From positions 1,399,780 to 1,463,779 of the forward strand of contig NZ_KE387185.1 in NCBI RefSeq assembly GCF_000430645.1: 64,000 nt of DNA, written 5' to 3'. Source of the DNA: Aquimarina latercula DSM 2041 (GTDB lineage Bacteria; Bacteroidota; Bacteroidia; Flavobacteriales; Flavobacteriaceae). Of the stretch, positions 1 to 64,000 are shown in pieces. A program made the position numbers and the translations under genes. How positions within the stretch are numbered: the first letter of the stretch is position 1; each line of letters opens with the position of its first letter. The notes below the pieces were generated by a model. That model ran no database searches. It was given only the letters and a program-made list of their open reading frames with translations, and was not told the DNA's origin.

Positions 1-32
1 CGTAGATTGTAGATCAAAAAAATAAGGGATAT

Positions 33-2111
33 ATGGTAGCCTCAACAACTATAGAAAAAGAAGTTCTTAAAAAAGCATTTAGCACACTTTGTACTGCTAA
101 AAGCATGACAGAACTATATGAAGAAAATTTTAAAACAGTTTCAAAATATGTTCATGCGACATCAAGAGGTCATGAAGCAATTCAGATAGCAGTAGCTATG
201 CAATTATTGCCTCAAGATTATGTTTTTCCTTATTATAGAGATGATTCAATGTTATTAGGAATAGGGATGAGACCTTATGACTTAATGTTACAACTGTTAG
301 CAAAGAAAGATGATCCTTTTTCTGGTGGAAGAACCTATTACTCACATCCAAGTTTAAATGAGGATGATAAACCAAAAATCCCTCATCAATCCTCTGCTAC
401 AGGTATGCAGGCGATTCCTTCTACTGGTGTAGCACTGGGAATGCAGTATAAAGAGTTATTAAATATTCCACATAATGATTCCAGCAAGAGTGAGATAATA
501 AAAGCACCACTAGTGGTGTGTTCGTTAGGTGATGCTTCGGTAACAGAAGGAGAGATTGCAGAAGCTTTTCAAATGGCAGCTTTAAAGCAGTTACCAATAT
601 TATACGTTGTACAAGATAATGGATGGGATATTTCTGCCAATGAGAAAGAAACCAGAGCACAAAGTGCGTACGAATATGCTGCAGGATTTCATGGGTTAGA
701 AGCGATTACAATTGATGGAGCTAATTTTACAGAGAGTTATATAGCTGTTCAAAATGCTATTCGAATTATAAGAGAAGAACGAAGACCAATTTTAGTTCAC
801 GCAAGAGTACCTTTACTAAATCATCATACATCTGGAGTACGCATGGAATGGTATAGGGATGACCTGGAAGAAGCTCGTTCTAGAGACCCTTATCCGGTAT
901 TGCGAAATCAATTATTAGAAGCTGGTTTTACAGGTGATGAGTTAGATAGTTTGGAAGAGGAGGCTAAACAAACCGTTACTACAGATCTTCAGGAAGCAAT
1001 GAAAGCAGAAGATCCAAAACCAGAAGATTTGTTTACCCATGATTTCGCGCCTACTCCAATTACTGAAGAAAAAGGAGAACGATCTCCTTCTGATAAGGAT
1101 GAGGTAGTAATGGTAGATTGTGCTCTGTTTGCAGTAGAAGAGCTAATGAAGAAACATAAAGAGTGTTTATTATATGGACAAGACGTAGGAGGAAGATTAG
1201 GTGGAGTATTTAGAGAGGCAGCAACATTAGCGCAAAAGTTTGGTGATGAACGAGTTTTTAATACACCTATACAAGAAGCATTTATTGTAGGGTCTACTGT
1301 AGGAATGTCTGCTGTAGGCTTAAAACCAATTGTAGAAGTACAGTTTGCGGACTATATATGGCCAGGATTGAATCAGTTATTTACAGAAGTAAGTAGATCT
1401 TGTTATTTATCTAATGGTAAATGGCCTGTTTCTATGATTCTAAGAGTTCCGATAGGGGCATATGGAAGTGGAGGACCTTATCATTCCTCATCGGTAGAAT
1501 CCGTTGTTACTAATATAAGAGGTATTAAAATAGCTTATCCAAGTAACGGAGCAGACCTAAAAGGTTTAATGAAAGCGGCATATTACGATCCTAATCCCGT
1601 GGTGATTTTAGAACATAAAGGATTGTATTGGTCTAAGGTAAAAGGTACAGACGCTGCAAGAACTATAGAACCAGCAGAAGATTATATACTACCTTTTGGC
1701 AAAGCTAATGTAGTACAACAAATATGGCCTGAAGATGAGAAGGAGACGTTAACGGTAGTTACTTACGGAATGGGTGTACACTGGGCGCTGAATGCTTCTA
1801 AGGAGTTAAAAGAAGTTGTAGAAATAATAGATTTGCGAACACTATATCCATTAGATGAAGAAACTATAATGGAATCAGTAAAAAAGACAAAGAAGTGTTT
1901 GGTGGTAACAGAAGAACCAACTAATAATTCCTTCGCAAGAGCATTATCGGGAAAAATTCAGGAAGAATGTTTCCGATATCTTGATGCACCGGTGATGACT
2001 ATTGGTTCAGAGAATATGCCAGCAATCCCATTAAATAGTACATTAGAACAGACCATGATTCCTTCTACAGAAAAAGTAAAAACTAAGATAGAAGAGTTGT
2101 TGAGGTATTAA
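33..2111 (+). CDS. 2-oxoacid dehydrogenase E1, fused alpha and beta subunits
   Basis: This ThDP-dependent E1 decarboxylates a 2-oxo acid (probably branched-chain) and passes the acyl group to the lipoyl E2 of a cytoplasmic complex. Residues about 1-340 are the E1-alpha half, with the ThDP/Mg segment GDASVTEGEIAEAF and its partner QDNGWDIS. Residues about 360-692 are the E1-beta transketolase-like half, with LLYGQDVGGRLGG, FNTPIQEAFIVG and EVQFADYIWPG. Both halves are complete at 692 aa, the usual length of the single-chain form common in Bacteroidota. The start is the first ATG, 32 bases from the window edge, so any operon partner upstream is not visible. A hairpin with a T-run follows the stop. 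Substrate choice (branched-chain versus pyruvate) cannot be settled from sequence alone. Confidence 0.93.
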   Translation: MVASTTIEKEVLKKAFSTLCTAKSMTELYEENFKTVSKYVHATSRGHEAIQIAVAMQLLPQDYVFPYYRDDSMLLGIGMRPYDLMLQLLAKKDDPFSGGRTYYSHPSLNEDDKPKIPHQSSATGMQAIPSTGVALGMQYKELLNIPHNDSSKSEIIKAPLVVCSLGDASVTEGEIAEAFQMAALKQLPILYVVQDNGWDISANEKETRAQSAYEYAAGFHGLEAITIDGANFTESYIAVQNAIRIIREERRPILVHARVPLLNHHTSGVRMEWYRDDLEEARSRDPYPVLRNQLLEAGFTGDELDSLEEEAKQTVTTDLQEAMKAEDPKPEDLFTHDFAPTPITEEKGERSPSDKDEVVMVDCALFAVEELMKKHKECLLYGQDVGGRLGGVFREAATLAQKFGDERVFNTPIQEAFIVGSTVGMSAVGLKPIVEVQFADYIWPGLNQLFTEVSRSCYLSNGKWPVSMILRVPIGAYGSGGPYHSSSVESVVTNIRGIKIAYPSNGADLKGLMKAAYYDPNPVVILEHKGLYWSKVKGTDAARTIEPAEDYILPFGKANVVQQIWPEDEKETLTVVTYGMGVHWALNASKELKEVVEIIDLRTLYPLDEETIMESVKKTKKCLVVTEEPTNNSFARALSGKIQEECFRYLDAPVMTIGSENMPAIPLNSTLEQTMIPSTEKVKTKIEELLRY

Positions 2112-2133
2112 TCATATAGATAGGAAGTAAAAT

Positions 2134-2175
2134 AATAGTCTCATTTGTTGCATAACAGTTGAGGCTATTTTTTTT
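2134..2175 (+). terminator. Rho-independent terminator of the E1 gene
   Basis: AATAGTCTC (2134-2142) pairs with GAGGCTATT (2161-2169) with one G-T pair, followed by a T-run. It lies 23 bases after the E1 stop. Confidence 0.7.
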
Positions 2176-2273
2176 GTTTAAATCTTAAAAGTAAGAAATA
2201 GACTACATAAATAGCAATCATAGATGTTTAAATATGTTAAAACGCATTTATTTTAGATAAAATACACAAAAAA

Positions 2274-2304
2274 TTTGGTGGATTTAAAAAAAGCTGTATC
2301 TTTA
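2274..2304 (+). promoter_or_regulatory. Bacteroidota-type promoter of small RNA copy 1
   Basis: TTTG (2274-2277), exactly 19 bases, then TATCTTTA (2297-2304), close to the consensus TTTG-N19-TAnnTTTG. About 45 bases upstream are also shared with copy 2 and largely with copy 3. They include the inverted repeat ATTTTA-GA-TAAAAT, intact in copies 1 and 2 and a possible operator. Confidence 0.85.
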
Positions 2305-2309
2305 CACCA

Positions 2310-2440
2310 GAGTTAATGAGTTAGCGTTTTCATTCCCCCCAAGATGAAAACATTTAAAAAAAGTGAGTTTTAATTTTAGAATAAGCCCCTAAATTAAGAT
2401 GATTTGTGTGAAGAAAAAGAGCGTGGAGACGCTCTTTTTT
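2310..2440 (+). ncRNA. Small RNA, copy 1 of a three-copy family
   Basis: A predicted RNA of about 130 nt without an ORF, framed by its own promoter and a terminator. It has three hairpins. Stem 1 is GTTTTCAT (2326-2333) with ATGAAAAC (2344-2351), and its loop carries a run of C. Stem 2 is TTAATTTTAG (2370-2379) with CTAAATTAA (2389-2397), loop ending in CCC. The terminator is AAAAAGAGCGT (2414-2424), loop GGAG, ACGCTC and a T-run to 2440. Copies at 2620-2750 and 11276-11406 keep all three hairpins, and copy 2 changes two pairs of stem 1 on both sides. The C-rich loops suggest base pairing with G-rich mRNA sites (inference). Relation to the known flavo-1 or 6S-Flavo motifs could not be tested here. 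Confidence 0.82.
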
Positions 2441-2583
2441 GTTTTTCCAGTATTTTGTATGAATACACTGTAGTGTGTGTTATTTACAATTTTAATAAAA
2501 GAAAGAAAAAGACTACAAAATATTGTGTTTGTTTTTATTAAATATGTTAAAATGCATTTATTTTAGATAAAATACATAAAAAG

Positions 2584-2614
2584 TTTGGTAAATTTAAAAA
2601 AAGTTGTATCTTTA
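2584..2614 (+). promoter_or_regulatory. Promoter of small RNA copy 2
   Basis: TTTG (2584-2587), 19-base spacer, TATCTTTA (2607-2614), in the same arrangement as copy 1, with the same AT-rich upstream block and inverted repeat. Confidence 0.85.
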
Positions 2615-2619
2615 TATCA

Positions 2620-2750
2620 GAGTTAATGAGTTAGTACTTTCATTTTCCCCAAGATGAAAGTTTTTATAAAAAGTGAGTTTTAATTTTAGAATAAGCCCCT
2701 AAATTAAGATGATTTGTGTGAAGAAAAAGAGCGTGGAGACGCTCTTTTTT
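2620..2750 (+). ncRNA. Small RNA, copy 2 of a three-copy family
   Basis: A tandem copy starting 310 bases after copy 1. Stem 1 reads ACTTTCAT (2636-2643) and ATGAAAGT (2654-2661). Compared with copy 1 the outer pair is A-U instead of G-C and the next pair is C-G instead of U-A, so two double changes preserve the stem. The 3' half, from the linker through stem 2 and the terminator, is identical to copy 1. This pattern points to selection on RNA structure rather than a mere recent duplication. Confidence 0.82.
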
Positions 2751-2969
2751 GTTTTTCTAACTTTATTGGTTGAATTATCTATACTGCTAATACTTCCAAG
2801 AATGTAAAACTACTTGTTTTTTAAACTTAATTATTTTTTTTTATTCTTTAAACGAATGATTATCAATTTTTTGTAATTTAATTTGATTTTTGCTGAATAT
2901 TTTTTTAGGGTGTTTTGATAGATATATGTTTTAGGGTTGTAAAAATTTTAAAAACGTAAAAAAACAATC

Positions 2970-3395
2970 ATGAAAAAAATCATTTTATTATTAACCGTAG
3001 CCACTTCGATTATGTTTACATCTTGTAGTTCTGATGATGATAATTCTGGACCAGTAGATGCACAGGACAAATTTATTGGAGTTTGGAAAATAACTCAAGA
3101 GTTTGAAGATGGAGTAGAAGTGACTGTCGAAACCTGCGACTTACAGGATGTTCTTACAGTAACAGAAGATGAAAAATTTAGTGGGACCAGTCATGTTATG
3201 GAAAATGGTACTTGTGTATTGGAAGATACATTTACAGGTACTTGGGAAAACTTAGGGGATAATAAATACAAGATTACTTCGGATATGGATGGAGCTGAAG
3301 CTGTAGAAGCAACCATTACTTTTTCTGGTAATACAATGACAGCAGTAACCAATGATGAAGATGGTGAGTTTAAACAAATATTAACCAGAGTTTAA
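2970..3395 (+). CDS. Lipocalin-like lipoprotein
   Basis: A 141-aa secreted lipoprotein. The signal peptide ends in the lipobox FTSC (Cys about residue 19) and is followed by an acidic SSDDDNSG linker typical of exported Bacteroidota lipoproteins. The mature part has GVWKITQEF, then alternating beta strands and a TGTWE repeat of the first motif, as in the small lipocalin-like domain family. Two Cys (about residues 56 and 82) could form a disulfide. No catalytic residues are visible and the ligand is unknown. It is monocistronic and ends in a strong hairpin shared with the convergent receptor gene. Confidence 0.8.
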   Translation: MKKIILLLTVATSIMFTSCSSDDDNSGPVDAQDKFIGVWKITQEFEDGVEVTVETCDLQDVLTVTEDEKFSGTSHVMENGTCVLEDTFTGTWENLGDNKYKITSDMDGAEAVEATITFSGNTMTAVTNDEDGEFKQILTRV

Positions 3396-3401
3396 TATTT
3401 T

Positions 3402-3447
3402 TAATCAAAAACAAAACTGTATGTTTTTACAGTTTTGTTTTTGATTA
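3402..3447. terminator. Bidirectional terminator
   Basis: A perfect 20-bp stem (3402-3421 with 3428-3447) and a six-base loop, with A-rich and T-rich arms, between two convergent genes whose stops lie 54 bases apart. Confidence 0.85.
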
Positions 3448-3449
3448 TA

Positions 3450-6083
3450 CTAAAAATTGAATCGTAATACAATATCCGGTGTAAAACGTAAAGATTCATT
3501 TTGGGAAGTTTCTAAGGTTCTATTAAAATTAACGTCTGTAAACTCGCTGTAACTTTGTCCGATTATGTTTTTTCTATTGTAGAGGTTCCTGATAGAAACT
3601 CCTATCATACCATTCCAATCCTTTTCTTTATCTAGTTTAAAGCGATAAACTGCAGAAGCATCTAATCGATGATAATCTCTAAATCTACTAGAATTAATGC
3701 CATTTGGATCTATAGTACCTCCAAATATCGCAGCACTATCTGCTACAATTTTTGTGTATGGTCTTCCAGTAGCGTAGTTCCAACCAAGTGCAATTTCAAA
3801 CTTATTTATAGTTAGTGTTTGGGATAGATTAAAAACATGTCGTTGATCAAAATTCCCATTGTAGTACGTGTTTTGAACTAATGGAAACGAAGTTATTGTT
3901 TTACTCAGCGAATATCCAGCCCAAAACCTATAATTGTTGATTCTTTTTTTAATTAACAAATCAAAACCTATTCGTTCTTCTTCTCCATAAAATATATCAG
4001 TTTCAACATCATCTTGGGTAGCTATATCTAATATAAGATCACTAAGAGAAGAAACATCAGTTATTTTTTTGTAGTAACCCTCTAAATCAAAATTCCAGCC
4101 ATCGTATGTGTATAAGCCTCCAACCGTAAATTGCATACTCTTTAAAACTCTAATTCTAGGAGTATCTGGATTATTACTTGAAGAATTATTAGAAAGAATC
4201 CAAACATTATCAGAAACTGGTAATGTAGATAGTCTCCCATCTTCAGTACTAATATAAGTTAAGTAATTATTAAGTTGCTGATTCTTTAATTCAGCAGAAG
4301 TATTTATAGTGAAATTTTTAAACAACTCATAAGAAGCAAACATACGAGGCTCGATGAAAAAATCTTTTACATTACTTAATTGAGATGCTCGAAACCCTAA
4401 ATTAAGATAGGTTTTAGGTGTTTTGTATTGATATTCTGAGTATAGTGTATGATTGGTCCCATTGCCATCTAAAGTGTTTGGGTCATCTCCAAAACCTGTA
4501 TCGAATAATGCTTTATAACTTGATTCATTATACGAAAATTGATATCCCGTATGAAGGGAATGATTATTAACTAAAGGAAACCGAACAGAATATTCAAACC
4601 CTATATCTTTTACAGCATTTTCTATATTGGTACTTTCGTCTATATTATCATCTATTTTATTTAATATAAAGGAATACCTTTGATCATAGGATGAGAAGTA
4701 AAAATTGGCATTTTGGGATATAGAATTATTATAATTTTTATCCCAATTTATGCTCGCACCAATATTCCTTAGCTTTAGAACATCCTGAGTTTCATTTCGT
4801 TTATCATCAATAATGATGTTTTTTTTATTGTCAAGTCGATTTTCGGCAAGAATAGAACTGAACTTTATTGTAGAGGTACTGTCCGGATGCCAAACGAGTT
4901 TGAAATTAACATCAGAAAATGAAATATCATCTTCTCTAGATTCTTCTTCCGAGGTAACCTCGTCACCTACATCAGGAATTGTTGCTCTAGTATTTTGAAA
5001 AACTTTTCTTACCAGATTGTTATAAGCAATATTTTGGTAAACATCTGTTGTAGACCTTCTTCCTGCTAATAAGATACCAGCATTTTTAGAGATAGGCATT
5101 TTTAAATAAAGATCTCCGTGCGTTAAATTAATACCACCACCAGTTTTTATTTCTTCTATCACATCATCATCAGATTCTACAACGACTACTCCTGATATTC
5201 TATCTCCATAGCGAACACTGGTTCCACCTCTGTATACTTGTACATTTTTAGTAATAAAAGGGTTAAAAGTAGAAATTTGGTTAAAAAAATGACCGTTATG
5301 ATACATCTTAATTCCATCCCAAAGCACTAAATTTTGTCCAGGTGTTCCTCCACGAATATATAATCCAGCCGGATCTTCTGTGGGACTATTAATACCTGGA
5401 AGTAGCTGCAAACTTTGTAAAACATCTGGTTCTACAAGTCCAGGAAGAATACGAAGTTTTTTTGTAGATATATTTACCGACGCATCCTGATTTTTTTGGA
5501 TACCACCAGTAAGGTATTCTTTTACTAAAACCTGTCCTAGGCTCTGAATTTCTGGTTGTAATCTAATAGTATCACAAGAATTATTAGTCAATTCTGAAAT
5601 AGTAATTGTTTTGTTTTTATAACCAAAGTAAGATATACTAATGGAGTCAGAAGGGTGAAGTTGTAACTTAAAAACACCATTATTCTCGGTAAGACCAATA
5701 GTTTTTTTATTTAGGTGAATATCTGCTTGTGGAAGTTCAAATAGAGAGATAGCATCTACAACTATAGCACAAACATCTATAACTTTTTTGTTTTTTACTA
5801 AAATGAAATCTGTCTCACTTACTTTTTGTAATTCATAAGAAGTTTTTTGGGCTATTATTTCTTTAAGCGATATTATAGATAGATTCGCTTTTTGGAGTTC
5901 TAAAGATATATTCTTGATAGCCGTAACATCGTAGGAAAAATTGAATTTAAGTTGGTTCTCAAAGGCTTTTAGTATGTCCGTTAGAAGTTGTTTTTCATTT
6001 GTTACGGGTAATTTCACTTCTTGTGAATAACCAATAGTGATAGAGAAAAATATAAATAATGTAGTTAGTTTAAATAATCTCAC
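3450..6083 (-). CDS. TonB-dependent receptor with STN domain (copy B)
   Basis: An 877-aa outer-membrane receptor of the FecA-like signalling class. Order: signal peptide to about residue 20; STN domain about 28-100, which would contact the FecR anti-sigma factor; a carboxypeptidase-regulatory-like beta domain about 105-180; plug about 185-330 with LYIRGGTPGQN; and a beta-barrel ending in phenylalanine. The start is GTG: a TAA lies directly upstream in frame, and the paralogue at 6271-8922 uses the same GTG in the same context. The codons before the start resemble the last codons of fecR (ALRTK-stop versus SLKNK-stop), as if the duplication carried the end of fecR along. The ligand is unknown; no SusD partner or enzyme is nearby. 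Confidence 0.9.
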   Translation of the reverse strand: MRLFKLTTLFIFFSITIGYSQEVKLPVTNEKQLLTDILKAFENQLKFNFSYDVTAIKNISLELQKANLSIISLKEIIAQKTSYELQKVSETDFILVKNKKVIDVCAIVVDAISLFELPQADIHLNKKTIGLTENNGVFKLQLHPSDSISISYFGYKNKTITISELTNNSCDTIRLQPEIQSLGQVLVKEYLTGGIQKNQDASVNISTKKLRILPGLVEPDVLQSLQLLPGINSPTEDPAGLYIRGGTPGQNLVLWDGIKMYHNGHFFNQISTFNPFITKNVQVYRGGTSVRYGDRISGVVVVESDDDVIEEIKTGGGINLTHGDLYLKMPISKNAGILLAGRRSTTDVYQNIAYNNLVRKVFQNTRATIPDVGDEVTSEEESREDDISFSDVNFKLVWHPDSTSTIKFSSILAENRLDNKKNIIIDDKRNETQDVLKLRNIGASINWDKNYNNSISQNANFYFSSYDQRYSFILNKIDDNIDESTNIENAVKDIGFEYSVRFPLVNNHSLHTGYQFSYNESSYKALFDTGFGDDPNTLDGNGTNHTLYSEYQYKTPKTYLNLGFRASQLSNVKDFFIEPRMFASYELFKNFTINTSAELKNQQLNNYLTYISTEDGRLSTLPVSDNVWILSNNSSSNNPDTPRIRVLKSMQFTVGGLYTYDGWNFDLEGYYKKITDVSSLSDLILDIATQDDVETDIFYGEEERIGFDLLIKKRINNYRFWAGYSLSKTITSFPLVQNTYYNGNFDQRHVFNLSQTLTINKFEIALGWNYATGRPYTKIVADSAAIFGGTIDPNGINSSRFRDYHRLDASAVYRFKLDKEKDWNGMIGVSIRNLYNRKNIIGQSYSEFTDVNFNRTLETSQNESLRFTPDIVLRFNF

Positions 6084-6270
6084 TTAGTTCTTAGCGCTAG
6101 GTTTTTTTAATTTTTAAATATAACTATTATTAATGATTCTCGTATATGTTATAGTTTTTGAATCATACTCGCAGAGTTTTTTTTTAAAATATTAATCAGA
6201 GTATAGTAATGAATAAAACATATAAATAATGTAGCATCTACGATTATCCGCGGTCATTTTTTTAGATAAA

Positions 6271-8922
6271 TTAAAAATTAAAACGAAGAACAAAATCTGG
6301 AGTAAAACGTAAAGACTTATTTTCATAACCCTCAAGATAAAAATTGAAATTCTCATCTTGATTTTCTCTAAAACCCTGACTAATGGTGTTTTTCCTGTTA
6401 TATATATTCCTTAGTGAAATCCCAATCATTCCATTTGTATTTTTTGATGTACTTAGAGGAAATCTGTAGGTCACGGAGGCATCTAGTCTATGATATGGTT
6501 TAAATCGACTAGAATTAATACCTCTAGGGTCAATAACTCCACCATCTAGGTCGTTATCGTCTCTAAATATTTTAGTAAAAGGCCTTCCAGAAGCATAATT
6601 CCAGCCCAAAGCAAACTCAAATTGATTTACTTCTAAGGTCTGCGAAAGATTAAACACATGACGTTGATCATAACTGCCATCAAAATATGAATTTTGTACA
6701 AAAGGAAATGATGTAATGGTTTTACTTAGTGAGTAACCAGCCCAAAATCTATAATTGTTGATTCTTTTTTTTATTAAGAAATCAACTCCAATTCTTTCTT
6801 CTTTTCCGTAAAAAATAATAGTTTCATCATCATCAGGAACTGCTATATCTAGTACAAGATCACTTAATGAAGAAATGTCGGTTACTTTTTTGTAATATCC
6901 TTCTAAGTCAAAATTCCAGCCTTTGAAGGTATATAGAGCTCCTAACGTAAATTGCGCACTTTTTACCACTTTAATAAAAGGAACATTTACATTTTCATTA
7001 TTTGAAGAGTTATTAGAAAGAATCCAAACATTATCAGCAACAGGAAGTGTAGGAATTGTTCCAAATGCACTATTATACGTAAGATAGTTATTAAGTTGTT
7101 GGTTTTTTAGCTCTGCAGAAGTGTTGAGGGTAAAGTTATCCAATAATTCATAAGAAGAAAACATACGTGGTTCTATGAAAAATGAATTAGCGTTACTTAC
7201 TTGTGATCCTCTCAAACCAATATTTATAAATGTTTTAGAAGTCTTGTATTTGTATTCAGAATATATTGTGTGATTGGTCCCATTTCCATCAATAATAGAT
7301 CCTCCTTCCTCAAACCCAGTTTCATCAGAAAAAATGTTTTTCGTTTCAAACTCTGTTTGATTATAGGTAAATTGATATCCAATATCTAAAGATTGTTTTT
7401 TATTAAGTGGTAAATGTACAGTGTATTCTCCTCCTATATCTTGTACCTTATTATTGTTAATTAGACTTTCTGTTACATCATCACCAAAAGTTCGAGTTTC
7501 AATATTGTTATATCTTTGATCATAAGATGAGAAATAGAAGTTCACATTTTGATGTATACCTTCAAGATATTTTTTATCCCAATTTAAACTAAATCCAAAA
7601 TTTCTGATTTTAAGTATATCTTGAACTTTCGCTTCAAGATTAGCTTCTGAGACGATGACAGTTTTATTATTATCAAGTCTATTTTCTGCGAAGATAGAAC
7701 TGAACTTTATTGTGTTATTATCATTAGGTTTCCAAAGAATTTTAAAATTGCTATCAGAAAAAGAAAAATCATCTTCTCTACTACGTTCTTCTGATGTTGA
7801 TGTTTCGCCATTATCCGGAATGTTAGATCGCGTATTCTGGAATACCTTTCTTATTAGATTATTATAGGCTATATTTTGATAGACATCTGTTGTTGATCTC
7901 CGACCGGCCAGTAAAAACCCTATTTTTTTTGATAATGGGACTTTTAAATATGCATCTACATGTGTGAAATTAAGGCCTCCTCCAGTTTGTACTTTTTCCA
8001 AAAGATCATCGTCAGATTCTATAGCAACCACACCAGATATTCTATCTCCATAACGAACACTGGTACCACCTCTATATACAGTTACATTTTTGGTAATAAA
8101 TGGATTAAAGGTAGAGATTTGGTTAAAAAAATGACCACTCTGATACATTTTAATTCCATCCCAAAGCACTAAATTTTGTCCTGGTGTTCCTCCACGAATG
8201 TATAATCCAGCGGGATCTTCTGTAGGACTGTTAATACCAGGTAATAATTGCAAACTTTGTAAGACATCTGGTTCTACAAGTCCAGGAAGGATACGAAGTT
8301 TTTTTGTGGATATATTTACAGATGCATCTTGATTTTTTTGGATACCTCCAGTAAGGTATTCCTTTACTAAAACTTGTCCCAAACTTTGTATTTCCGGTTG
8401 TAGCCTAATAGTGTCGCAATTGGTGGTTAACGCAGAAGTTTTAATTGTTTTGTTTTGGTAACCTAGATATGAAATGGAGATAGTATCGGAAGGATTAAGT
8501 TGTAATTTAAAAATTCCTTTTTTATCAGTAACACCAATAGTTTTCTTATTTAAAAGTATATCTGCGTGCGGTAATTCGAATTTAGAAATCGCATCTATGA
8601 CAACAGCGCAGATATCTATAACTCTAGTATTTTTAATTAGAATGTAATCATTTTTATCTACTTTTTGTAGTAGATAAGAAGTCTGAAGTTCTATTGCTTT
8701 TTGCAATGATGTAATTGATAGTTTTTCTTCATCTATATTTAATACTATATTTTTTATAGCATCTACATCATAGGAGAAATTTATTTGTTGTTGATTCTCA
8801 AAAGTTTTTAGTACCTCTTCTAGAGATTTATAATCAGGTTCTTTTGATTGAATCACATCTTGTGAATAACCTAAAGCAGTATAGAAACAAATTAAAAATG
8901 TAGTTAGTTGAAATAATCTCAC
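6271..8922 (-). CDS. TonB-dependent receptor with STN domain (copy A)
   Basis: An 883-aa paralogue of the receptor downstream, with the same order: signal peptide, STN, regulatory-like domain, plug, barrel. From LRPEIQ-like residues through the plug to KMY the two proteins are almost residue-for-residue identical, while the barrel loops differ. The DNA under the identical part differs at many third positions, so the identity is kept by selection. Start GTG overlaps the fecR stop by four bases (GTGA), which suggests translational coupling. It forms an operon with the sigma factor and FecR upstream and the second receptor 187 bases downstream. Confidence 0.92.
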   Translation of the reverse strand: MRLFQLTTFLICFYTALGYSQDVIQSKEPDYKSLEEVLKTFENQQQINFSYDVDAIKNIVLNIDEEKLSITSLQKAIELQTSYLLQKVDKNDYILIKNTRVIDICAVVIDAISKFELPHADILLNKKTIGVTDKKGIFKLQLNPSDTISISYLGYQNKTIKTSALTTNCDTIRLQPEIQSLGQVLVKEYLTGGIQKNQDASVNISTKKLRILPGLVEPDVLQSLQLLPGINSPTEDPAGLYIRGGTPGQNLVLWDGIKMYQSGHFFNQISTFNPFITKNVTVYRGGTSVRYGDRISGVVAIESDDDLLEKVQTGGGLNFTHVDAYLKVPLSKKIGFLLAGRRSTTDVYQNIAYNNLIRKVFQNTRSNIPDNGETSTSEERSREDDFSFSDSNFKILWKPNDNNTIKFSSIFAENRLDNNKTVIVSEANLEAKVQDILKIRNFGFSLNWDKKYLEGIHQNVNFYFSSYDQRYNNIETRTFGDDVTESLINNNKVQDIGGEYTVHLPLNKKQSLDIGYQFTYNQTEFETKNIFSDETGFEEGGSIIDGNGTNHTIYSEYKYKTSKTFINIGLRGSQVSNANSFFIEPRMFSSYELLDNFTLNTSAELKNQQLNNYLTYNSAFGTIPTLPVADNVWILSNNSSNNENVNVPFIKVVKSAQFTLGALYTFKGWNFDLEGYYKKVTDISSLSDLVLDIAVPDDDETIIFYGKEERIGVDFLIKKRINNYRFWAGYSLSKTITSFPFVQNSYFDGSYDQRHVFNLSQTLEVNQFEFALGWNYASGRPFTKIFRDDNDLDGGVIDPRGINSSRFKPYHRLDASVTYRFPLSTSKNTNGMIGISLRNIYNRKNTISQGFRENQDENFNFYLEGYENKSLRFTPDFVLRFNF

Positions 8923-9827
8923 TTATTTTTTAACGATATATTTTTTTGATTATTGACTGTATAATTAATATTCATAGGTTCAAAACAAGTTTTCAACGCT
9001 TTATCAAGATCATTGTGTACGAAGAAACCAGAGAATAAGCGTTTGGTATCAATATCATTTGTGGTAATACGAATGTCATACTGCCTTTCTAATTCTTGGA
9101 TAAGTTGTTGTAAAGTAACTTGATTAAACGTACTTTTACCCTGCATCCAACTAGGTTTAGATCCTTTGATTTCATTAGGAGATAATGCGCCTTCAGAATT
9201 AGATTTAATAGCTTTTCCAGGAGTTAGAATTACTGTTTCTTTAGAGTTACTTACTTGTACCTTGCCTTCAAAACACTGTACTTCTATATGCTCATTTCTA
9301 GAATAGACATTGAATTCTGTTCCTAATACAGTAACATCTCCATTTTTAGTTTTCACGGTAAAACTAGAACCCTTCGCTACATCAAAAAAAGCTTCTCCTT
9401 TTAAGTGGATAATCCTTGTTTCGGCAAAAGATCTTTTGTCATATTCAACAGAAGAATCAGCATTTAAAGTAACCAATGAATTATCTGGTAATGTCAAGGT
9501 TTTAGTTTCTGCCATTTCCGTATATATCTCTGTAGTTGAAAAGAATATTGTTCTTAGTCCAAACAAAACTACTATAGCTGCTGCAGCTGCATACAGCCAT
9601 GGGCGTAATTTAATTACTTTCTTTCCAGAGGACTTTTTGTATCTTTTATTGTATTCTTTTTGATTTTTAAGTCCTTTATCGAGATCAAAAACAGGGCGGT
9701 CGAATTTGTCAACACCTTTTAAAATATCTTTATAAGCAAGATAATCTTTTGAATTTTCGAATTCTTTCTTCTCCTCTTCAGAGATATCATCTACCAGCCA
9801 TCTTCCTAGAAAATTATCTTTTTCCAT
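8919..9827 (-). CDS. FecR-family anti-sigma factor
   Basis: A 302-aa inner-membrane anti-sigma protein. The cytoplasmic N-terminus (about 1-80) would bind the ECF factor encoded upstream. One membrane helix follows at about 83-103 (LYAAAAAIVVLFGL). The periplasmic FecR domain comes next (about 110-205; LPDNSLVTLNADS, LKGEAFFDVAK, TEFNVYS), then a C-terminal STN-like segment of the DUF4974 type (about 230-300). Gene order sigma-fecR-receptor is the classical cell-surface signalling arrangement, in which ligand binding at the receptor releases the sigma factor. Confidence 0.93.
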   Translation of the reverse strand: MEKDNFLGRWLVDDISEEEKKEFENSKDYLAYKDILKGVDKFDRPVFDLDKGLKNQKEYNKRYKKSSGKKVIKLRPWLYAAAAAIVVLFGLRTIFFSTTEIYTEMAETKTLTLPDNSLVTLNADSSVEYDKRSFAETRIIHLKGEAFFDVAKGSSFTVKTKNGDVTVLGTEFNVYSRNEHIEVQCFEGKVQVSNSKETVILTPGKAIKSNSEGALSPNEIKGSKPSWMQGKSTFNQVTLQQLIQELERQYDIRITTNDIDTKRLFSGFFVHNDLDKALKTCFEPMNINYTVNNQKNISLKNK

Positions 9828-9884
9828 AATGTTTTTATTATTACTATACCTTTAACAGGAAACTTTAATACTTTCCAATGTAAT

Positions 9885-10397
9885 TTATACGTTACCTATT
9901 TTTTTTCTTAAAACTACTAATGCTAAATGCATTCTTTTTTCTACAGCTTTTACAGAAATGTCAAGCATTTCTGCAATTTCCTTATATGTTTTCTTTTCAA
10001 TCCGATTTAAAAGAAAAACCTCTCGTTGTCCATCTTTTAATCCTCCAATAGCAGAATTTAAACGGTGCATGAACTCCTTTTCTTCCATCTGAAACTCTGG
10101 AGATTCATTGGTGTAGGTTTTTTGTTCAGTTGATTTATATTTTAGTACGGTTTTTTGATGCTTATAATCGTTGATCGAAGCATTATTAGCTATTTTGTAT
10201 AGAAAACTTTTAGCCGCTCCAAAAATAATTTTAGAGCAATTAGTCCAAAGTTTTGCAAAACTATCCTGTACAATATCTTGAGCTTTTTCCATATCACCAT
10301 ATTTATAATATAGATAGTAGCATATTTTTTCTGCGTGTTCTCTATACAGTTGTTCGTATACTTTCTCATCACATACGCTAATTACATTTTCAGGCAT
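9885..10397 (-). CDS. ECF RNA polymerase sigma-70 factor
   Basis: A 170-aa ECF sigma factor. Region 2 is at about 13-80 (YEQLYREHAEKICYYLYYK, AQDIVQDSFAKLW). Region 4 is at about 110-165 with the helix-turn-helix KTYKEIAEMLDISVKAVEKR. It is first in the unit with FecR and two receptors and should activate transcription of the receptor genes when FecR is signalled. A 57-base gap separates it from fecR. The substrate sensed is not evident. Confidence 0.93.
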   Translation of the reverse strand: MPENVISVCDEKVYEQLYREHAEKICYYLYYKYGDMEKAQDIVQDSFAKLWTNCSKIIFGAAKSFLYKIANNASINDYKHQKTVLKYKSTEQKTYTNESPEFQMEEKEFMHRLNSAIGGLKDGQREVFLLNRIEKKTYKEIAEMLDISVKAVEKRMHLALVVLRKKIGNV

Positions 10398-10466
10398 TCT
10401 TTATAAAATTTTAGATCAATTATAAGATTACAATGAATAATATATAAAGTTGTTAATTTAACAATA

Positions 10467-11060
10467 TTACCAAGAATAACCTATAGATATTTCTGGCAAA
10501 ACATCTATATATGTATTCATTGGTCCTGAAAGTTCCTGCGTATATTGAATGCGATTGGCCGCGCCAATAGTAAATCCAGATTTAAAAACCCATTGATAGC
10601 CTCCTTTTATAGAACCTCCAATCATAACCGTGTCATAATCTCTAGGGTTAAATATAGATGCATTATAATCTACTTCCTTATATCCACCAATGATTCCGGC
10701 ACCAATAAACCAACCTTTTGGAGCATTTTTACGTTTTGAAAAATAATACCTACCTCCAATTTCTAATCCTATCTCGTACGCTGTGATATTACTTTCCGGA
10801 ACTAGAGTACCATTTGATACAACATCAGTATTTGAAAAATCTCCGTATGCTTGTAACAATAGAGAGAAATTATTTTTTAGGATGTGTTCATATTCAAAAT
10901 TGATCTCTCCATATAAAGCTGATAGAGGAAGTAAACGGATACTATTTTTATAATTAGCGCTTGCGATTTTATCTTGATTACTCGTAATCGTTTCTTGTGA
11001 GTATCCAGTACGTAGTAATGAAACCATAAAGGTTAAGATTAAAACTATTTTTCTCATCAA
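10467..11060 (-). CDS. Outer-membrane beta-barrel protein, DUF3575-like
   Basis: A 197-aa protein with a signal peptide (cut after GYSQ) and alternating amphipathic strands, ending in SIGYSW, a typical outer-membrane C-terminus. The IRLLPLSALYGEINFEYEHIL segment resembles DUF3575 proteins. Either of two adjacent ATGs could start it. It lies 70 bases before the sigma gene in the same direction and may or may not share its transcript. Function unknown. Confidence 0.7.
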   Translation of the reverse strand: MMRKIVLILTFMVSLLRTGYSQETITSNQDKIASANYKNSIRLLPLSALYGEINFEYEHILKNNFSLLLQAYGDFSNTDVVSNGTLVPESNITAYEIGLEIGGRYYFSKRKNAPKGWFIGAGIIGGYKEVDYNASIFNPRDYDTVMIGGSIKGGYQWVFKSGFTIGAANRIQYTQELSGPMNTYIDVLPEISIGYSW

Positions 11061-11239
11061 CTTTTTGCTTTATATGTTAAAAATTACAACCCTAAAACAA
11101 AAAAGAAAGAGTATACCCTACCTACATTTTAATATATTTTTCAAAACAATAAAATGAAAGAAAAATACTACAAAAAATTGTTTTTTAAATTAGTTTAACG
11201 TGTTTAAATACATTTTTTTTAGATAAAATACATAAAAAG

Positions 11240-11270
11240 TTTGGTGAATTGAAAAATAACTGTATCTTTA
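11240..11270 (+). promoter_or_regulatory. Promoter of small RNA copy 3
   Basis: TTTG (11240-11243), 19 bases, TATCTTTA (11263-11270). The AT-rich block upstream is conserved with copies 1 and 2, but the left arm of its inverted repeat is degraded to a T-run. Confidence 0.85.
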
Positions 11271-11275
11271 CACCA

Positions 11276-11406
11276 GAGTTAATGAGTTAGCGTTTTCATT
11301 TTCCCCAAGATGAAAACATTTATAAAAAGTGAGTTTTAATTTTAGAATAAGCCCCTAAATTAAGATGATTTGTGTGAAGAAAAAGAGCGTGGAGACGCTC
11401 TTTTTT
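11276..11406 (+). ncRNA. Small RNA, copy 3 of a three-copy family
   Basis: Same architecture as the two copies near 2.3-2.7 kb: stem 1 GTTTTCAT (11292-11299) with ATGAAAAC (11310-11317), the C-rich loop TTTCCCCAAG, stem 2, and a GAGCGT-GGAG-ACGCTC terminator with T-run. It sits between divergent and convergent neighbours without an ORF, 8.5 kb from the tandem pair, so the family is dispersed. Confidence 0.82.
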
Positions 11407-11471
11407 GTTTTCCTTTATTTTTTTACCTGAAAGTTTAAAAATTACTAGTTTAGATTTACCTATCAAAAATA

Positions 11472-11509
11472 AAAAATACACTGATTATAATAACCAGTGC
11501 ATTTTTTTT
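11472..11509 (-). terminator. Terminator of the slipin gene
   Basis: On the minus strand ATGCACTG and CAGTGTAT form a stem with one G-T pair, followed by a T-run. It lies directly after the stop at 11515. Confidence 0.7.
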
Positions 11510-11514
11510 CACAC

Positions 11515-12624
11515 CTACCTATTCACAGAGAATATGTCTTTCAATTGTTTTACCATTCCACCATTACCAGAAACTGTGATCTCACCAATTTTTTCAGCTA
11601 TTTTCTCTACATATTCCATTTCTTTAAGCTTGTAGAGCATTTCGTTATCTTCCATTAGTTTTGCTGTATTCAGTAAACTTCTAGTAGATGCTGTTTCCTC
11701 ACGTCTAGTAATGATATTAGCCTGAGCTCTCTTTTGTGCTACTAGTACTTGGTTCATGATTTCTTTCATTTCACCAGTTAAGATTATATCCCTAATACCA
11801 CAATTCAATACTCTTACACCTAGTTTGTTTGTTTGATTTTTGGTAGTTTCCAATATAGCTTCTGCCATACTATCTTTACGTTCCAAAAGTTCATCTAAGG
11901 TGTAATTTCCTACGAAAGCTCTAAGAGCTAATTGCATCGCGATGTATAATTGTTTTTCGTATTCTTTATTATCAAGCAATGCTTTTTCAATATCTACAAC
12001 TTTATATTGTATATAGAAATTGATACGAATAGCAGCTTTATCTTTTGTCAATAATTCTTGACCAGCTATTTCTAACTGTAGCTGACGCAGATCTGCCTTA
12101 GCGATCTTGATAGTTGTATCATTTCTCCAGAAACGATATGTGCCACTACCTAAAGTTTTAGCGTATACATCATCTACAATGAGTACAGCTTTTTCATACG
12201 CGGCAACTTCAAAAACTCGGATGTATTTATTAAGTGCGTAATTGCTGAATAAAGATTTATCAATTTTCTCGGTAATATAGATTTTACTAAGATCTACTGT
12301 TGTAAACTCATATTCGTACAATCCTTTCCAAAGTGTGTATCTACCTGCAGAAAATACACTTTTAAAGTTACCATTCTCATAAACCAATACAATTTGATTG
12401 TCCTTTACCTCAATTAGGTGTAACATATCTTCCAACACTGTATCTTTTAATAAGAGTTCCAGTGCTATTGGAGCTGCAAAGGGTTTAGATAAATCATACT
12501 GAATAACACGCTCATTAAATCTTAACCAATGGATTCCTTGTGTTATAACACGATTGTAATCTCCTTTTCTGAAAACCAAGCCTACTTTGCCAGCATTGAT
12601 TCTTACTCTTTTCATTTTTTTCAT
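11515..12624 (-). CDS. Slipin / SPFH (band 7) family protein
   Basis: A 369-aa stomatin/prohibitin-like scaffold. The SPFH core is at about 150-300, with AKADLRQLQLEIAGQELLTKDKA and a YKVVDIEKALLDNKEYEKQLY segment, followed by a short helical tail. No clear N-terminal membrane anchor is visible, which differs from many slipins, so membrane association may need a partner. Two tandem ATGs are possible starts. A stem of eight pairs (12631-12638 with 12644-12651) lies just before the start on the mRNA and could affect initiation. It is monocistronic. Confidence 0.85.
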   Translation of the reverse strand: MKKMKRVRINAGKVGLVFRKGDYNRVITQGIHWLRFNERVIQYDLSKPFAAPIALELLLKDTVLEDMLHLIEVKDNQIVLVYENGNFKSVFSAGRYTLWKGLYEYEFTTVDLSKIYITEKIDKSLFSNYALNKYIRVFEVAAYEKAVLIVDDVYAKTLGSGTYRFWRNDTTIKIAKADLRQLQLEIAGQELLTKDKAAIRINFYIQYKVVDIEKALLDNKEYEKQLYIAMQLALRAFVGNYTLDELLERKDSMAEAILETTKNQTNKLGVRVLNCGIRDIILTGEMKEIMNQVLVAQKRAQANIITRREETASTRSLLNTAKLMEDNEMLYKLKEMEYVEKIAEKIGEITVSGNGGMVKQLKDIFSVNR

Positions 12625-12651
12625 TTTTATGTCTTTTTATTTGAAAAAGAC

Positions 12652-13040
12652 AGATTCAACATTAATTGGACGATAATCCCGTAACGGAGGTGTTATCTAT
12701 TTCCTTTTATACGTATTAAGGATGTTTGTTTTTTTGTTAAAAACGGTGACAGCAAATCATCTTTCCAGATCGGAGAAAATAATATGTGATATTTTCTGCA
12801 ATTAGTTTTTAGTATCGAGATAGAAGAATAAGTATTAGAAAAAATACGATTGTTCTAAAATCTGGACTCAAAAAAGTAATTACTTCTTAGTACCAACCTT
12901 TTTAATTTCTCAAAGAACCTTTAAGATTGTTCTTATCCCTAGAGTAGCATAAGAACTGATCTACTAGTCAACGTTTTTGTCATTTTTACAGCCTGACAAG
13001 CCGTGGATTAGTTTTAGAAGATAACCCAAACTTCTTGAAA
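12652..13040. other. Intergenic stretch, nothing recognised
   Basis: About 390 bases between the slipin gene and the first tRNA pieces. I see no ORF, tRNA or clear terminator. It may hold decayed tRNA-region sequence, but nothing can be aligned by eye. Confidence 0.4.
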
Positions 13041-13104
13041 ACGGATTTTGAGTCCATTTTGGCTACATTAAAAGTGTAGTGCTCTACCTACTGAGCTACA
13101 AAGC
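13041..13104 (-). pseudogene. tRNA-Lys(TTT) 5' part joined to a tRNA-Leu(CAA)-like anticodon arm
   Basis: Read on the minus strand: acceptor TGCTTTG (its 5' base at 13105), TA, D-arm GCTC/GAGC, then CTACA-CTTTTAA-TGTAG with anticodon TTT. No T-arm of its own follows. Instead comes ATGGA-CTCAAAA-TCCGT (13041-13057), a perfect anticodon arm with anticodon CAA (Leu). The missing Lys 3' part lies just upstream in transcription (13108-13150): its CAAAGCA pairs with this acceptor over all seven positions. Confidence 0.6.
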
Positions 13105-13107
13105 AAA

Positions 13108-13178
13108 TGGTGCTTTGACGGGAATCGAACCCGCGACAACCAACTGGTCTGTTGTTCTAACCACTGAACTATCTGCCT
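13108..13178 (-). pseudogene. Chimeric tRNA: 5' part of one tRNA, 3' part of tRNA-Lys
   Basis: The 5' part has acceptor AGGCAGA, TA, D-arm GTTC/GAAC and 5' anticodon stem ACAGA. Its acceptor does not match its own 3' end. The 3' part is a good T-arm GCGGG-TTCGATT-CCCGT followed by CAAAGCA and CCA. That CAAAGCA pairs with the 5' part of the next unit, and this unit's AGGCAGA pairs with the 3' part of the previous unit. The anticodon region (CCAGTTGG) cannot be read as a normal loop. Confidence 0.6.
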
Positions 13179-13213
13179 TAGACAGAGTGGGAGTCGAACC
13201 CACGACCTACAGA
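13179..13213 (-). pseudogene. tRNA 3' half (anticodon 3' stem, T-arm, acceptor)
   Basis: Minus-strand TCTGT, AGGTC, T-arm GTGGG-TTCGACT-CCCAC, then acceptor TCTGTCT and A. TCTGTCT pairs over seven positions with AGGCAGA, which begins directly afterwards, and TCTGT pairs over five positions with ACAGA of that downstream 5' half. Upstream there is a hairpin GACTATT/AATAGTC instead of a D-arm. The amino acid is not assignable. Confidence 0.55.
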
Positions 13214-13304
13214 GTCGAGACTATTATTTGGTTAATAGTCAAACCTTCAAGGCAAGTTGGATATGAAGTGATCATACAAAACTGCAATACTTCATACAAT
13301 AGTG

Positions 13305-13631
13305 CTATACAGAAACACCCAACAAGACTTGCTTGATATTTTTAAAGAGTTCAATAAATTTTTCTTTTGAAGCGCAATGGTTCAAAATTGAACTACTCAT
13401 AAGCTTTAAGGGATTTGTATTTATAAATAAAATGGTCTCATCTATATTGGATAGGACGTCTTTAGAATTATAAAAAGAAATAGTTTTTTCTATATGTTCT
13501 TTTGAAAAATCAAAAGCATCAATTCCACAGCATTCAGCAACACAGTATGTTTCTAAATCTCTCCAAAATTCTTTATTGTTTTCTAAGAATTGATCTATAT
13601 CAATAACTTTAGATATTTTTTTAGTACTCAT
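13305..13631 (-). CDS. Small protein resembling DUF6331
   Basis: About 108 aa, soluble, from the ATG of MSTKKISK (another ATG lies two codons upstream). The AECCGIDAFDF segment near residue 36 and the overall length recall DUF6331 proteins, a family of unknown function; this is recall, not a search. The gene ends 92 bases from the nearest tRNA pieces and sits behind a terminator hairpin. Its neighbours are tRNAs and other small ORFs. Confidence 0.6.
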   Translation of the reverse strand: MSTKKISKVIDIDQFLENNKEFWRDLETYCVAECCGIDAFDFSKEHIEKTISFYNSKDVLSNIDETILFINTNPLKLMSSSILNHCASKEKFIELFKNIKQVLLGVSV

Positions 13632-13647
13632 AATCATGTTTTTTATC

Positions 13648-13687
13648 AAAAGCCCTGCTATTTATTTCCCTCACTTAATAGCAGGGC
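13648..13687 (-). terminator. Terminator of the 54-aa small gene
   Basis: GCCCTGCTAT (13652-13661) pairs with ATAGCAGGGC (13678-13687), ten perfect pairs. On the minus strand it is followed by TTTTG. It closes a minus-strand transcript coming from about 13.96 kb. Confidence 0.7.
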
Positions 13688-13790
13688 ATTACTACAAACC
13701 CTAATCTGTTTACCCCTTATAAAAGAGGGTTTGTTTAATTACTCTGCAAATATTTATTATATGAGCGCAATGTATTTGCGTAGTAATTAT

Positions 13791-13955
13791 TTATTTGTAA
13801 AAAAATCGATTTTGATCATTTTTACTACTTGGGGTATCTGTATCAGGATACAGCGCTTTGGTCATACTATTGATATACATAGTAGCCCATTTTAAAAGTA
13901 AATGTTGTAAGCCATTTGTTCCCTTTCTTTTGATAATCGTTGGTTGTGTTTTCAT
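13791..13955 (-). CDS. Small basic protein, 54 aa
   Basis: ATG at 13955, TAA at 13791. The product begins MKTQPTIIKRKGTNGLQ and ends in NDQNRFFYK. It is basic, with no signal peptide or membrane helix. Support is positional: it fills the space between two small genes and a strong terminator follows it. I do not recognise the family. Confidence 0.5.
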   Translation of the reverse strand: MKTQPTIIKRKGTNGLQHLLLKWATMYINSMTKALYPDTDTPSSKNDQNRFFYK

Positions 13956-13982
13956 GATATTAGTTTTTACATCATTTGTTAT

Positions 13983-14303
13983 TTATGGATTGTTTAATTG
14001 TTCATATTCGTGATCACGCCTATCTATTTCTCCGAGAGGGCTTCCTTTAAAAATGGAGATGTTCTTAAATCCATTTTCTTTCAGAATTAATGAATCTTCT
14101 TTTTTAACAGCTCCTCTTCTAGAATTTCCGTAATCACCAGTAAGCTTTTTAGTAGCAGGGTCTAGATCACCCCAAAGCTTATCTGGTTTGCCATTATCGA
14201 TTGGTTCTACGAAATAGGTAATACCAGTAATTTTGGATTGAACTATGAACCTTCCCGTGTCTTCAGTTTTACATAAAAACCTTTGTAATAGATTGTTTTT
14301 CAT
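13983..14303 (-). CDS. Hypothetical protein, 106 aa
   Basis: A soluble protein of 106 aa starting MKNNLLQRFLCKTEDTGRF. It has a beta-rich N-terminal half (FIVQSKITGITYFVEPI) and a charged C-terminus (GEIDRRDHEYEQLN). It begins 22 bases downstream of the tRNA-Phe 3' end on the same strand, so it may be read together with tRNA-His and tRNA-Phe. The family is not recognised. Confidence 0.6.
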   Translation of the reverse strand: MKNNLLQRFLCKTEDTGRFIVQSKITGITYFVEPIDNGKPDKLWGDLDPATKKLTGDYGNSRRGAVKKEDSLILKENGFKNISIFKGSPLGEIDRRDHEYEQLNNP

Positions 14304-14324
14304 AGTTTAAAGTTTAATTGTTAG

Positions 14325-14397
14325 TGGAACAGATAGGATTTGAACCTATATCTTCGGATCTTCAATCCGACGCATTGACCAACTTTGCTACTATTCC
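14325..14397 (-). tRNA. tRNA-Phe(GAA)
   Basis: Acceptor GGAATAG with CTGTTCC (one G-U), anticodon arm TCGGA-TTGAAGA-TCCGA, T-arm ATAGG-TTCAAAT-CCTAT, discriminator A. The D-stem has only three pairs. CCA is not encoded. Confidence 0.88.
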
Positions 14398-14403
14398 TTT
14401 TAG

Positions 14404-14476
14404 GGTGTACTCCGGGACTTGAACCCTGTTCTTCTCATTCACAGTGAGATGCTTTACCAGATAAGCTAGAGACACC
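14404..14476 (-). tRNA. tRNA-His(GTG)
   Basis: Anticodon arm TCTCA-CTGTGAA-TGAGA. An extra G precedes the acceptor (G-1) opposite C73, the tRNA-His identity pair. The acceptor has two mismatches (C-U and C-A) and the T-stem one, so it is somewhat degenerate. It lies seven bases upstream of tRNA-Phe. Confidence 0.78.
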
Positions 14477-14560
14477 ATTTTCTAATTTTAGAGTATTTGA
14501 TTTTCAGAGTATTGATAAATAAATCTTTATATTAGTCCGTAAGATTAGAAAACAAGTTTT

Positions 14561-15418
14561 ATGGATAATATATCGACCATTGTTTTAGCTGCATCCTTAT
14601 TTATTATAATGTTAGGTATGGGGTTATCTCTTGTTATAGATGATTTTAAGAGAATACTTATTTATCCTAAAGCAATTTTGGTTGGTTTAGCGAATCAGCT
14701 TATAGTCTTACCACTTGTAGGTTTTCTGTTAGCATCTGTGCTATCGCTAAAACCGGAAATAGCTATTGGAATTATGATATTAGCAGCCTGTCCAGGTGGA
14801 GCGACTTCTAATTTGATTTCTCATTTAGCTAAAGGAGACATTGCATTATCTGTAACGCTTACAGCATTTAGTAGTTTGATAACGATAATTACGATACCGT
14901 TCATAGTTAATTTTTCGTTACTTTACTTTTTATCAGAGGATCAAACTATTCAATTAAATGTAATTGAAACTATTATTCAGATTTTAGTTATAATTATTAT
15001 ACCTGTTGCTATTGGCATGATCATAAGAAAGTATAATGAGTCTTTTGCATTAAAGATGGCTAAACCGGTAAAAATAGCTTCAGCATTGGTACTTGGTTTA
15101 GTTATTGTTGGTATTCTTATTAAAGAGAAAGACAATTTCATTTTTTATTTTAAAGAAGCTGGTCTTGTCGCTTTATTATTGAATATTTTGACGATGGCTA
15201 TCGGTTATTATTCTGCAAAGCTATTTCGTGTTCATCAAAAAGGCGCCATATCTATCGGAATAGAATCTGGTATTCAAAATGGTACTTTGGCGATAACCGT
15301 TGCAATTGCTATACTTCATAATACTTCTTTTGCAATTGCTCCAGCCGTATATAGTCTGTTAATGTTTTTTACAGGTGGGATCGCAATATTTTTTGGTATT
15401 CGAAATAGTAAAAAATAA
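14561..15418 (+). CDS. Bile acid:sodium symporter (BASS) family protein
   Basis: A 285-aa integral membrane protein with about nine to ten hydrophobic helices across its whole length. GLANQLIVLPLVGF, ILAACPGGATSNLISHLAKGD and the C-terminal GIESGIQNGTLAI match the ion-binding crossover motifs of the BASS family, which imports organic acids with Na+. It lies between the two tRNA groups but on the opposite strand. The natural substrate cannot be told; bile acids are unlikely in a marine bacterium. Confidence 0.88.
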   Translation: MDNISTIVLAASLFIIMLGMGLSLVIDDFKRILIYPKAILVGLANQLIVLPLVGFLLASVLSLKPEIAIGIMILAACPGGATSNLISHLAKGDIALSVTLTAFSSLITIITIPFIVNFSLLYFLSEDQTIQLNVIETIIQILVIIIIPVAIGMIIRKYNESFALKMAKPVKIASALVLGLVIVGILIKEKDNFIFYFKEAGLVALLLNILTMAIGYYSAKLFRVHQKGAISIGIESGIQNGTLAITVAIAILHNTSFAIAPAVYSLLMFFTGGIAIFFGIRNSKK

Positions 15419-15458
15419 AGTACTATATATTGACCTTCTTTTTATGAATTGATAGTAA

Positions 15459-15530
15459 CTAAGGCATTGGGAATCGAACCCAAGACTTCCGCGATATAGC
15501 CGCGGCACTCTGCCACTGAGTTATACCTTA
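15459..15530 (-). tRNA. tRNA, probably Ile(TAT)
   Basis: Acceptor TAAGGTA with TGCCTTA, D-stem ACTC/GAGT, anticodon arm CCGCG-GCTATAT-CGCGG, T-arm TTGGG-TTCGATT-CCCAA. In a seven-base loop the anticodon is TAT but position 33 is C rather than the universal U. Reading T33 one base later would give ATA. Identity is therefore tentative. Confidence 0.7.
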
Positions 15531-15535
15531 GTTTG

Positions 15536-15657
15536 ATGACCTGAAAGGATTACTCATTAGGTCAATATTTGATAATTTTGTATTTGTGAATGCTTGGCAT
15601 TTCGAACCTTTACACCAAGAGTCAAAGTCTTGGATGCTGCCGTTACATCACAGGTCA
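15536..15657 (-). tRNA. tRNA-Gln(TTG) interrupted in the T-loop
   Basis: The 5' part (15601-15657) has acceptor TGACCTG, D-stem ATGT/GCAT, anticodon arm CAAGA-CTTTGAC-TCTTG, 5' T-stem AAAGG and loop TTCGAA. The 3' part (15537-15549) is T, CCTTT and CAGGTCA. The two acceptor strands pair over all seven positions and the T-stem over five. Between them lie 51 bases (15550-15600), placed between positions 59 and 60. The insert starts with the mini-hairpin ATGC-CAA-GCAT. Without splicing this would not be a normal tRNA. Confidence 0.75.
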
Positions 15658-15662
15658 GTTTG

Positions 15663-15734
15663 TAAGCTCAATAGGAGTCGAACCTATACTTCAAGGGTCG
15701 TAACCTTGGGTGCTTCCATTTACACCATGAGCCT
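15663..15734 (-). tRNA. tRNA-Arg(ACG)
   Basis: Acceptor AGGCTCA/TGAGCTT (one G-U), D-stem GTGT/GCAC, anticodon arm CAAGG-TTACGAC-CCTTG, T-arm ATAGG-TTCGACT-CCTAT, discriminator A. Confidence 0.9.
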
Positions 15735-15740
15735 TTCTTG

Positions 15741-15856
15741 TACTCCACCTAAGATTCGAACTTAGACTGAACCGGGTTTAAACCTGAGCTTCGCTCGCAA
15801 TCTTCGATAAAGCGTTGCTTTTTCTCGCCTGTCTCTGCCATTTGGGCTAGCGGAGC
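15741..15856 (-). tRNA. tRNA-Leu(TAA) with a ~42-base insertion before the anticodon arm
   Basis: Acceptor GCTCCGC pairs with GTGGAGT (two G-U), T-arm CTAAG-TTCGAAT-CTTAG, anticodon loop TTTAAAC (TAA). Between the D-arm (GCC/GGC) and the anticodon stem lie about 42 extra bases flanked by CAGG repeats. They fold as three mini-hairpins: AAAGC-AAC-GCTTT, ATC-GAA-GAT and GAGC-GAA-GCTC. Removing the insert gives an anticodon stem ACAGG/CCGGT with one mismatch. It has no long variable arm, unusual for bacterial tRNA-Leu. Confidence 0.7.
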
Positions 15857-15861
15857 ATTCG

Positions 15862-15934
15862 TACAGGAAGAGAGATTCGAACTCTCAAGATCTTGATTCT
15901 AAGTCAAGCGCGTATGCCGTTCCGCCATTCCTGC
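15862..15934 (-). tRNA. tRNA-Leu(TAG), short variable loop
   Basis: Acceptor GCAGGAA/TTCCTGT, anticodon arm CTTGA-CTTAGAA-TCAAG, T-arm GAGAG-TTCGAAT-CTCTC. The variable loop is only five bases (ATCTT), whereas normal bacterial tRNA-Leu has a long class II arm. Leucylation is therefore not assured. Confidence 0.85.
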
Positions 15935-15944
15935 ATTAAAATTG

Positions 15945-16017
15945 TACTCTGTAGGAGAATCGAACTCCTATTTCCTCATAGAAAGTGAGGTGTACTAAAC
16001 CATTATACGAACAGAGC
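15945..16017 (-). tRNA. tRNA-Glu(TTC)
   Basis: Acceptor GCTCTGT/ACAGAGT, anticodon arm CCTCA-CTTTCTA-TGAGG, T-arm AGGAG-TTCGATT-CTCCT, discriminator A. Confidence 0.9.
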
Positions 16018-16022
16018 ATTTG

Positions 16023-16094
16023 TATATCTACTAAGACTTGAACTTAGACTTAGGGATTAGAAATCCCTTGTGCTTCCAATTACACCATAGATAT
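16023..16094 (-). tRNA. tRNA-Arg(TCT)
   Basis: Perfect acceptor ATATCTA/TAGATAT, D-stem GTGT/GCAC, anticodon arm AGGGA-TTTCTAA-TCCCT, T-arm CTAAG-TTCAAGT-CTTAG. Confidence 0.9.
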
Positions 16095-16184
16095 AACTTT
16101 AGACCGAGAAACAGAGTTGTCTCTGTTTTCTTAGAGAGTCTAGGCTTGAACTCATTATTGTTAGTTTCAAAATGAGTTAATTTG
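16095..16184 (-). other. tRNA-like remnant and hairpin between tRNA genes
   Basis: Ninety bases that hold no full tRNA. There is a TTCAAG T-loop-like motif followed by CCTAGAC, a stem ACTCATT/AATGAGT around a TTTGAAA-type loop, and a strong hairpin AAACAGAG-ACAA-CTCTGTTT enclosed by AGAC/GTCT. It is probably a decayed unit or an insert like those inside the neighbouring tRNAs. Confidence 0.4.
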
Positions 16185-16258
16185 TCTGAGAAGCAGGATT
16201 CGAACCTGCGACCTCTCGCGTCCAAGGCGAGTAAACAAAACCACCGTTATCTTCCCAG
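16185..16258 (-). tRNA. tRNA-Pro(TGG)
   Basis: Acceptor CTGGGAA/TTCTCAG (one G-U), anticodon arm CTCGC-CTTGGAC-GCGAG, T-arm GCAGG-TTCGAAT-CCTGC. The D-stem is weak: three pairs, and T10 does not pair. Confidence 0.85.
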
Positions 16259-16266
16259 ATTTATAG

Positions 16267-16353
16267 CGGAAGAAGTGGGAGTCGAACCCACACGAGTCAT
16301 TAGCTCCTAACAGTTTTCAAGACTGCGGCCACCACCTATTGGCTTGCTCTTCC
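16267..16353 (-). tRNA. tRNA-Ser(TGA)
   Basis: Class II tRNA. Acceptor GGAAGAG/TTCTTCC, anticodon arm GCAGT-CTTGAAA-ACTGT, long variable arm with GAG/CTC, T-arm GTGGG-TTCGACT-CCCAC, discriminator G. Confidence 0.9.
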
Positions 16354-16362
16354 GTTTTTTAG

Positions 16363-16380
16363 CAGTATCGACGGGATTCC
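16363..16380 (-). repeat. Second copy of the tRNA-Asp 3' end
   Basis: Minus-strand TCCCGTCGATACTGC repeats the tRNA-Asp 3' end (TCCCGTCGGTACTGC) 64 bases downstream with one change. This distal copy pairs perfectly with the tRNA-Asp 5' acceptor AGTATCG, whereas the proximal one needs a G-U. The bases between fold as CTGC-AAA-GCAG and CAGGAT/ATCCTG hairpins. Confidence 0.65.
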
Positions 16381-16426
16381 CTTCCACCTAGCTCAGGATA
16401 AACTTCTCATCCCGAATCCTGCTTTG

Positions 16427-16499
16427 CAGTACCGACGGGATTCGAACCCGCGACCTTCCGAGAGACAGTCGGGTGCACTAGCCACTGTGCTACGATACT
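16427..16499 (-). tRNA. tRNA-Asp(GTC)
   Basis: Acceptor AGTATCG/CGGTACT, D-stem GCAC/GTGC, anticodon loop CTGTCTC (GTC) on a stem with one mismatch, T-arm GCGGG-TTCGAAT-CCCGT, discriminator G. A second 3' end lies downstream, so an alternative mature form would span 16363-16499 with a 64-base insert at 59/60. Confidence 0.85.
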
Positions 16500-16546
16500 A
16501 TATTCCTAAATAGATAGGAGTCTTTAATTTTATAATTTGTATTTAG

Positions 16547-16617
16547 CGCGCTTACTCGGATTTGAACCCAGATTAAAGATTTTGGAGACCTTTGTGCTAC
16601 CATTACACTAAAAGCGG
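16547..16617 (-). tRNA. tRNA-Trp(CCA), degenerate acceptor
   Basis: Anticodon arm AAGGT-CTCCAAA-ATCTT, D-stem GTGT/GCAC, T-arm CTGGG-TTCAAAT-CCGAG with a central G-G mismatch. The acceptor has a five-pair core (CGCTT/AAGCG) but the two outer positions do not pair. Confidence 0.75.
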
Positions 16618-16634
16618 CTTATTATTATATTTAG

Positions 16635-16717
16635 TGGAAGTAGTAGGACTCGAACCTACAAGCTCCGAAGAGACCAGATTTACAGTCTGGTGAGCCAACC
16701 AATTGCTCAATACTTCC
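16635..16717 (-). tRNA. tRNA-Tyr(GTA)
   Basis: Perfect acceptor GGAAGTA/TACTTCC, anticodon arm CCAGA-CTGTAAA-TCTGG, long variable arm, T-arm GTAGG-TTCGAGT-CCTAC, discriminator A. Confidence 0.92.
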
Positions 16718-16726
16718 ATTTTTTAG

Positions 16727-16799
16727 AGACAAGAACAGGAATCGAACCTGTAAAAAACGGAGTTGCAGTCCGTAGCCTTAACCATTCAGCCACCTTGTC
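16727..16799 (-). tRNA. tRNA-Cys(GCA)
   Basis: Acceptor GACAAGG/TCTTGTC, anticodon arm ACGGA-CTGCAAC-TCCGT, T-arm ACAGG-TTCGATT-CCTGT, discriminator U73, the known cysteine identity base. Confidence 0.9.
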
Positions 16800-16803
16800 T
16801 TAG

Positions 16804-16876
16804 CGATACCAGTAGGATTTGAACCCACATCTTAAGAGTTAACAGCTCTTAGCTTTACCAGTTAAGCTATAGTATC
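16804..16876 (-). tRNA. tRNA-Asn(GTT)
   Basis: Acceptor GATACTA/TGGTATC, D-stem GCTT/AAGC, anticodon arm AAGAG-CTGTTAA-CTCTT, T-arm GTGGG-TTCAAAT-CCTAC, discriminator G. Confidence 0.9.
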
Positions 16877-16883
16877 AGTATTG

Positions 16884-16970
16884 CGGAGGACAAAGGAATT
16901 GAACCTTCACTGTGATTAGACAGACTTGTTTAGCAGACAAGCGCAACAAACCAATATTTGCCTATCCTCC
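16884..16970 (-). tRNA. tRNA-Ser(GCT)
   Basis: Class II. Acceptor GGAGGAT/GTCCTCC, anticodon arm CTTGT-CTGCTAA-ACAAG, long variable arm, T-arm GAAGG-TTCAATT-CCTTT, discriminator G. Confidence 0.9.
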
Positions 16971-16976
16971 TTAAAG

Positions 16977-17049
16977 TTGACACAGAGGGATTTGAACCCA
17001 CATCACCTCGATTAAAAGTCGAGTGCTTTTCCAATTAAGCTACGTGTCA
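16977..17049 (-). tRNA. tRNA-Lys(TTT)
   Basis: Acceptor TGACACG/TGTGTCA, D-stem GCTT/AAGC, anticodon arm CTCGA-CTTTTAA-TCGAG, T-arm GTGGG-TTCAAAT-CCCTC with one T-T mismatch, discriminator A. It is the first tRNA of the array in the direction of transcription. Confidence 0.9.
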
Positions 17050-17083
17050 ATTTTGGTTTTCAGTATGTCAATGAACTATGTAA

Positions 17084-17114
17084 ATAAAAAAAGGCGCCTT
17101 ATTCGGGCGCCTTT
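17084..17114 (-). terminator. Terminator or attenuator ahead of the tRNA array
   Basis: AAAGGCGCC (17090-17098) and GGCGCCTTT (17106-17114), followed on the minus strand by a T-run. It ends the tiny-ORF transcript from about 17.32 kb, only 35 bases before the first tRNA. Read-through would feed the tRNA array, for which I see no other promoter. Confidence 0.75.
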
Positions 17115-17139
17115 ATATATCTTGTGGATGTATGTCGGT

Positions 17140-17259
17140 TTATAATCGCATACGTTTCCTTTCTATATAATAGACACCATATATATTCCAATCGGAACAA
17201 TACTCTCCTTGCTTGCTAAAGAGACGGGTAATACTATGTTGTAACTTATTCGGTATCAT
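17140..17259 (-). CDS. Small ORF, 39 aa, module 1 gene a
   Basis: ATG at 17259, TAA at 17140, product MIPNKLQHSITRLFSKQ... ending in ERKRMRL. It is basic and aromatic with no signal peptide. A near-consensus promoter lies 67 bases upstream and a strong hairpin with T-run 26 bases downstream, so the transcript is only about 230 nt. It could be a true small protein or an ORF inside a small RNA. The same layout recurs at 44.1 kb. Confidence 0.55.
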   Translation of the reverse strand: MIPNKLQHSITRLFSKQGEYCSDWNIYGVYYIERKRMRL

Positions 17260-17325
17260 TTTAATTTATTTGTTTTAGTAACTATGTAATCAATATTGAT
17301 ATTTAGTTGCACTTTGATTACGATG

Positions 17326-17356
17326 CAAAGATCAAAACTTTTTTTAAATCTCCAAA
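17326..17356 (-). promoter_or_regulatory. Promoter of small ORF 17140-17259
   Basis: On the minus strand TTTG (17353-17356), exactly 19 bases, then GATCTTTG (17326-17333), one base off TAnnTTTG. Confidence 0.8.
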
Positions 17357-17369
17357 CATTTTTTGAATT

Positions 17370-17520
17370 TATTTTACTGAAAATCAGTTAGTTATGTTTG
17401 TTTTGGGTATAGGAATCCCTGCTCGTTTTTCAACAAGTTTTGGATATTTTGGCAATCGTCTGTCTCTCTGATGCTTACTTTCCAAATGCTATTCTTTATG
17501 TACTAATTAACTTTTAAACA
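17370..17520 (-). other. Spacer similar to 44260-44400
   Basis: It shares blocks with the 44.3-kb locus. On the minus strand both read as similar short peptides (KRAGIPIPK here, KRTGILLPK there), so it may be remnant coding sequence. No complete ORF with an ATG is seen. Confidence 0.4.
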
Positions 17521-17535
17521 TTTTTTGATTTTTTT

Positions 17536-17571
17536 TAATAAAAAAAGCGTCCAATTTCTTGGACGCTTTTT
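17536..17571 (-). terminator. Terminator of small ORF 17607-17723
   Basis: AAAAGCGTCCAA pairs with TTGGACGCTTTT (17543-17554 with 17559-17570), loop of four, with a T-run on the minus strand. The same GCGTCCA stem ends the module at 44.4 kb. Confidence 0.8.
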
Positions 17572-17606
17572 ATTATATATAGGTTTTATCTAAATCACTT
17601 CATAAT

Positions 17607-17723
17607 TTAAGGATTAAAATAGCCACATAACGTCCGGTTTCGATTGGATAATTCTACTATCCATCGATAATCACACTGACTAAACAGCGATTTCGGGTTG
17701 ATATGTGCTCTATTTCTTGTCAT
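17607..17723 (-). CDS. Small ORF, 38 aa, module 1 gene b
   Basis: ATG at 17723, TAA at 17607, product starting MTRNRAHINPKSLFSQ and ending in LCGYFNP. It has its own promoter-like motif (TTTG 17761-17764, 21 bases, AATATTTG 17732-17739) and terminator. Family not recognised. It is paired with the 39-aa ORF downstream. Confidence 0.5.
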   Translation of the reverse strand: MTRNRAHINPKSLFSQCDYRWIVELSNRNRTLCGYFNP

Positions 17724-17731
17724 TTGTTATG

Positions 17732-17764
17732 CAAATATTGGATAATCTAGAGGTATTAACCAAA
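17732..17764 (-). promoter_or_regulatory. Promoter-like motif of small ORF 17607-17723
   Basis: TTTG-N21-AATATTTG on the minus strand. The spacing is two bases longer than consensus. The TTTGCA end is shared with the other three tiny-ORF promoters in this window. Confidence 0.55.
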
Positions 17765-17803
17765 TTTCATTTGCGTTTTTTATATTTAATCCTCTAGTTT
17801 AGA

Positions 17804-18379
17804 ATGAATTTAAGCGATTTTTCTTTAAAAAGCAAAAAAGTATTATATAAAACTATATTTGTATTTTTATCAATAATGACAGTACAAGACTTTTTAAATT
17901 GGTTCAGCAATCACCCTAATTTATTATTAGGTTATTTTGCAATTATTTTAGCGTGCACTTTAATCGGCTTACTTTTTGTAAAGCCGTCGAATTTTAAACC
18001 ACCTATTAATTATTTCTACGGAATTTTAATTTATGCGGTAACAATACCAGGCTTGTTATCTTTGGTTTTACTTCTTTATAGTTTTTTCTTTCTAAAAATT
18101 AATTTATTACAACTTGATTTGGTAACATACTTTGTTCCATTATTATTCATGATTGTAGCCTTAGTTATTATAAATAAAACGATCCCTATGTCTCGAATTC
18201 CTGGTTTCGGAAAGTTATCAGGACTATTCATAATTATTATAATAACGTTCATAATAACATATGTCCTACAGAGAATGTTTTTTGGTGTATTCTTCGTAGG
18301 AAGGTTTCAATATTTACTGTTGTTTTTCTTGGCTTTATTATTTGGGCTTAAAATAGCTTGGGACCGTATAGTAAAATGA
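17804..18379 (+). CDS. Integral membrane protein, unknown function
   Basis: A 191-aa protein with about five to six hydrophobic helices (for example LLLGYFAIILACTLIGLLF and IIIIITFIITYVLQRMF). No transporter or enzyme motif is recognised. It is on the plus strand 129 bases before the nine-gene run starting at 18509 and could belong to it, although a promoter-like motif (TAAATTTG at 18485-18492) lies between them. Confidence 0.7.
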   Translation: MNLSDFSLKSKKVLYKTIFVFLSIMTVQDFLNWFSNHPNLLLGYFAIILACTLIGLLFVKPSNFKPPINYFYGILIYAVTIPGLLSLVLLLYSFFFLKINLLQLDLVTYFVPLLFMIVALVIINKTIPMSRIPGFGKLSGLFIIIIITFIITYVLQRMFFGVFFVGRFQYLLLFFLALLFGLKIAWDRIVK

Positions 18380-18508
18380 TTGAAAAAATAATAATTGTAA
18401 CATTTTGATGCTAGATGATACCTATATTATAAAGGTATATAAGGAAATACTTATCTTAGGTCCTTCTAAAAACACTTATTTTTTTAAATTTGTTTAAATT
18501 CACTAACC

Positions 18509-19189
18509 ATGCTAAAAAATTTAAAGTCCTTATTTATAGTAGATGATTCTGAAGAAGAGAATAAAGAGACTTCTGGATCATCTGAAAAAGCTGATGTAAG
18601 TTCGGATAAAAAGCCAGCCGCTTCAACACCACCGCCGCTTCCTAATAATCCAATAAGTTCTTCCTCAGAAGGAGTTTTGGACACTAAAATCGTAGAAAAG
18701 TTATTACAAGCTATAGAGAAAAATAATCTAGATGGTTTTGATTATTTAGAATATAAAAAATCTCTAAAAGCGTTGGAGAAAATGCCAATGGATGAAGCGA
18801 CGAAATATCGTTCTGCATTTGCCACTGCATCAACAATGGGAGTTACCTTAGATAAGCTTTTACAAACTACTAATTTTTATATAGGAGTTTTAGATAAAGA
18901 AAATGAGCAGTTTATAGGCGCTTTTAAAAATCAATTTGACAGCAAGGTATCAGGTAGAGAAAGAGAGATTGCTCAGTTTGAATCAATCATAAAAGAAAAA
19001 TCAGAGCAAATTAAAAAGCTAACAGAAGAAATTGCGAAACACCAAAAACAGATTGGTGATTTAAAAGCTAAGGTAGAAGAGAGTAATAGTAAGATAAATA
19101 AAACACAAAATGATTTTAAAGTATCTTACAGTCATCTAAAAGCTCAGTTCGAAGAAGATATTGTTAAAATGCAGAAATACTTAAAATAA
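18509..19189 (+). CDS. Coiled-coil protein, first gene of the OmpA/ABC/AAA operon
   Basis: A 226-aa soluble protein with a disordered, proline-rich segment (PAASTPPPLPNNP) at about 36-50, a helical domain at about 60-130 (KALEKMPMDEATKYRSAFATASTMG) and a long coiled coil from about 145 to 220. The stop is directly followed by the ATG of the next gene, so the two are surely cotranslated. It is a likely adaptor for the membrane protein encoded next. Family not recognised. A TAAATTTG motif 17-24 bases before the start may be the -7 element, but no good -33 box is seen. Confidence 0.75.
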   Translation: MLKNLKSLFIVDDSEEENKETSGSSEKADVSSDKKPAASTPPPLPNNPISSSSEGVLDTKIVEKLLQAIEKNNLDGFDYLEYKKSLKALEKMPMDEATKYRSAFATASTMGVTLDKLLQTTNFYIGVLDKENEQFIGAFKNQFDSKVSGREREIAQFESIIKEKSEQIKKLTEEIAKHQKQIGDLKAKVEESNSKINKTQNDFKVSYSHLKAQFEEDIVKMQKYLK

Positions 19190-20203
19190 ATGGACAACAA
19201 CTCATTGAAACCAAAAACATTTTGGAAAAGACCCGAAGGTAAAACCGGGATGTTATTTATGGGACTTTTAGGAGCTGGTGGATTATACGGATTGTATAAA
19301 GTACTTCCCTTTCTAATTAATATTGTAGAAAATACATTATACCTAGGAGTTTTATTAGCTGTATTAGGGGCATTAATATATATTGTATTAGATCCTAAGA
19401 TGAGAAACCTTATTTTCTATATGTATAAATCTTTTATGCGTTGGTTAACAGGTCTTTTTATACAGATTGATCCGATAGGGATTCTTAAAAGTTATATTGA
19501 TGATCTTCATAGTAACTTAAAGAAGATGAATAAGCAAATTGCTGTTCTAAAAGGACAGATGAAACGTTTGCAAACCATTATATATGATAATAAGAAGAAT
19601 ATCAATAATAATCTAAAGCTAGCAAGTGCTGCAAAAGAAAGAGATAAGAAAGGGATTATGATTCTTAAATCTAGAAAAGCTGGTAGATTAAAAGAATCTA
19701 ATATGAAACTTGATGAACTTTATAAGAAGATGGAAATCTTATATAGAGTTTTAGTTAAGATGTACGAGAATTCAGAGATATTATTGGAAGATATAGAGGA
19801 TCAAGTGATGGTTAAGGAGCAAGAAAGAAAAGCAGTAAGAGCTGGACATTCTGCAATGAAATCTGCAATGAACATTATTGCAGGAAATAATGACAAGAAG
19901 GAAATGTTTGATCGCGCATTAGAAGCAATAGCTGATGATGTAAGTATGAAGATAGGAGAGATGGAGCGTTTTATGGAAATGTCTAATAACTTCATGGATT
20001 CTATTGATTTACAGAATGGAATATTCGAAGAAGAAGGTTTAGAATTACTTGAGAAATGGGAGAATGAAGGAGTTTCTCTTATTCTTGGAAATCAAAAAGA
20101 CCTGTTAGTGCATGATCAACATAGTGTAGATCTGGATGCACCTATAGTTAAAACTAAAACCCAAAATAATCAATACTCAGACTTATTTAATTTTGAGGAT
20201 TAA
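19190..20203 (+). CDS. Membrane-anchored coiled-coil protein
   Basis: A 337-aa protein with two hydrophobic helices at about 18-75 (LLGAGGLYGLYKVLPFLI, TLYLGVLLAVLGALIYIVL). A cytoplasmic helical region follows, with heptad character at about 100-205, a second helical stretch, and an acidic C-terminus. The long helical rod after a membrane anchor recalls PspA/TelA-like membrane stress proteins in shape only. It starts immediately after the previous stop and ends 22 bases before the binding-protein gene. Confidence 0.75.
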   Translation: MDNNSLKPKTFWKRPEGKTGMLFMGLLGAGGLYGLYKVLPFLINIVENTLYLGVLLAVLGALIYIVLDPKMRNLIFYMYKSFMRWLTGLFIQIDPIGILKSYIDDLHSNLKKMNKQIAVLKGQMKRLQTIIYDNKKNINNNLKLASAAKERDKKGIMILKSRKAGRLKESNMKLDELYKKMEILYRVLVKMYENSEILLEDIEDQVMVKEQERKAVRAGHSAMKSAMNIIAGNNDKKEMFDRALEAIADDVSMKIGEMERFMEMSNNFMDSIDLQNGIFEEEGLELLEKWENEGVSLILGNQKDLLVHDQHSVDLDAPIVKTKTQNNQYSDLFNFED

Positions 20204-20225
20204 AAAATAACACTAATCAAAAATC

Positions 20226-21779
20226 ATGGCAAAAGGAAGATTAACACCGTTTTCAAAAATTTTAATTGTAGTGCTCATTATTGGAGGACTATATTTTTTA
20301 CTAAATAAATTTGTAAGAAATAACCCAGAGGCTAAAGAAAAAATAGAAGAACTAACTTCTTCTTCTGATAAAGGAGAAACAAAAGAAGGATATAAAGATG
20401 TTATTAATGTAGGGGTAGTAACTTGGGGAGGATATGCTGGAGGACAGTATTTCAACGAAGGATTTAAAGCCAATACAGCATCGAGATTCTATAAAGATTA
20501 TGGATTTAAGGTAAACTTCGAAGTTATTGATGACTTTGATGCTTCTAGAGATGCATTTAAAAATGGTTCTATAGATCTAATGTGGGCAACAATTGATGCG
20601 TTCCCGACAGAAGTAGAAGGGTTATCGCAATACCAACCACAAGTTGTGTTCCAGGCAGATTGGAGTCGTGGAGGAGATGCTATTGTAGCAGCAAGAGGAA
20701 TTAATAAGGTCAGTGATCTTAGAGGTAAGAAAATAGCCGTAGCGCCAATGACACCATCACATTCTTTTTTAATTTGGTTATTGGAAGCTAGTGATATGAC
20801 GACCAAAGATGTTCAGTTGGTAGAAGTACCAAGTGCAATTGATGCTGCTGATTCTTTTAAAAGTAATACTGTTGATGCCGCTGTTGTTTGGAGTCCGGAT
20901 GATGCGGATTGTGTAGCAAAAGTAGCAGGTTCTAAAGTATTAGAAAGCACTAAGAATGCAACACATATTATTGCTGACGTATTTGTTTCTAAAAAAGAAT
21001 TTATAGAAACACATAAAGAGCAATTACAAGATTTATATGAAGGTTGGATGATTGGAGCTTCAGAATTAAACAATTCTGATAGCAATAAGAGAAAAGCGGC
21101 GAAGATACTTGCAGAAGGATTGTCGCAGCCAGAAGATTTCTGTTATGACGCTATAAATAATGTACGATTAGCTACTCATGGAGATAACAAAGATTTCTTT
21201 GGGTTGAACTCAAATTATACAGGTGTTACAGGAGAGGATTTGTATAATAAAATGAAAGTGAAATATAATAATCTTGGATATAGTACTGCTGGTGCAAAAA
21301 GTTGGAGATTACTTTCTACTAAGGATTTAGTAAATAAAACATCGCTATCTGGTGCTTCTCATAATGCCGAACAACAAAAGCAGTTTACTGCAGTTGATAA
21401 AACATTGGAGAAAAAAGAATCGCTTTCGTCAAAAAAAGTAAGTATTAGTTTTAGAACTGGAGAGTTTCAATTAGATGAAAATTCTAAACAATTAATAGAT
21501 CTTCAGTTTACGCCAATCGCAAAAGCATTTGCGAACGCACGTATTAGAATTGAAGGAAATACTGATAATGTTGGATCTAGAGGTCCTAATGTTGCACTAT
21601 CTAAGAAAAGAGCGCAATCAGTTGCAGATTATTTGATCCAGCAACACAGCATGCCAACGAACAGATTTATTATTTTAGGAAATGGTCCAGATAAACCAGT
21701 TCCTGGATGCGAAAGAAATCAAAATGCAGATTGTAAGTCTAAGAACAGAAGAACAGATTTTGAACTGGTAGTAGACTAA
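20226..21779 (+). CDS. ABC transporter substrate-binding protein fused to OmpA domain
   Basis: A 517-aa protein. The N-terminal helix (LIVVLIIGGLYFLLNKFV) is an anchor or signal. Residues about 60-330 are an NMT1/SsuA-like periplasmic binding fold (VINVGVVTWGGYAGGQYF, DLMWATIDAFP, SDLRGKKIAVAP, DAAVVWSPDDAD). Residues about 400-517 are an OmpA-like peptidoglycan-binding domain (RIEGNTDNVGS, LSKKRAQSVADYL). The fusion would tether the binding protein to the cell wall. The ligand class (sulfonate, nitrate or pyrimidine-like) cannot be chosen. Its stop overlaps the permease start by one base (TAATG). Confidence 0.9.
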   Translation: MAKGRLTPFSKILIVVLIIGGLYFLLNKFVRNNPEAKEKIEELTSSSDKGETKEGYKDVINVGVVTWGGYAGGQYFNEGFKANTASRFYKDYGFKVNFEVIDDFDASRDAFKNGSIDLMWATIDAFPTEVEGLSQYQPQVVFQADWSRGGDAIVAARGINKVSDLRGKKIAVAPMTPSHSFLIWLLEASDMTTKDVQLVEVPSAIDAADSFKSNTVDAAVVWSPDDADCVAKVAGSKVLESTKNATHIIADVFVSKKEFIETHKEQLQDLYEGWMIGASELNNSDSNKRKAAKILAEGLSQPEDFCYDAINNVRLATHGDNKDFFGLNSNYTGVTGEDLYNKMKVKYNNLGYSTAGAKSWRLLSTKDLVNKTSLSGASHNAEQQKQFTAVDKTLEKKESLSSKKVSISFRTGEFQLDENSKQLIDLQFTPIAKAFANARIRIEGNTDNVGSRGPNVALSKKRAQSVADYLIQQHSMPTNRFIILGNGPDKPVPGCERNQNADCKSKNRRTDFELVVD

Positions 21780-22747
21780 TGGTAGGGATTAAAAGACTGT
21801 TTGAACTTAGGGGAAACTTAGAATCAAAGGATAAAGCGATACTTACTGTAATCGGTGCTTTGATTCTAATTGGATTATGGTTTTTGTTAGCAGAAGTTTT
21901 ATCTACCTCTGTAATTACACAAGATGAATCGATAGATATTTCTAAGATTGCTCAAAATGAGCGTAAGTACTATGAAAATGATTCTCTTTTAGTTGCTAGT
22001 TACGATACTTTAGAACAAATGAGTCTTGAAGAACTGACATCATTTGGGTTAAAGAAAAATAAGGTGTATCCTTTGCTACCATCACCAATTAAGGTTATTA
22101 AAGCTTTTCCTGATCTGAATAAAAACGATGATGTAATCGGAAATACTTTTTATTCTATTAAATTAAACTTTTTAGGATATCTGGTAGCAATCCTTGTATC
22201 TATACCTATTGGTTTTTTATTAGGTTTGATTCCGTTATTCCGAGGATTATTTAGTCAGATTATAAACTCTTATCGTTTTATTCCGTTGACTGCGGTGACC
22301 GGGATTTTTATTATGTGGCTGGGATTGGGAAGTGATATGAAAGTATCTTTTCTAGCATTCGGTATTATAGTATATCTGATACCTGTCGTCATCCAGCGGA
22401 TTGATGAAGTCCAGAATGTATATCTTAATACTGTTTTTACCTTAGGAGCTACATCTTGGCAAACTATTAGAACAGTATATATTCCATATGTATTCTCTAA
22501 GATTATTGATGATATTAGGGTGTTAACAGCTATCTCTTGGACATATATCACTATTGTAGAGATGTTGAATAAAGGAGGAGGAATAGGAGAATTAATTTGG
22601 ACTGCGAAACGACAAAGTAGAATAGATAAAGCTTTTGCTATACTAATTATCATAGTGGTTATAGGGATATTACAAGATCGATTGTTTGTAATGATCGATA
22701 GAATATTATTTCCATATAAACACATAAATAAAGGAAACAAACATTAA
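21779..22747 (+). CDS. ABC transporter permease, SsuC/TauC-like
   Basis: A 322-aa permease. The first helix (AILTVIGALILIGLWFLLAEV) is followed by a periplasmic stretch of about 80 residues, longer than usual. The BPD core with about five helices comes next (LGYLVAILVSIPIGFLLGLIP, FIPLTAVTGIFIMWLGLG), including the coupling segment TLGATSWQTIRTVYIPYVFSKI. It pairs with the ATPase whose ATG starts two bases after this stop. Confidence 0.9.
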   Translation: MVGIKRLFELRGNLESKDKAILTVIGALILIGLWFLLAEVLSTSVITQDESIDISKIAQNERKYYENDSLLVASYDTLEQMSLEELTSFGLKKNKVYPLLPSPIKVIKAFPDLNKNDDVIGNTFYSIKLNFLGYLVAILVSIPIGFLLGLIPLFRGLFSQIINSYRFIPLTAVTGIFIMWLGLGSDMKVSFLAFGIIVYLIPVVIQRIDEVQNVYLNTVFTLGATSWQTIRTVYIPYVFSKIIDDIRVLTAISWTYITIVEMLNKGGGIGELIWTAKRQSRIDKAFAILIIIVVIGILQDRLFVMIDRILFPYKHINKGNKH

Positions 22748-22748
22748 T

Positions 22749-23558
22749 ATGGCATTACAGTTTACAGATACTCCTCAGGCTCCTAATGTTATAGAACTTA
22801 GAGGGATTTCTCAATCATACGATGGAGGAAAAACTAAAATTATAGAAAACTTAGATTTATTAGTAGAGGACAAACCAATGCAAGGACAGTTTTCTGTCAT
22901 TTTAGGAATGTCCGGATGTGGTAAGTCAACTTTACTGAGATATATTGCGGGATTGCAAGAGCCAACTGCAGGAACGGTGTTAGTCAAAGGGAAACCAGTA
23001 AGTAAAGAAAATAGGGTAAGCATGGTATTTCAGCAATATTCATCTTTGCCTTGGATGACTGTGTTGGATAATGTTGGTTTGGGGTTACGTTTTAAAGGTG
23101 TTTCTAAGAAAGAACGTGATGAAAAAGCGATGGAAATGATCCAGCTGGTTGGATTGGATGGGCACCAAAAGAAGTATGCACAATATCCTACATTATCTGG
23201 GGGACAATTACAGCGTGTAGCCATAGCTCGTAGTTTGATGTCTAATCCAGAAATTTTATTGATGGATGAGCCTTTTGGAGCACTTGATATTAAGACACGT
23301 TTACAAATGCAAGATTTACTAATCGGTATTTGGGAAAAGTTTAGCCCTACAATTTTATTTGTTACTCACGATATACAAGAAGCTGTGTACTTAGCAGATG
23401 ATATTTATATAATGAAACATGCGCCGTCTCATTTTGTTAAGCATATAGATGTTGATTTACCGTTTAATAGAAATAGAGAAACGAAGCGATTAGCTCATTT
23501 TGACGAATTGGTGCATCAAGTAGAAGATGCAATGATGCAGATTGATGCAGGGAGTTAA
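22749..23558 (+). CDS. ABC transporter ATP-binding protein, SsuB/TauB-like
   Basis: A 269-aa ATPase with Walker A GMSGCGKS (residues 53-60), Q-loop VFQQYSSLPW, signature LSGGQ (149-153), Walker B ILLMDEP (169-175) and H-loop VTHD. All catalytic residues are intact. It powers import by the adjacent permease and OmpA-fused binding protein. Confidence 0.95.
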   Translation: MALQFTDTPQAPNVIELRGISQSYDGGKTKIIENLDLLVEDKPMQGQFSVILGMSGCGKSTLLRYIAGLQEPTAGTVLVKGKPVSKENRVSMVFQQYSSLPWMTVLDNVGLGLRFKGVSKKERDEKAMEMIQLVGLDGHQKKYAQYPTLSGGQLQRVAIARSLMSNPEILLMDEPFGALDIKTRLQMQDLLIGIWEKFSPTILFVTHDIQEAVYLADDIYIMKHAPSHFVKHIDVDLPFNRNRETKRLAHFDELVHQVEDAMMQIDAGS

Positions 23559-23632
23559 TTCTTAATTTTAGTATTGCTTTATAGTTTTTAGTGATCTATA
23601 AACTATATTATAAAAACGAAAAAAAGGAAGAA

Positions 23633-24163
23633 ATGAGAAATATAATCAGTATTGTGCTAATTCTAGTATCATTTACAATTTTTGGAGTTCGAATCGCTAA
23701 AAAGATACAGTTTAAACAGAATGTTTCTGGATATTTAAAGAGAGCAGCAGATGCAAATACTATTGAACTTGCTCATGAAGAACTGACCAAAGTTATTGAT
23801 TATTTAGAAGCTAATAATATCACTAGTGGATATACTTCTATGATATGGGAAACCCCTGATGAAGATATTAGTTTTTGGTATAGAAATTTAAAAGCCAGTC
23901 AAGCTGAACTTCAAAATTTAAAATCTAATAGTGCTTTAGAACGGACTAATGTATTGATAAAACTACGAGAAACATTGGTAGATACTGGTAAAAGTACTAA
24001 AGTTACCGTGCCGAGAGGTTTAGCGGTTTATCCTAATAATGGATTGTGGGGGATTTTAATTTTAATAGCATTATTGTCCTTGTTTTTTAGTTTTATATTA
24101 TTTGCAATAGAATCCGAGAAAAAATCAAAAAAGAAGAAAGAACAACAATTATCATCATCCTAA
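23633..24163 (+). CDS. Membrane protein with two helices, unknown
   Basis: About 176 aa from the ATG at 23633, preceded by AAAAGGAAGAA; an upstream in-frame ATG at 23591 would add a charged tail before the first helix and is less likely. The helix ISIVLILVSFTIFGV at the N-terminus and ILILIALLSLFFSFILFAI near the C-terminus flank a periplasmic or cytosolic domain of about 110 residues. A Lys-rich tail follows. It sits between the ABC genes and the AAA+ gene. No family recognised. Confidence 0.7.
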   Translation: MRNIISIVLILVSFTIFGVRIAKKIQFKQNVSGYLKRAADANTIELAHEELTKVIDYLEANNITSGYTSMIWETPDEDISFWYRNLKASQAELQNLKSNSALERTNVLIKLRETLVDTGKSTKVTVPRGLAVYPNNGLWGILILIALLSLFFSFILFAIESEKKSKKKKEQQLSSS

Positions 24164-24184
24164 ATTAAATAGTGTAGGAGTATT

Positions 24185-26089
24185 ATGACCAATAGAAAAT
24201 ACCATAAAACCACAGATCATTTTTTTTCAAAATTAACTCAGGAACATAAAGCTTCTTTTTTTAAAGGAAAATCGGTTAATCCGTTAAAGATATTATCTAT
24301 TTCTTCTGCATTTCCAACGCTAAGAATAAAGGATGAAGATCTGTTAGTGTTATATTCTTTAAAAGATTCAATTGACGAATTAGATTTTATTATTACTACA
24401 CAACATATCCATCTTGCGGATAACAAGATTCCATTAGTTAAGGATGTGTTTCTAGATGTCAAGTTTAGTGCTTTTCCTAAGGAGCAGATTACGTTACTTA
24501 ATAATTTTGTAGATGATTTGTTATTAACTAAGAAAGATGAGAAAAAAAATCTTTCTGATTTTACCAATAAGTTTAAAGATTTCGTAAATCAAAAAGAAGA
24601 TACCACTCAAGATTTTGATATCGATTATGAGTTTCTACAAATTCTAAAAAACGAAGGAGAGAAGATTCAGAATTTGGCAGAAGACTTAAATAATAACAAG
24701 CGTTTTTCTAATACAATTAACGCTATCGTTCATAAAACAGATGATGCTATTGAGTTTAAGGCAGAACATGTAATTCTTCAGGATATCATTAGGGTATTCA
24801 ATATGATATATCCGTTGAGTGATAAAAAAAATACGGTTGCAGATGCTAAGGTGAAATTTTTATTAGCATTTATGTTCGAGAAGCTTCAGGGAAATGATAT
24901 TATAGCTTCTTTGTCTATAGAACGGATTAACAAATTTGTTCAATCAGAAAAGTTTGATGAAAACATAGAAGTAATTAAAACGGCTAGTCTTTTTGATTTA
25001 GGCAATGAATATAAGAATGAATTTTTATTACCGTCACTTTTAAAACGATTAGATAGCCAGCATTTTGCTAATTCTGCATCATTTTTATATAGAATAGCTT
25101 CTTTGATAACTAAAGCGGATGGGACAATTTCTGAGGAAGAGACAACCTTACTGAAGAAGATCAATAGTAAATTACAACATCCTAAAGAAAAATTAGAAGG
25201 AGTAAAGCAAACAGAGATCGATGAAAATGAAACGTTAGATGATGTAATGGATGAATTGAATGAGTTAATTGGTCTAGACAATATCAAAACTTCTGTAAAA
25301 GAATTATCTAACTTTTTAAAGGTACAAAAGCTACGAGAAGAAAAGGGTCTTAAGAATGTAAATAACTCATTACATTCGGTTTTTATGGGACCTCCGGGAA
25401 CTGGTAAAACAACAGTAGCACGTTTGGTGTCTAAAATATATAAACATTTAGGATATTTAGAAAAAGGACATCTTGTAGAAACAGATAGAACAGGAATGGT
25501 AGCTGGATATGTAGGTCAAACTGCATTAAAGGTAGAAGAGGTAGTAAAGACTTCGCTAGATGGAGTGTTGTTTATTGATGAAGCATATTCTCTGGCAAAG
25601 GATAATAAAAAGGATTTTGGTAATGAAGCTGTAGAGGTATTGCTAAAAAAGATGGAAGATCATCGAGATCAATTGGTTGTTATTGCTGCGGGATATCCAG
25701 ATGAGATGGAAGAATTTATAGAGTCGAACCCTGGATTACAATCACGATTTAATAGATACTTTACATTTGATCATTATAAGCCAAAAGAACTCATAGGTAT
25801 TTTTGAATTGTTTTGTGGCAAGAATGATTTTGTATTGGCAGATGAAGCAAAGGAAAAATTAGAGTTTATTTTTGATAAACTATACGAAAAAAGACATAAA
25901 AGTTTTGGTAATGCTAGAGTTGCTAGAAATTTGTTTGAAAAGATTATAGAATACCAAGCGAATCGTATTGTATCAATAACTCCACTTACCGAAGAATTAT
26001 TAAAGACAATCATAGAGGATGATATTCCACCGATTAATCAAACCGTAGATGATTATTTAAGATTTCAGAAGGACGAAGAAGAAGCTTAA
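24185..26089 (+). CDS. CbbX-type AAA+ ATPase with TerB-like region
   Basis: A 634-aa protein. Residues about 290-335 (FLYRIASLITKADGTISEEE) match the TerB tellurite-resistance core, including the ADGxISxEE metal-site pattern. The AAA+ domain follows at about 355-620: Walker A GPPGTGKTT (402-410), a GYVGQT pore-loop-like motif (441-446), Walker B VLFIDEA (461-467), and sensor regions GYPDEMEEF and LQSRF. Such ATPases remodel protein complexes (CbbX on Rubisco). The first 290 residues are unique and may bind the target. It is 12 bases ahead of the helicase gene. Confidence 0.9.
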   Translation: MTNRKYHKTTDHFFSKLTQEHKASFFKGKSVNPLKILSISSAFPTLRIKDEDLLVLYSLKDSIDELDFIITTQHIHLADNKIPLVKDVFLDVKFSAFPKEQITLLNNFVDDLLLTKKDEKKNLSDFTNKFKDFVNQKEDTTQDFDIDYEFLQILKNEGEKIQNLAEDLNNNKRFSNTINAIVHKTDDAIEFKAEHVILQDIIRVFNMIYPLSDKKNTVADAKVKFLLAFMFEKLQGNDIIASLSIERINKFVQSEKFDENIEVIKTASLFDLGNEYKNEFLLPSLLKRLDSQHFANSASFLYRIASLITKADGTISEEETTLLKKINSKLQHPKEKLEGVKQTEIDENETLDDVMDELNELIGLDNIKTSVKELSNFLKVQKLREEKGLKNVNNSLHSVFMGPPGTGKTTVARLVSKIYKHLGYLEKGHLVETDRTGMVAGYVGQTALKVEEVVKTSLDGVLFIDEAYSLAKDNKKDFGNEAVEVLLKKMEDHRDQLVVIAAGYPDEMEEFIESNPGLQSRFNRYFTFDHYKPKELIGIFELFCGKNDFVLADEAKEKLEFIFDKLYEKRHKSFGNARVARNLFEKIIEYQANRIVSITPLTEELLKTIIEDDIPPINQTVDDYLRFQKDEEEA

Positions 26090-26101
26090 TTTTAGTAGGA
26101 T

Positions 26102-28819
26102 ATGCATATAGAAAAAGTACTATCATACTATCAGGATTGTTATAAGCAAGAATTTAGAGATAATGATATATTAAATTTTTTAGGAACAAAAGTTCACAAG
26201 CGATTCTTTCTAAGTAGTATTGATCAGTTATATCGTGAAGATGATTCCGTCTTTATGAAAACAGATTTTGGAGAAGAGTTGTATAAGTATCTCGAGATCC
26301 ATAGAAAAGAAAAGACATTTGTTGCCTGTAGTTTTTTTATTACCGGAAAGCTAACTTTTTTAGGTAAAAAGAGAACAATATGTGCTCCCTTAATTATTAC
26401 TCCTGCGTCATTAGAAATTAATAATGAAGCATTATATCATATCAATTATAATTTTGAAGAAAATAGAGCTAATGATGCTTTGCTAAATTTATTAAAATCT
26501 AATTTTAATCTTGATGATTCGTTTGTCTTGGAGATGAAATCATTGATTAATGATCAGGATCCGGAAAAACAGGATATTCGCAAAGTTGCCAGAAAGCTAG
26601 GAGAGCATATAAAAATTGATACAATTGCCCTAGAAGATTTGCCTGAGCTTGTTTCGGGAGAGAAATTAAGAAGTCATTTAAAATCACCTTCATTAAAGTT
26701 ACTTCCCGCAATTGCTTTGGGTATTGTCGAGAAATCAAAATCCAGCAGAGATGTTTTACATGAAATCGATGAGATAAAGGAAAGACATTTATTTAATGAT
26801 ACACTTAGAAGTTTCTTTTCCAGAAGAAAAGTAGAAGTTGATAAAGAAACCAATTCGAAAGAAGCTGTATATGTACCTTCTAATCTTAGTGAGTCACAAT
26901 TAGATATTATTCAGGCCGTAAAATCAAATGATGTTACTGTAGTAATTGGTCCTCCAGGAACTGGTAAATCGTACACCATTGCTTCATTAGCTCTAGATCA
27001 AGTATATCATAATAAAAGTGTATTGATCTGTTCTAAATCCGATCAAGCAATAGATGTACTCCAAGATAAAATAATACAAGATTTAGGAGTAAAAGGTCTT
27101 TCTATTAGAGCAGGTTCTGGTAGAAGTCACCGTGCTACCTTAAGAAAGAAAATAGAATCAATTACTAGGTTTAGAAAATCTGGAGGAGATTTTTTTATTC
27201 CTAAAAAGCAAGCTGAAATTGATTATGCTAAAAATAAAATAAAGGAGATAAGCGAAGAAATACAAGAAAGAGAGGGTAGAGAAATTAAAAATGCTGAGCT
27301 GTTTTTGGATCACAAGCCTTCTTTTTTTAAAAGATTGAAGCGAAAATATGTTTCTAAAAAAGTATTAGAAGAATATCCTTTTTGGCAGCTAATAGAATTG
27401 TTGGATCATTATATTCACCAGAGAAATAAGCTGATTAAAGAAATCATTTCTTTAAAATACCAGGATAAGATTTCTAATTTATTACAAAAAGATCGAACTT
27501 TTTCTCAACTATTGAAGCTTGTAAAAACTAAGGATATTGTAGAAAGAGATCGCTTATTTCAGGATATTAATTTTATATCAGTATTACAATGCTTACCTAT
27601 TTGGATTACAAAGTCAACAGATGTTAGTGATGTGTTTCCTTTAGAAAATGATATTTTTGATGTAGCCATTATAGATGAAGCTTCTCAATGTGATATTACG
27701 ACAATGATTCCTGTATTGGCCAGAGCTAAAAAAGTGGTAGTCGTTGGTGATCCAAAACAACTAAGACATGTTTCTTTTTTATCTAGACAGGTAATGGAAA
27801 ATACTGCCAATAATTACGGTCTAATAAAGGGAGAGGATGTAATGAATTACAGGGAAACGAGTTTCTTAGATTATGCCATGGAACGACTTCCTTCTAACAA
27901 TAATATTCATTTTCTTGATGAACATTATCGCAGTGTCCCAAGTATTATCCGATATAGTAATCAGAGATTTTATTTTGATAAGCTAAAGGTAATGTCGGAT
28001 TTACAAATACATCATAAATCTTCTGCTATACATTGGATATTTTGTGAAGGCGAAAAACTAAAAGATGGGACTAACCTTAGCGAGGCTGACAAGATTTTAG
28101 AAGATGTACAACAAATAATTGATCAGGAAATTCAGGTTGCGGTTGGCGTAGCAACGACCATAGGTATTCTTTCTCCTTTTAGAGATCAGGTAAATTACCT
28201 AAAGAATAAGATAGAAGAATATGATCTTGCCGCGATAAAGAAACACAAAATAGCCGTTGGAACACCTTTCGAATTTCAAGGAGAGGAACGTGATCAAATG
28301 TATATCACATTTACCATTGATAACAACATAAGCAGTTCTGTTTTTCAATATTTAGATAGAGAAGATGTATTTAATGTAAGTATAACCCGTGCTAAACAAA
28401 AACAGTTTCTGTATTATTCTTTTGATCCTAAGAATTTTAAGAATAAACATTTATTAATTGATTACTTATCAGAGACTAGAATACATCATCAACATAATCG
28501 AGCGGAAGAATATATTGATAATTTCGCAACAGAAGTACACGAGGAATTGATTCAATTAGGAATCCAAGAACAAGATATTATTGTCAATTATTCATTAGCT
28601 GGATATATAATGGATATTTTAGTAACTTTTAACCAAAGAACGGTATGTATTGATTTGGTTGGATATCCAGGAACCTTAGAAAAAACGTTTTCCATAGAGC
28701 AATACAAAACACTATTTAGAACACAAATACCTATTATAACGATACCGTATGCTTACTGGTTACATAATAAGGAGGCATGTTTGGGTCATATTGCAAAGAA
28801 AGTTAGAATTAAGAAATGA
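26102..28819 (+). CDS. Superfamily 1 (Upf1/Dna2-like) helicase with C-terminal nuclease-like tail
   Basis: A 905-aa protein. Residues 1-250 are a unique N-terminal region. Helicase motifs follow: I GPPGTGKS (283-290), II IIDEASQCD, III VVVGDPKQLRHV, IV LDEHYRSVP, V GTPFEFQGEERD and VI NVSITRAKQ. An insert of about 150 residues lies between motifs Ia and II. The last about 110 residues (VHEELIQLGI, IVNYSLAGYIMDILV, RTVCIDLVGYPG) resemble the small REase-like domain found after such helicases, with D-x(10-12)-D-L-V in place of the usual E-x-K, so it may be inactive. It overlaps the next gene by four bases. Confidence 0.88.
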   Translation: MHIEKVLSYYQDCYKQEFRDNDILNFLGTKVHKRFFLSSIDQLYREDDSVFMKTDFGEELYKYLEIHRKEKTFVACSFFITGKLTFLGKKRTICAPLIITPASLEINNEALYHINYNFEENRANDALLNLLKSNFNLDDSFVLEMKSLINDQDPEKQDIRKVARKLGEHIKIDTIALEDLPELVSGEKLRSHLKSPSLKLLPAIALGIVEKSKSSRDVLHEIDEIKERHLFNDTLRSFFSRRKVEVDKETNSKEAVYVPSNLSESQLDIIQAVKSNDVTVVIGPPGTGKSYTIASLALDQVYHNKSVLICSKSDQAIDVLQDKIIQDLGVKGLSIRAGSGRSHRATLRKKIESITRFRKSGGDFFIPKKQAEIDYAKNKIKEISEEIQEREGREIKNAELFLDHKPSFFKRLKRKYVSKKVLEEYPFWQLIELLDHYIHQRNKLIKEIISLKYQDKISNLLQKDRTFSQLLKLVKTKDIVERDRLFQDINFISVLQCLPIWITKSTDVSDVFPLENDIFDVAIIDEASQCDITTMIPVLARAKKVVVVGDPKQLRHVSFLSRQVMENTANNYGLIKGEDVMNYRETSFLDYAMERLPSNNNIHFLDEHYRSVPSIIRYSNQRFYFDKLKVMSDLQIHHKSSAIHWIFCEGEKLKDGTNLSEADKILEDVQQIIDQEIQVAVGVATTIGILSPFRDQVNYLKNKIEEYDLAAIKKHKIAVGTPFEFQGEERDQMYITFTIDNNISSSVFQYLDREDVFNVSITRAKQKQFLYYSFDPKNFKNKHLLIDYLSETRIHHQHNRAEEYIDNFATEVHEELIQLGIQEQDIIVNYSLAGYIMDILVTFNQRTVCIDLVGYPGTLEKTFSIEQYKTLFRTQIPIITIPYAYWLHNKEACLGHIAKKVRIKK

Positions 28820-29724
28820 TTACTGAAAAAGAAATATCAAAGCAAATAGGCAGAACTATTAAATCACCTATTCGAGTTGGCAGTGTTGCTGACTTAAGAA
28901 TAGATGTAAGTTCTTTTTTGCATTTTTTTAGACCATTTTTTTCTCAATTACAAGATGATGTATATTTAGTAAGAAGCAAACAAATCACTTTTTTGAAGGC
29001 AAGTTTTTCTTCGGACTCGGATGCTATTGAGAAACTTCATAAACCTTACTTTGAAGGTACAAAGTCGATAGATGTTTTAGCATATTGGATACAGCAACTC
29101 GATGAGGGTCAAAAACAAGAATTTGATCGGTTATCTACAATAACAAGACAGCGTAATATAGCTACTTTTTTAATTGAAATTTGGGATGATCAGTATTTTG
29201 TAGAAAGAATAGTGGAACAAGGTTTTGAACAAGATGTTGATGATTTTAGAGTGTGGAAACGTGTTTTTAAACAGGCTAGTAGAAATGCTGTAGAGAACAA
29301 ATTGTTTTTTGAATTGTTAAAAAGAATGGCTGGTTTGGTAAAAAAGATTCATCCAGAGGTTAGAAAAATCCAGATCACCAGTCATTTTATGAGAACTATT
29401 TCTAAAGAAAAGATAAAAGGGGAAAATTCCCCAGAAGGAGTACATGAAGATGGTGCTCAGTATATCATGTCTGCTTTAGTGGTTAATAGACAAAACATAG
29501 TAGGTGCTGAGAGTCAGATTTATGAAAAAACAGATGCAAGTAACAATGAACTTATTTATAATAAAGTTTTAGATCCCGGAGAGTTTATTTTTCAGGCGGA
29601 TACAGGAGAGGAATTTACTTTCGGCAATGACCTTTGGCATTACGTAACTCCTATTGAACCAGAAGACATTTCAAAACCTGGAATACGAGATATTATTGGA
29701 TTTGATATGGATATTTTAGAGTAA
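28816..29724 (+). CDS. 2OG-Fe(II) dioxygenase family protein
   Basis: A 302-aa protein. The C-terminal half carries the iron-site pattern of the PF10014 group (amino-acid hydroxylases such as isoleucine dioxygenase): H-x-D in EGVHEDGAQYI, distal His in NDLWHYVTPI, and Arg in RDIIGFD for 2-oxoglutarate. The N-terminal about 150 residues are unusual for the group and helical. Its ATG overlaps the helicase stop (ATGA). The 3' end overlaps the convergent 434-aa gene by nine bases. The substrate is unknown; a protein or nucleotide target would fit the operon as well as a free amino acid. Confidence 0.82.
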   Translation: MITEKEISKQIGRTIKSPIRVGSVADLRIDVSSFLHFFRPFFSQLQDDVYLVRSKQITFLKASFSSDSDAIEKLHKPYFEGTKSIDVLAYWIQQLDEGQKQEFDRLSTITRQRNIATFLIEIWDDQYFVERIVEQGFEQDVDDFRVWKRVFKQASRNAVENKLFFELLKRMAGLVKKIHPEVRKIQITSHFMRTISKEKIKGENSPEGVHEDGAQYIMSALVVNRQNIVGAESQIYEKTDASNNELIYNKVLDPGEFIFQADTGEEFTFGNDLWHYVTPIEPEDISKPGIRDIIGFDMDILE

Positions 29725-31020
29725 CGATTCTCCAGTTGTCTCTTCTAGTATTTTTGATTCTTTTTCTATTTGTTTTTTGATAAGTTTAAAACTAGTCTTT
29801 TGATATAATTTGCGTAATTCATTTTTTCCTTCTACATCGAATTTATTGGCAAGTGTCTGAATACATATAATACCTAATGATCGAGATGTAGTACCATAAT
29901 TAGTACCTAATGTTACACCAAAACAGCGTTCTAAAATGGTTGTAATAAATTTGACACATTTTTGGTGTTTTCTAATACCAGCAAGAGATACTAAACCCTT
30001 TATTATGTCAATATTCTCTATATATACTTGTTCATAAGTGCCATATATATCATCCTTAGAATTGTAGACTTTATTTCTTAATGTAACGCTTCTTAGTTTT
30101 AGATAAGAAGATTTACGAATGATATTATATAGAAAAACATCAAATTTATTTTCGTCTGTATTATCAATACACGTATTGATTTGTTGTAGTGTATTTTGGT
30201 CGATTGTATCGCAAAGAATTTTTAGAATTTTAGAAAAATTATGTTGATATTTTTCATTCATGCCAGAAAGTAGTTTGTTTACATGTGTTCCGAATGAATC
30301 TGGTAATAATTGAAAAACATATGCCGAAGGAACTAAGCTTATTTTACTATTTTCTAGAATTATCCTATGAATAGTACTTTTAGCTTCCATATACTCTTTG
30401 ATAGGTAAGTATTGTATGGATTTAGAACGTAAAAAAGAATGTAAGCAAGTATTAAGTTCTGGACTTATTTTATGATCTGAAGAATATTTTTGTAGTTGGC
30501 GTAATAAAGGACGTAACGGATAATAGTAGGGATAAGTATTTTTCCATAGTTGAAAGAAATGCGTAAAATCTGTATTGTTCAATCTCATTTTGGAATTAAG
30601 AACAAGTTGACCAAGAGCGCGTTTAAAATTTTCGGGAATCTCTGATTTAGTTTCTATAAATCTTATGCGTTTTGATCGATCTTTTTGGGATATCTCTGGT
30701 GTGATAAAATAGAAAAACTGCTTTTTAATTTCTGGGTGTGATGTGATTAATTTTTTATAATGTTCTAATGAGTTAAAACCAATTTTATAAAGATCATTAT
30801 CCTCATAATTAGAGATCATTTTAGCTTCTTCATAGATGTCAAACAATAATTCTTCAATTTGAGATATATCTGTGTTAATACTATCCAAATCTATAATTTC
30901 TACAATTCTTTTTTCGTCAGTTAGTGTGTCAGAGTTAATGTGTACTAGTTCTTCTTCTGTTATTTGTAGAGGTTTTTTTAGTCCAAAGAACGATAGTATT
31001 TTATTGATATTATTAGGCAT
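29716..31020 (-). CDS. Hypothetical protein, 434 aa, paralogue 1
   Basis: A helical, soluble protein of 434 aa. It shares with its upstream neighbour the N-terminus (KILSFFGLK with an ITEEEL block) and the C-terminus (TSRSLGIICIQTLANKFD..GKNELRKLYQ). It looks like repeated alpha-helical pairs (HEAT-like by eye, not certain). No catalytic motif. Its 3' end overlaps the dioxygenase gene, and the pair lies back-to-back with the operon, so a shared role is possible. Confidence 0.7.
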   Translation of the reverse strand: MPNNINKILSFFGLKKPLQITEEELVHINSDTLTDEKRIVEIIDLDSINTDISQIEELLFDIYEEAKMISNYEDNDLYKIGFNSLEHYKKLITSHPEIKKQFFYFITPEISQKDRSKRIRFIETKSEIPENFKRALGQLVLNSKMRLNNTDFTHFFQLWKNTYPYYYPLRPLLRQLQKYSSDHKISPELNTCLHSFLRSKSIQYLPIKEYMEAKSTIHRIILENSKISLVPSAYVFQLLPDSFGTHVNKLLSGMNEKYQHNFSKILKILCDTIDQNTLQQINTCIDNTDENKFDVFLYNIIRKSSYLKLRSVTLRNKVYNSKDDIYGTYEQVYIENIDIIKGLVSLAGIRKHQKCVKFITTILERCFGVTLGTNYGTTSRSLGIICIQTLANKFDVEGKNELRKLYQKTSFKLIKKQIEKESKILEETTGESLL

Positions 31021-31039
31021 TAATGATGGTAAAACTATT

Positions 31040-32344
31040 TTATATTAGACCTATTCCATTACTTTCTTCCAGTATTTTCGAATACTTTAATATTTCATTC
31101 TTAATACCTTTATAGGTAGTTTCTTGATATAGTTTATTCAGTTCTTCCTTCCCTTTCTGATCGTATTGAAAAGCTAATGTGTATATACATAATTTCCCTA
31201 AAGATTGAGAAGTTTCTCCTAATCTAAGGGCTTTTGCATTAGAAAAAGAACGATTTATAATTTTTAAGAGATGAGGAATTAGACTTTTTTTATTATTAAA
31301 AGTCGCAAGTGATAAAATCATACTTTTTAAAATACTGATATTTTCTTTTTTTATGTATTGACAATTGTATTGAACTTCTAAACCAGAATTATAAGTAACT
31401 TTTTCGACTCTTAAATTACTCATCTTAGGTTTAAAGATAGAAGCTTTTTTTATAAATTCTATTATTTGCCTTTTGTAAACATTCTCACCAATTACATCTA
31501 TATGTTTTTGAACTAAAACGAGTAATTTAAATGGATTATAAAATTCTTTATTAGTCTCGAAAATTTTGAATATTATGCAATAAGCATCTTGTTCTTTTTG
31601 ATTACTATTTTTTAGAAATTTATTTATGTAATCAGCAAAAGGGTCTGAAACTAACAAAAATAAAGGGTGGTTTTCTTCTTTGTCGTTAGTATATGTATGG
31701 AGTATTTTCTGTATGGTATTTCTAGCAGTTTTGTAATAGGAATAGAAATGATTGTTAAACCTTGGGCTTTTTAGAAATATTTTTAGATAATTATAAAACT
31801 CTTCACTGATATCATCCTTTTTAGATTTTGCTCGTAACCTAGAGGTTATAGAACCTATTGTAACATAAGTAGGATATTCTACCCAAAGGTTCATAAAATA
31901 TTTAAAATCTTTTTCCTTAAAATGCAAGTTAGATCTTAATAATAGATTTAGCATTTCATCAAGGTACTGTCTTTTTAACCTATCTACAGAGGCTTCAGGA
32001 GTTGTTTCTAACTTAATAATTTCATTAGATATCCAATAAAGAAAATCCCTTTTAAAAGAAACCTGCTGTTCCGATAAAAATTTATAAGATTTTAAGCTTG
32101 TAAATTTTGGTGCCCAATAGTTATATCTATTGATTTTAAATTTTTCTGTAGCTTCTTTAAAAATAGTATCTGATAAAGCAGAAAAGCTATCTTTAAAGAA
32201 AGGAGTAGTATCTACGTTAATAGTATTTTCTTCTTGCTTACTTTTTTTATTACTAGAGTTATTAGTTATATCTTCTAATTCTTTTTTAGTAATCTCAAAC
32301 TTAGATTCCTTAATCCCAAAAAGAAAAGAAAGAATTTTACCCAT
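31040..32344 (-). CDS. Hypothetical protein, 434 aa, paralogue 2
   Basis: A tandem paralogue of exactly the same length as the downstream gene, starting MGKILSFLFGIKESKF. The conserved C-terminal block is LGETSQSLGKLCIYTLAFQYD. The middle is strongly diverged, so the duplication is old. A 19-base gap makes one transcript likely. No family recognised. Confidence 0.7.
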   Translation of the reverse strand: MGKILSFLFGIKESKFEITKKELEDITNNSSNKKSKQEENTINVDTTPFFKDSFSALSDTIFKEATEKFKINRYNYWAPKFTSLKSYKFLSEQQVSFKRDFLYWISNEIIKLETTPEASVDRLKRQYLDEMLNLLLRSNLHFKEKDFKYFMNLWVEYPTYVTIGSITSRLRAKSKKDDISEEFYNYLKIFLKSPRFNNHFYSYYKTARNTIQKILHTYTNDKEENHPLFLLVSDPFADYINKFLKNSNQKEQDAYCIIFKIFETNKEFYNPFKLLVLVQKHIDVIGENVYKRQIIEFIKKASIFKPKMSNLRVEKVTYNSGLEVQYNCQYIKKENISILKSMILSLATFNNKKSLIPHLLKIINRSFSNAKALRLGETSQSLGKLCIYTLAFQYDQKGKEELNKLYQETTYKGIKNEILKYSKILEESNGIGLI

Positions 32345-32383
32345 AATTATTATTTAAACTATTCAATAAAGTTTGGATAAATT

Positions 32384-33268
32384 TTATGATAATACACAAC
32401 TAATATCATCCAAAGAAGAACCATAATCAAAACTAAAATCTATATGGACCAAATCTCCTGCTTTTACTTCTTGAGTATTGGTGGTTTTTAATACCGTCGG
32501 AGGCATTAAACTATCAGTACCTGTAAAATTAGAGCCTTCTGTCACTTCTACATAAGATTCTAAATACAGTGCATTTATAGTTCCTGAGAATAACACTGGA
32601 ACAGAAAAACTAAGTTTTACACCTTGTTTTTTTTCTTTTAATAATTCAATTTCGTTAACCAAAAACTGCTGAGTTAAAAACATAGGTTGATGTCTAGTAA
32701 AGTTAACCGGGTAATGATGCACATCCGAGTCGATCTCAGCTTCGCATAACCGTGCAAAATTTACAATTCGATTCGGAAACAATTTTCCTCCAGGTTTTAA
32801 GAAATCTCGCATATGCTGAAAAATCTGTACTTGAAATTCATTAGCACAGTAAATACTCATTAACTCACCAACAACAAAATCTACTTTTTCAGGTAAATCT
32901 ACAGTTAGCGCATCAGCATAGATTACTTCTACTTTATCCGCCCAAGGATATTTGGCAATTTCTTTATTGATAAAAGGAATCAGATCAGGATTGTTTTCAA
33001 TTAGATATGCTTTTTTTACAAAAGGCATGTATAGTTTAGTAAGTGGTAATGTTCCTACACCTATCTCGCAAACTATAGCGTCTTTAAAATTATTATTAAG
33101 CTGAAAAGCTTTATGAAAAGCATCTACTCGCTGTTTGTCAGTTTCCATAATCTTATAATAGATTTCTGGAAAACCAAAATGAGATTCATCAAAAGTTTGC
33201 GCTTTTAGTAAGCTATATTTTAACGCATCGTAATTATCAATTACCTCCTCAAATAATTTGTCTTTCAT
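32384..33268 (-). CDS. PRMT-like SAM-dependent methyltransferase
   Basis: A 294-aa class I methyltransferase. Motif I is VCEIGVGTLPLTKLY, the acidic post-I residues are LIENNPD, and motif III is FLKPGGKLFPNRI. Between them GELMSIYCANE resembles the double-E hairpin of protein arginine methyltransferases (SEWMGYxLxxE), and a beta-rich C-terminal domain follows, as in PRMTs. The target is unknown. A small-molecule or rRNA target is not excluded. It is 39 bases downstream of the 434-aa pair in the same direction. Confidence 0.75.
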   Translation of the reverse strand: MKDKLFEEVIDNYDALKYSLLKAQTFDESHFGFPEIYYKIMETDKQRVDAFHKAFQLNNNFKDAIVCEIGVGTLPLTKLYMPFVKKAYLIENNPDLIPFINKEIAKYPWADKVEVIYADALTVDLPEKVDFVVGELMSIYCANEFQVQIFQHMRDFLKPGGKLFPNRIVNFARLCEAEIDSDVHHYPVNFTRHQPMFLTQQFLVNEIELLKEKKQGVKLSFSVPVLFSGTINALYLESYVEVTEGSNFTGTDSLMPPTVLKTTNTQEVKAGDLVHIDFSFDYGSSLDDISCVLS

Positions 33269-33299
33269 TCCTTTAATGATTGTTTTTAGTAAATATAGT

Positions 33300-33618
33300 A
33301 ATTAGTGATCTAAAGATATGAATAGCTGGAAAACATAAAAATGAAAAAACTTTAAAAAATCTAAAAAATAGGGGTAGGGTGTTCTTCTATAGATTCGTTC
33401 TATTAATATGATCGAATTACTTAACGTAAAATTCATAATTCCGAATGCAAATAGAATACATTTATTGGGAATGAATATTTGTTTATAAACTGATCACCAA
33501 TTAATAAATTTTGATTTAGATGAAAAGGGGACGTTTTTTCTAAAAAAATATATTGGTGATCAGTATTCGGATATTATATAGTTGATAGTAAAATAATGTT
33601 ACTAACCGAATAAGAAAA
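33300..33618. other. Intergenic stretch, nothing recognised
   Basis: AT-rich sequence between the methyltransferase start and the hairpin element at 33619. The words ctgatcaccaat and attggtgatcag (near 33489 and 33551) form an inverted repeat around about 55 bases. No ORF is seen. Confidence 0.35.
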
Positions 33619-33695
33619 ATCATGCAAAGCTCATTGTACAATTTGTGTTAGGCTATTTTATTTGGGAAATAGTCTTCAATGAGCTGGAGCATGAT
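33619..33695 (-). repeat. Structured element after peroxidase gene, copy 1
   Basis: Nested stems: ATCATG/CATGAT outside, then AGCTCATTG/CAATGAGCT, then an inner hairpin CTATTT/AAATAG. The same architecture recurs at 35185-35259 after the paralogous gene, although loop sequences differ. It is in the 3' region of the peroxidase transcript. Confidence 0.65.
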
Positions 33696-33759
33696 ATAAA
33701 AATGACGATTGCGTGAAATGTTCAGTGTTGTTTTTTAAAAAATGATAAAAATAAATTTT

Positions 33760-35145
33760 CTATTCACAGCCAAGATCTATTCTTGACACCACATCATTAT
33801 TAGGAGAACAATTTCCGGAGTTTATTGTATCTGGTACATATCTCATTAGGTTTGGATCTCTAAGTCCATTCTCTATAAATAAAACCAAGTTATTTATTTG
33901 ATTTTCTGTTAAACTCTGAACATTTGTAAATAATCTGTGTAACCTCTCTTCAGGTACTTCAATGTTTTCTGGAACTCCCTTAAGCTTATACTCTACAATA
34001 TCCCTAACGGAAGTAAAAGTTCCTCCATGGCCAAAAACGCCATTGTCTATGAGGTTGTATAGCGTAGGAGTTTTGAACTTATAATAATCTCTTGGTTTAT
34101 TTGTAAACCCTCCTCTTCCTCTTTTTACATTAGGAAAATTAGTGTCATCCTGTACCAAAGCACTATCAGTATCATCAAAATCTCCCATGCCAAGTGCATA
34201 AAAGTTTTTGTCATTTAGCGCTGGTCCGTTATGACATTTAAAACATTTTGCTTTTCCAAAGAACATTTTTGCACCTCTTTTTTCTTTATTTGTTAACGCG
34301 TTGTAATCTCCTTTAAGCCATTTTTGCCAAGGAGATTGATTAGGAAGTACGGTTCTTTCATATGCTGCAATAGCTAATCCAGCTGTTTCTCTTGTATAGC
34401 GTTCTTCTTTTAGGATTTCCGGAAATGCTTTGTTAAACATCTTTTTGTAATTGAAGTCTTTGGCAAATTTTTTATTGACTAACAATCTATGAACATCCTG
34501 TCCTTTTAAAGCTTGTACTTCTACACCTTGAAACCCCAAAGCATTCTCTGGTATACCGGTCCAATTAGCTTCGGTTCCTTCATTTGTTCCTGTCCCGCCA
34601 AACTGCCCATTCCAGAGCATTACATCTTGATAGGCTACATTTAGTATGGTAGGAGAACGTATGGGTTGTATATCGATATCATTGGTGGGAATAATCGAAT
34701 TAAAGCTTCGATTTTCGCCCTTTGATCCAAATCCTACTCCTCCTTCTCCAATACCTTGTCTAACGCCCGCACTAAAACCTGCAGCAGCATGATGGCATGA
34801 AGCACAGGAATACGTGAATAAATTCGATGCTGTTTTTGGATTTCCACCTGTGGCAGTTTCATGAAATAGAAGTTTTCCTAAAGCGACCTTTTCCGAAGTA
34901 ATAGGGTTTAAAGGGTCTTGTGGGATGTTTTCGTAATTGTCACTATCAGGGAGGATAAAAAAAGAAACTCCTTCGCCATCTGTTACACTATCTAGTTTAG
35001 TTAAAAGTTTTATATCTAGTTCAGAAGGACTGGTTGTTGTTTTAATGATAGATTCATTTATTGGGAAGTATTCATCTTTTTCACAAGAAAAGAAAATGAG
35101 GACAATTATAAAAAAAACTATTTTTTTCATTTGCAATGAGTTCAA
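33760..35145 (-). CDS. Dihaem cytochrome c peroxidase-like lipoprotein (copy 1)
   Basis: A 461-aa exported lipoprotein (lipobox FFSC, then EKDEYF). It has two c-type haem sites, CASCH in the N-terminal half and CFKCH in the C-terminal half, the layout of the CcpA/MauG family. FHETATGGNP and NKFKTPTLYNLIDNG-like blocks are typical of Bacteroidota members. It reduces H2O2 or carries out MauG-like oxidation in the periplasm. It is 75% or so alike its upstream neighbour by eye; each has its own stop-proximal hairpin element. Confidence 0.9.
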   Translation of the reverse strand: MNSLQMKKIVFFIIVLIFFSCEKDEYFPINESIIKTTTSPSELDIKLLTKLDSVTDGEGVSFFILPDSDNYENIPQDPLNPITSEKVALGKLLFHETATGGNPKTASNLFTYSCASCHHAAAGFSAGVRQGIGEGGVGFGSKGENRSFNSIIPTNDIDIQPIRSPTILNVAYQDVMLWNGQFGGTGTNEGTEANWTGIPENALGFQGVEVQALKGQDVHRLLVNKKFAKDFNYKKMFNKAFPEILKEERYTRETAGLAIAAYERTVLPNQSPWQKWLKGDYNALTNKEKRGAKMFFGKAKCFKCHNGPALNDKNFYALGMGDFDDTDSALVQDDTNFPNVKRGRGGFTNKPRDYYKFKTPTLYNLIDNGVFGHGGTFTSVRDIVEYKLKGVPENIEVPEERLHRLFTNVQSLTENQINNLVLFIENGLRDPNLMRYVPDTINSGNCSPNNDVVSRIDLGCE

Positions 35146-35184
35146 ATTATATTGTTAGTGATAAACGGATAATTATTAAGGATA

Positions 35185-35259
35185 ATCATGATAAGCTCAT
35201 TGATGTATGTTTTAAGCAATCTATTCGGGGAAATAGTTATCAATGAGCTGTAGCATGAT
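35185..35259 (-). repeat. Structured element between peroxidase genes, copy 2
   Basis: ATCATG (35185-35190) pairs with CATGAT (35254-35259). Inside, AGCTCATTGAT pairs with ATCAATGAGCT (11 bp), and a small CTATT/AATAG hairpin with a C/G-rich loop sits at the apex. It lies after the upstream peroxidase and before the start of the downstream one, so it may act as a 3' end or as a leader. Confidence 0.65.
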
Positions 35260-35306
35260 GTAAAATAATATTATGTTTTGGTATTTAATTTTTTAAAGAA
35301 AATTTT

Positions 35307-36689
35307 CTAATCGCATCCAAGATCTACTCTTGAAGCTATATCATTATTAGGGAAACAATTTCCAGAATTTATAGATTGAGGTACATATCTCGTAAGATTG
35401 GGATCTCTTAAGCTATTTTCAATGAATGATACGAGATTATCTATTTCAGTTTTATTTAGTTTGATATCACCAAATTGTGTTGCAAGATTCTCTGATGGGA
35501 CTTCATTGCTTTGAGGGACACCATCAATTTTATACTCAACAACTTCCTTTATAGAGGTAAAAGTTCCTCCATGTCCGTAAATACCATTATCCGTTAGATT
35601 ATATAAAGTAGGGGTTTTAAATTTATAGTTATCCGCAGCAACTTTTGTAAAACCACCTCTTCCTTTTTTAACATCTTCGAAATTTACATTTGCGAGAACA
35701 AACGCATCACTTGTATTATCAAAATCTCCCATACCAAAGGCATAGAAATTTTTATCATTTAGTGCTGGTCCAGTATGACATTGATAACATTTTCCATCAC
35801 CAAAGAATGCTTTTGCACCTTTTTTCTCATCATTAGATAAAGCACTGTAGTTTCCTTTAAGCCACTCTTGCCAAGGAGATTGATTCGGTAATACGGTTCT
35901 TTCGTATGCGGCGATAGCCAGTGCTGCATTTGTAGTAGTATATCTTTCATTTACTGGAGAACCAGGGAAGGCATCATCAAACATTTGTTGATATCCAAAA
36001 TTAGAAACAAAATTATCGTCTACTAATAATCGATGTACTCCTTGTCCTTTTATGGCTTGAACCTCAACACCTTCAAAACCAATAAAATTTTCAGGAATAT
36101 TTGTCCAATTTGCTTCGGTACCAAGATTTGTTCCAGAACCTCCGAATTGCCCATTCCATAACATGATATCTTGATATGCAACATTTAATACAGTTGGTGA
36201 CTTAATTGGTTGAATATCGGAATCACTTACTGCAATATTAGGATCAAAAGTTCTTCCTTCTCCACTAGTTCCAAAACCTATTCCTGCTTCTCCAATCCCT
36301 TGTCTAATACCAGCAGCAAAACCTGCGGCAGCATGATGACAAGATGCGCATGAATATGTAAATAAATTAGAAGCAGTTGTAGGATTTCCTCCAGTGGCGG
36401 TTTCATGAAATAGAAGCTTTCCTAAAACTACTTTTTCAGGAGTTATTGGGTTTAATGGGTCTTGAGGAATATTATTAAATTGATTACTATCAGGAAGTAT
36501 AAAATAAGCTGCTCCAATCCCACCAGAAATGATTTCTAATTGATCTAAGACTTGTTTGTCTAATCCAGTTGGCCCTAAAGGTGCTTTAGAAAATGATGTT
36601 TGATCTACTTCTTTGTCTAGTAATATATAATCATCCTTTTCACAGGAAAATAGTCCCAAAATAAGGATAAGTAAGTATATCTTTTTCAT
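35307..36689 (-). CDS. Dihaem cytochrome c peroxidase-like lipoprotein (copy 2)
   Basis: A 460-aa paralogue of the 33760-35145 gene. Lipobox LFSC followed by EKDDYILLDKE, haem motifs CASCH and CYQCH, and the same C-terminus (NNLRDPNLxRYVP-type block, then SINSGNCFPNND). All haem ligands are kept, so both copies should be functional. A third, truncated copy is next upstream. Confidence 0.9.
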   Translation of the reverse strand: MKKIYLLILILGLFSCEKDDYILLDKEVDQTSFSKAPLGPTGLDKQVLDQLEIISGGIGAAYFILPDSNQFNNIPQDPLNPITPEKVVLGKLLFHETATGGNPTTASNLFTYSCASCHHAAAGFAAGIRQGIGEAGIGFGTSGEGRTFDPNIAVSDSDIQPIKSPTVLNVAYQDIMLWNGQFGGSGTNLGTEANWTNIPENFIGFEGVEVQAIKGQGVHRLLVDDNFVSNFGYQQMFDDAFPGSPVNERYTTTNAALAIAAYERTVLPNQSPWQEWLKGNYSALSNDEKKGAKAFFGDGKCYQCHTGPALNDKNFYAFGMGDFDNTSDAFVLANVNFEDVKKGRGGFTKVAADNYKFKTPTLYNLTDNGIYGHGGTFTSIKEVVEYKIDGVPQSNEVPSENLATQFGDIKLNKTEIDNLVSFIENSLRDPNLTRYVPQSINSGNCFPNNDIASRVDLGCD

Positions 36690-36825
36690 GAAAATAAGTT
36701 TAAATTAAAATGTTATATTTTTTCGTTTTATATCTTGAATAATCATTTTGAGAAATAATTTTCTAGTTGCAACAAAAATTTATTCTTGATATAAGAGCTT
36801 TAGTCAAGAAAGAGTATTTATTTTT

Positions 36826-37080
36826 TTATGGAGTAGAGATATCAATTGACACATTGATATCTCTTAAGCTATTTCCTTTAAATGGTACAAGATTGATTAT
36901 TTCAGTTTTAGTTGGTTCTATATAATTAAAACGTTCTTCAAGATTTTCTGCTAGCATTTCAGTATTTTGAGATACATTATCAGTTTTGTACTCAATTATT
37001 TCTTTTTCTAGTAATATAAAATCATCTTTTTCGCAAGAAATCAAGGTCATAAGGGCAATAAGTAGGGGTATTTTTTTCAC
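36826..37080 (-). pseudogene. Internally deleted third peroxidase paralogue
   Basis: An 84-aa ORF. The first about 30 residues (lipobox LISC, EKDDFILLEKE) match the start of the neighbouring peroxidase. The last about 50 match its end (NVSQNTEMLAENLEERF versus PQSNEVPSENLATQF, then KTEIxNLVxF and NSLRD). About 370 internal codons, including both haem motifs, are missing, yet the reading frame is open. It cannot be a peroxidase; a small lipoprotein could still be made. Confidence 0.8.
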
Positions 37081-37133
37081 GGGGTAAATTTTTATTAATA
37101 GGTTATTTTAAGATAAATTAATTGAATATGGGT

Positions 37134-38036
37134 TTACTCTGCTTTGTATACTAATCCTAGAGAGAAACCTGAAGCTCGATCGTAGTTTTTTCCACTCATA
37201 TTAGTTGTGTATCCAGAAGATATCCCTATACTTTGTTTATATATTGGGACATAGAGGTTAAGATAAAAATTAGTGTAATCTACTTCTGTTTCTGGTAATG
37301 CAGCAGCTCCACCAGCAGCAGCAAACTCGGGCGTTCCTATATCTAATCCATCTAATGAATTCTGAGTTCCAACTTTTGCATGTGCATAAAACCATTTGTT
37401 ATAGTATCCAAGTTTAGCACTAAAAAGAGTAGCGTTTGGAATTTCAAAATCTGAATTATTTCTTAAACTATATGCAGCCTGTAATTCGACAAAAAGATTG
37501 GAAGGGGTACTAAGTTGAATAAAACCACAACCATCTACAGCAGTCGCACCATTGCCTAAAGAAAGTATCCCAGCCTCTTCATACCCTCCTACAGGAACAG
37601 AAACGCCAGCAGCGCCTCCAATTGCTACTTTTGCAGCATCCAGATTTTTTTCTAGAACTTTTGCTTTTAAGAAAAGACTTAAATCTTGTATTCCATTTAC
37701 CTCATCGGTTTGGGACACAGGATCTAAAACTCCTGTTTCATTTTGAGTAGAAATATAAGGTAGCGTTACCGTAGTAGATAACCAATTAAGTATGCCATAT
37801 TCACCATATACACTTATAACAGTTGATGAGATTTCTCCCATATTCATCGGGTTTGAGTTGGTTTGATCACTACCACGAAAAAAATTGTCATAACTTTTAT
37901 AGGAATAAGAGGAAGCTAAAGTAAAATCGTTTTTTTGTGGAAAAAATCCATTTATAATAGTTTGTGCAGATACCGATGAAAAAAACATTAAACAACATAT
38001 TACTGTTGTCATTTTAAGGTTGGTAATGTTAATCAT
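37134..38036 (-). CDS. Outer-membrane beta-barrel protein (transporter-like)
   Basis: A 300-aa exported protein with a signal peptide (cut after SVSAQ) and regular amphipathic strands ending in LGLVYKAE. It resembles the MetA-pathway/transporter-type outer-membrane family (WLSTTVTLPY, LFLKAKVL, GAAGVSVPVGGYEE). A Gly/Ala-rich loop is present (FAAAGGAAALPE). It is read in the same direction as the peroxidases downstream and might supply a substrate route; this is inference. Confidence 0.75.
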   Translation of the reverse strand: MINITNLKMTTVICCLMFFSSVSAQTIINGFFPQKNDFTLASSYSYKSYDNFFRGSDQTNSNPMNMGEISSTVISVYGEYGILNWLSTTVTLPYISTQNETGVLDPVSQTDEVNGIQDLSLFLKAKVLEKNLDAAKVAIGGAAGVSVPVGGYEEAGILSLGNGATAVDGCGFIQLSTPSNLFVELQAAYSLRNNSDFEIPNATLFSAKLGYYNKWFYAHAKVGTQNSLDGLDIGTPEFAAAGGAAALPETEVDYTNFYLNLYVPIYKQSIGISSGYTTNMSGKNYDRASGFSLGLVYKAE

Positions 38037-38201
38037 AATTAGGTGTATTTAGGTTTTAAAAGTGATTACATATTTGGTATAAAGTGATAGTATCTAAAAC
38101 TCTTATCTTGTTCTAAAGATGAGTAAGTTGGATACTACCTAAAGTACTATATGAATATTGTTTTTGGCTAAAAAGGATAAAAATTTGATAAATTAAAGAG
38201 G

Positions 38202-38948
38202 CTAATTGTTGCTTGTTATTGGAGTCTTTTTGTCATTTTTATTAAGGCTCCAATCATAGGTAACATACTTTTTAGTTATTTGCTTATCGATAGTAATGGT
38301 TGAATATTCATTTATAAAATCAATTACATCCATATGATTACTGGCAAAATCATCTTCGTACCATTCGAATAATTGAGAGATTCTAACTGTTTTAGAATTA
38401 ATTTGATTTCTCTGTGGATCATTGATAAATTCTCGAGTTCTTTCTTCTAAGGCATAATCTATGTTACTACTAGTGTATGCTCTATTCCATAACCTTGGCG
38501 AAGACATAGATCCACAATTAAGTAAAAAATGAATTCTAGGATCTCCAAATTTTCTTAAGATACTATGTTCAATGTCATCTAAACTATATCGAACATCTTT
38601 TGATTTAAATGCTTTACGTTTCCATGGATTTTCTATTTGATTTATGGATGCTATAGGATATTCATCAATAATCATTTTCATAACAGTAGCATTGTAAACA
38701 TTGAGCCAGTAGGCTAATTTTTCTTCTTTACTCCAATGATCTTCTGGAGAAATGTTTTGTAGATATCTAAAGTATTTATAAAATACTAATACGTCATTTG
38801 TAACACCATCATAGTCAACCAAACCTTCGTCGGTCACGTTAAGAACCAGAATCTGATCCCATGCATTATGATCTACAATTTCTTGTGAATTAATGTTGAA
38901 AAATGACAATAAAATTAAAAAAAATAAAGGGGTTTTAAGAGCTTTCAT
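38202..38948 (-). CDS. DUF547 domain protein, exported
   Basis: A 248-aa protein with a signal peptide (cut near INSQ). DUF547 marks are YWLNVYNATVMKMI, SLDDIEHSILRKFGDPRIHFLLNCGS and LWNRAY. The family is of unknown function, distantly related to papain-like folds. It is the first gene of the minus-strand group containing the outer-membrane protein and peroxidases. Confidence 0.85.
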   Translation of the reverse strand: MKALKTPLFFLILLSFFNINSQEIVDHNAWDQILVLNVTDEGLVDYDGVTNDVLVFYKYFRYLQNISPEDHWSKEEKLAYWLNVYNATVMKMIIDEYPIASINQIENPWKRKAFKSKDVRYSLDDIEHSILRKFGDPRIHFLLNCGSMSSPRLWNRAYTSSNIDYALEERTREFINDPQRNQINSKTVRISQLFEWYEDDFASNHMDVIDFINEYSTITIDKQITKKYVTYDWSLNKNDKKTPITSNN

Positions 38949-39166
38949 CTTGAAGTTATTTTAGGGGTTTTTTTGTTAGTAGTTAGATAAGTTACCTAAA
39001 AATTGGGCTAAAAACAGGTATTTGATGTAAAAATTCGACGAAATACACGTAATTTCTTACAATTTATTGTAAGGTTGTAACTACATTACTGTAAAACCAT
39101 TAACATAACTTTATAAAAATTTAACAATTTGTATTTTTTTGAATTTTCCCCGGACATAATTTAGCC

Positions 39167-39715
39167 CTAATTTTGACTTATACACCAGTCCAAAATTTTA
39201 GCTATGTTTCTGGCATCATCAATTCCTCTATGATGGGTTCCTTCTAAAGAGATATTTAAGATCTCTAATGCTCCATTCATTCCAACTTTTTTTCGAAGGC
39301 CTCTAGTTTTAGTAAAAAGCTCTTTTACATTGATATGATTTTGAGATAATGGATATTCTATTTCTCTAAAACTGCATTGTTTTTTCATCATATTTAAATC
39401 ATATTGACCATAACTTGCCCAAGTATGTTGGTGTCCCTGATATTTATTTCTTACAATTTCACAAGCCTCAATAAATGATATACCTTCTTTATTTAATAGG
39501 CCCTGCGTAATCGTAGTTAATTCTGTGCAGAAAGGACTTACTTCGGATCGTTCTGGTTTGATGAGGATTCCTTCATTTTTAGAAATCTCTCCAGTTTCTG
39601 TATTCAATAAACAGATACCGATCTCTATGATCTCATGTACTTGTCCTTTTGGTATTGGGCCATTCCAGCATGTCGCTTCCAGGTCAATGATTATGATTGT
39701 ATTTATTGTTTTCAT
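39167..39715 (-). CDS. 3'-5' exonuclease of the DEDDh family
   Basis: About 182 aa from the ATG at 39715; an upstream in-frame ATG at 39742 lies inside a hairpin and is less likely. Motifs: Exo I IIIDLEATCW (D and E), Exo II TWASYGQYDLNMM, Exo III HRGIDDARNIAKI. This is the KapD/ERI1-like group, which trims RNA or DNA 3' ends. A ten-pair hairpin lies just before the start. Confidence 0.88.
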   Translation of the reverse strand: MKTINTIIIIDLEATCWNGPIPKGQVHEIIEIGICLLNTETGEISKNEGILIKPERSEVSPFCTELTTITQGLLNKEGISFIEACEIVRNKYQGHQHTWASYGQYDLNMMKKQCSFREIEYPLSQNHINVKELFTKTRGLRKKVGMNGALEILNISLEGTHHRGIDDARNIAKILDWCISQN

Positions 39716-39733
39716 TTTAGTCTTTATAATTAT

Positions 39734-39768
39734 GGACCTCACAGTCTGCTGTTACAGATGTAAGGTCC
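39734..39768 (-). promoter_or_regulatory. Intergenic hairpin before the exonuclease gene
   Basis: On the minus strand GGACCTTACA pairs with TGTGAGGTCC (ten pairs, one G-U), with a CTG-TAA-CAG apex. There is no T-run, so it may be an RNA-processing or translation-control site. Confidence 0.5.
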
Positions 39769-39776
39769 TGTTGTTT

Positions 39777-40325
39777 TTAATTTTTCGGAATTGTTACTAA
39801 TTCTCCTCTATCTAAAGGGTCAATGTTTTGATCCAATAGTTTGATTGCTGATTGTACTGCCCAGCATTTGTCACTAGAATGAATATTAGAATATAGCCCA
39901 AGTAGATAAGAAGGTTCCACAATACTCCATCCTTTTGCCATACGATTAGGAATATTAGATTTTACAAAAAAGTCAATTGTGACTCTCACGGATTTTTCAT
40001 CTTCTGTAAGTATAGTTTTTTCGTATCTTCTAAAATTCTCATCACTTGGTAATTGATCATATCGCGTCCATACCTTTTGGAAATTATTTTCCAGTAATAT
40101 GTTCATTACCTCGGCAACATTTTTTGGATCAACAAAAAGATCAATATCCTTATGATCGTGTGCATGTTTATATTCCGTGTGGTCTAATGGCGATAGAAAA
40201 TGCCAGGCCCAACCTCCAGATAATATCACTACATCTTTGAGAGATACTAATATTTCTAATGCATATTGGATTCTATAGCTAGGCCATAGTTCTCCATATC
40301 TTTTTTTGTTATGTGGAGCTCCCAT
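39777..40325 (-). CDS. Nucleotidyltransferase-fold protein
   Basis: A 182-aa protein. LSGGWAWHF followed by HKDIDLFVDP matches the GG...DxD site of the Pol-beta nucleotidyltransferase superfamily, here closest in feel to AbiEii/aminoglycoside-type enzymes. A third acidic residue is likely in VTIDFFV. It lies 62 bases upstream of the exonuclease start. The substrate (small molecule, RNA or protein) is not clear. Confidence 0.75.
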   Translation of the reverse strand: MGAPHNKKRYGELWPSYRIQYALEILVSLKDVVILSGGWAWHFLSPLDHTEYKHAHDHKDIDLFVDPKNVAEVMNILLENNFQKVWTRYDQLPSDENFRRYEKTILTEDEKSVRVTIDFFVKSNIPNRMAKGWSIVEPSYLLGLYSNIHSSDKCWAVQSAIKLLDQNIDPLDRGELVTIPKN

Positions 40326-40432
40326 ATTTCTTTTTTATTTTTTGTCATCACGCTGTAGCCCAGGATCCATTGTTATTTGATAAGGTAATTCCTTATTTGG
40401 ATTCCAACCTACTCGCGAATGACAGATGATTA

Positions 40433-40978
40433 TTATTTCTTTTTCTTCTTCGCTTTTTTAGAAGATGTATTGGTCTTTTTACCTTTTTTTTTCTTCTTTT
40501 TGGGCATTTTGTCTTTTATCCTTTTTTCTTCACCTTCGATATCACTCATGAAATAATTGTTATAGGTATATTCTTTGGCAATTTCAAGAGAGACAAGTGC
40601 TTCTTTGTACATTTCTTGCTGTTCAAAAAGAATTCCTTTTTTAAGGTATAGAAGTGCCTTGTCTGTACCTTTTAAGGTTACCGCAAAATCAATAAGTTTT
40701 TCTGCTTCATTATAATCTTCGTTCCATAGCAAGACATTGATATATTTAGGATATACATCTAATGCATACATATCTTCTGCCAGTGCTTGTTGGTAATACT
40801 CTTTTGCGGTTTCATAATTTTTAAGGTTTTCAGCATAAATCTGCCCCATTAAACAAAGCGCCATTGGATTTTTTTCATCATATGACAACGCATAGTTCAA
40901 TGATTCTACAGCTTCTTCTAAGTTATATGGATATGCATCCAATGCCTGAAATAGATATTTGTCTAGTAAATTCCCCAT
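40433..40978 (-). CDS. Tetratricopeptide-repeat protein
   Basis: A 181-aa protein with about three to four TPR units (for example NPMALCLMGQIYAENLKNYETAKEYYQQAL and ALLYLKKGILFEQQEMYKEAL regions). It ends in an extremely basic Lys tail (KKKKKKGKK), which may bind RNA or the ribosome. It starts five bases after the prfH stop, so it belongs to that operon. Confidence 0.82.
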   Translation of the reverse strand: MGNLLDKYLFQALDAYPYNLEEAVESLNYALSYDEKNPMALCLMGQIYAENLKNYETAKEYYQQALAEDMYALDVYPKYINVLLWNEDYNEAEKLIDFAVTLKGTDKALLYLKKGILFEQQEMYKEALVSLEIAKEYTYNNYFMSDIEGEEKRIKDKMPKKKKKKGKKTNTSSKKAKKKKK

Positions 40979-40982
40979 GATC

Positions 40983-41678
40983 TTAATTTTTTAGTTCGTT
41001 GCGCAAATCTTTTTTTAATTGTTGTCGATTCGACGCATACGATTGTTTCTTATGTTTTTTCTTAAAATCAGTACCCTTAAATATTCTAATTGGGTTACCC
41101 CGCTGTATATTCAAGTGATTTTCCCATTGGTCGCTTAGCGACTGTTGTAATTTGGAAAGCTGACTTTGATGTACTTTTTCTTTTAATCGTTCTATAGCGA
41201 TTTTTTTATTTTGATGTTGCGATCTGCTATCCATGACTACTACTTGATCTCCTGTAGGATGATAGGTAGCACGTACTGCAGAATTTACTTTGTTTACATT
41301 TTGGCCGCCAGGACCTGAACTGCGCATTGCCTGAAAAGAAATGTCTTTTTCTTTAATAGCTATGGTTTGTTCCTGTTTTACTTCATACATCCCGATAAAC
41401 CAATTTTTCCTTTTATGATGCTTCCGGAATTTAGAGGTCCCAATCCATTGAATGGTTCCTATCCACGACGCTATAAAAAGGTCTAGTTCTTTTCCTTTTA
41501 CTTGTATTGTTGCAGATTGTAAGGTTCCATTTTCAAAACCTTTTTCTCTTTGTAGTATGCTGTATGTATATCCGCTATTTTTAATGTCTTCAAGAAATAG
41601 TTTTAATACCTGCGCTACTACCCAGCAACATTCTGCGGGTCCTCGTCCAGCGGTTATTTGAATTATTTTAGTTTTCAT
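40983..41678 (-). CDS. prfH: Peptide chain release factor-like protein PrfH
   Basis: 231 aa from the ATG at 41678 (MKTKIIQITAGRGP); the longer in-frame ORF would run through an intergenic hairpin. The GGQ peptidyl-hydrolase motif is at residues 124-126 (SSGPGGQNVNKV). There is no stop-codon recognition domain like that of RF1/RF2. PrfH is known to work with the RtcB1 RNA ligase on ribosomes with a damaged decoding centre, and rtcB lies directly upstream here. Confidence 0.9.
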   Translation of the reverse strand: MKTKIIQITAGRGPAECCWVVAQVLKLFLEDIKNSGYTYSILQREKGFENGTLQSATIQVKGKELDLFIASWIGTIQWIGTSKFRKHHKRKNWFIGMYEVKQEQTIAIKEKDISFQAMRSSGPGGQNVNKVNSAVRATYHPTGDQVVVMDSRSQHQNKKIAIERLKEKVHQSQLSKLQQSLSDQWENHLNIQRGNPIRIFKGTDFKKKHKKQSYASNRQQLKKDLRNELKN

Positions 41679-41698
41679 TTTTATATTTTTTTTTAAGT

Positions 41699-41733
41699 AT
41701 TGAGGAGTTTTTTGATTCATTAAACTCCTCAAT
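41699..41733 (-). other. Twelve-pair hairpin between rtcB and prfH
   Basis: ATTGAGGAGTTT and AAACTCCTCAAT pair perfectly around an 11-base loop, in the gap between the two genes. No U-run follows on the minus strand, so it probably tunes expression or mRNA stability rather than terminating. Confidence 0.5.
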
Positions 41734-41736
41734 ATC

Positions 41737-43128
41737 TTACTTATCCATTCGCACGATTTTTGGTGTAAATGTTCCAACTACCTCAACCAACTCTTGTTGA
41801 TTCGCCATTACTTTAGTAATATCCTTGTACGCCATGGGTGCTTCATCAATTCCTCCACCAATTAATGTAACATCATTTGCTTTCAATTCTTTTTTGATAT
41901 CACTCTTGGTAAATTTCTCTTTACACTTTCTTCTAGAATGTAATCTTCCAGCACCGTGTGATGCAGATTGCAAACTTTCTGGGTTCCCTAATCCTCTCAC
42001 TATAAATCCTGGAGCTGTCATAGATCCCGGAATAATTCCTAGCTCACCTTTTGCAGCAGGAGTAGCTCCTTTTCTATGCACGATGCACTCCTCGCCATTT
42101 ACTTCTTGTTTCCAAGCAAAATTGTGATGATTTTCAATTTTTGCAACAGGTCGTGATCCTAATAATTTTCCGATTCTGGCATGAATATCATCGTGACATG
42201 CTTGCGCATAATCTCCAGCAAGATTCATTGCTAACCAATATTCCTGACCATCATGCGTATTTAGATCTAGCCAAGCTAATTGTTGTACGTGTTTTGGCAA
42301 TGGACATTGTTTGGTTGCTAAATAAGTATAGTGTTTTGCAATATTGGCTCCCAATCCTCTGGAACCACTATGTGATAGCACACCTATATATGTACCTACA
42401 TCCAATCCCCATTCATTTTCTATATCTGTAATAGCTACAGTTCCAAATTCTACAAAATGATTACCACCACCAGATGTTCCCAATTGTTTATATGCTTTGT
42501 CCTTCAATCTTTTTACTAGAGGTATGTTCTTAAACTCTTCTCTTTCAAAGATCTCATGATCATGCTTTATTTTATGGGTTTCATACATCCCGAATTTGGT
42601 ATGCTCAGACAATATGTTTTCCAATTGATGCTTTTTCCCTTTTAAATAGGAGATAGCAATCGGATAAATTGTTAGACACATTCTACATCCGATATCTACC
42701 CCAACACCGTATGGAATCACGGCATTTTTTGTGGCAAGCACTCCGCCAATAGGCAAACCATATCCACTATGTGCATCTGGCATTAAAGCTCCCGCAACTG
42801 CTACTGGTAACTTGAGTGCATCATACAATTGGTATTTTGCTTGCTCATCGATTTCATTTTCGCCATAAATCTGAAATGGTGATCTGGTAGTTTTTAAAGC
42901 GTGCTTTTTTACTTCCACTGGCTTTAGTAAACTCTCAGCAATCTTGCCCCATACGCCATCACCTTGATAGGCTTCTGGATTTAATAATACCTTTTTAGCT
43001 TCTATTAATATGTGTTCTTTTTTTACTCTTTTTTGATATCGATTAATCTGACCCAACGTCACATTAATACTATTGTTTTTTGGAAAGCCTAATTTGATTA
43101 AGTCTTTTCCGCTTAATTTCTTTCCCAT
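41737..43128 (-). CDS. rtcB: RNA ligase RtcB (PrfH-associated)
   Basis: A 463-aa Mn2+/GTP-dependent ligase that joins 3'-phosphate and 5'-OH RNA ends. Visible sites: metal Cys in GVGVDIGCRM, histidines in SHSGSRG and YWLAMNLAGDYAQACHDD-type region, and the guanylylated His in ASHGAGRLHSR. It is intact. It precedes prfH by 58 bases and overlaps the basic 229-aa gene upstream by 16 bases. Confidence 0.93.
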   Translation of the reverse strand: MGKKLSGKDLIKLGFPKNNSINVTLGQINRYQKRVKKEHILIEAKKVLLNPEAYQGDGVWGKIAESLLKPVEVKKHALKTTRSPFQIYGENEIDEQAKYQLYDALKLPVAVAGALMPDAHSGYGLPIGGVLATKNAVIPYGVGVDIGCRMCLTIYPIAISYLKGKKHQLENILSEHTKFGMYETHKIKHDHEIFEREEFKNIPLVKRLKDKAYKQLGTSGGGNHFVEFGTVAITDIENEWGLDVGTYIGVLSHSGSRGLGANIAKHYTYLATKQCPLPKHVQQLAWLDLNTHDGQEYWLAMNLAGDYAQACHDDIHARIGKLLGSRPVAKIENHHNFAWKQEVNGEECIVHRKGATPAAKGELGIIPGSMTAPGFIVRGLGNPESLQSASHGAGRLHSRRKCKEKFTKSDIKKELKANDVTLIGGGIDEAPMAYKDITKVMANQQELVEVVGTFTPKIVRMDK

Positions 43129-43802
43129 GATATTTCTTCTTTTATAATTTCTTGGATCTTATGTTTTTTAAGACCCCTTAATTTGCTATTCGTTTTGAGC
43201 TTTTCTTTTCTTCCTTTTGAAATCTGCCAATAATCTTTCCAGTTGTATTGTTTTTGTACCTCCTCGAAGTATCCATTTTTTAACAACCTTTGGTCTAGTA
43301 ATGCATCTTCACTTTCCAGTTTTGGATCTATTCGTTTGCTATGTGTTACATAAGCTTTCGTAAATTTGATCCTATATGTACCTTTCGGTAGATTGACATA
43401 AAACCGAAGTTTTAATCTCTTTTCCTTAGTATAATACCTGAAGGGAACACACATTCTTTGTGCACCATCACTAAGCTTATTAAAGGACCTACGACTTATG
43501 GTTGGCAATTCTTTGTTAATTAAATATTTTGAAGTTTCCTGAAGCCATTTTTTATCAGCTTCTTCTTTGGTTCTTCCCCAAAATGATTTTTCTAACTTTT
43601 TGTGTAATTCTTCAATGTATTTTTGATTTTTATATTTTTCTACATTTTTGGTAATTACAGATTCTTTAAACCAACCATGACGAATAGGTTTTTCTAATTT
43701 TATATACCCTAGATTTCGTTGTTCTTCCCAGATTTTACGCTGCCTTTTTTGAATACGACGAATCTCTTTTTGTCTTTGGCTTTTAATATGTGCCGGTTTC
43801 AT
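43113..43802 (-). CDS. Basic protein of unknown function, rtcB operon
   Basis: A 229-aa, very Lys/Arg-rich protein with no signal peptide. The N-terminus is KSQRQKEIRRIQKRQRKIW, and an aromatic block RFYVNLPKGTYRIKF follows at about 135-150. The overlap with rtcB indicates translational coupling. RNA or ribosome binding is a guess from charge and context. No family recognised. Confidence 0.7.
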   Translation of the reverse strand: MKPAHIKSQRQKEIRRIQKRQRKIWEEQRNLGYIKLEKPIRHGWFKESVITKNVEKYKNQKYIEELHKKLEKSFWGRTKEEADKKWLQETSKYLINKELPTISRRSFNKLSDGAQRMCVPFRYYTKEKRLKLRFYVNLPKGTYRIKFTKAYVTHSKRIDPKLESEDALLDQRLLKNGYFEEVQKQYNWKDYWQISKGRKEKLKTNSKLRGLKKHKIQEIIKEEISWERN

Positions 43803-44033
43803 TAGACATTTTTATTTAATTCATAATTGTCTTAATAATGATTCCAGCATACCTTTTGATATCTGAAATCCTAACTATTTTGGTTATAAAATTTCATTTG
43901 ATTATTGTTTAGGTTAATGTTTGTTTATTTTGTTTTTCGGAAAGAATTATTCATAACAATACTTCAGTGGTACTGTATTAAACTCGTTGAAAGAGTCCAA
44001 TCCAAGAATTGAATATGTTTTAAGTTATTGAAA

Positions 44034-44072
44034 GTAAAAAGTCCGAAACTTTTTCAGGCTTCGGACTTTAAA
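44034..44072 (-). terminator. Terminator of small ORF 44092-44175
   Basis: AAAGTCCGA A (44038-44047) pairs with TTCGGACTTT (44060-44069), with a T-run on the minus strand. Confidence 0.8.
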
Positions 44073-44091
44073 TCAAACTGATAGGATCAGT

Positions 44092-44175
44092 TTATGAATT
44101 ATAGAAGTCTCGAAGCATACGCATAAAAGAACCTGGTTCTCTTAGTGTATATGTATATATGTTTTTAAATGTCAT
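44092..44175 (-). CDS. Small ORF, 27 aa, module 2 gene a
   Basis: ATG at 44175, TAA at 44092. The product begins MTFKNIYTYTLREPG and ends in MRMLRDFYNS. Promoter motif TTTG-N20-CATATTTG (44224-44255) upstream, terminator 20 bases downstream. Same organisation as the 39-aa ORF at 17140-17259, to which it corresponds by position. Confidence 0.55.
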   Translation of the reverse strand: MTFKNIYTYTLREPGSFMRMLRDFYNS

Positions 44176-44223
44176 ATTACTTCGGTTATTAATAGTTATT
44201 ATTTTTGTTGCTGTATTGCGGTG

Positions 44224-44255
44224 CAAATATGAAATCTATTTTTTAAGTATGCAAA
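44224..44255 (-). promoter_or_regulatory. Promoter of small ORF 44092-44175
   Basis: TTTG (44252-44255), 20 bases, CATATTTG (44224-44231), then CA, on the minus strand. Confidence 0.65.
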
Positions 44256-44432
44256 TTATTTTTCAATTTAATTTATTGACTATCAGTGATTTGTGTTTAT
44301 TTTTAGGCAAAAGGATTCCTGTTCGTTTAGTAACGAATATTGATCTATTTGCTAATTAACTGTAGTTCTTATGAGTATCGTTCAAACAACATTTTATTGA
44401 ATGTTCATAGTTTCTAAAAAATAATACATAAA

Positions 44433-44460
44433 AAAAGCGTCCATTTTTTTTGGACGCCCT
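44433..44460 (-). terminator. Terminator of small ORF 44490-44552
   Basis: GCGTCCA and TGGACGC pair around an A-run on the minus strand, followed by seven T. It is nearly the same stem as at 17536-17571. Confidence 0.8.
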
Positions 44461-44489
44461 TTAGAATATATATTTCTCTAGTTTTTTAT

Positions 44490-44552
44490 CTATGCTTTCG
44501 ATTCGAAAACAGCTTTACAGCGTCCTTTTTTATGTGTACAAAATAGATTCAT
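44490..44552 (-). CDS. Small ORF, 20 aa, module 2 gene b
   Basis: ATG at 44552, TAG at 44490, product MNLFCTHKKGRCKAVFESKA. It is tiny and basic with two Cys. Promoter motif TTTG-N21-GATATTTG at 44592-44624. Whether it is translated is open; the transcript could be a small RNA. Confidence 0.4.
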   Translation of the reverse strand: MNLFCTHKKGRCKAVFESKA

Positions 44553-44591
44553 AGATATTTTAAACTTGTTTTTTTGTTCTTATTTATATTG

Positions 44592-44624
44592 CAAATATCA
44601 GTTTATTCTTAAATAAGTTCCAAA
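44592..44624 (-). promoter_or_regulatory. Promoter-like motif of small ORF 44490-44552
   Basis: TTTG (44621-44624), 21 bases, GATATTTG (44592-44599), again followed by CA. Confidence 0.55.
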
Positions 44625-44670
44625 TTTTAGGAATAATTCATTTTGATTCTGAATAAGATAAGTAAGATTT

Positions 44671-47600
44671 CTAGAAACCATATTTAATCCCAATTTGTGC
44701 TCTCCATCTAGAATTTTGTAAATCTATGTTCCAAGGTTGCTCATCTGGATCGACATTAAATTGATATTGCGGTTGTTCATTTTCTATTCCAACAAAATTG
44801 AGTAAACTAAAACTTGAATTAACTACATTAGGTACAAATACTAAACGTCCCCAATCACGATTGATAAAGTTAAATACATTTAACATATCTAAAGATACTG
44901 TGATACTATGTCCATTTTTTAGTTGTTTTCCATATTGCAACTTCATATCTAATTCGTGATTCCAAGGAGTTTTGGCTCCATTTCTTTCTACATAATTACC
45001 TCTTCTGCTTCTTAAATAAGAATTGTTCTCAATATAGTTGTTTAATTGTTGCCATTGTTCATTTGCTGAGCTCGTAACAATGCCATTATTATCTACAATA
45101 TCTACTAGTTGTATTTCTGATTGGTCTCTAGGTACATATATGAGATCATTTCTAGAGGAACCATCTCGATTAGGATCTCCTTGGTATACAAAGGAATAAG
45201 GGCTTCCAGAACGACCATTATATAAAAATGAAATAGATGCAGTATTGGTTTTTCCAAAATTAATATCGTAAGAGTGTGTGGATACTATCTTATGTCTTAG
45301 ATCAAAATTAGAAAAAGAAATAGCAGGTTCATTCCCGAAAATAGCCTGATTCCACTCGAAGTTGGCTGCAGGAGAACTTCTTACAGTACTGGAGATATCT
45401 TTACTTTTACCATAGGTATATCCAACAGTTCCTCTATAATTTCCTATTCTTTTAGAAACATTTGCGGTTATATTGTAACGGTATCCTTTATCTGTATTGG
45501 TTAATAGGAATACATTGGTAAAATTTTGATTAATTTTTATATCCTCACCTGTTTGCAGAAAATAAGGACGATTGTCTGCACCAGCAAAATTCCCAAGTTC
45601 ATTTCTGCGATTGATGGATTGAAAAAATAATCCATTTAATACTTCGGTATACGTTCCTTCGAGATTTACATTCCATTGATGAGGTAATTTTGCTTCAAAA
45701 GCTACATTAGTTTTCCATTCTCTAGGTAATGTAAAATCATTATCAATTAAATTAATTTCGGTAAGATTAGGTTGTACACTGCGCAAATCTGCCAGATTCT
45801 CGGTAAGTGGAGTAGCATCTGTGGGACGTAAGTCGATGTTAAAATATTCTGTTCCAGATATATATTCTACATAAGCAAACCATAAATATGGGATTCTACC
45901 GGAAAATAGTCCAGTACCTCCACGTAATCTATATCTATTATTAGTATCTAATGAATAATTGAATCCTAATCGAGGATTAAATTGAGGTGCATTGGAAATT
46001 TTGTTATCAAACTGACTAAATTCTGGTGTGTTCAATACTTCTTGACTTATCGGTAAGTCACTTGGTAAGAATTGAGCGTCGAGTCGAATACCTGCGGTAA
46101 CAGAAAATCGGTTAGAAATTCTGAATTGATCTTGTAGATAAAGCGCTGTTTCTATAACCGAAACGGTTGCGGATGGTCGGCTAGTTACAAAATCAAAATC
46201 ATTATTGTTAATATTGTAGACGCCACGCACTCGACTAGGGCTATCATCTAAAAAATCTTGTACAGATCGGTACTCCCAACGCCCGTTCCAAGCAGATAAA
46301 AACCCATAATCTACATCATGAAACTGCGCTAATCCGCCTGCGGTAATTGTATGTTTTTGTGAAGTGTACGATATTTTATCGGCTAATTGCAGTGTAGAGA
46401 AATCAGTGCTATACACGGAAGCTTCTCTATAGGTTCCGGCAAATATGCGATTACTAGAATTAGAAGCTATCTGGATATGTGGAAATACACGTCCATCAAA
46501 ATCTCTGTCTTCTTTTACCGTATTGTATCCTAATGTAAGTTGATTCGTAATTCCATTAGTAAGATTGGATTTTAACTCCAATGCTAAGCTATTGGCAATA
46601 CTGTTATGTCGATATCCTTGATTCCCAAAGTTAAATATAGAAGAGCTCCATTCTAAATTATCAGCAAAACTGTTTACATAGTTATTACGTACTGTAATTT
46701 TATGCTGATCTGATAGATTATAATCTAATCGAGCAAATATTTTGGTACTTGCAGTTTTAATAGAAGCGTTGGTAAAAGAACCTGGATCATAATTGTATTC
46801 AGAAATTAGACGGTCAGCAATTAATTGTACATCTTCTGAAGAAATATTAGAGGTTGCACTACCAGGAGCATTTAATACAGGATTGTCAGAAAGTGCCTGT
46901 TCCACATTTACATAATAAAATAATTTATCTTTTATAATCGGTCCTCCGATTCCACCTCCAAACTGAACATCATAGAAGTTAGCACTTTCTTGCTTGATAC
47001 CATCTGCATAGTTACCTAATAAAAGCTGATTGTTTCCGTATCCATATACTTCTGCTTTTGTGGTATTTGTCCCATTTTTAGTTACTAAATTAATGCTAGC
47101 ACCGCTAAAATTTCCGATACTTACATCAAACGGAGCTAGTTTTACGGAAAGTTCTTTTACTGCACCTAATCCAATTGGTTGGGTTCTAGAGAGACTTCCT
47201 GGGGTTCCGTTGGCAGAGGATCCTGCCGCTCCACTTGCAGGTTCCTGAAAACCGATCACATCATTATTGGCAATACCATCGATATTAAGATTGTTAAAAC
47301 GATTACTAGCACCACCAAAAGAATTAAGGTTATTTTCTGTTAGATTTTTAGTAAGATCCTGAATACTTCTGTTGATAGTTGGAGTGGTTCTAAGTTCTCG
47401 TTTTCCTAGTAAGGTTTCATTACCGTTTTTTTGACTTTTAGAAGAACCTGTTACTACAACAGTTTCTAAGGATACACTATCCTCAGACATCACAAAGTTT
47501 TTAATAGTGGTATTTCCCAATTGAATCCTAACATTTTCTTCTATGACGGTCTGAAAGCCAACATATGAAATTTGTAACTTATAAGTGTTAGATGGAGATA

Positions 47601-47805
47601 GGTTGGTGATATTATAAAAACCATTTTCTTCTGAAATAGTTCCGTATTTGTAATTGGTAGAAACATCAATACATTGAATAGTTGCAAATGGTATTGGGTT
47701 ATTTTCGGTATCGGTAAGTGTTCCCTGAAGTGTTCCTGTGGTTTCTTGAGAAATGATTAGATAAGGTGTAAAAAAAATAAAAATGACTTTAAGAAAGAGT
47801 TTCAT
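44671..47805 (-). CDS. Oar-like TonB-dependent receptor
   Basis: A 1044-aa outer-membrane protein. Signal peptide to about residue 19, carboxypeptidase-regulatory-like beta domain about 22-105 (GTLQGTLTDTENNPIPFATI), plug about 125-260 (RSIQDLTKNLTENN, LNIDGIANND), then a large barrel ending in GIKYGF. A Gly/Ser/Ala-rich loop (EPASGAAGSSANGTPGS) interrupts the plug, as in Oar-type proteins. The substrate is unknown. It has no SusD partner. Confidence 0.9.
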   Translation of the reverse strand: MKLFLKVIFIFFTPYLIISQETTGTLQGTLTDTENNPIPFATIQCIDVSTNYKYGTISEENGFYNITNLSPSNTYKLQISYVGFQTVIEENVRIQLGNTTIKNFVMSEDSVSLETVVVTGSSKSQKNGNETLLGKRELRTTPTINRSIQDLTKNLTENNLNSFGGASNRFNNLNIDGIANNDVIGFQEPASGAAGSSANGTPGSLSRTQPIGLGAVKELSVKLAPFDVSIGNFSGASINLVTKNGTNTTKAEVYGYGNNQLLLGNYADGIKQESANFYDVQFGGGIGGPIIKDKLFYYVNVEQALSDNPVLNAPGSATSNISSEDVQLIADRLISEYNYDPGSFTNASIKTASTKIFARLDYNLSDQHKITVRNNYVNSFADNLEWSSSIFNFGNQGYRHNSIANSLALELKSNLTNGITNQLTLGYNTVKEDRDFDGRVFPHIQIASNSSNRIFAGTYREASVYSTDFSTLQLADKISYTSQKHTITAGGLAQFHDVDYGFLSAWNGRWEYRSVQDFLDDSPSRVRGVYNINNNDFDFVTSRPSATVSVIETALYLQDQFRISNRFSVTAGIRLDAQFLPSDLPISQEVLNTPEFSQFDNKISNAPQFNPRLGFNYSLDTNNRYRLRGGTGLFSGRIPYLWFAYVEYISGTEYFNIDLRPTDATPLTENLADLRSVQPNLTEINLIDNDFTLPREWKTNVAFEAKLPHQWNVNLEGTYTEVLNGLFFQSINRRNELGNFAGADNRPYFLQTGEDIKINQNFTNVFLLTNTDKGYRYNITANVSKRIGNYRGTVGYTYGKSKDISSTVRSSPAANFEWNQAIFGNEPAISFSNFDLRHKIVSTHSYDINFGKTNTASISFLYNGRSGSPYSFVYQGDPNRDGSSRNDLIYVPRDQSEIQLVDIVDNNGIVTSSANEQWQQLNNYIENNSYLRSRRGNYVERNGAKTPWNHELDMKLQYGKQLKNGHSITVSLDMLNVFNFINRDWGRLVFVPNVVNSSFSLLNFVGIENEQPQYQFNVDPDEQPWNIDLQNSRWRAQIGIKYGF

Positions 47806-47970
47806 GTATTATAATATAATTGAGCGTATCATTAACCACATAGTAAGACGTTTATCGAAACGTTTAAGATTACTTAGACGCATCAATACACGATATCATC
47901 CATAGGTTGATTAGTGTTTTTTTAATAAAATAAGAGGATATGATGTCTAAAAAAACATCTTTTTTACATA

Positions 47971-48660
47971 TTAGTAGATAAGATGCGGAGACCCTTTATT
48001 ATAATATATTTTTAATGAAATATGTAATAGGAGTATTTGTCCGGAAGAAGTTGTTTTTTCCCTTTTTTGAAATATTCTTTGTAATACACTTCGTAATTTT
48101 TTTAACAGAAATGGAAGTGTTTTATATATGTTTGTAATATCGGAAAAATGATCCAGATCATATAGAAAATCTAATTGAGAAAAAGACCTATTATAAGACT
48201 GTAGATATGCATAAAGTTCATTTCTTACATTAGAAGTGTTCCAAGAAAATTGAGCAAATTCTTTTTTATGAAAAGTCTCTTTATGAATTCCTAAAAGATA
48301 GAAACCTCCATCATAAGAAGGACCAATCGCAGAGTGTCCTTTTTGTATAGCCTCAACTGCTTTTAGAAGATGGGTCTTACTAAGATTAGGTGTGTCATTT
48401 CCCAATGTAATTACCGCATGATACCCTTTTTTATAAATATCACTGATTGCATTCGAAAAGCGTTCTCCAAAACCAGTACCGGATTGTTGTTGTTCGTTAT
48501 ATACAAAATAATCTAATCTTGTTTTTTTGACTAAAGTAATCGTTCTAGAAGTAAGATCTGATTGTAATGAACTATTCTTTAGAAAAGGTTTTCTTTTAAT
48601 TTCCTCTTCTTGCGAAAGTGCAAAAACTAGAATTGCAATATTTTTTTTATTACAGATCAA
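47971..48660 (-). CDS. DUF2064 (TIGR04282-type) glycosyltransferase-like protein
   Basis: A 229-aa protein with a nucleotide-sugar transferase fold. Marks: FGERFSNAISDIYKKGYHAVITLGNDTPNLSKTHL region with its GNDTP site, and AIGPSYDGGFYLLGI. Related proteins have been linked to arsenosugar biosynthesis. Its N-terminus lacks the usual complete start of the fold, but the core is present. It stands alone upstream of the Oar-like receptor. Confidence 0.82.
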   Translation of the reverse strand: MICNKKNIAILVFALSQEEEIKRKPFLKNSSLQSDLTSRTITLVKKTRLDYFVYNEQQQSGTGFGERFSNAISDIYKKGYHAVITLGNDTPNLSKTHLLKAVEAIQKGHSAIGPSYDGGFYLLGIHKETFHKKEFAQFSWNTSNVRNELYAYLQSYNRSFSQLDFLYDLDHFSDITNIYKTLPFLLKKLRSVLQRIFQKREKTTSSGQILLLHISLKIYYNKGSPHLIY

Positions 48661-48861
48661 AAAGGTGCTTTAAGGTATTAATTGTCATACTCAGTCAAGA
48701 TAAAGAAATAAAACTTACAAAAGAATGTGGATTATTTTTTTAATGTATTTCTTTTATGAGTTACCTAAATCGTAAAAGTAATTCCCTAAATGAAAAGGTC
48801 ATCTCACTCGATACGTATTGAGAATCGTCATTCAACTAGATACTTTTGAAAAAAAACAATC

Positions 48862-49992
48862 ATGAAGGTATACTCAATTATTTTATCCGTTTTTAGTATT
48901 TGTATTCTATTTTTTGGTTTCAAAAAGGGCGAAGTTTCTGATGACCAAAAGATTACTGATGATCCAAGTAATGAACAGATTACAGAAGAAATTAAAATTA
49001 AGGAAGGAATACGTGTTCAGAATCTTACGTTATTTATGATTACAGGTGAAGAAAAAATATCTGGTGATATTTATAAAACCTTATCTGAAGCAATGAATAC
49101 AAAGGAAGTGACGGTAAAAGAAACAGGAAATGTAAATCAATTGCTATTGGATAATAATAGCGATGATTATATATTTATTCATTCTGGAGATATTGTAAAA
49201 GGAGGAAAACAGGATAGAACAATAAGTTATGATGTAATTATTCCTCCAAAAGCGAAGAATGTAGAATTACAAAGTTTTTGTGTGGAACAAGGTAGATGGA
49301 GACAACGTGGTAATGAAACTCTTTCTTCTTTTGCGTCTAATACCAAAATGTTATCATCTAGAGAATTAAAACTTGCTGCAAGACACGAAAAAAATCAGAG
49401 TAAGGTTTGGGGAAAAGTAGCGGAACAGAAGGATCGTTTAAATGATAATCTTTCCAGAAAAAATGGAAAAATGGTAAATGTAGCCAATAACGCATCCAAT
49501 ACGAGCTTGCAATTAGCGCTAGAGAGTGACGAATTGGATAGTGCAAAAAAAGAATACTACAATAAGTTTAAGGATTTACTAACAACGGACAATACGATTG
49601 GATATGGATACGCAATCAACGGTAAAGTTTATGCAGTAGAGATCTATAATAATCAACGTCTTTTTAAGAATTTGTGGGATAAAATATTAGAATCGATTAT
49701 TGTCGAAGCTATTAGCGAACAAAATGATAAGGATTATGAGGCTTGTACAGTAAAAGATGTAACGAAGTTTATGGATGCAATTAAAACTGAAAATAAAGGT
49801 GTGGTTAAAAACGTTAATAAAACAACCAATTTCAGAACCGTTCAGAATAACAAAGGGAATATAATTTTTACTACGGAAGATACTGATAAGAAAAGGTGGA
49901 TCCATAAAAGTTATATGAAAAATGAAAAGACAAATGCTGTTCAATCTAAAGAAGATTTTCCTTACAGAAGAATACAACAGCGCAATCGTTAG
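48862..49992 (+). CDS. ARPP-1 domain protein, membrane-anchored or exported
   Basis: A 376-aa protein with an N-terminal hydrophobic segment (IILSVFSICILFFGF). The ARPP-1 domain (DUF6569) follows, with IHSGDIVKGGKQDRTI and the hallmark FCVEQGRW at about residues 135-142. Similar proteins occur near sugar-phosphate and nucleotide-processing genes in other bacteria, but the reaction is not known. It is monocistronic. Confidence 0.82.
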   Translation: MKVYSIILSVFSICILFFGFKKGEVSDDQKITDDPSNEQITEEIKIKEGIRVQNLTLFMITGEEKISGDIYKTLSEAMNTKEVTVKETGNVNQLLLDNNSDDYIFIHSGDIVKGGKQDRTISYDVIIPPKAKNVELQSFCVEQGRWRQRGNETLSSFASNTKMLSSRELKLAARHEKNQSKVWGKVAEQKDRLNDNLSRKNGKMVNVANNASNTSLQLALESDELDSAKKEYYNKFKDLLTTDNTIGYGYAINGKVYAVEIYNNQRLFKNLWDKILESIIVEAISEQNDKDYEACTVKDVTKFMDAIKTENKGVVKNVNKTTNFRTVQNNKGNIIFTTEDTDKKRWIHKSYMKNEKTNAVQSKEDFPYRRIQQRNR

Positions 49993-50112
49993 GTGTTTAG
50001 TTGTATTGAAGTTTGGATTGAAAAATAGCAATAGCTTTTATAAAAATTTTGTATAATTCACCGCAACCATTAGGTAAGAGTTTCATCTATGAAATAACAT
50101 ATAACTTTAATC

Positions 50113-50538
50113 ATGAAAAATATACTTGTCCTTCTTTTAATCGGAGTTACAATTTTGAGCTGTTCGAATGATGATGATGTTGCAAACCCAACTAATTGTG
50201 ATTTTACAACTTTGGTAGATGCTTCAGAATATGCGGATGCGCCTTCAGATCAAGTAACCATTAATAGTGTAGCAATAGCTGATAATTGTTTAAAAGTCAA
50301 TTTTGGTGCATCGGGTTGTGATGGAAATACTTGGGAACTAAAATTAATTGATTCCGAGAGTGTATTTGAATCCAATCCGCCACAAAGAAATTTAAGATTG
50401 TCATTGAAAAATGAAGAAGCTTGTCAAGCTTTTATTAGCCAAGAATTGGATTTCGATATTTCGAATCTACAAGTTGAAGGGAATCAAGTCTTGCTAAATA
50501 TTACAAATTCTGACCAAACTGTTTTATACGAATACTAG
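50113..50538 (+). CDS. Small lipoprotein, unknown
   Basis: A 141-aa lipoprotein (lipobox ILSC, then SNDDDVANP). The mature part is beta-rich, with four Cys (NCDF, DNCLKVNFGASGCDG, EACQAF) that may form two disulfides. No family recognised. It starts 120 bases after the ARPP-1 gene. Confidence 0.7.
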   Translation: MKNILVLLLIGVTILSCSNDDDVANPTNCDFTTLVDASEYADAPSDQVTINSVAIADNCLKVNFGASGCDGNTWELKLIDSESVFESNPPQRNLRLSLKNEEACQAFISQELDFDISNLQVEGNQVLLNITNSDQTVLYEY

Positions 50539-50588
50539 AAGATTTTAAAGCAATTTTAGCATTAGTTGATACTAATATTCACTTTGTG

Positions 50589-51470
50589 TCATTTGCAATC
50601 GGTTATGGTAATTGTATAACTACTGTTATGCGTTTTTCCTTCATCGAGTTTTTGGATCCCTTCTTTTTCTTCGATGTTTTGGGTGGTATCTTCTACGTCA
50701 GCATATCCTAACCAAGGTTCTATACAGACATAAGGAGCTTTGGGTTTTGCCCATATACCAAGATCGGGAAAATCCTTTAAATCCATAGAAAGTACTGCCC
50801 CTTTTTCTTTATGAACAAGAGTGGCCTTTTCTGCTTTGATGTTCTTAAAAATAAGTGCGTCATTATCAAAAAGAGAATCGGTAAGCCAGATTTTGTGATC
50901 TTCTATGACAGATATAGTTTGATTACTAATCAATCCATTTGATGTAAGTACGTAACAATCAGTATTGTTCATTTTTTCTAATAAAATATAATAATCTTCA
51001 TAGTTTTCTGACGAGTGTATAGGACAATTGAAAGCTGGATGTCCTCCAACTGAAAAAAACATGGGTTGCGAACCATTATTATTTATACTATGCGAAATTA
51101 TGATTTGATCGTTGACAAGTTCAAAACTAATGACGAAATCAAATGTAAACGGATAACTATTCAGTGTTTCTTCTGAAGTAGATAGCGAAAATGAAACTTT
51201 AGTAGGATTGTTTTGCGTTCCTATTACATTTTTATTGTGTCGGATAAATCCGTGTTTTGGTAAAGAATAACTTTTCTTTTTATAAGTATATGTTCCATTT
51301 TTTAATCCTCCAACGATAGGAAACAGCACAGGAGCCCGACTTGCCCATATAGTAGGATCACCTTGCCATAAAAATTCTTTATTATCTTTTTTGGTTTTGA
51401 TACTTGTTAATTCTGCTCCAATACTATCAATACTAACAATTAGGTGGTCGTTTTCTATAGTGTGAATCAT
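50589..51470 (-). CDS. Aldose 1-epimerase-like protein
   Basis: 293 aa from the ATG at 51470 (MIHTIENDHLIVSIDSIGAE); the longer in-frame ORF overlaps the upstream gene and is unlikely. Galactose-mutarotase fold: LFPIVGGLKNGTY, YSLPKHGFIRH, FFSVGGHPAFNCP and YVCIEPWLG. The His and Glu positions of this LacX-like subgroup are kept. It acts on hexoses or hexose derivatives in the cytoplasm. Confidence 0.88.
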   Translation of the reverse strand: MIHTIENDHLIVSIDSIGAELTSIKTKKDNKEFLWQGDPTIWASRAPVLFPIVGGLKNGTYTYKKKSYSLPKHGFIRHNKNVIGTQNNPTKVSFSLSTSEETLNSYPFTFDFVISFELVNDQIIISHSINNNGSQPMFFSVGGHPAFNCPIHSSENYEDYYILLEKMNNTDCYVLTSNGLISNQTISVIEDHKIWLTDSLFDNDALIFKNIKAEKATLVHKEKGAVLSMDLKDFPDLGIWAKPKAPYVCIEPWLGYADVEDTTQNIEEKEGIQKLDEGKTHNSSYTITITDCK

Positions 51471-51535
51471 ATACGTATTATGTTGGTTAATGGTTATTAC
51501 AAAAGTAAAGAAAGAAGTTACTACGATATATGAAT

Positions 51536-52198
51536 CTATAGAAAAGGTTCTAAAAAACCTATTAATTTTGTTCCATCCGAACTCCATCGGATTCCATGAC
51601 CGCTTGGTACTCTAATCTCATATACATATTCGTGTTGATAATGATAAAAGATATTCCACCAAGTTTTATTTTCTATAATTTCTAGAATACGTTTTCTTAC
51701 TTTTTCTTCTTTCTGAGTAGGGTTACCTTTTATTTCTCCCCAAAAATTATCAGTAGATCTTCCGATATGTTTTTCCCAAGCTCTGGTAGCTATACAGATT
51801 TGATGATTAAAAGGAGTAAAACAACTAGCTAGTAATGTTTCTTTTAATGGCGGAATCGCCTCTTCATTCTGTAACGTGGCTGAGGTACATCGTTGACCAA
51901 TAAGCAATAAAAGATGCTCAAAAGGTGTGTTTTCAATAATCGCTGCCCAATCTTTTGGAGTTGTGTTGTTTTCAGCAAGAATTGTTTTAAAATTCTTGAA
52001 CGCTTCGGATAGTGAAGATGTTATTTCTTCCTCAAAATGGGGGAGTGGATGTTTATCAGGGACTCCAAACTGATGATAGTGTTCCAGATTTTGGGAGAAA
52101 ACCTGTAGATGTTCTTCTTGTAAAAAATCAGCATAGCGTTCCTTCCAGGAATCTGAAAGGAACTGTTTGCTGTTTTGTAAAATTGAAAATAAATTCAT
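51536..52198 (-). CDS. Hypothetical protein, 220 aa
   Basis: A soluble protein starting MNLFSILQNSKQFLSDSW. It is helical in the N-terminal half and has an aromatic C-terminus (WWNIFYHYQHEYVYEIRVPSG region) ending in IRWSSDGTKLIGFLEPFL. It lies directly downstream of the small basic gene and the second rtcB, so probably in their operon. Family not recognised. Confidence 0.65.
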   Translation of the reverse strand: MNLFSILQNSKQFLSDSWKERYADFLQEEHLQVFSQNLEHYHQFGVPDKHPLPHFEEEITSSLSEAFKNFKTILAENNTTPKDWAAIIENTPFEHLLLLIGQRCTSATLQNEEAIPPLKETLLASCFTPFNHQICIATRAWEKHIGRSTDNFWGEIKGNPTQKEEKVRKRILEIIENKTWWNIFYHYQHEYVYEIRVPSGHGIRWSSDGTKLIGFLEPFL

Positions 52199-52216
52199 TT
52201 TTGTTTCTAAATTCTT

Positions 52217-52441
52217 TTAGGCTTCCCACCAAAGTGTTTTTTTATATAATGGAAATTCTATGTTTTCTCCTTCTACTTTTCTACGAAGAATTGTTTTACA
52301 TTGGTTACGATATTTTCCACGTAAATATCGACGATATTCCCAAGAATTACTTTTCCACCAGATTTTGGCACTTTTGGTTCTCTTTTTCCTTTTATGACTT
52401 GTTTTGTAATTATAAAATTTCTTGTTGTCATAAGATTTCAT
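52217..52441 (-). CDS. Small basic protein next to rtcB2
   Basis: A 74-aa protein rich in Lys, Arg, Tyr and Trp (HKRKKRTKSAKIWWKS; ends in LYKKTLWWEA). It lies between the second rtcB and the 220-aa gene with short gaps. The charge suggests nucleic-acid binding. Like the 229-aa protein beside rtcB1, it is a basic companion of an RNA ligase. Family not recognised. Confidence 0.6.
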   Translation of the reverse strand: MKSYDNKKFYNYKTSHKRKKRTKSAKIWWKSNSWEYRRYLRGKYRNQCKTILRRKVEGENIEFPLYKKTLWWEA

Positions 52442-52522
52442 CTGTATTAATTTTTAAATTAAAAACTTAATACAGGGTTCCTTTTTTAATTTGCATTTTT
52501 ATTTTTTAATCAATTGTTATAT

Positions 52523-53986
<1,464 letters not shown>

Positions 53987-54052
53987 TCAAAAAAAATCCT
54001 CAAAAGAAATATAACCAATTGAGGATTTAGATACTATTAAACTAGATATTTT

Positions 54053-54694
54053 TTACTGCCTAACAAAAACTTTTAAATCATCACTTTTTCTCATCGCATA
54101 AGAAAGTGATTTGTTGCTAAATGATTTTTCGGGTTTATAATTGCTTAGTGATAACACATTGGGTAGTTTCATACCCCAAGATCCAGATTTTTTACTTTCT
54201 CCTGGAACAATCACAACTACGTGACCATATGTTTCTGCAGTATCAATAATTAGTGCTAAACCACCTCTATTGGTATGCTCTAATGCTTGATCTATGGTTT
54301 GCTGAGTTACAGTTCCTAATTGTAACCAATTTTTAGATCGTTCTGCAATAGGACGAATACTGTCATATATAACATAGCCCGATTTTTGATCTTTAAATTC
54401 TGTTACTTCAAAGACTTTGGTAATCGTTTTGGAGATACTATTTCTGCAATCATTTCGTTCCGTAGCTGCTTTTTTGCAAATGATAAAATTCTCTACTTCT
54501 TTGTCCAGATCAATATTAGCTGGTTTAACTACCGAAGATGTTTGATAATTATTATTTTTCTTTTCTGCTTCTTTTTCTTGATTATCATCAGTGGATTCTA
54601 TTTTATTCTCAGTATCCAAAGTTTTTTCTTTTTGCTCGTCTTTACAGGCGAATAGACAAATAACAAGAAGTAATAGCGGGATTATTTTTTTCAT
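54053..54694 (-). CDS. Lipoprotein, unknown
   Basis: A 213-aa lipoprotein (lipobox LFAC, then KDEQKEKTL), with a long charged linker to about residue 55. A C-terminal domain follows with RGGLALIIDTAETYGHVVVIVPGE, reminiscent of the core strand pair of CHAP/NlpC-type hydrolases; however a matching catalytic Cys is not obvious. Monocistronic. Confidence 0.65.
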   Translation of the reverse strand: MKKIIPLLLLVICLFACKDEQKEKTLDTENKIESTDDNQEKEAEKKNNNYQTSSVVKPANIDLDKEVENFIICKKAATERNDCRNSISKTITKVFEVTEFKDQKSGYVIYDSIRPIAERSKNWLQLGTVTQQTIDQALEHTNRGGLALIIDTAETYGHVVVIVPGESKKSGSWGMKLPNVLSLSNYKPEKSFSNKSLSYAMRKSDDLKVFVRQ

Positions 54695-54890
54695 GTTGTT
54701 TAGTTTTAGTGATGTAATGATAGGTGATTTTTTATTAGGCTCAAAGTTATTTTTATGCTCAATATCCGGTTGTGTAACATTAAATAATAATTTTAAACAT
54801 TAAAATGTAGGGTTTTTCTGGAGTTGGCTGTTTATAGTATAAAAAATGGCTATAAGGAAGAATATGAGTTAATTCTCGTTTTTTCATAAG

Positions 54891-54961
54891 CGACAAGTCA
54901 GTCGTCAGTGATTACTTTTTTAATGCAGAAAACCAGGATCCCGGCCTGGTTTTCTTTTTTT
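54891..54961 (+). ncRNA. 3' end of a possible small RNA (orphan terminator)
   Basis: A ten-pair stem GAAAACCAGG/CCTGGTTTTC (54928-54937 with 54945-54954) and a T-run, on the plus strand, where no plus-strand gene lies upstream. A second stem CGAC-AAGTCA-GTCG precedes it. The 5' end and promoter are not resolved. As the minus-strand terminator of the sigma gene it would be poor, because the T-run is on the other side. Confidence 0.45.
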
Positions 54962-55019
54962 AGCTATTCTTAAATTTTCTTAGCTATATCTTTTTAAAGT
55001 AAATAACTTTTGTAATTAG

Positions 55020-55595
55020 CTATGCGGTAATTCTAAGTTCACGATATAATGGATCTTTTTCGATCATCGTTAATAATTGTTTTTTGACATCAAATTTCTT
55101 TTTTCGAGTATATCCCTCCGTATACCCAGTGATTTTAGAAATTTCTTTGGCAGATTTTCCTTCAAAATATAGAAGCATTAAATTCTTATTATCACTACTT
55201 AATTTCTGGAAATGTTTTCGGTATAAATGCTCACGTTCTTGGTTTTCGATATCCTTGATTACGGATTCAGTTACATGTTCTGCACTTATAAATTTTGTCT
55301 CATCATGAACTACCTTATGTTTATTGCGCAATCGAGTTCTCCAAGTGTTTTTGCAAATCCCATAAAAATAGGTGGTCAATGGAACGTTTATTTCTAAAGT
55401 TCCAGATTTTAGTTTTTGATACAATACCACTAACGCATCCTGAAAAACATCTTCTACATCCTGCATATTACCATCATTTCGTAAAATATACCCTTGGATA
55501 TATCTTACATTATCTCGATAGAAAATTTTTAATGTCCGTTGATCTCCCTTAATGATTCCGGATATTATTGCCTGATCTGTATTCATTTTTCCCAT
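55020..55595 (-). CDS. ECF RNA polymerase sigma-70 factor
   Basis: A 191-aa sigma factor. Region 2 at about 20-85 (YIQGYILRNDGNMQDVEDVFQDALVVLY); region 4 at about 125-180 (SAKEISKITGYTEGYTRKK). No anti-sigma gene is adjacent, unlike the fecR-linked factor at 9.9 kb, so its control is unknown. Confidence 0.88.
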   Translation of the reverse strand: MGKMNTDQAIISGIIKGDQRTLKIFYRDNVRYIQGYILRNDGNMQDVEDVFQDALVVLYQKLKSGTLEINVPLTTYFYGICKNTWRTRLRNKHKVVHDETKFISAEHVTESVIKDIENQEREHLYRKHFQKLSSDNKNLMLLYFEGKSAKEISKITGYTEGYTRKKKFDVKKQLLTMIEKDPLYRELRITA

Positions 55596-55844
55596 TACTT
55601 TTTTTGTTTATACCGTTCGTTTTTTGATTAGAATACTTAAATAGAATTTTACTTTTTTTTGATGGTACAAAAATAAATTTACTAGCGCGGAAGTCCTTAC
55701 AGATTTCCGTAATCAAAGGGAATTTTTTTTAAAAATGAAAGAAATATTTCTCGATGATCTTATTTAATTTTTGTTTTCGAAGTATAGTAAGTGATTCCAG
55801 TTTTCATTGGAATGAAAAGTTCTTTTGTAGTACTTTTTTATTTG

Positions 55845-55868
55845 TCATTCTGGCGAAAGCCAGAATCC
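55845..55868 (+). repeat. REP-like palindrome, copy 1
   Basis: TCATTCTGGC-GAAA-GCCAGAATCC, a hairpin of eight or more pairs. The same TCATTCTGG/CCAGAATCC frame occurs inverted at 56719-56742. It resembles the dispersed intergenic palindromes of many bacteria. Confidence 0.6.
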
Positions 55869-55911
55869 AAAGTATAAGAAAAGGTTATAAATTAAATAAG
55901 GTTGAAGAATA

Positions 55912-56577
55912 CTATAATAACCCCAAATCTTTTACAATTGCAACTAGATGTGTGGTGTTTTTTGCTTTAAAATCATCAAAGAGTTTACTTACTCTTTTGT
56001 CAATAGTACTTTCGCTATTTGGCGATATTTTTTGTTTTCTTAATTTCTGTACAATTTCTTTTTTAGTAAAACCGAGAGCAAGTTCTTCTAATAACATAAT
56101 ATCGAAATCATCTAAGTTGATAATATTATCAGTATTAGCATCCGTTACTTCAGATGGAAGAACAGTCTCACCTTTATATACACCTTGTATACAGTTTACT
56201 AAATCTTTTATTGCATGTTGGCCTTTGCATACATAGCCATTGATATCTAGTTTTTGGAATAGCATATTTATCTTATCAGGTCTGCTTTCTTGTGAGTATA
56301 CGATTACATTAATGGTAGGGTCTATTTTCCGAATGTCTTGTATGAGTTCTATACCAGAAGTTCTGGTTTGTACTTTGTGATCTTCTTTAAAAGAAAGATC
56401 AGTTATCAGTAACTCAAAAGGAGTATTTTCTTGGTGCGCTTTTCTAAATTTAATATACGCATCATCGCAATACTTTGCTTCCTCTATATCTAGGATACCT
56501 ACTTGGTCATTAAGTACTTTTACGATACCTTGATTGGCAATTTCATAATCTTCTGCTACCAATACTTTTGTAAACAT
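55912..56577 (-). CDS. Response regulator
   Basis: A 221-aa protein. The receiver domain is at about 1-130, with the acidic site ED (10-11), phosphoacceptor Asp60 in LLITDLS, and VIVYSQES before the conserved Lys in CKGQHA. The C-terminal domain is helical (LEELALGFTKKEIVQKLRKQKISPNSESTIDKRV), a divergent LuxR/FixJ-like helix-turn-helix. It is probably the partner of the histidine kinase encoded 248 bases upstream. Confidence 0.88.
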   Translation of the reverse strand: MFTKVLVAEDYEIANQGIVKVLNDQVGILDIEEAKYCDDAYIKFRKAHQENTPFELLITDLSFKEDHKVQTRTSGIELIQDIRKIDPTINVIVYSQESRPDKINMLFQKLDINGYVCKGQHAIKDLVNCIQGVYKGETVLPSEVTDANTDNIINLDDFDIMLLEELALGFTKKEIVQKLRKQKISPNSESTIDKRVSKLFDDFKAKNTTHLVAIVKDLGLL

Positions 56578-56589
56578 ATTCGATCCTTT

Positions 56590-56691
56590 TTAACACGGGA
56601 TTTTAATCTCAGCTTTAAAGCCTTTATTTTTTTCTTAGTCAAAGATAATAGTTCTGTTTATAGCTTGATTACGTTTTTCCGTATTGTAGAC
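56590..56691 (-). pseudogene. Decayed duplicate of the histidine kinase 3' end
   Basis: On the minus strand the bases translate to NTEKRNQAINRTIIFD, stop, EKNKGFKAEIKIPC, stop. They align with the intact kinase C-terminus NTEKRILAINGTIVFD, then SEKNKGFKAEIVIPK. The in-frame stop and missing upstream part show a relic, lying between the response regulator and the intact kinase. Confidence 0.75.
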
Positions 56692-56718
56692 TATTCTCAC
56701 GTGATTTTATCAGAAAAT

Positions 56719-56742
56719 GGATTCTGGTCTGCACCAGAATGA
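56719..56742 (-). repeat. REP-like palindrome, copy 2
   Basis: GGATTCTGGT-CTGC-ACCAGAATGA, the inverse orientation of the element at 55845-55868 with a compensated C-G to T-A change in the stem. Confidence 0.6.
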
Positions 56743-56824
56743 GAATGGAAATATTTAGATAAAGTGTTTGTCATTTTATTATACATAAAAATATATAGTA
56801 TATTGATAATGTGATTCTTATTGC

Positions 56825-58801
56825 TTATTTAGGAATAACAATTTCCGCTTTAAAGCCTTTGTTTTTTTCTGAGTCAAAGACAATAGTTCCGTTGATAGCT
56901 AGAATACGCTTTTCCGTATTACGGAGTCCATTTTTTGATTTAATTTCTTCTTTTTGGATGCCTACACCATTATCAGAGTACTTAATTAATATTTTATTTT
57001 TTTCATTTTTAAAGACCACAGCGACCAAATCTGCTTTACTATGCTTTTGCATATTGGTCATCAACTCCTGTAAAACTCGATAGATGGTAATTTTTAGATT
57101 TTTGTCTGTGGTATCCCAACCAATTTTATCAATACCCCTTAGAACAAGTCTAATATTATTTTTGGTATAGTTGGTTAGCATATCGGTTAACTCCTCTAAG
57201 TAGGTTTCATCTACCTCGAATTCACTATTTTCTCTAGAGATGTCTCTAGCCTTGGTATAGGCGGTATTGAGTTTTTTGGTAATCTGCGGATCGTGTGGAT
57301 CGTTTTGATATTGCATCATTACCTGAAAAATATCATTACCTATTTCATCGTGTAACCGTTTAGAAATACGTGTTTCGGTTTCATACGCTGCTTGGAACTC
57401 TACGATTTTGTTTTGTTGCGCTAAATACTTGGTTCGCTGCCGTGAGAAATAGATGATAAATCCAATGAATGTAGCAAGTAGTAAAATCCCAAGTAGATAA
57501 ACGGTGTTTTGGTTTTGTACTTCCTGAATTTCTTCACTTTTCTGTTGGTTCTCTTTTTCTAAATTTTCACTTTCGAATCGGATTCTGGCAAATTTATCTC
57601 TAAATTGATTATCTCTTTTAGTTAAACTATCATTTAGTTTGATATACTCCATCGCGTATTTTCTTCCTTCTTCTGGAGGAGAAACTTGTGCCAATAAATC
57701 ATAGGCCTGCAGGAGTTCCGTATTTTCATTAATTGTAGTAGCTGATTCTTTGGCTTTTTCGGCAAACTCTTTTGACGAATTATTATTATTAGATTGGTAA
57801 TATTCGGATAGATGAAGGTAGCTTGTAGTTAATCCTTTCAGATCATTTAAACTATCCCTAATTTGATATGCCTTATTTAATAGATAGAAAGCACTGTCAT
57901 TATCTTTGTTGGCTAGAAATTTAGCATATCCTAAATTATCAGTATAAAGAGCATATCTTTTAGGTCTGGTGCTTAAGAAATATTTATATGAGAGTGCTTT
58001 TTTGTAGTATTCTATTGCACGATCATATTTTTGTTGAGATTTATATGTTGTACCTATGTTGTTATATGAAATAGCTTTATATAAAGTATCTTTAGAAGTG
58101 CCTTTAGAATGCTTAATGGTTTCTAAATGATATTTTATTGCATCATCAAAACGACCTAATTGTTTGGCAATTATTCCTAAGTTGATATAGGATATTGGGA
58201 TATATGAGGCATTTCCGGATAATTCAAATTTTTCAATAGCTTTAACTGTGAGTGCTTCACTTTCATTATAATCTTTTACTTTTCTGGATAATTTGGCTAG
58301 ATCTATTAATGCAGTTCCTTGATCGTGTATATAATCAACTTTATTTATTTTTTTTTGATTCCCAAAAGCAGTATAAATTTTGTTTGAGTTATAGAAAAAA
58401 TAGTAAGCGCTATCCAGTACTTGTTTTTTTCTATAATGAATTCCTAAGTTTAAATATGATTTAGCAATACCTATTGAATCATTTGATAAAATTGACAATT
58501 GTAGCATTTCCCTATCCATATTTTTGGAAACTTCATAATTTTTTAATTCATAATGGATTGCAGAAATTTTTTGAATTTTATTTCTCTTATAAATATTGTT
58601 TTCTATGGTTTTATATATTGAATAAGCTTTTTTTAAATTGTTTTTCCTTTCATTTATAGATAAGTTTTTGTTTGACGCTTTTTTAAGATACTTTTCAATT
58701 TTATTCGATTTCGTAGGAATTTCTGGATTATTGTTAATTTCTTTAGAACAATTGTAAAACGAAATAAAAATAATAAATAAAAAATATACTTTTTTTCTCA
58801 T
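56825..58801 (-). CDS. TPR-containing sensor histidine kinase
   Basis: A 658-aa protein. The N-terminal lipobox-like FYNC gives an anchor, and about six TPR units at about 55-400 form a periplasmic sensor. One membrane helix is at about 430-450 (YLLGILLLATFIGFIIYFS). The HisKA_3-type segment RISKRLHDEIGND carries the phosphoacceptor His. The HATPase has QELMTNMQKHS (N box), YSDNGVGIQ and GLRNTEKRI. Phosphotransfer to the adjacent response regulator is likely. The signal is unknown. Confidence 0.9.
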   Translation of the reverse strand: MRKKVYFLFIIFISFYNCSKEINNNPEIPTKSNKIEKYLKKASNKNLSINERKNNLKKAYSIYKTIENNIYKRNKIQKISAIHYELKNYEVSKNMDREMLQLSILSNDSIGIAKSYLNLGIHYRKKQVLDSAYYFFYNSNKIYTAFGNQKKINKVDYIHDQGTALIDLAKLSRKVKDYNESEALTVKAIEKFELSGNASYIPISYINLGIIAKQLGRFDDAIKYHLETIKHSKGTSKDTLYKAISYNNIGTTYKSQQKYDRAIEYYKKALSYKYFLSTRPKRYALYTDNLGYAKFLANKDNDSAFYLLNKAYQIRDSLNDLKGLTTSYLHLSEYYQSNNNNSSKEFAEKAKESATTINENTELLQAYDLLAQVSPPEEGRKYAMEYIKLNDSLTKRDNQFRDKFARIRFESENLEKENQQKSEEIQEVQNQNTVYLLGILLLATFIGFIIYFSRQRTKYLAQQNKIVEFQAAYETETRISKRLHDEIGNDIFQVMMQYQNDPHDPQITKKLNTAYTKARDISRENSEFEVDETYLEELTDMLTNYTKNNIRLVLRGIDKIGWDTTDKNLKITIYRVLQELMTNMQKHSKADLVAVVFKNEKNKILIKYSDNGVGIQKEEIKSKNGLRNTEKRILAINGTIVFDSEKNKGFKAEIVIPK

Positions 58802-58875
58802 AAAATTATAAAACTAGTATTAATGAAATATTGTTAACACAATAAGATAATGCTATAAAGTTATGGAATCTAAGT

Positions 58876-58910
58876 AGAAAAAGGATATTCATTTGATTGA
58901 ATATCCTTTA
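58876..58910 (-). terminator. Terminator of the small lipoprotein gene
   Basis: AAAGGATATTC pairs with GAATATCCTTT (58880-58890 with 58899-58909), followed on the minus strand by a T-run. Confidence 0.8.
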
Positions 58911-58924
58911 GATTATAGAATGTT

Positions 58925-59077
58925 TTAATTCTTAACAGTTTCTTCATCATCATCTTCAGTAAAAGAAGTTTTCTCTACTTGCTCAACTCCAACCTCTTCA
59001 TTGATAGAAGGAGGGTCGCAAGAAACGAAGTTTAGACCTAATAATACGGCTAATAGTAAAAATTTTAAAGTTTTCAT
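58925..59077 (-). CDS. Small acidic lipoprotein, 50 aa
   Basis: From the ATG at 59077 (MKTLKFLLLAVLLGLNFVSC); a longer in-frame ORF would run through the structured leader and is unlikely. The lipobox ends in SC, then DPPSINEEVGVEQVEKTSF and an acidic tail EDDDEETVKN. The mature part is about 30 residues. Its mRNA leader would contain the pseudoknot-like structure at 59105-59167. Confidence 0.65.
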   Translation of the reverse strand: MKTLKFLLLAVLLGLNFVSCDPPSINEEVGVEQVEKTSFTEDDDEETVKN

Positions 59078-59104
59078 GTTGTTAGTTGTTTGATATTCCA
59101 ATTG

Positions 59105-59167
59105 TTGGGGTACGCCCATAGGTTGCAACCCCAGTTGGTATGTGCCCACATACCTAATACCTATGGG
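59105..59167. promoter_or_regulatory. Pseudoknot-like RNA structure
   Basis: CCCATAGGT (59115-59123) pairs with ACCTATGGG (59159-59167), nine pairs. Inside, GGTATGT-GCCC-ACATACC forms a seven-pair hairpin (59137-59154). GGGGT (59107-59111), outside, can pair with ACCCC (59128-59132), inside, giving an H-type pseudoknot. A competing hairpin GGTTGCAACC (59121-59130) also exists. It can form on either strand; on the minus strand it ends 27 bases before the lipoprotein ATG. Confidence 0.55.
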
Positions 59168-59378
59168 AAATGATCAATAAGGTGGGAAAGTGATCCTAGT
59201 GCAGTTGCGATACCTTACTTTCCCCTTTTCAGGTAGCGGCAAACTGCAGTTTGGATGGGTTTTGTCTTCGATGGAGTTTGTCTAAATACTTAGACATCTT
59301 TTCGGCTACGATTAGACTGATTGTTTAGCTCAGACTGATGTAGATCGGTAGACAAAACGAGTTTTGTAACCTTTTTTT
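59168..59378 (+). ncRNA. Structured non-coding stretch ending in a terminator
   Basis: It holds GGGAAAGT/ACTTTCCC (59184-59191 with 59217-59224), CAAACTGCAGTTTG (59240-59253), GTCTAA-ATAC-TTAGAC (59280-59295) and a final ACAAAACGAGTTTTGT plus T-run (59351-59378) oriented for plus-strand transcription. No substantial ORF is seen; a 22-codon minus-strand ORF (MSKYLDKLHRRQNPSK...) overlaps it. A promoter was not found. Confidence 0.4.
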
Positions 59379-59590
59379 AATAAGCGTCATAGAAATGTAT
59401 ACCTAGATACGTTCGATATATGAATGTTGTTATCTAACAATAAGTGTCTGATATAATCTGCCTTGTGTGTCTATTAGTTTGTCGATTAACCATTAGCTTA
59501 TCGTGAGTACTATGTGAACACTTTAAGGTTTTTGATACCTTTTTTGATTTGTCGACGAAGACAAATCCACTTATCGAGAGCTTACAACAT
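59379..59590. other. Non-coding stretch with a second terminator-like hairpin
   Basis: AAGGT (59525-59529) pairs with ACCTT (59537-59541), followed by T on the plus strand. Then GATTTGTC-GACGAA-GACAAATC forms an eight-pair stem (59546-59567). Nothing else recognised. Confidence 0.35.
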
Positions 59591-59821
59591 CTAAACTATA
59601 TGCGAAGTAAAGCTGTCTGTTACTAGCACTTCACGAATGTTCATACTAGTGAAATTCAAGGCTTTTTCCAGTATTTCTGTACCTTTTGCATTTGGCATTT
59701 TTACTGGAGTAGGATTAACAATCGAAGTGTGTAACCCTAATCCGTCGAAGCCTGCAAATGCATCGGCTAACAGATAATTTCTGATCTCCTGCTCCTTTTT
59801 AGAAAATTGATTAAACTTCAT
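59591..59821 (-). CDS. Small protein, 76 aa, unknown
   Basis: Starts MKFNQFSKKEQEIRNYLLADAF, a charged helix, then GFDGLGLHTSIVNPTPVK and a short helical end. No signal peptide or membrane segment. The leader-like N-terminus and polar core could suit a processed peptide, but no modifying or export genes are near, so this is speculative. It is divergent from the WYL regulator. Confidence 0.5.
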   Translation of the reverse strand: MKFNQFSKKEQEIRNYLLADAFAGFDGLGLHTSIVNPTPVKMPNAKGTEILEKALNFTSMNIREVLVTDSFTSHIV

Positions 59822-60004
59822 TGTTTTATTTTTTTGTTGTTAATTAATTGAAACTCTTTTTTTGAATATACCCTGCATTATTGCAAGATTTTTAATTCTA
59901 AAGTTTCTTATTGTTTTGTTATTTATAGTACAAATGTCTGTAAGTAGTACGCATTCTTTTTGCGTAGTAAAAAATATTTACTATTTTTTCTAAAATATTT
60001 TTAA

Positions 60005-61015
60005 ATGGCTTCTAATAAAAATGCTTTAATACGGTATAAAACGATTGATCAATGTTTGCGCAATACCTTTAGGAGGTGGATGTTGGATGATCTTATAGAG
60101 GCATGTTCTGATGCATTATATGAATATGAAGGAAAAGATGTATATGTAAGTAAGCGTACGGTACAATTAGATATACAGATGATGCGCAGTGATAAATTAG
60201 GGTATAATGCTCCGATAGAAGTATATCAACGTAAATATTACCGTTATGCAGAAGAAGATTATAGTATTATGAATATCCCGGTAACAGATCATGATATTAA
60301 AATTATGAACGAGTCCATCCAGATACTACGCCAGTTTAAAGACTTTTCGCTGTTTAAGGAGATGAATGGAGTTATAGAACGGTTAGAAGATTCTGTATAT
60401 GCAAATGAAAAAGATAATATACCGATTATCCATCTCGAAAAGAATGACCTACTAAAAGGGCTAGAGCATATTGATAGATTATACCACGCGATACAGAATA
60501 AGCAGGTTCTAAAAATGGTGTATAAGTCTTTTAAAGCTAGAAGTGAAAGTGAAATTCTTATTCATCCACAATTATTAAAGGAATTTAATAATCGATGGTT
60601 TTTATTAGCGTTGGGCAATAAAGGAAAGCTCTTGACTACTTTTGCATTGGATAGGATTGTTAGTATTCATAATTCTAAAGAAGATATTCTTTATATCGAT
60701 CAGCATATTGATGGTGATGTATATTATAAGGATGTAATAGGAGTGACGGTTTCAGAAAATGTAGTGCCAGAGCTTGTAAAGTTTAGAATAGATAATAGAA
60801 ATGCCCCTTATGTAATCACCAAACCATTTCATACATCTCAGCAAACAATATCAAAAGATGAACTAGGTACGACTTTTACGATTAAGGTTCAGATTAATTT
60901 TGAGTTAGAACGAGTGATTTTAGGTTTTGGTGATACGATAGAGGTGTTAGCACCAGATCGATTACGAACCAGAATTCATGGAAAGCTAAAACGAGCTTTA
61001 GACAAGTACAAATAG
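60005..61015 (+). CDS. WYL-domain transcriptional regulator
   Basis: A 336-aa protein. The N-terminal winged-helix part is at about 1-90 (KRTVQLDIQMMRSDKLGYNAPI). The WYL domain is at about 155-240 (KMVYKSFKARSESEILIHPQLLKEFNNRWFLLALG region), and the WCX-type C-terminus at about 255-336 (VKFRIDNRNAPYVITKPFH). WYL proteins sense ligands such as nucleotides. The stretch upstream holds the divergent 76-aa gene, a possible target. Confidence 0.88.
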   Translation: MASNKNALIRYKTIDQCLRNTFRRWMLDDLIEACSDALYEYEGKDVYVSKRTVQLDIQMMRSDKLGYNAPIEVYQRKYYRYAEEDYSIMNIPVTDHDIKIMNESIQILRQFKDFSLFKEMNGVIERLEDSVYANEKDNIPIIHLEKNDLLKGLEHIDRLYHAIQNKQVLKMVYKSFKARSESEILIHPQLLKEFNNRWFLLALGNKGKLLTTFALDRIVSIHNSKEDILYIDQHIDGDVYYKDVIGVTVSENVVPELVKFRIDNRNAPYVITKPFHTSQQTISKDELGTTFTIKVQINFELERVILGFGDTIEVLAPDRLRTRIHGKLKRALDKYK

Positions 61016-61025
61016 TAATTAATAA

Positions 61026-62267
61026 TTATTGATATAACTTTTTTACCAGTTTTCCGATACTAAGTCCTTGTACGAGTATTGAAAAGAATACAACTACATA
61101 GGTGATATATAGTATCACTTCTGAAGAAGGGTTGTCTGTTAAACTTAGCGCCAAAGCTAGCGAAATGCCACCTCGTAATCCTCCCCAAGTTAGTATAGAA
61201 ACAGTTTTTATGGGGCTCATCTCAGTATGCTTTAGTAATGAATAAGGAAGTAATACAGAAATAAATCTTGAAAAAAGCACTATAAAAATTGCGATAATTC
61301 CTAAGGTTAGATGTCCTACATCAAATTTTAATAGGTGTATGGCTAAACCGATCAGAACAAACAGGATGCCATTAAAAACATCATCGAGTACTTCCCATAT
61401 ATCATTGATCAGTTTTCTTGTTGGACCTTGATTGGATGCCACATTTAATTTGTTACCAATTAACATTCCTGCAACTACCATAGCTAATGGTCCTGATACA
61501 TGGATCAAAGATGCTAATGCATATCCACCCATTACAGTTGCCAGACTGATCATTACTGATAATTGTGGATTTTCTTTTACGGATTTTATACTCTGATATC
61601 CTATAAATCCTAAAAGAGCTCCATAGACGATTCCACCAATAGCTTCTTCTACAAATAATTTACCAATTTCTGCGGTTACAGAACCTTCTCCATGATGTTC
61701 TCCCATTCCAGTGAGAATTAATATTCCAGAAAATACAACAACTCCAATACCATCATTAAACAAGGATTCTCCTTCAATTTTTATTCCTAAGCTTTTGGCA
61801 ATATTTGCTTTTTTCAGAATGGCCATCACAGCAATTGGATCAGTAGGCGATATCAATGCGCCAAATAGCAAAGCATCTAAAAAAGGTAATTGAATATTAA
61901 TTAATTGAGCAGCACCAAAAGTCAAACCACCTACCAAAAATGTAGAAATCAAAACTCCCAACGTTGCAAATAAGATGATGGGCCATTTTTCTTTTTTTAG
62001 TTCCTCAATATTTACGTGTAAGGCTCCTGCAAACAAAAGGAAGCTTAAAATCCCATCTAATAACAAACTCCTAAAATCAGAATTAGCAACAATATCACAA
62101 AAGAACTGATAGAAGTCAGGAACAATATTTTTACTTAATGTAATGATTACAACAGTTACTAAACTCAATAGCATCAGAGCAATTGTAGCAGGCATTTTTA
62201 ACCATTTGTAGTTTATAAAACTAAAAAAAGCAGCAATCGAAAAAATAATACTGAAGGATTGTAACAT
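61026..62267 (-). CDS. Na+/H+ antiporter, CPA1/NhaP family
   Basis: About 413 aa from the ATG at 62267 ([17 protein letters not shown]); an in-frame ATG at 62363 would add 32 polar residues before the first helix. It has about 12 helices. The transport core has [17 protein letters not shown], then [17 protein letters not shown] (Asp pair) and [18 protein letters not shown]. It exports Na+ in exchange for H+, useful in a marine cell. Confidence 0.9.
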
Positions 62268-62375
62268 GGTTCTTAAGATTATAATTTGCGTATAAGTTTT
62301 TAAACATGGTGATTCTATAAAACCTTCTGTATTGCATAACAGAAGGGCTTTGGGATTTTTCAAGCAGATGTTTAG

Positions 62376-64000
62376 CTAAATAAGTTTCACATCCGTTATG
62401 ATTTCTAAAAGAGCTGGACCATTATGATCTCTTAGTTTTTCTAATGCGGGAATTAGTTCTTCTTTTTTAGTCACTTTGATACCCAAAGCACCGCAATTTT
62501 CGGCATATTTAGCAAAACTTACATTATGTAATGAAGTTTGCCAGACATCTAATTCGGCGGCTTTTTGTTCTTTAGAAATTTTTCCTAATTCGGAGTTGTT
62601 GAGCAATACATGTTTGATATTCATATTGTATTTCACCAACGTCATCATTTCTGCTAAATATTGACCAAAACCACCATCTCCAGAAACTGACCAAATGGGT
62701 CTTTCTTTTCCTTTGGCAGCCCAAGCTCCCATAGCAGCAGGTAACGAAAATCCAATGGAACCTAGATATCCGGACATTAATATAGATTGATTTTTAGGTT
62801 CGAAGTAACGTCCGAATGAGTAGGTGTTGTTTCCAACATCTACTGCGATTACTGCATTTTCTGGAGTGACTTTATTCATTGCTTCAAAAACTGCAATGGA
62901 ACTTATTCCATTATCACCTTGATCTTTTAATCGATTCGCTTTTTCTTCTTTCCAAATATCCCAACGTTCAGCAATTTCTGATCTTCTATCGATAGTATCA
63001 ATATTATTTTCTGTTTGTTCCTCTATGAGAGATAGCGTTTCCGAAATTTCTCCCCAAAGCGCAGCATCTATTTTATGAAACTTACTTAATGCTGTTGGAT
63101 CATAATCTACCTGAATAATTGGTTTCTTAGGAGTGATTCCTGTATGATTGGAAAAGGATGCTCCAAATACAATGAGTAAGTCACTTTCGTTCATAAACCA
63201 GGAAGCAATAGGAGTTCCACTACGACCTAATACTCCGCAACCCAATTCATGATCATCAGGAATAAGTCCTTTCCCTTTAAAGGTTGTAATTACTGGACAT
63301 TTTAGCTTATCCGCAAAAGTTGCAATGGCTTTCATATGAAACCTTGCTCCATGACCAACAATAATAGCAGGCTTTTTTGATTCTGAAATCATCGAAACTG
63401 CTTTTGCAACCATTTGCTTTGGAGGTGAAATATTCATCGGAGTTATTCTTCCTTCAGGAGTTTGTGCTTCTTCGCCCATAGTTTTTGGCATAAAAGCCAC
63501 TTCATCTGGGAAAGTAATATGTGATACATTTCTATTGAGTATTGCACTTTTTATGGCTAAACTCATTAATTCACTATGTTTAGAATTCTGTTGGACAGAA
63601 TGATTAAAATCAGCAACAGTTTGGAATGCCTTGACCAAATCTACTTCCTGAAAAGCACCGGTACCCATCACTTGGGTATTTACTTGTCCGGAAAATGCTA
63701 ATAAAGGGGCTCTATCTACCTTAGCATCCCACATACCTGTAAACATATTAGTGGAACCAGGTCCTGCAATACCAAAACATACAGCTGGTTTGCCCATTAA
63801 TTTTCCATAAGCCGAAGCAGCAAAGGCGGCAGCGCCTTCATGACGAATACCAAAATATTGTAACTTTCCTTGTTTTTCTAATCGCATCATAGCATCTGCA
63901 ACTCCAAGGTTAGAATGACCTACCATTCCAAAAACGGTATCAACATTCCAGTTAACCATAGTTTGTATCATAACATCAGAAATAGTATCCTGATGTTTAG
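62376..64000 (-). CDS. Thiamine-diphosphate-dependent enzyme, PoxB/acetolactate synthase-like (5' end outside window)
   Basis: An open frame from 64000 to 62376; the start lies beyond the window because the coding pattern continues before the first ATG (KHQDTISDVMIQT). Pyr domain with FGMVGHSN and the catalytic Glu in FGIRHEGAAAFAAS. Central domain with VGHGARFHM. PP domain with GDGGFGQYLAEMMTLVKYN and the GDG...NN pattern ending at VLLNNSELG. The overall order matches pyruvate oxidase/quinone dehydrogenases more than acetolactate synthase. The antiporter follows 109 bases later. Confidence 0.88.
   Translation of the reverse strand, partial: KHQDTISDVMIQTMVNWNVDTVFGMVGHSNLGVADAMMRLEKQGKLQYFGIRHEGAAAFAASAYGKLMGKPAVCFGIAGPGSTNMFTGMWDAKVDRAPLLAFSGQVNTQVMGTGAFQEVDLVKAFQTVADFNHSVQQNSKHSELMSLAIKSAILNRNVSHITFPDEVAFMPKTMGEEAQTPEGRITPMNISPPKQMVAKAVSMISESKKPAIIVGHGARFHMKAIATFADKLKCPVITTFKGKGLIPDDHELGCGVLGRSGTPIASWFMNESDLLIVFGASFSNHTGITPKKPIIQVDYDPTALSKFHKIDAALWGEISETLSLIEEQTENNIDTIDRRSEIAERWDIWKEEKANRLKDQGDNGISSIAVFEAMNKVTPENAVIAVDVGNNTYSFGRYFEPKNQSILMSGYLGSIGFSLPAAMGAWAAKGKERPIWSVSGDGGFGQYLAEMMTLVKYNMNIKHVLLNNSELGKISKEQKAAELDVWQTSLHNVSFAKYAENCGALGIKVTKKEELIPALEKLRDHNGPALLEIITDVKLI

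What the first reader, a model, noticed from the sequence alone, without database searches (positions are those of the whole stretch)
18509..29724. Nine-gene operon joining an OmpA-tethered ABC importer to AAA+, helicase and dioxygenase genes
Gene gaps are mostly 0-30 bases with stop/start overlaps, so the set is one transcription unit: two coiled-coil/membrane proteins, binding protein-OmpA fusion, permease, ATPase, two-helix membrane protein, TerB-like/CbbX AAA+, SF1 helicase and 2OG dioxygenase. Coupling a periplasmic sensor/importer to a remodelling ATPase and nucleic-acid enzymes is unusual for transport. It recalls Ter-type chemical stress systems (TerB plus associated enzymes) and could be a stress or defence system of undescribed type.
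Basis: partly seen in the sequence, partly recalled or inferred. Interest (0 to 1): 0.75.

Follow-up and report, generated by a model that had tools for sequence, protein, structure and literature searches.

The report
Peptidoglycan-tethered membrane-remodelling island in Aquimarina
A marine bacterium carries a movable set of genes that looks like a cell-envelope machine, with a sensor tied to the cell wall, a transporter, a possible membrane-bending protein and an ATP-driven remodeller, into which possible defence genes are swapped; the core kind had been predicted before, but a further closely tied part and its mobility are new here.

Summary
The nine genes are real, at the stated coordinates and head to tail, but not equal partners. 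Core: g1-g5 and g7 (coiled coil; membrane-anchored PspA/ESCRT-III-like helical protein; SBP-OmpA fusion; permease; ATPase; CbbX-like AAA+). Two parts were missed: g0 (17804-18379, five-helix membrane protein) and g12 (32384-33268, minus strand, PRMT5-like methyltransferase).

Of 66 Aquimarina genomes 20 carry this type 1 and 13 a divergent type 2; none has both. g0 is in 32 of these 33 and 0 of the other 33. g9 and g12 are in 18 of 20 type-1 carriers only. One strain pair shows the empty site: g0-g12 moves as a unit. g6 and helicase g8 are optional; one slot elsewhere holds a Schlafen/AlbA gene or candidate defence pair PDC-M21.

PspA/Snf7-TM + AAA+ + ABC + PBPB-OmpA operons were already described (Ravi 2024), so this is a new variant of a known, untested kind. 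Best reading: ATP-driven membrane remodelling coupled to periplasmic sensing or uptake; the PspA identity rests on a weak model. Defence is possible, not shown.

The parts
   Evidence: 32 of 66 Aquimarina genomes = 19 of 20 type-1 + 13 of 13 type-2 carriers, 0 of 33 others; 7 strong hits in 395 phylum genomes, all 7 in genomes with a g2-type protein
18509..19189 (+). g1: soluble coiled-coil protein; disordered N-terminus, three short helices, about 110-residue coiled coil
   Evidence: type-2 counterpart hhalign probability 98.6, E 5e-15
19190..20203 (+). g2: membrane-anchored helical protein (hydrophobic segment at 38-56 within N-terminal helices, then 55+75-residue hairpin, then two helices), PspA/Vipp1/ESCRT-III-like topology in a weak model
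   Evidence: highest mean identity of the genes compared, 93.8% over 19 loci
20226..21779 (+). g3: N-terminal membrane anchor, NMT1/SsuA-type solute-binding domain, C-terminal OmpA peptidoglycan-binding domain
21779..22747 (+). g4: ABC permease (BPD_transp_1)
22749..23558 (+). g5: ABC ATPase (taurine/nitrate/sulfonate type)
23591..24163 (+). g6: optional two-helix membrane protein in variable slot A (start perhaps 23633)
   Evidence: 7 of 18 complete Aquimarina type-1 loci, window included; absent from near-identical G026
24185..26089 (+). g7: AAA+ ATPase of the CbbX/SpoVK/EccA kind with a 350-residue N-terminal region (weak TerB resemblance)
   Evidence: in 20 of 20 type-1 carriers
26102..28819 (+). 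g8: optional SF1 Upf1-like helicase in slot B
   Evidence: 13 of 18 complete Aquimarina type-1 loci, window included
28816..29724 (+). g9: 2-oxoglutarate/Fe(II) oxygenase (PF10014); HxD at 210 and His 275 in 19 of 19
   Evidence: 18 of 66 genomes at E 1e-10, all type-1 carriers
29716..31020 (-). g10: unknown 434-aa protein, convergent with g9; g10/g11-type genes occur exactly with g8 in the 19 loci compared
31040..32344 (-). g11: paralogue of g10
32384..33268 (-). g12: PRMT5-like SAM methyltransferase, right-hand end of the movable unit
   Evidence: 18 of 66 genomes at E 1e-40, all type-1 carriers; PF05185 6e-8; empty site

Best explanation
A horizontally moved envelope machine. In the periplasm g3 is held between the inner membrane (N-terminal anchor) and peptidoglycan (OmpA domain); its solute-binding domain captures a small ligand and hands it to, or reports it through, the ABC transporter g4/g5. 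On the cytoplasmic side g2, a membrane-anchored PspA/ESCRT-III-like coiled coil, polymerises with g1 and the membrane protein g0. The CbbX-like AAA+ g7 remodels or disassembles that polymer, as Vps4 does for ESCRT-III. In type 1, g9 (oxygenase) and g12 (methyltransferase) modify a metabolite or protein of the pathway. g6, g8 with g10/g11, and other genes in the slots are accessory cargo. Shown here: gene content, order, co-occurrence, mobility of the unit, optional status of g6 and g8. Inferred: polymerisation, remodelling by g7, ligand sensing, the roles of g9 and g12, and the outcome (membrane repair or adaptation under envelope stress).
For: Same core in order in 18 of 18 complete Aquimarina type-1 loci (17 fetched plus the window) and in another genus. 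A divergent version (g2-like protein about 20% identical) keeps g7, g1, g2-like, SBP-OmpA, permease and ATPase in 13 of 13 loci. g0 tracks the union of both types, 32 of 33 carriers against 0 of 33 others, even where it lies on another contig (G019) or about 21 kb away (G032); 7 strong g0 hits in 395 phylum genomes all lie in genomes with a g2-type protein. Empty site in G463. g2 model: Foldseek ranks 1-7 are Vipp1 or Asgard ESCRT-III; best VIA hit E. coli PspA 4whe, Z 13.1, 122 residues, 2.2 A. g7 has intact Walker A and B and its closest solved relatives by sequence are CbbX. Ravi 2024 independently proposed PspA/Snf7-TM + AAA+ + ABC + PBPB-OmpA for ATP-dependent remodelling linked to transport.
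Against: g2 has no significant sequence match to PspA_IM30 or Snf7 (PspA_IM30 in 1 of 11 members, E 0.096). Its model is weak (pLDDT 55). No Foldseek match reaches E 0.001; the best is 0.017, with query TM-scores of 0.16-0.39 in ranks 1-7, and unrelated long-helix hairpins (IpaB, BAR domains) tie in Z. g1 gave no fold match. 11 of 14 strong g2 loci in other families have no SBP-OmpA gene within the 20 kb read. No substrate is known. 33 of 66 Aquimarina genomes (27 of them at least 90% complete) gave no hit for either type.
Confidence: 0.5

Rival explanations
1. Anti-phage defence platform: the envelope machine senses phage adsorption, DNA entry or membrane damage, and the slot genes (helicase, Schlafen/AlbA, PDC-M21) are exchangeable effectors.
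For: Patchy and repeatedly gained, lost or swapped (7 changes of type 1 and 8 of type 2 against all other rows of the rpoB tree); empty site; slot A holds PADLOC candidate pair PDC-M21A/B in G472 (157 and 154 bits, read in L041) and an SLFN_AlbA_2 gene in G029 (read in L036); g8 partly matches MkoC, PDC-S37 and other defence helicases; slot turnover between near-identical strains.
Against: No core gene is a known defence protein over its length; 9 of 18 complete Aquimarina type-1 loci have no slot-A ORF of 90 aa or more and 5 of 18 no helicase; 9 type-2 proteins gave only weak generic AAA+ and HD-domain PADLOC matches; both types are clustered on the tree, not scattered (3 and 5 of 500 shuffles as low); importer and SBP have no obvious defence role.
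Confidence: 0.2
2. Dedicated uptake system for a sulfonate/taurine/nitrate/urea-like solute, with g2/g7 as quality control and g9/g12 as catabolic or modifying enzymes.
For: SBP, permease and ATPase all match the SsuA/Tau/nitrate group; g4 and g5 are still present, adjacent to each other, elsewhere in the 6 MAGs where they are unlinked from g3; in one f19 genome g1-g2 are followed by chromate, phosphate and sulfate transporter genes.
Against: Does not explain why the helical membrane protein, AAA+ and peptidoglycan tether are kept with it; 11 of 14 strong g2 loci in other families have no SBP-OmpA gene within the 20 kb read, g1 being beside g2 in 7 of these 11 (the rest of those genomes was not searched for g3).
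Confidence: 0.2
3. Ter-type chemical stress system (tellurite, oxidants).
For: A D-G-x-I-x-x-x-E stretch in g7 resembles TerB (the resemblance of the motif is recalled); 5 of 12 family members match TerB at E up to 1, best 0.0048.
Against: Window protein 13.3-13.8 bits against a cut-off of 24.4; no TerC, TerD or TelA match among the 13 proteins g0-g12.
Confidence: 0.05

Closest known systems
PspA/Snf7-with-TM + AAA+ + ABC ATPase + permease + PBPB-OmpA operons (Ravi et al. 2024, PMC11237479, example OGG56892.1)
   Same: [quoted passage not shown] same proposed logic (section 18 read)
   Different: AAA+ here is CbbX/SpoVK-like with a single AAA+ domain and a long N-terminal region; separate PspA and Snf7 genes were not recognised by sequence; the terms helicase and dioxygenase do not occur in the main text; g0, g12 and slots were not seen in the passages read; supplements not read, OGG56892.1 not compared
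PspA/Vipp1/ESCRT-III with Vps4
   Same: Hairpin plus additional helices, membrane contact, partner AAA+
   Different: g2 carries its own hydrophobic N-terminal helices and lacks a significant sequence match; AAA+ is nearest to another clade (CbbX/SpoVK)
CbbX (Rubisco activase), SpoVK, EccA
   Same: AAA+ module and lid, Walker motifs
   Different: Scores below the curated NCBIfam cut-offs; 350-residue N-terminal region; no Rubisco or ESX match among the 13 proteins g0-g12
SsuABC/TauABC/NrtABCD importers
   Same: SBP, permease, ATPase of this group
   Different: SBP is membrane-anchored and fused to OmpA; bit scores far below equivalog cut-offs
Ter-dependent stress systems
   Same: Weak TerB-like stretch
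   Different: Ter genes not found among g0-g12; TerB below cut-off

Membership tests
PspA/Snf7-TM + AAA+ + ABC + PBPB-OmpA operon (Ravi 2024) | SBP (PBPB)-OmpA fusion gene in the operon | tested here: met
   OmpA 8e-16, NMT1_2 1e-11 in one 517-aa protein
PspA/Snf7-TM + AAA+ + ABC + PBPB-OmpA operon (Ravi 2024) | ABC ATPase and permease in the operon | tested here: met
PspA/Snf7-TM + AAA+ + ABC + PBPB-OmpA operon (Ravi 2024) | AAA+ ATPase in the operon | tested here: met
   all 20 type-1 carriers
PspA/Snf7-TM + AAA+ + ABC + PBPB-OmpA operon (Ravi 2024) | PspA/Snf7 homologue with a TM segment | tested here: inconclusive
   hydrophobic N-terminus and ESCRT-III-like topology but no significant sequence match
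PspA/Vipp1/ESCRT-III superfamily | Sequence profile match (PF04012 or Snf7) | tested here: inconclusive
   PF04012 in 1 of 11 members at E 0.096, under its cut-off; Snf7 not among the families listed
PspA/Vipp1/ESCRT-III superfamily | Helical hairpin plus further helices, superposable on PspA/Vipp1 | tested here: inconclusive
   Best hits PspA/Vipp1, but weak model, no Foldseek E under 0.001, and unrelated hairpins tie
PspA/Vipp1/ESCRT-III superfamily | Polymerisation and membrane remodelling | not testable with these tools
   needs biochemistry
CbbX/SpoVK-type AAA+ | AAA+ core with Walker A and B and AAA_lid_6 | tested here: met
CbbX/SpoVK-type AAA+ | Curated equivalog cut-off of CbbX, SpoVK or EccA | tested here: not met
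   237.5/459, 280.7/423, 247.8/467 bits: a relative, not one of these equivalogs
Ter system | TerB domain | tested here: inconclusive
   below cut-off in the window protein
Ter system | TerC, TerD or TelA genes beside it | tested here: not met
   no such match among 13 proteins, g0-g12; genes further away were not scanned
Anti-phage defence system | Core proteins match known defence families over their length | tested here: not met
   only partial or generic ATPase/helicase/OmpA/methyltransferase matches
Anti-phage defence system | Protection against phage | not testable with these tools
   needs plaque assays

The most novel reading that the evidence does not exclude
A modular envelope-surveillance immune platform. 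A peptidoglycan-tethered solute-binding sensor, a five-helix membrane subunit (g0) and a PspA/ESCRT-III-like polymer worked by an AAA+ form a fixed detection and membrane-sealing module. Two mutually exclusive versions of it are swapped between strains, and interchangeable nucleic-acid effectors (helicase with g10/g11, Schlafen/AlbA, PDC-M21, others) are plugged into two slots of its operon.
Probability: 0.15. Interest if true: 0.85.

Novelty: new variant of a known kind. Interest (0 to 1): 0.56.

Why it matters
How bacterial PspA homologues without an associated AAA ATPase regulate assembly is stated as unknown in Ravi 2024. This island gives a compact, naturally gained-and-lost system with its own AAA+, a cell-wall-tethered sensor and a closely tied new membrane subunit. 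A strain pair with and without it exists (G004/G463), so function can be tested by comparison and by deletion. If the slot genes prove to be effectors, it would connect envelope stress sensing with immunity.

Tried and rejected
Plasmid transfer: g2 matched none of 72,556 plasmid records (tblastn, E up to 0.01); g3 matched 332 records, 0 of them over 80% of the query; the 20 listed were SBP-only matches.

Idea that g10/g11 are relatives of the DUF4132 protein found in 6 of 13 type-2 loci: rejected, hhalign probability 0.3, E 0.23.

Idea that g8 and g10/g11 came as a block replacing g9: the g9 tree does not split by presence of g8, and G004 (no g8) and G020 (g8) remain sisters.

Idea that the MAGs with unlinked g1-g3 lost the transporter: rejected, g4 homologues at 50-56% lie elsewhere, beside g5, in the 6 genomes concerned.

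Sequence proof of PspA membership: not obtained. Fold of g1: no match under E 0.6. Promoter scan: 77 sites found against 84.8 expected, no use. Paper searches for a TerB/TelA link, for CbbX with PspA, for SBP-OmpA fusions, for Aquimarina defence islands and for phage-shock with defence showed in their listings nothing on this operon beyond Ravi 2024, which also came up; of the other papers I saw listings and abstract beginnings only.

Rows dropped before counts: G449 (E 7e-4 over 42 residues of g2), leaving 20 of 66 carriers; G146 and G401 (E about 1e-5 in g2) and G110 (E 9e-4 in g0, with stops) were not treated as homologues; L116 and L117 (contig ends) were left out of the 18 + 1 complete loci; L057 and L059 end in g3 and after g1, and L055 has g1 only; G013, G021 and G461 have no rpoB hit and are not on the tree.

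Limits: g12 was sought at E 1e-40 and g9 and g7 at 1e-10, so divergent relatives elsewhere could be missed; profile searches score only part of the first-look candidates; 6 of the 33 Aquimarina genomes without either type are under 90% complete.
Full report
WHAT IS THERE. The window lies in an Aquimarina-like genome (G000:C1:1399780-1463779; genus inferred from the best named relatives). I call the genes g0 to g12 in window order. The nine ORFs of the finding (g1-g9) start and stop exactly as stated and lie head to tail with gaps of 32 bases or less or short overlaps. Pfam/NCBIfam: g3 = NMT1/SsuA-type SBP + OmpA; g4 permease; g5 ATPase; g7 AAA + AAA_lid_6 closest to SpoVK/EccA/CbbX; g8 SF1 helicase; g9 2OG-Fe oxygenase; g1, g2 and g6 have no family above its cut-off. 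g3 has an N-terminal hydrophobic anchor at residues 4-31, so it should sit between inner membrane and peptidoglycan.

CONSERVATION IN NAMED GENOMES. A scan with g1 gave 29 loci. g1-g2-g3-g4-g5-g7 occur in order in all 16 Aquimarina and both Tenacibaculum loci, although g7 is broken and cut by a contig end in one (L045). Of 11 Saprospiraceae/Bacteroidota MAG loci, 9 hold g1-g2-g3 in order; of these, 2 have g4-g5 next, 6 do not, and 1 ends in g3. In the 6 without, g4 (50-56% identity) lies elsewhere in the genome, beside g5 at 67-74%.

WITHIN THE GENUS. A g2 profile hit 21 of 66 Aquimarina genomes; one marginal hit (G449) was dropped, leaving 20. g7 is in all 20. g9 is in 18 of 66 at E 1e-10 and g12 in 18 of 66 at E 1e-40: both are the 20 minus G013 and G465, whose loci run into contig ends. 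In the Flavobacteriaceae sample 4 of 397 genomes have g2, two of them in other genera; L115 (G628) has g0-g5, g7, g9 and g12, without g8.

A SECOND FORM. The g7 search also found 13 Aquimarina genomes with a g7 relative of 486-506 aa. In 13 of 13 of these loci there are also a g1-like protein (26-32% identity; family hhalign probability 98.6, E 5e-15), a 372-373-aa protein with g2-like layout (hhalign probability only 65, P 8e-6, full length), a 604-aa SBP-OmpA, permease and ATPase. They gave no g9 or g12 hit at the thresholds used. No genome has both types (0 of 66; hypergeometric P 0.005 ignoring kinship). On an rpoB tree of 63 genomes (3 had no usable rpoB) type 1 needs 7 changes and type 2 needs 8 against all other rows; counted only against the other type, 6 each, of which well-supported branches force 5. 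Type-1 carriers G004 and G020 sit inside a group of type-2 carriers. Against free movement: both labels are still clustered on the tree (3 and 5 of 500 shuffles as low). The test of exclusivity by independent pairs is too small to be significant (median p 0.25), so exclusivity is suggestive, not proven.

A MISSED PART. g0 (17804-18379), five hydrophobic segments and no Pfam match, occurs in 32 of 66 genomes: 19 of 20 type-1 and 13 of 13 type-2 carriers, and 0 of the 33 genomes with neither. The one carrier without it, G013, is 78% complete with a cut locus. In G019 g0 is on another contig and in G032 about 21 kb from the locus, so this is not mere linkage. In 395 phylum genomes a g0 profile gave 8 hits. 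Seven are strong: six are in genomes with a strong g2 hit (11 such genomes) and the seventh (G243) lies beside a type-2-like g2 (E 1e-83). The eighth (G110, E 9e-4, with stops) I do not count. Fisher P 6e-10 for 6 of 11 against 1 of 384 ignores kinship. Five of the 11 strong g2 genomes have no g0 hit, so the dependence runs from g0 to g2.

THE UNIT MOVES. G004 carries type 1; in G463, its sister on the rpoB tree, the two flanks lie 5 bases apart (G004:C5 155603 and 165295 map to L216 4183 and 4177). The extra DNA in G004, about 9.7 kb, runs from before g0 (155789) to after g12 (165218). Two other genomes (G001, G480, close kin of each other) have a different insert of about 12.2 kb there. This defines the unit as g0-g12 in that pair. 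In the window strain it sits beside a tRNA cluster. No integrase was seen among the proteins annotated; it was not searched for separately.

VARIABLE SLOTS. Among 18 complete Aquimarina type-1 loci (17 fetched + window), the g5-g7 slot holds g6 in 7, no ORF of 90 aa or more in 9, an SLFN_AlbA_2 gene in 1 (G029) and a two-gene cassette in 1 (G472) that matches PADLOC PDC-M21A/B at 157 and 154 bits (read in named loci L036 and L041). The near-identical strain G026 has 114 bases with a palindromic repeat in place of g6. g8 is in 13 of 18; a g10/g11-type gene is in all 13 and in none of the 5 without g8, nor in L115. g8 presence needs 4 changes on the tree. So g8 and g10/g11, which flank g9 on opposite strands, are a linked accessory pair. 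Gene trees of g3, g7, g9 and g12 were compared by eye only: close pairs such as G004/G020, G009/G457 and G000/G026 hold in all four, while G459, G470 and G478 change place; no congruence test was run.

WHAT g2 IS. The AlphaFold model is weak (pLDDT 55, hairpin part up to 83) but shows N-terminal helices, then a 55+75-residue hairpin, then two helices. By hydropathy one segment (38-56) passes in the window protein and two in a type-2 one. Foldseek against the PDB ranks Vipp1 and Asgard ESCRT-III first to seventh (probability 0.82-1.00), but no match reaches E 0.001 and the best is 0.017. VIA-align puts E. coli PspA first (Z 13.1, 122 residues, 2.2 A), tied with unrelated helical hairpins. Sequence profiles do not reach PspA. 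The g1 model, also helical, showed no Vipp1 or PspA among its 50 listed matches. I therefore say PspA/ESCRT-III-like, not member.

PRIOR WORK. Ravi et al. 2024 (PMC11237479; section 18 read in full, other passages by search) describe PspA and Snf7 homologues with a TM segment, an AAA+, ABC ATPase, permease and a PBPB-OmpA protein in longer operons, and propose ATP-dependent membrane remodelling linked to solute transport. The core kind is thus in print. The main text has no occurrence of helicase or dioxygenase; supplements were not readable here. Not found in the passages read or in the searches, so new as far as I can tell: g0 as closely tied partner, two alternative forms, movable unit with empty site, g9/g12 as type-1 parts, and the slots.

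HOW IT MAY WORK. Shown: content, order, co-occurrence, mobility. Inferred: g3 senses or delivers a solute at the cell wall; g1/g2/g0 form a membrane-bound coat; g7 (Walker A at 402, Walker B at 462) remodels it, perhaps by the g2 C-terminal tail, which has invariant residues across the 15 aligned relatives; g9 (HxD and distal His in 19 of 19) and g12 modify a product. Whether the outcome is envelope repair, uptake or immunity is open; slot contents and patchiness keep immunity alive, while the lack of known defence families in the core argues caution.

Noticed in passing
window 14324-17049: 15 tRNA genes on the minus strand (13 of them from 15458 on) upstream of g0; possible integration neighbourhood.
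   Followed up: no
window 29716-32344: Paralogous pair g10/g11 of unknown family, convergent with and overlapping the end of g9; such genes occur exactly where the helicase g8 occurs in the 19 loci compared.
   Followed up: partly
L102:6846-6959: REP-like palindrome in place of the g6 cassette of a near-identical strain.
   Followed up: no
L081:6238-12317: A g1-g2 pair followed by chromate-transporter, Na/phosphate and Na/sulfate symporter genes; hints at oxyanion transport partners for g1-g2.
   Followed up: no
L090:6262-14417: g2 and SBP-OmpA followed by ATPase, sigma-54 response regulator and histidine kinase genes in another family: a possible signalling output.
   Followed up: no
L128, L130, L133, L134, L137, L139: Protein of one cluster on the opposite strand between g7 and g1 in 6 of 13 type-2 loci; the L134 member has DUF4132 and HEAT matches, and L133 also has an LRR-WGR gene whose cluster recurs in L137.
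   Followed up: partly
L110:3996-4232: Fragment of a second g9 copy in G472, with two further unknown ORFs between it and g9: a scar of rearrangement.
   Followed up: no
L217:1109-13081: At the site that holds type 1 in G004, two other genomes carry an insert of about 12.2 kb with several large ORFs, so the site is reused.
   Followed up: no
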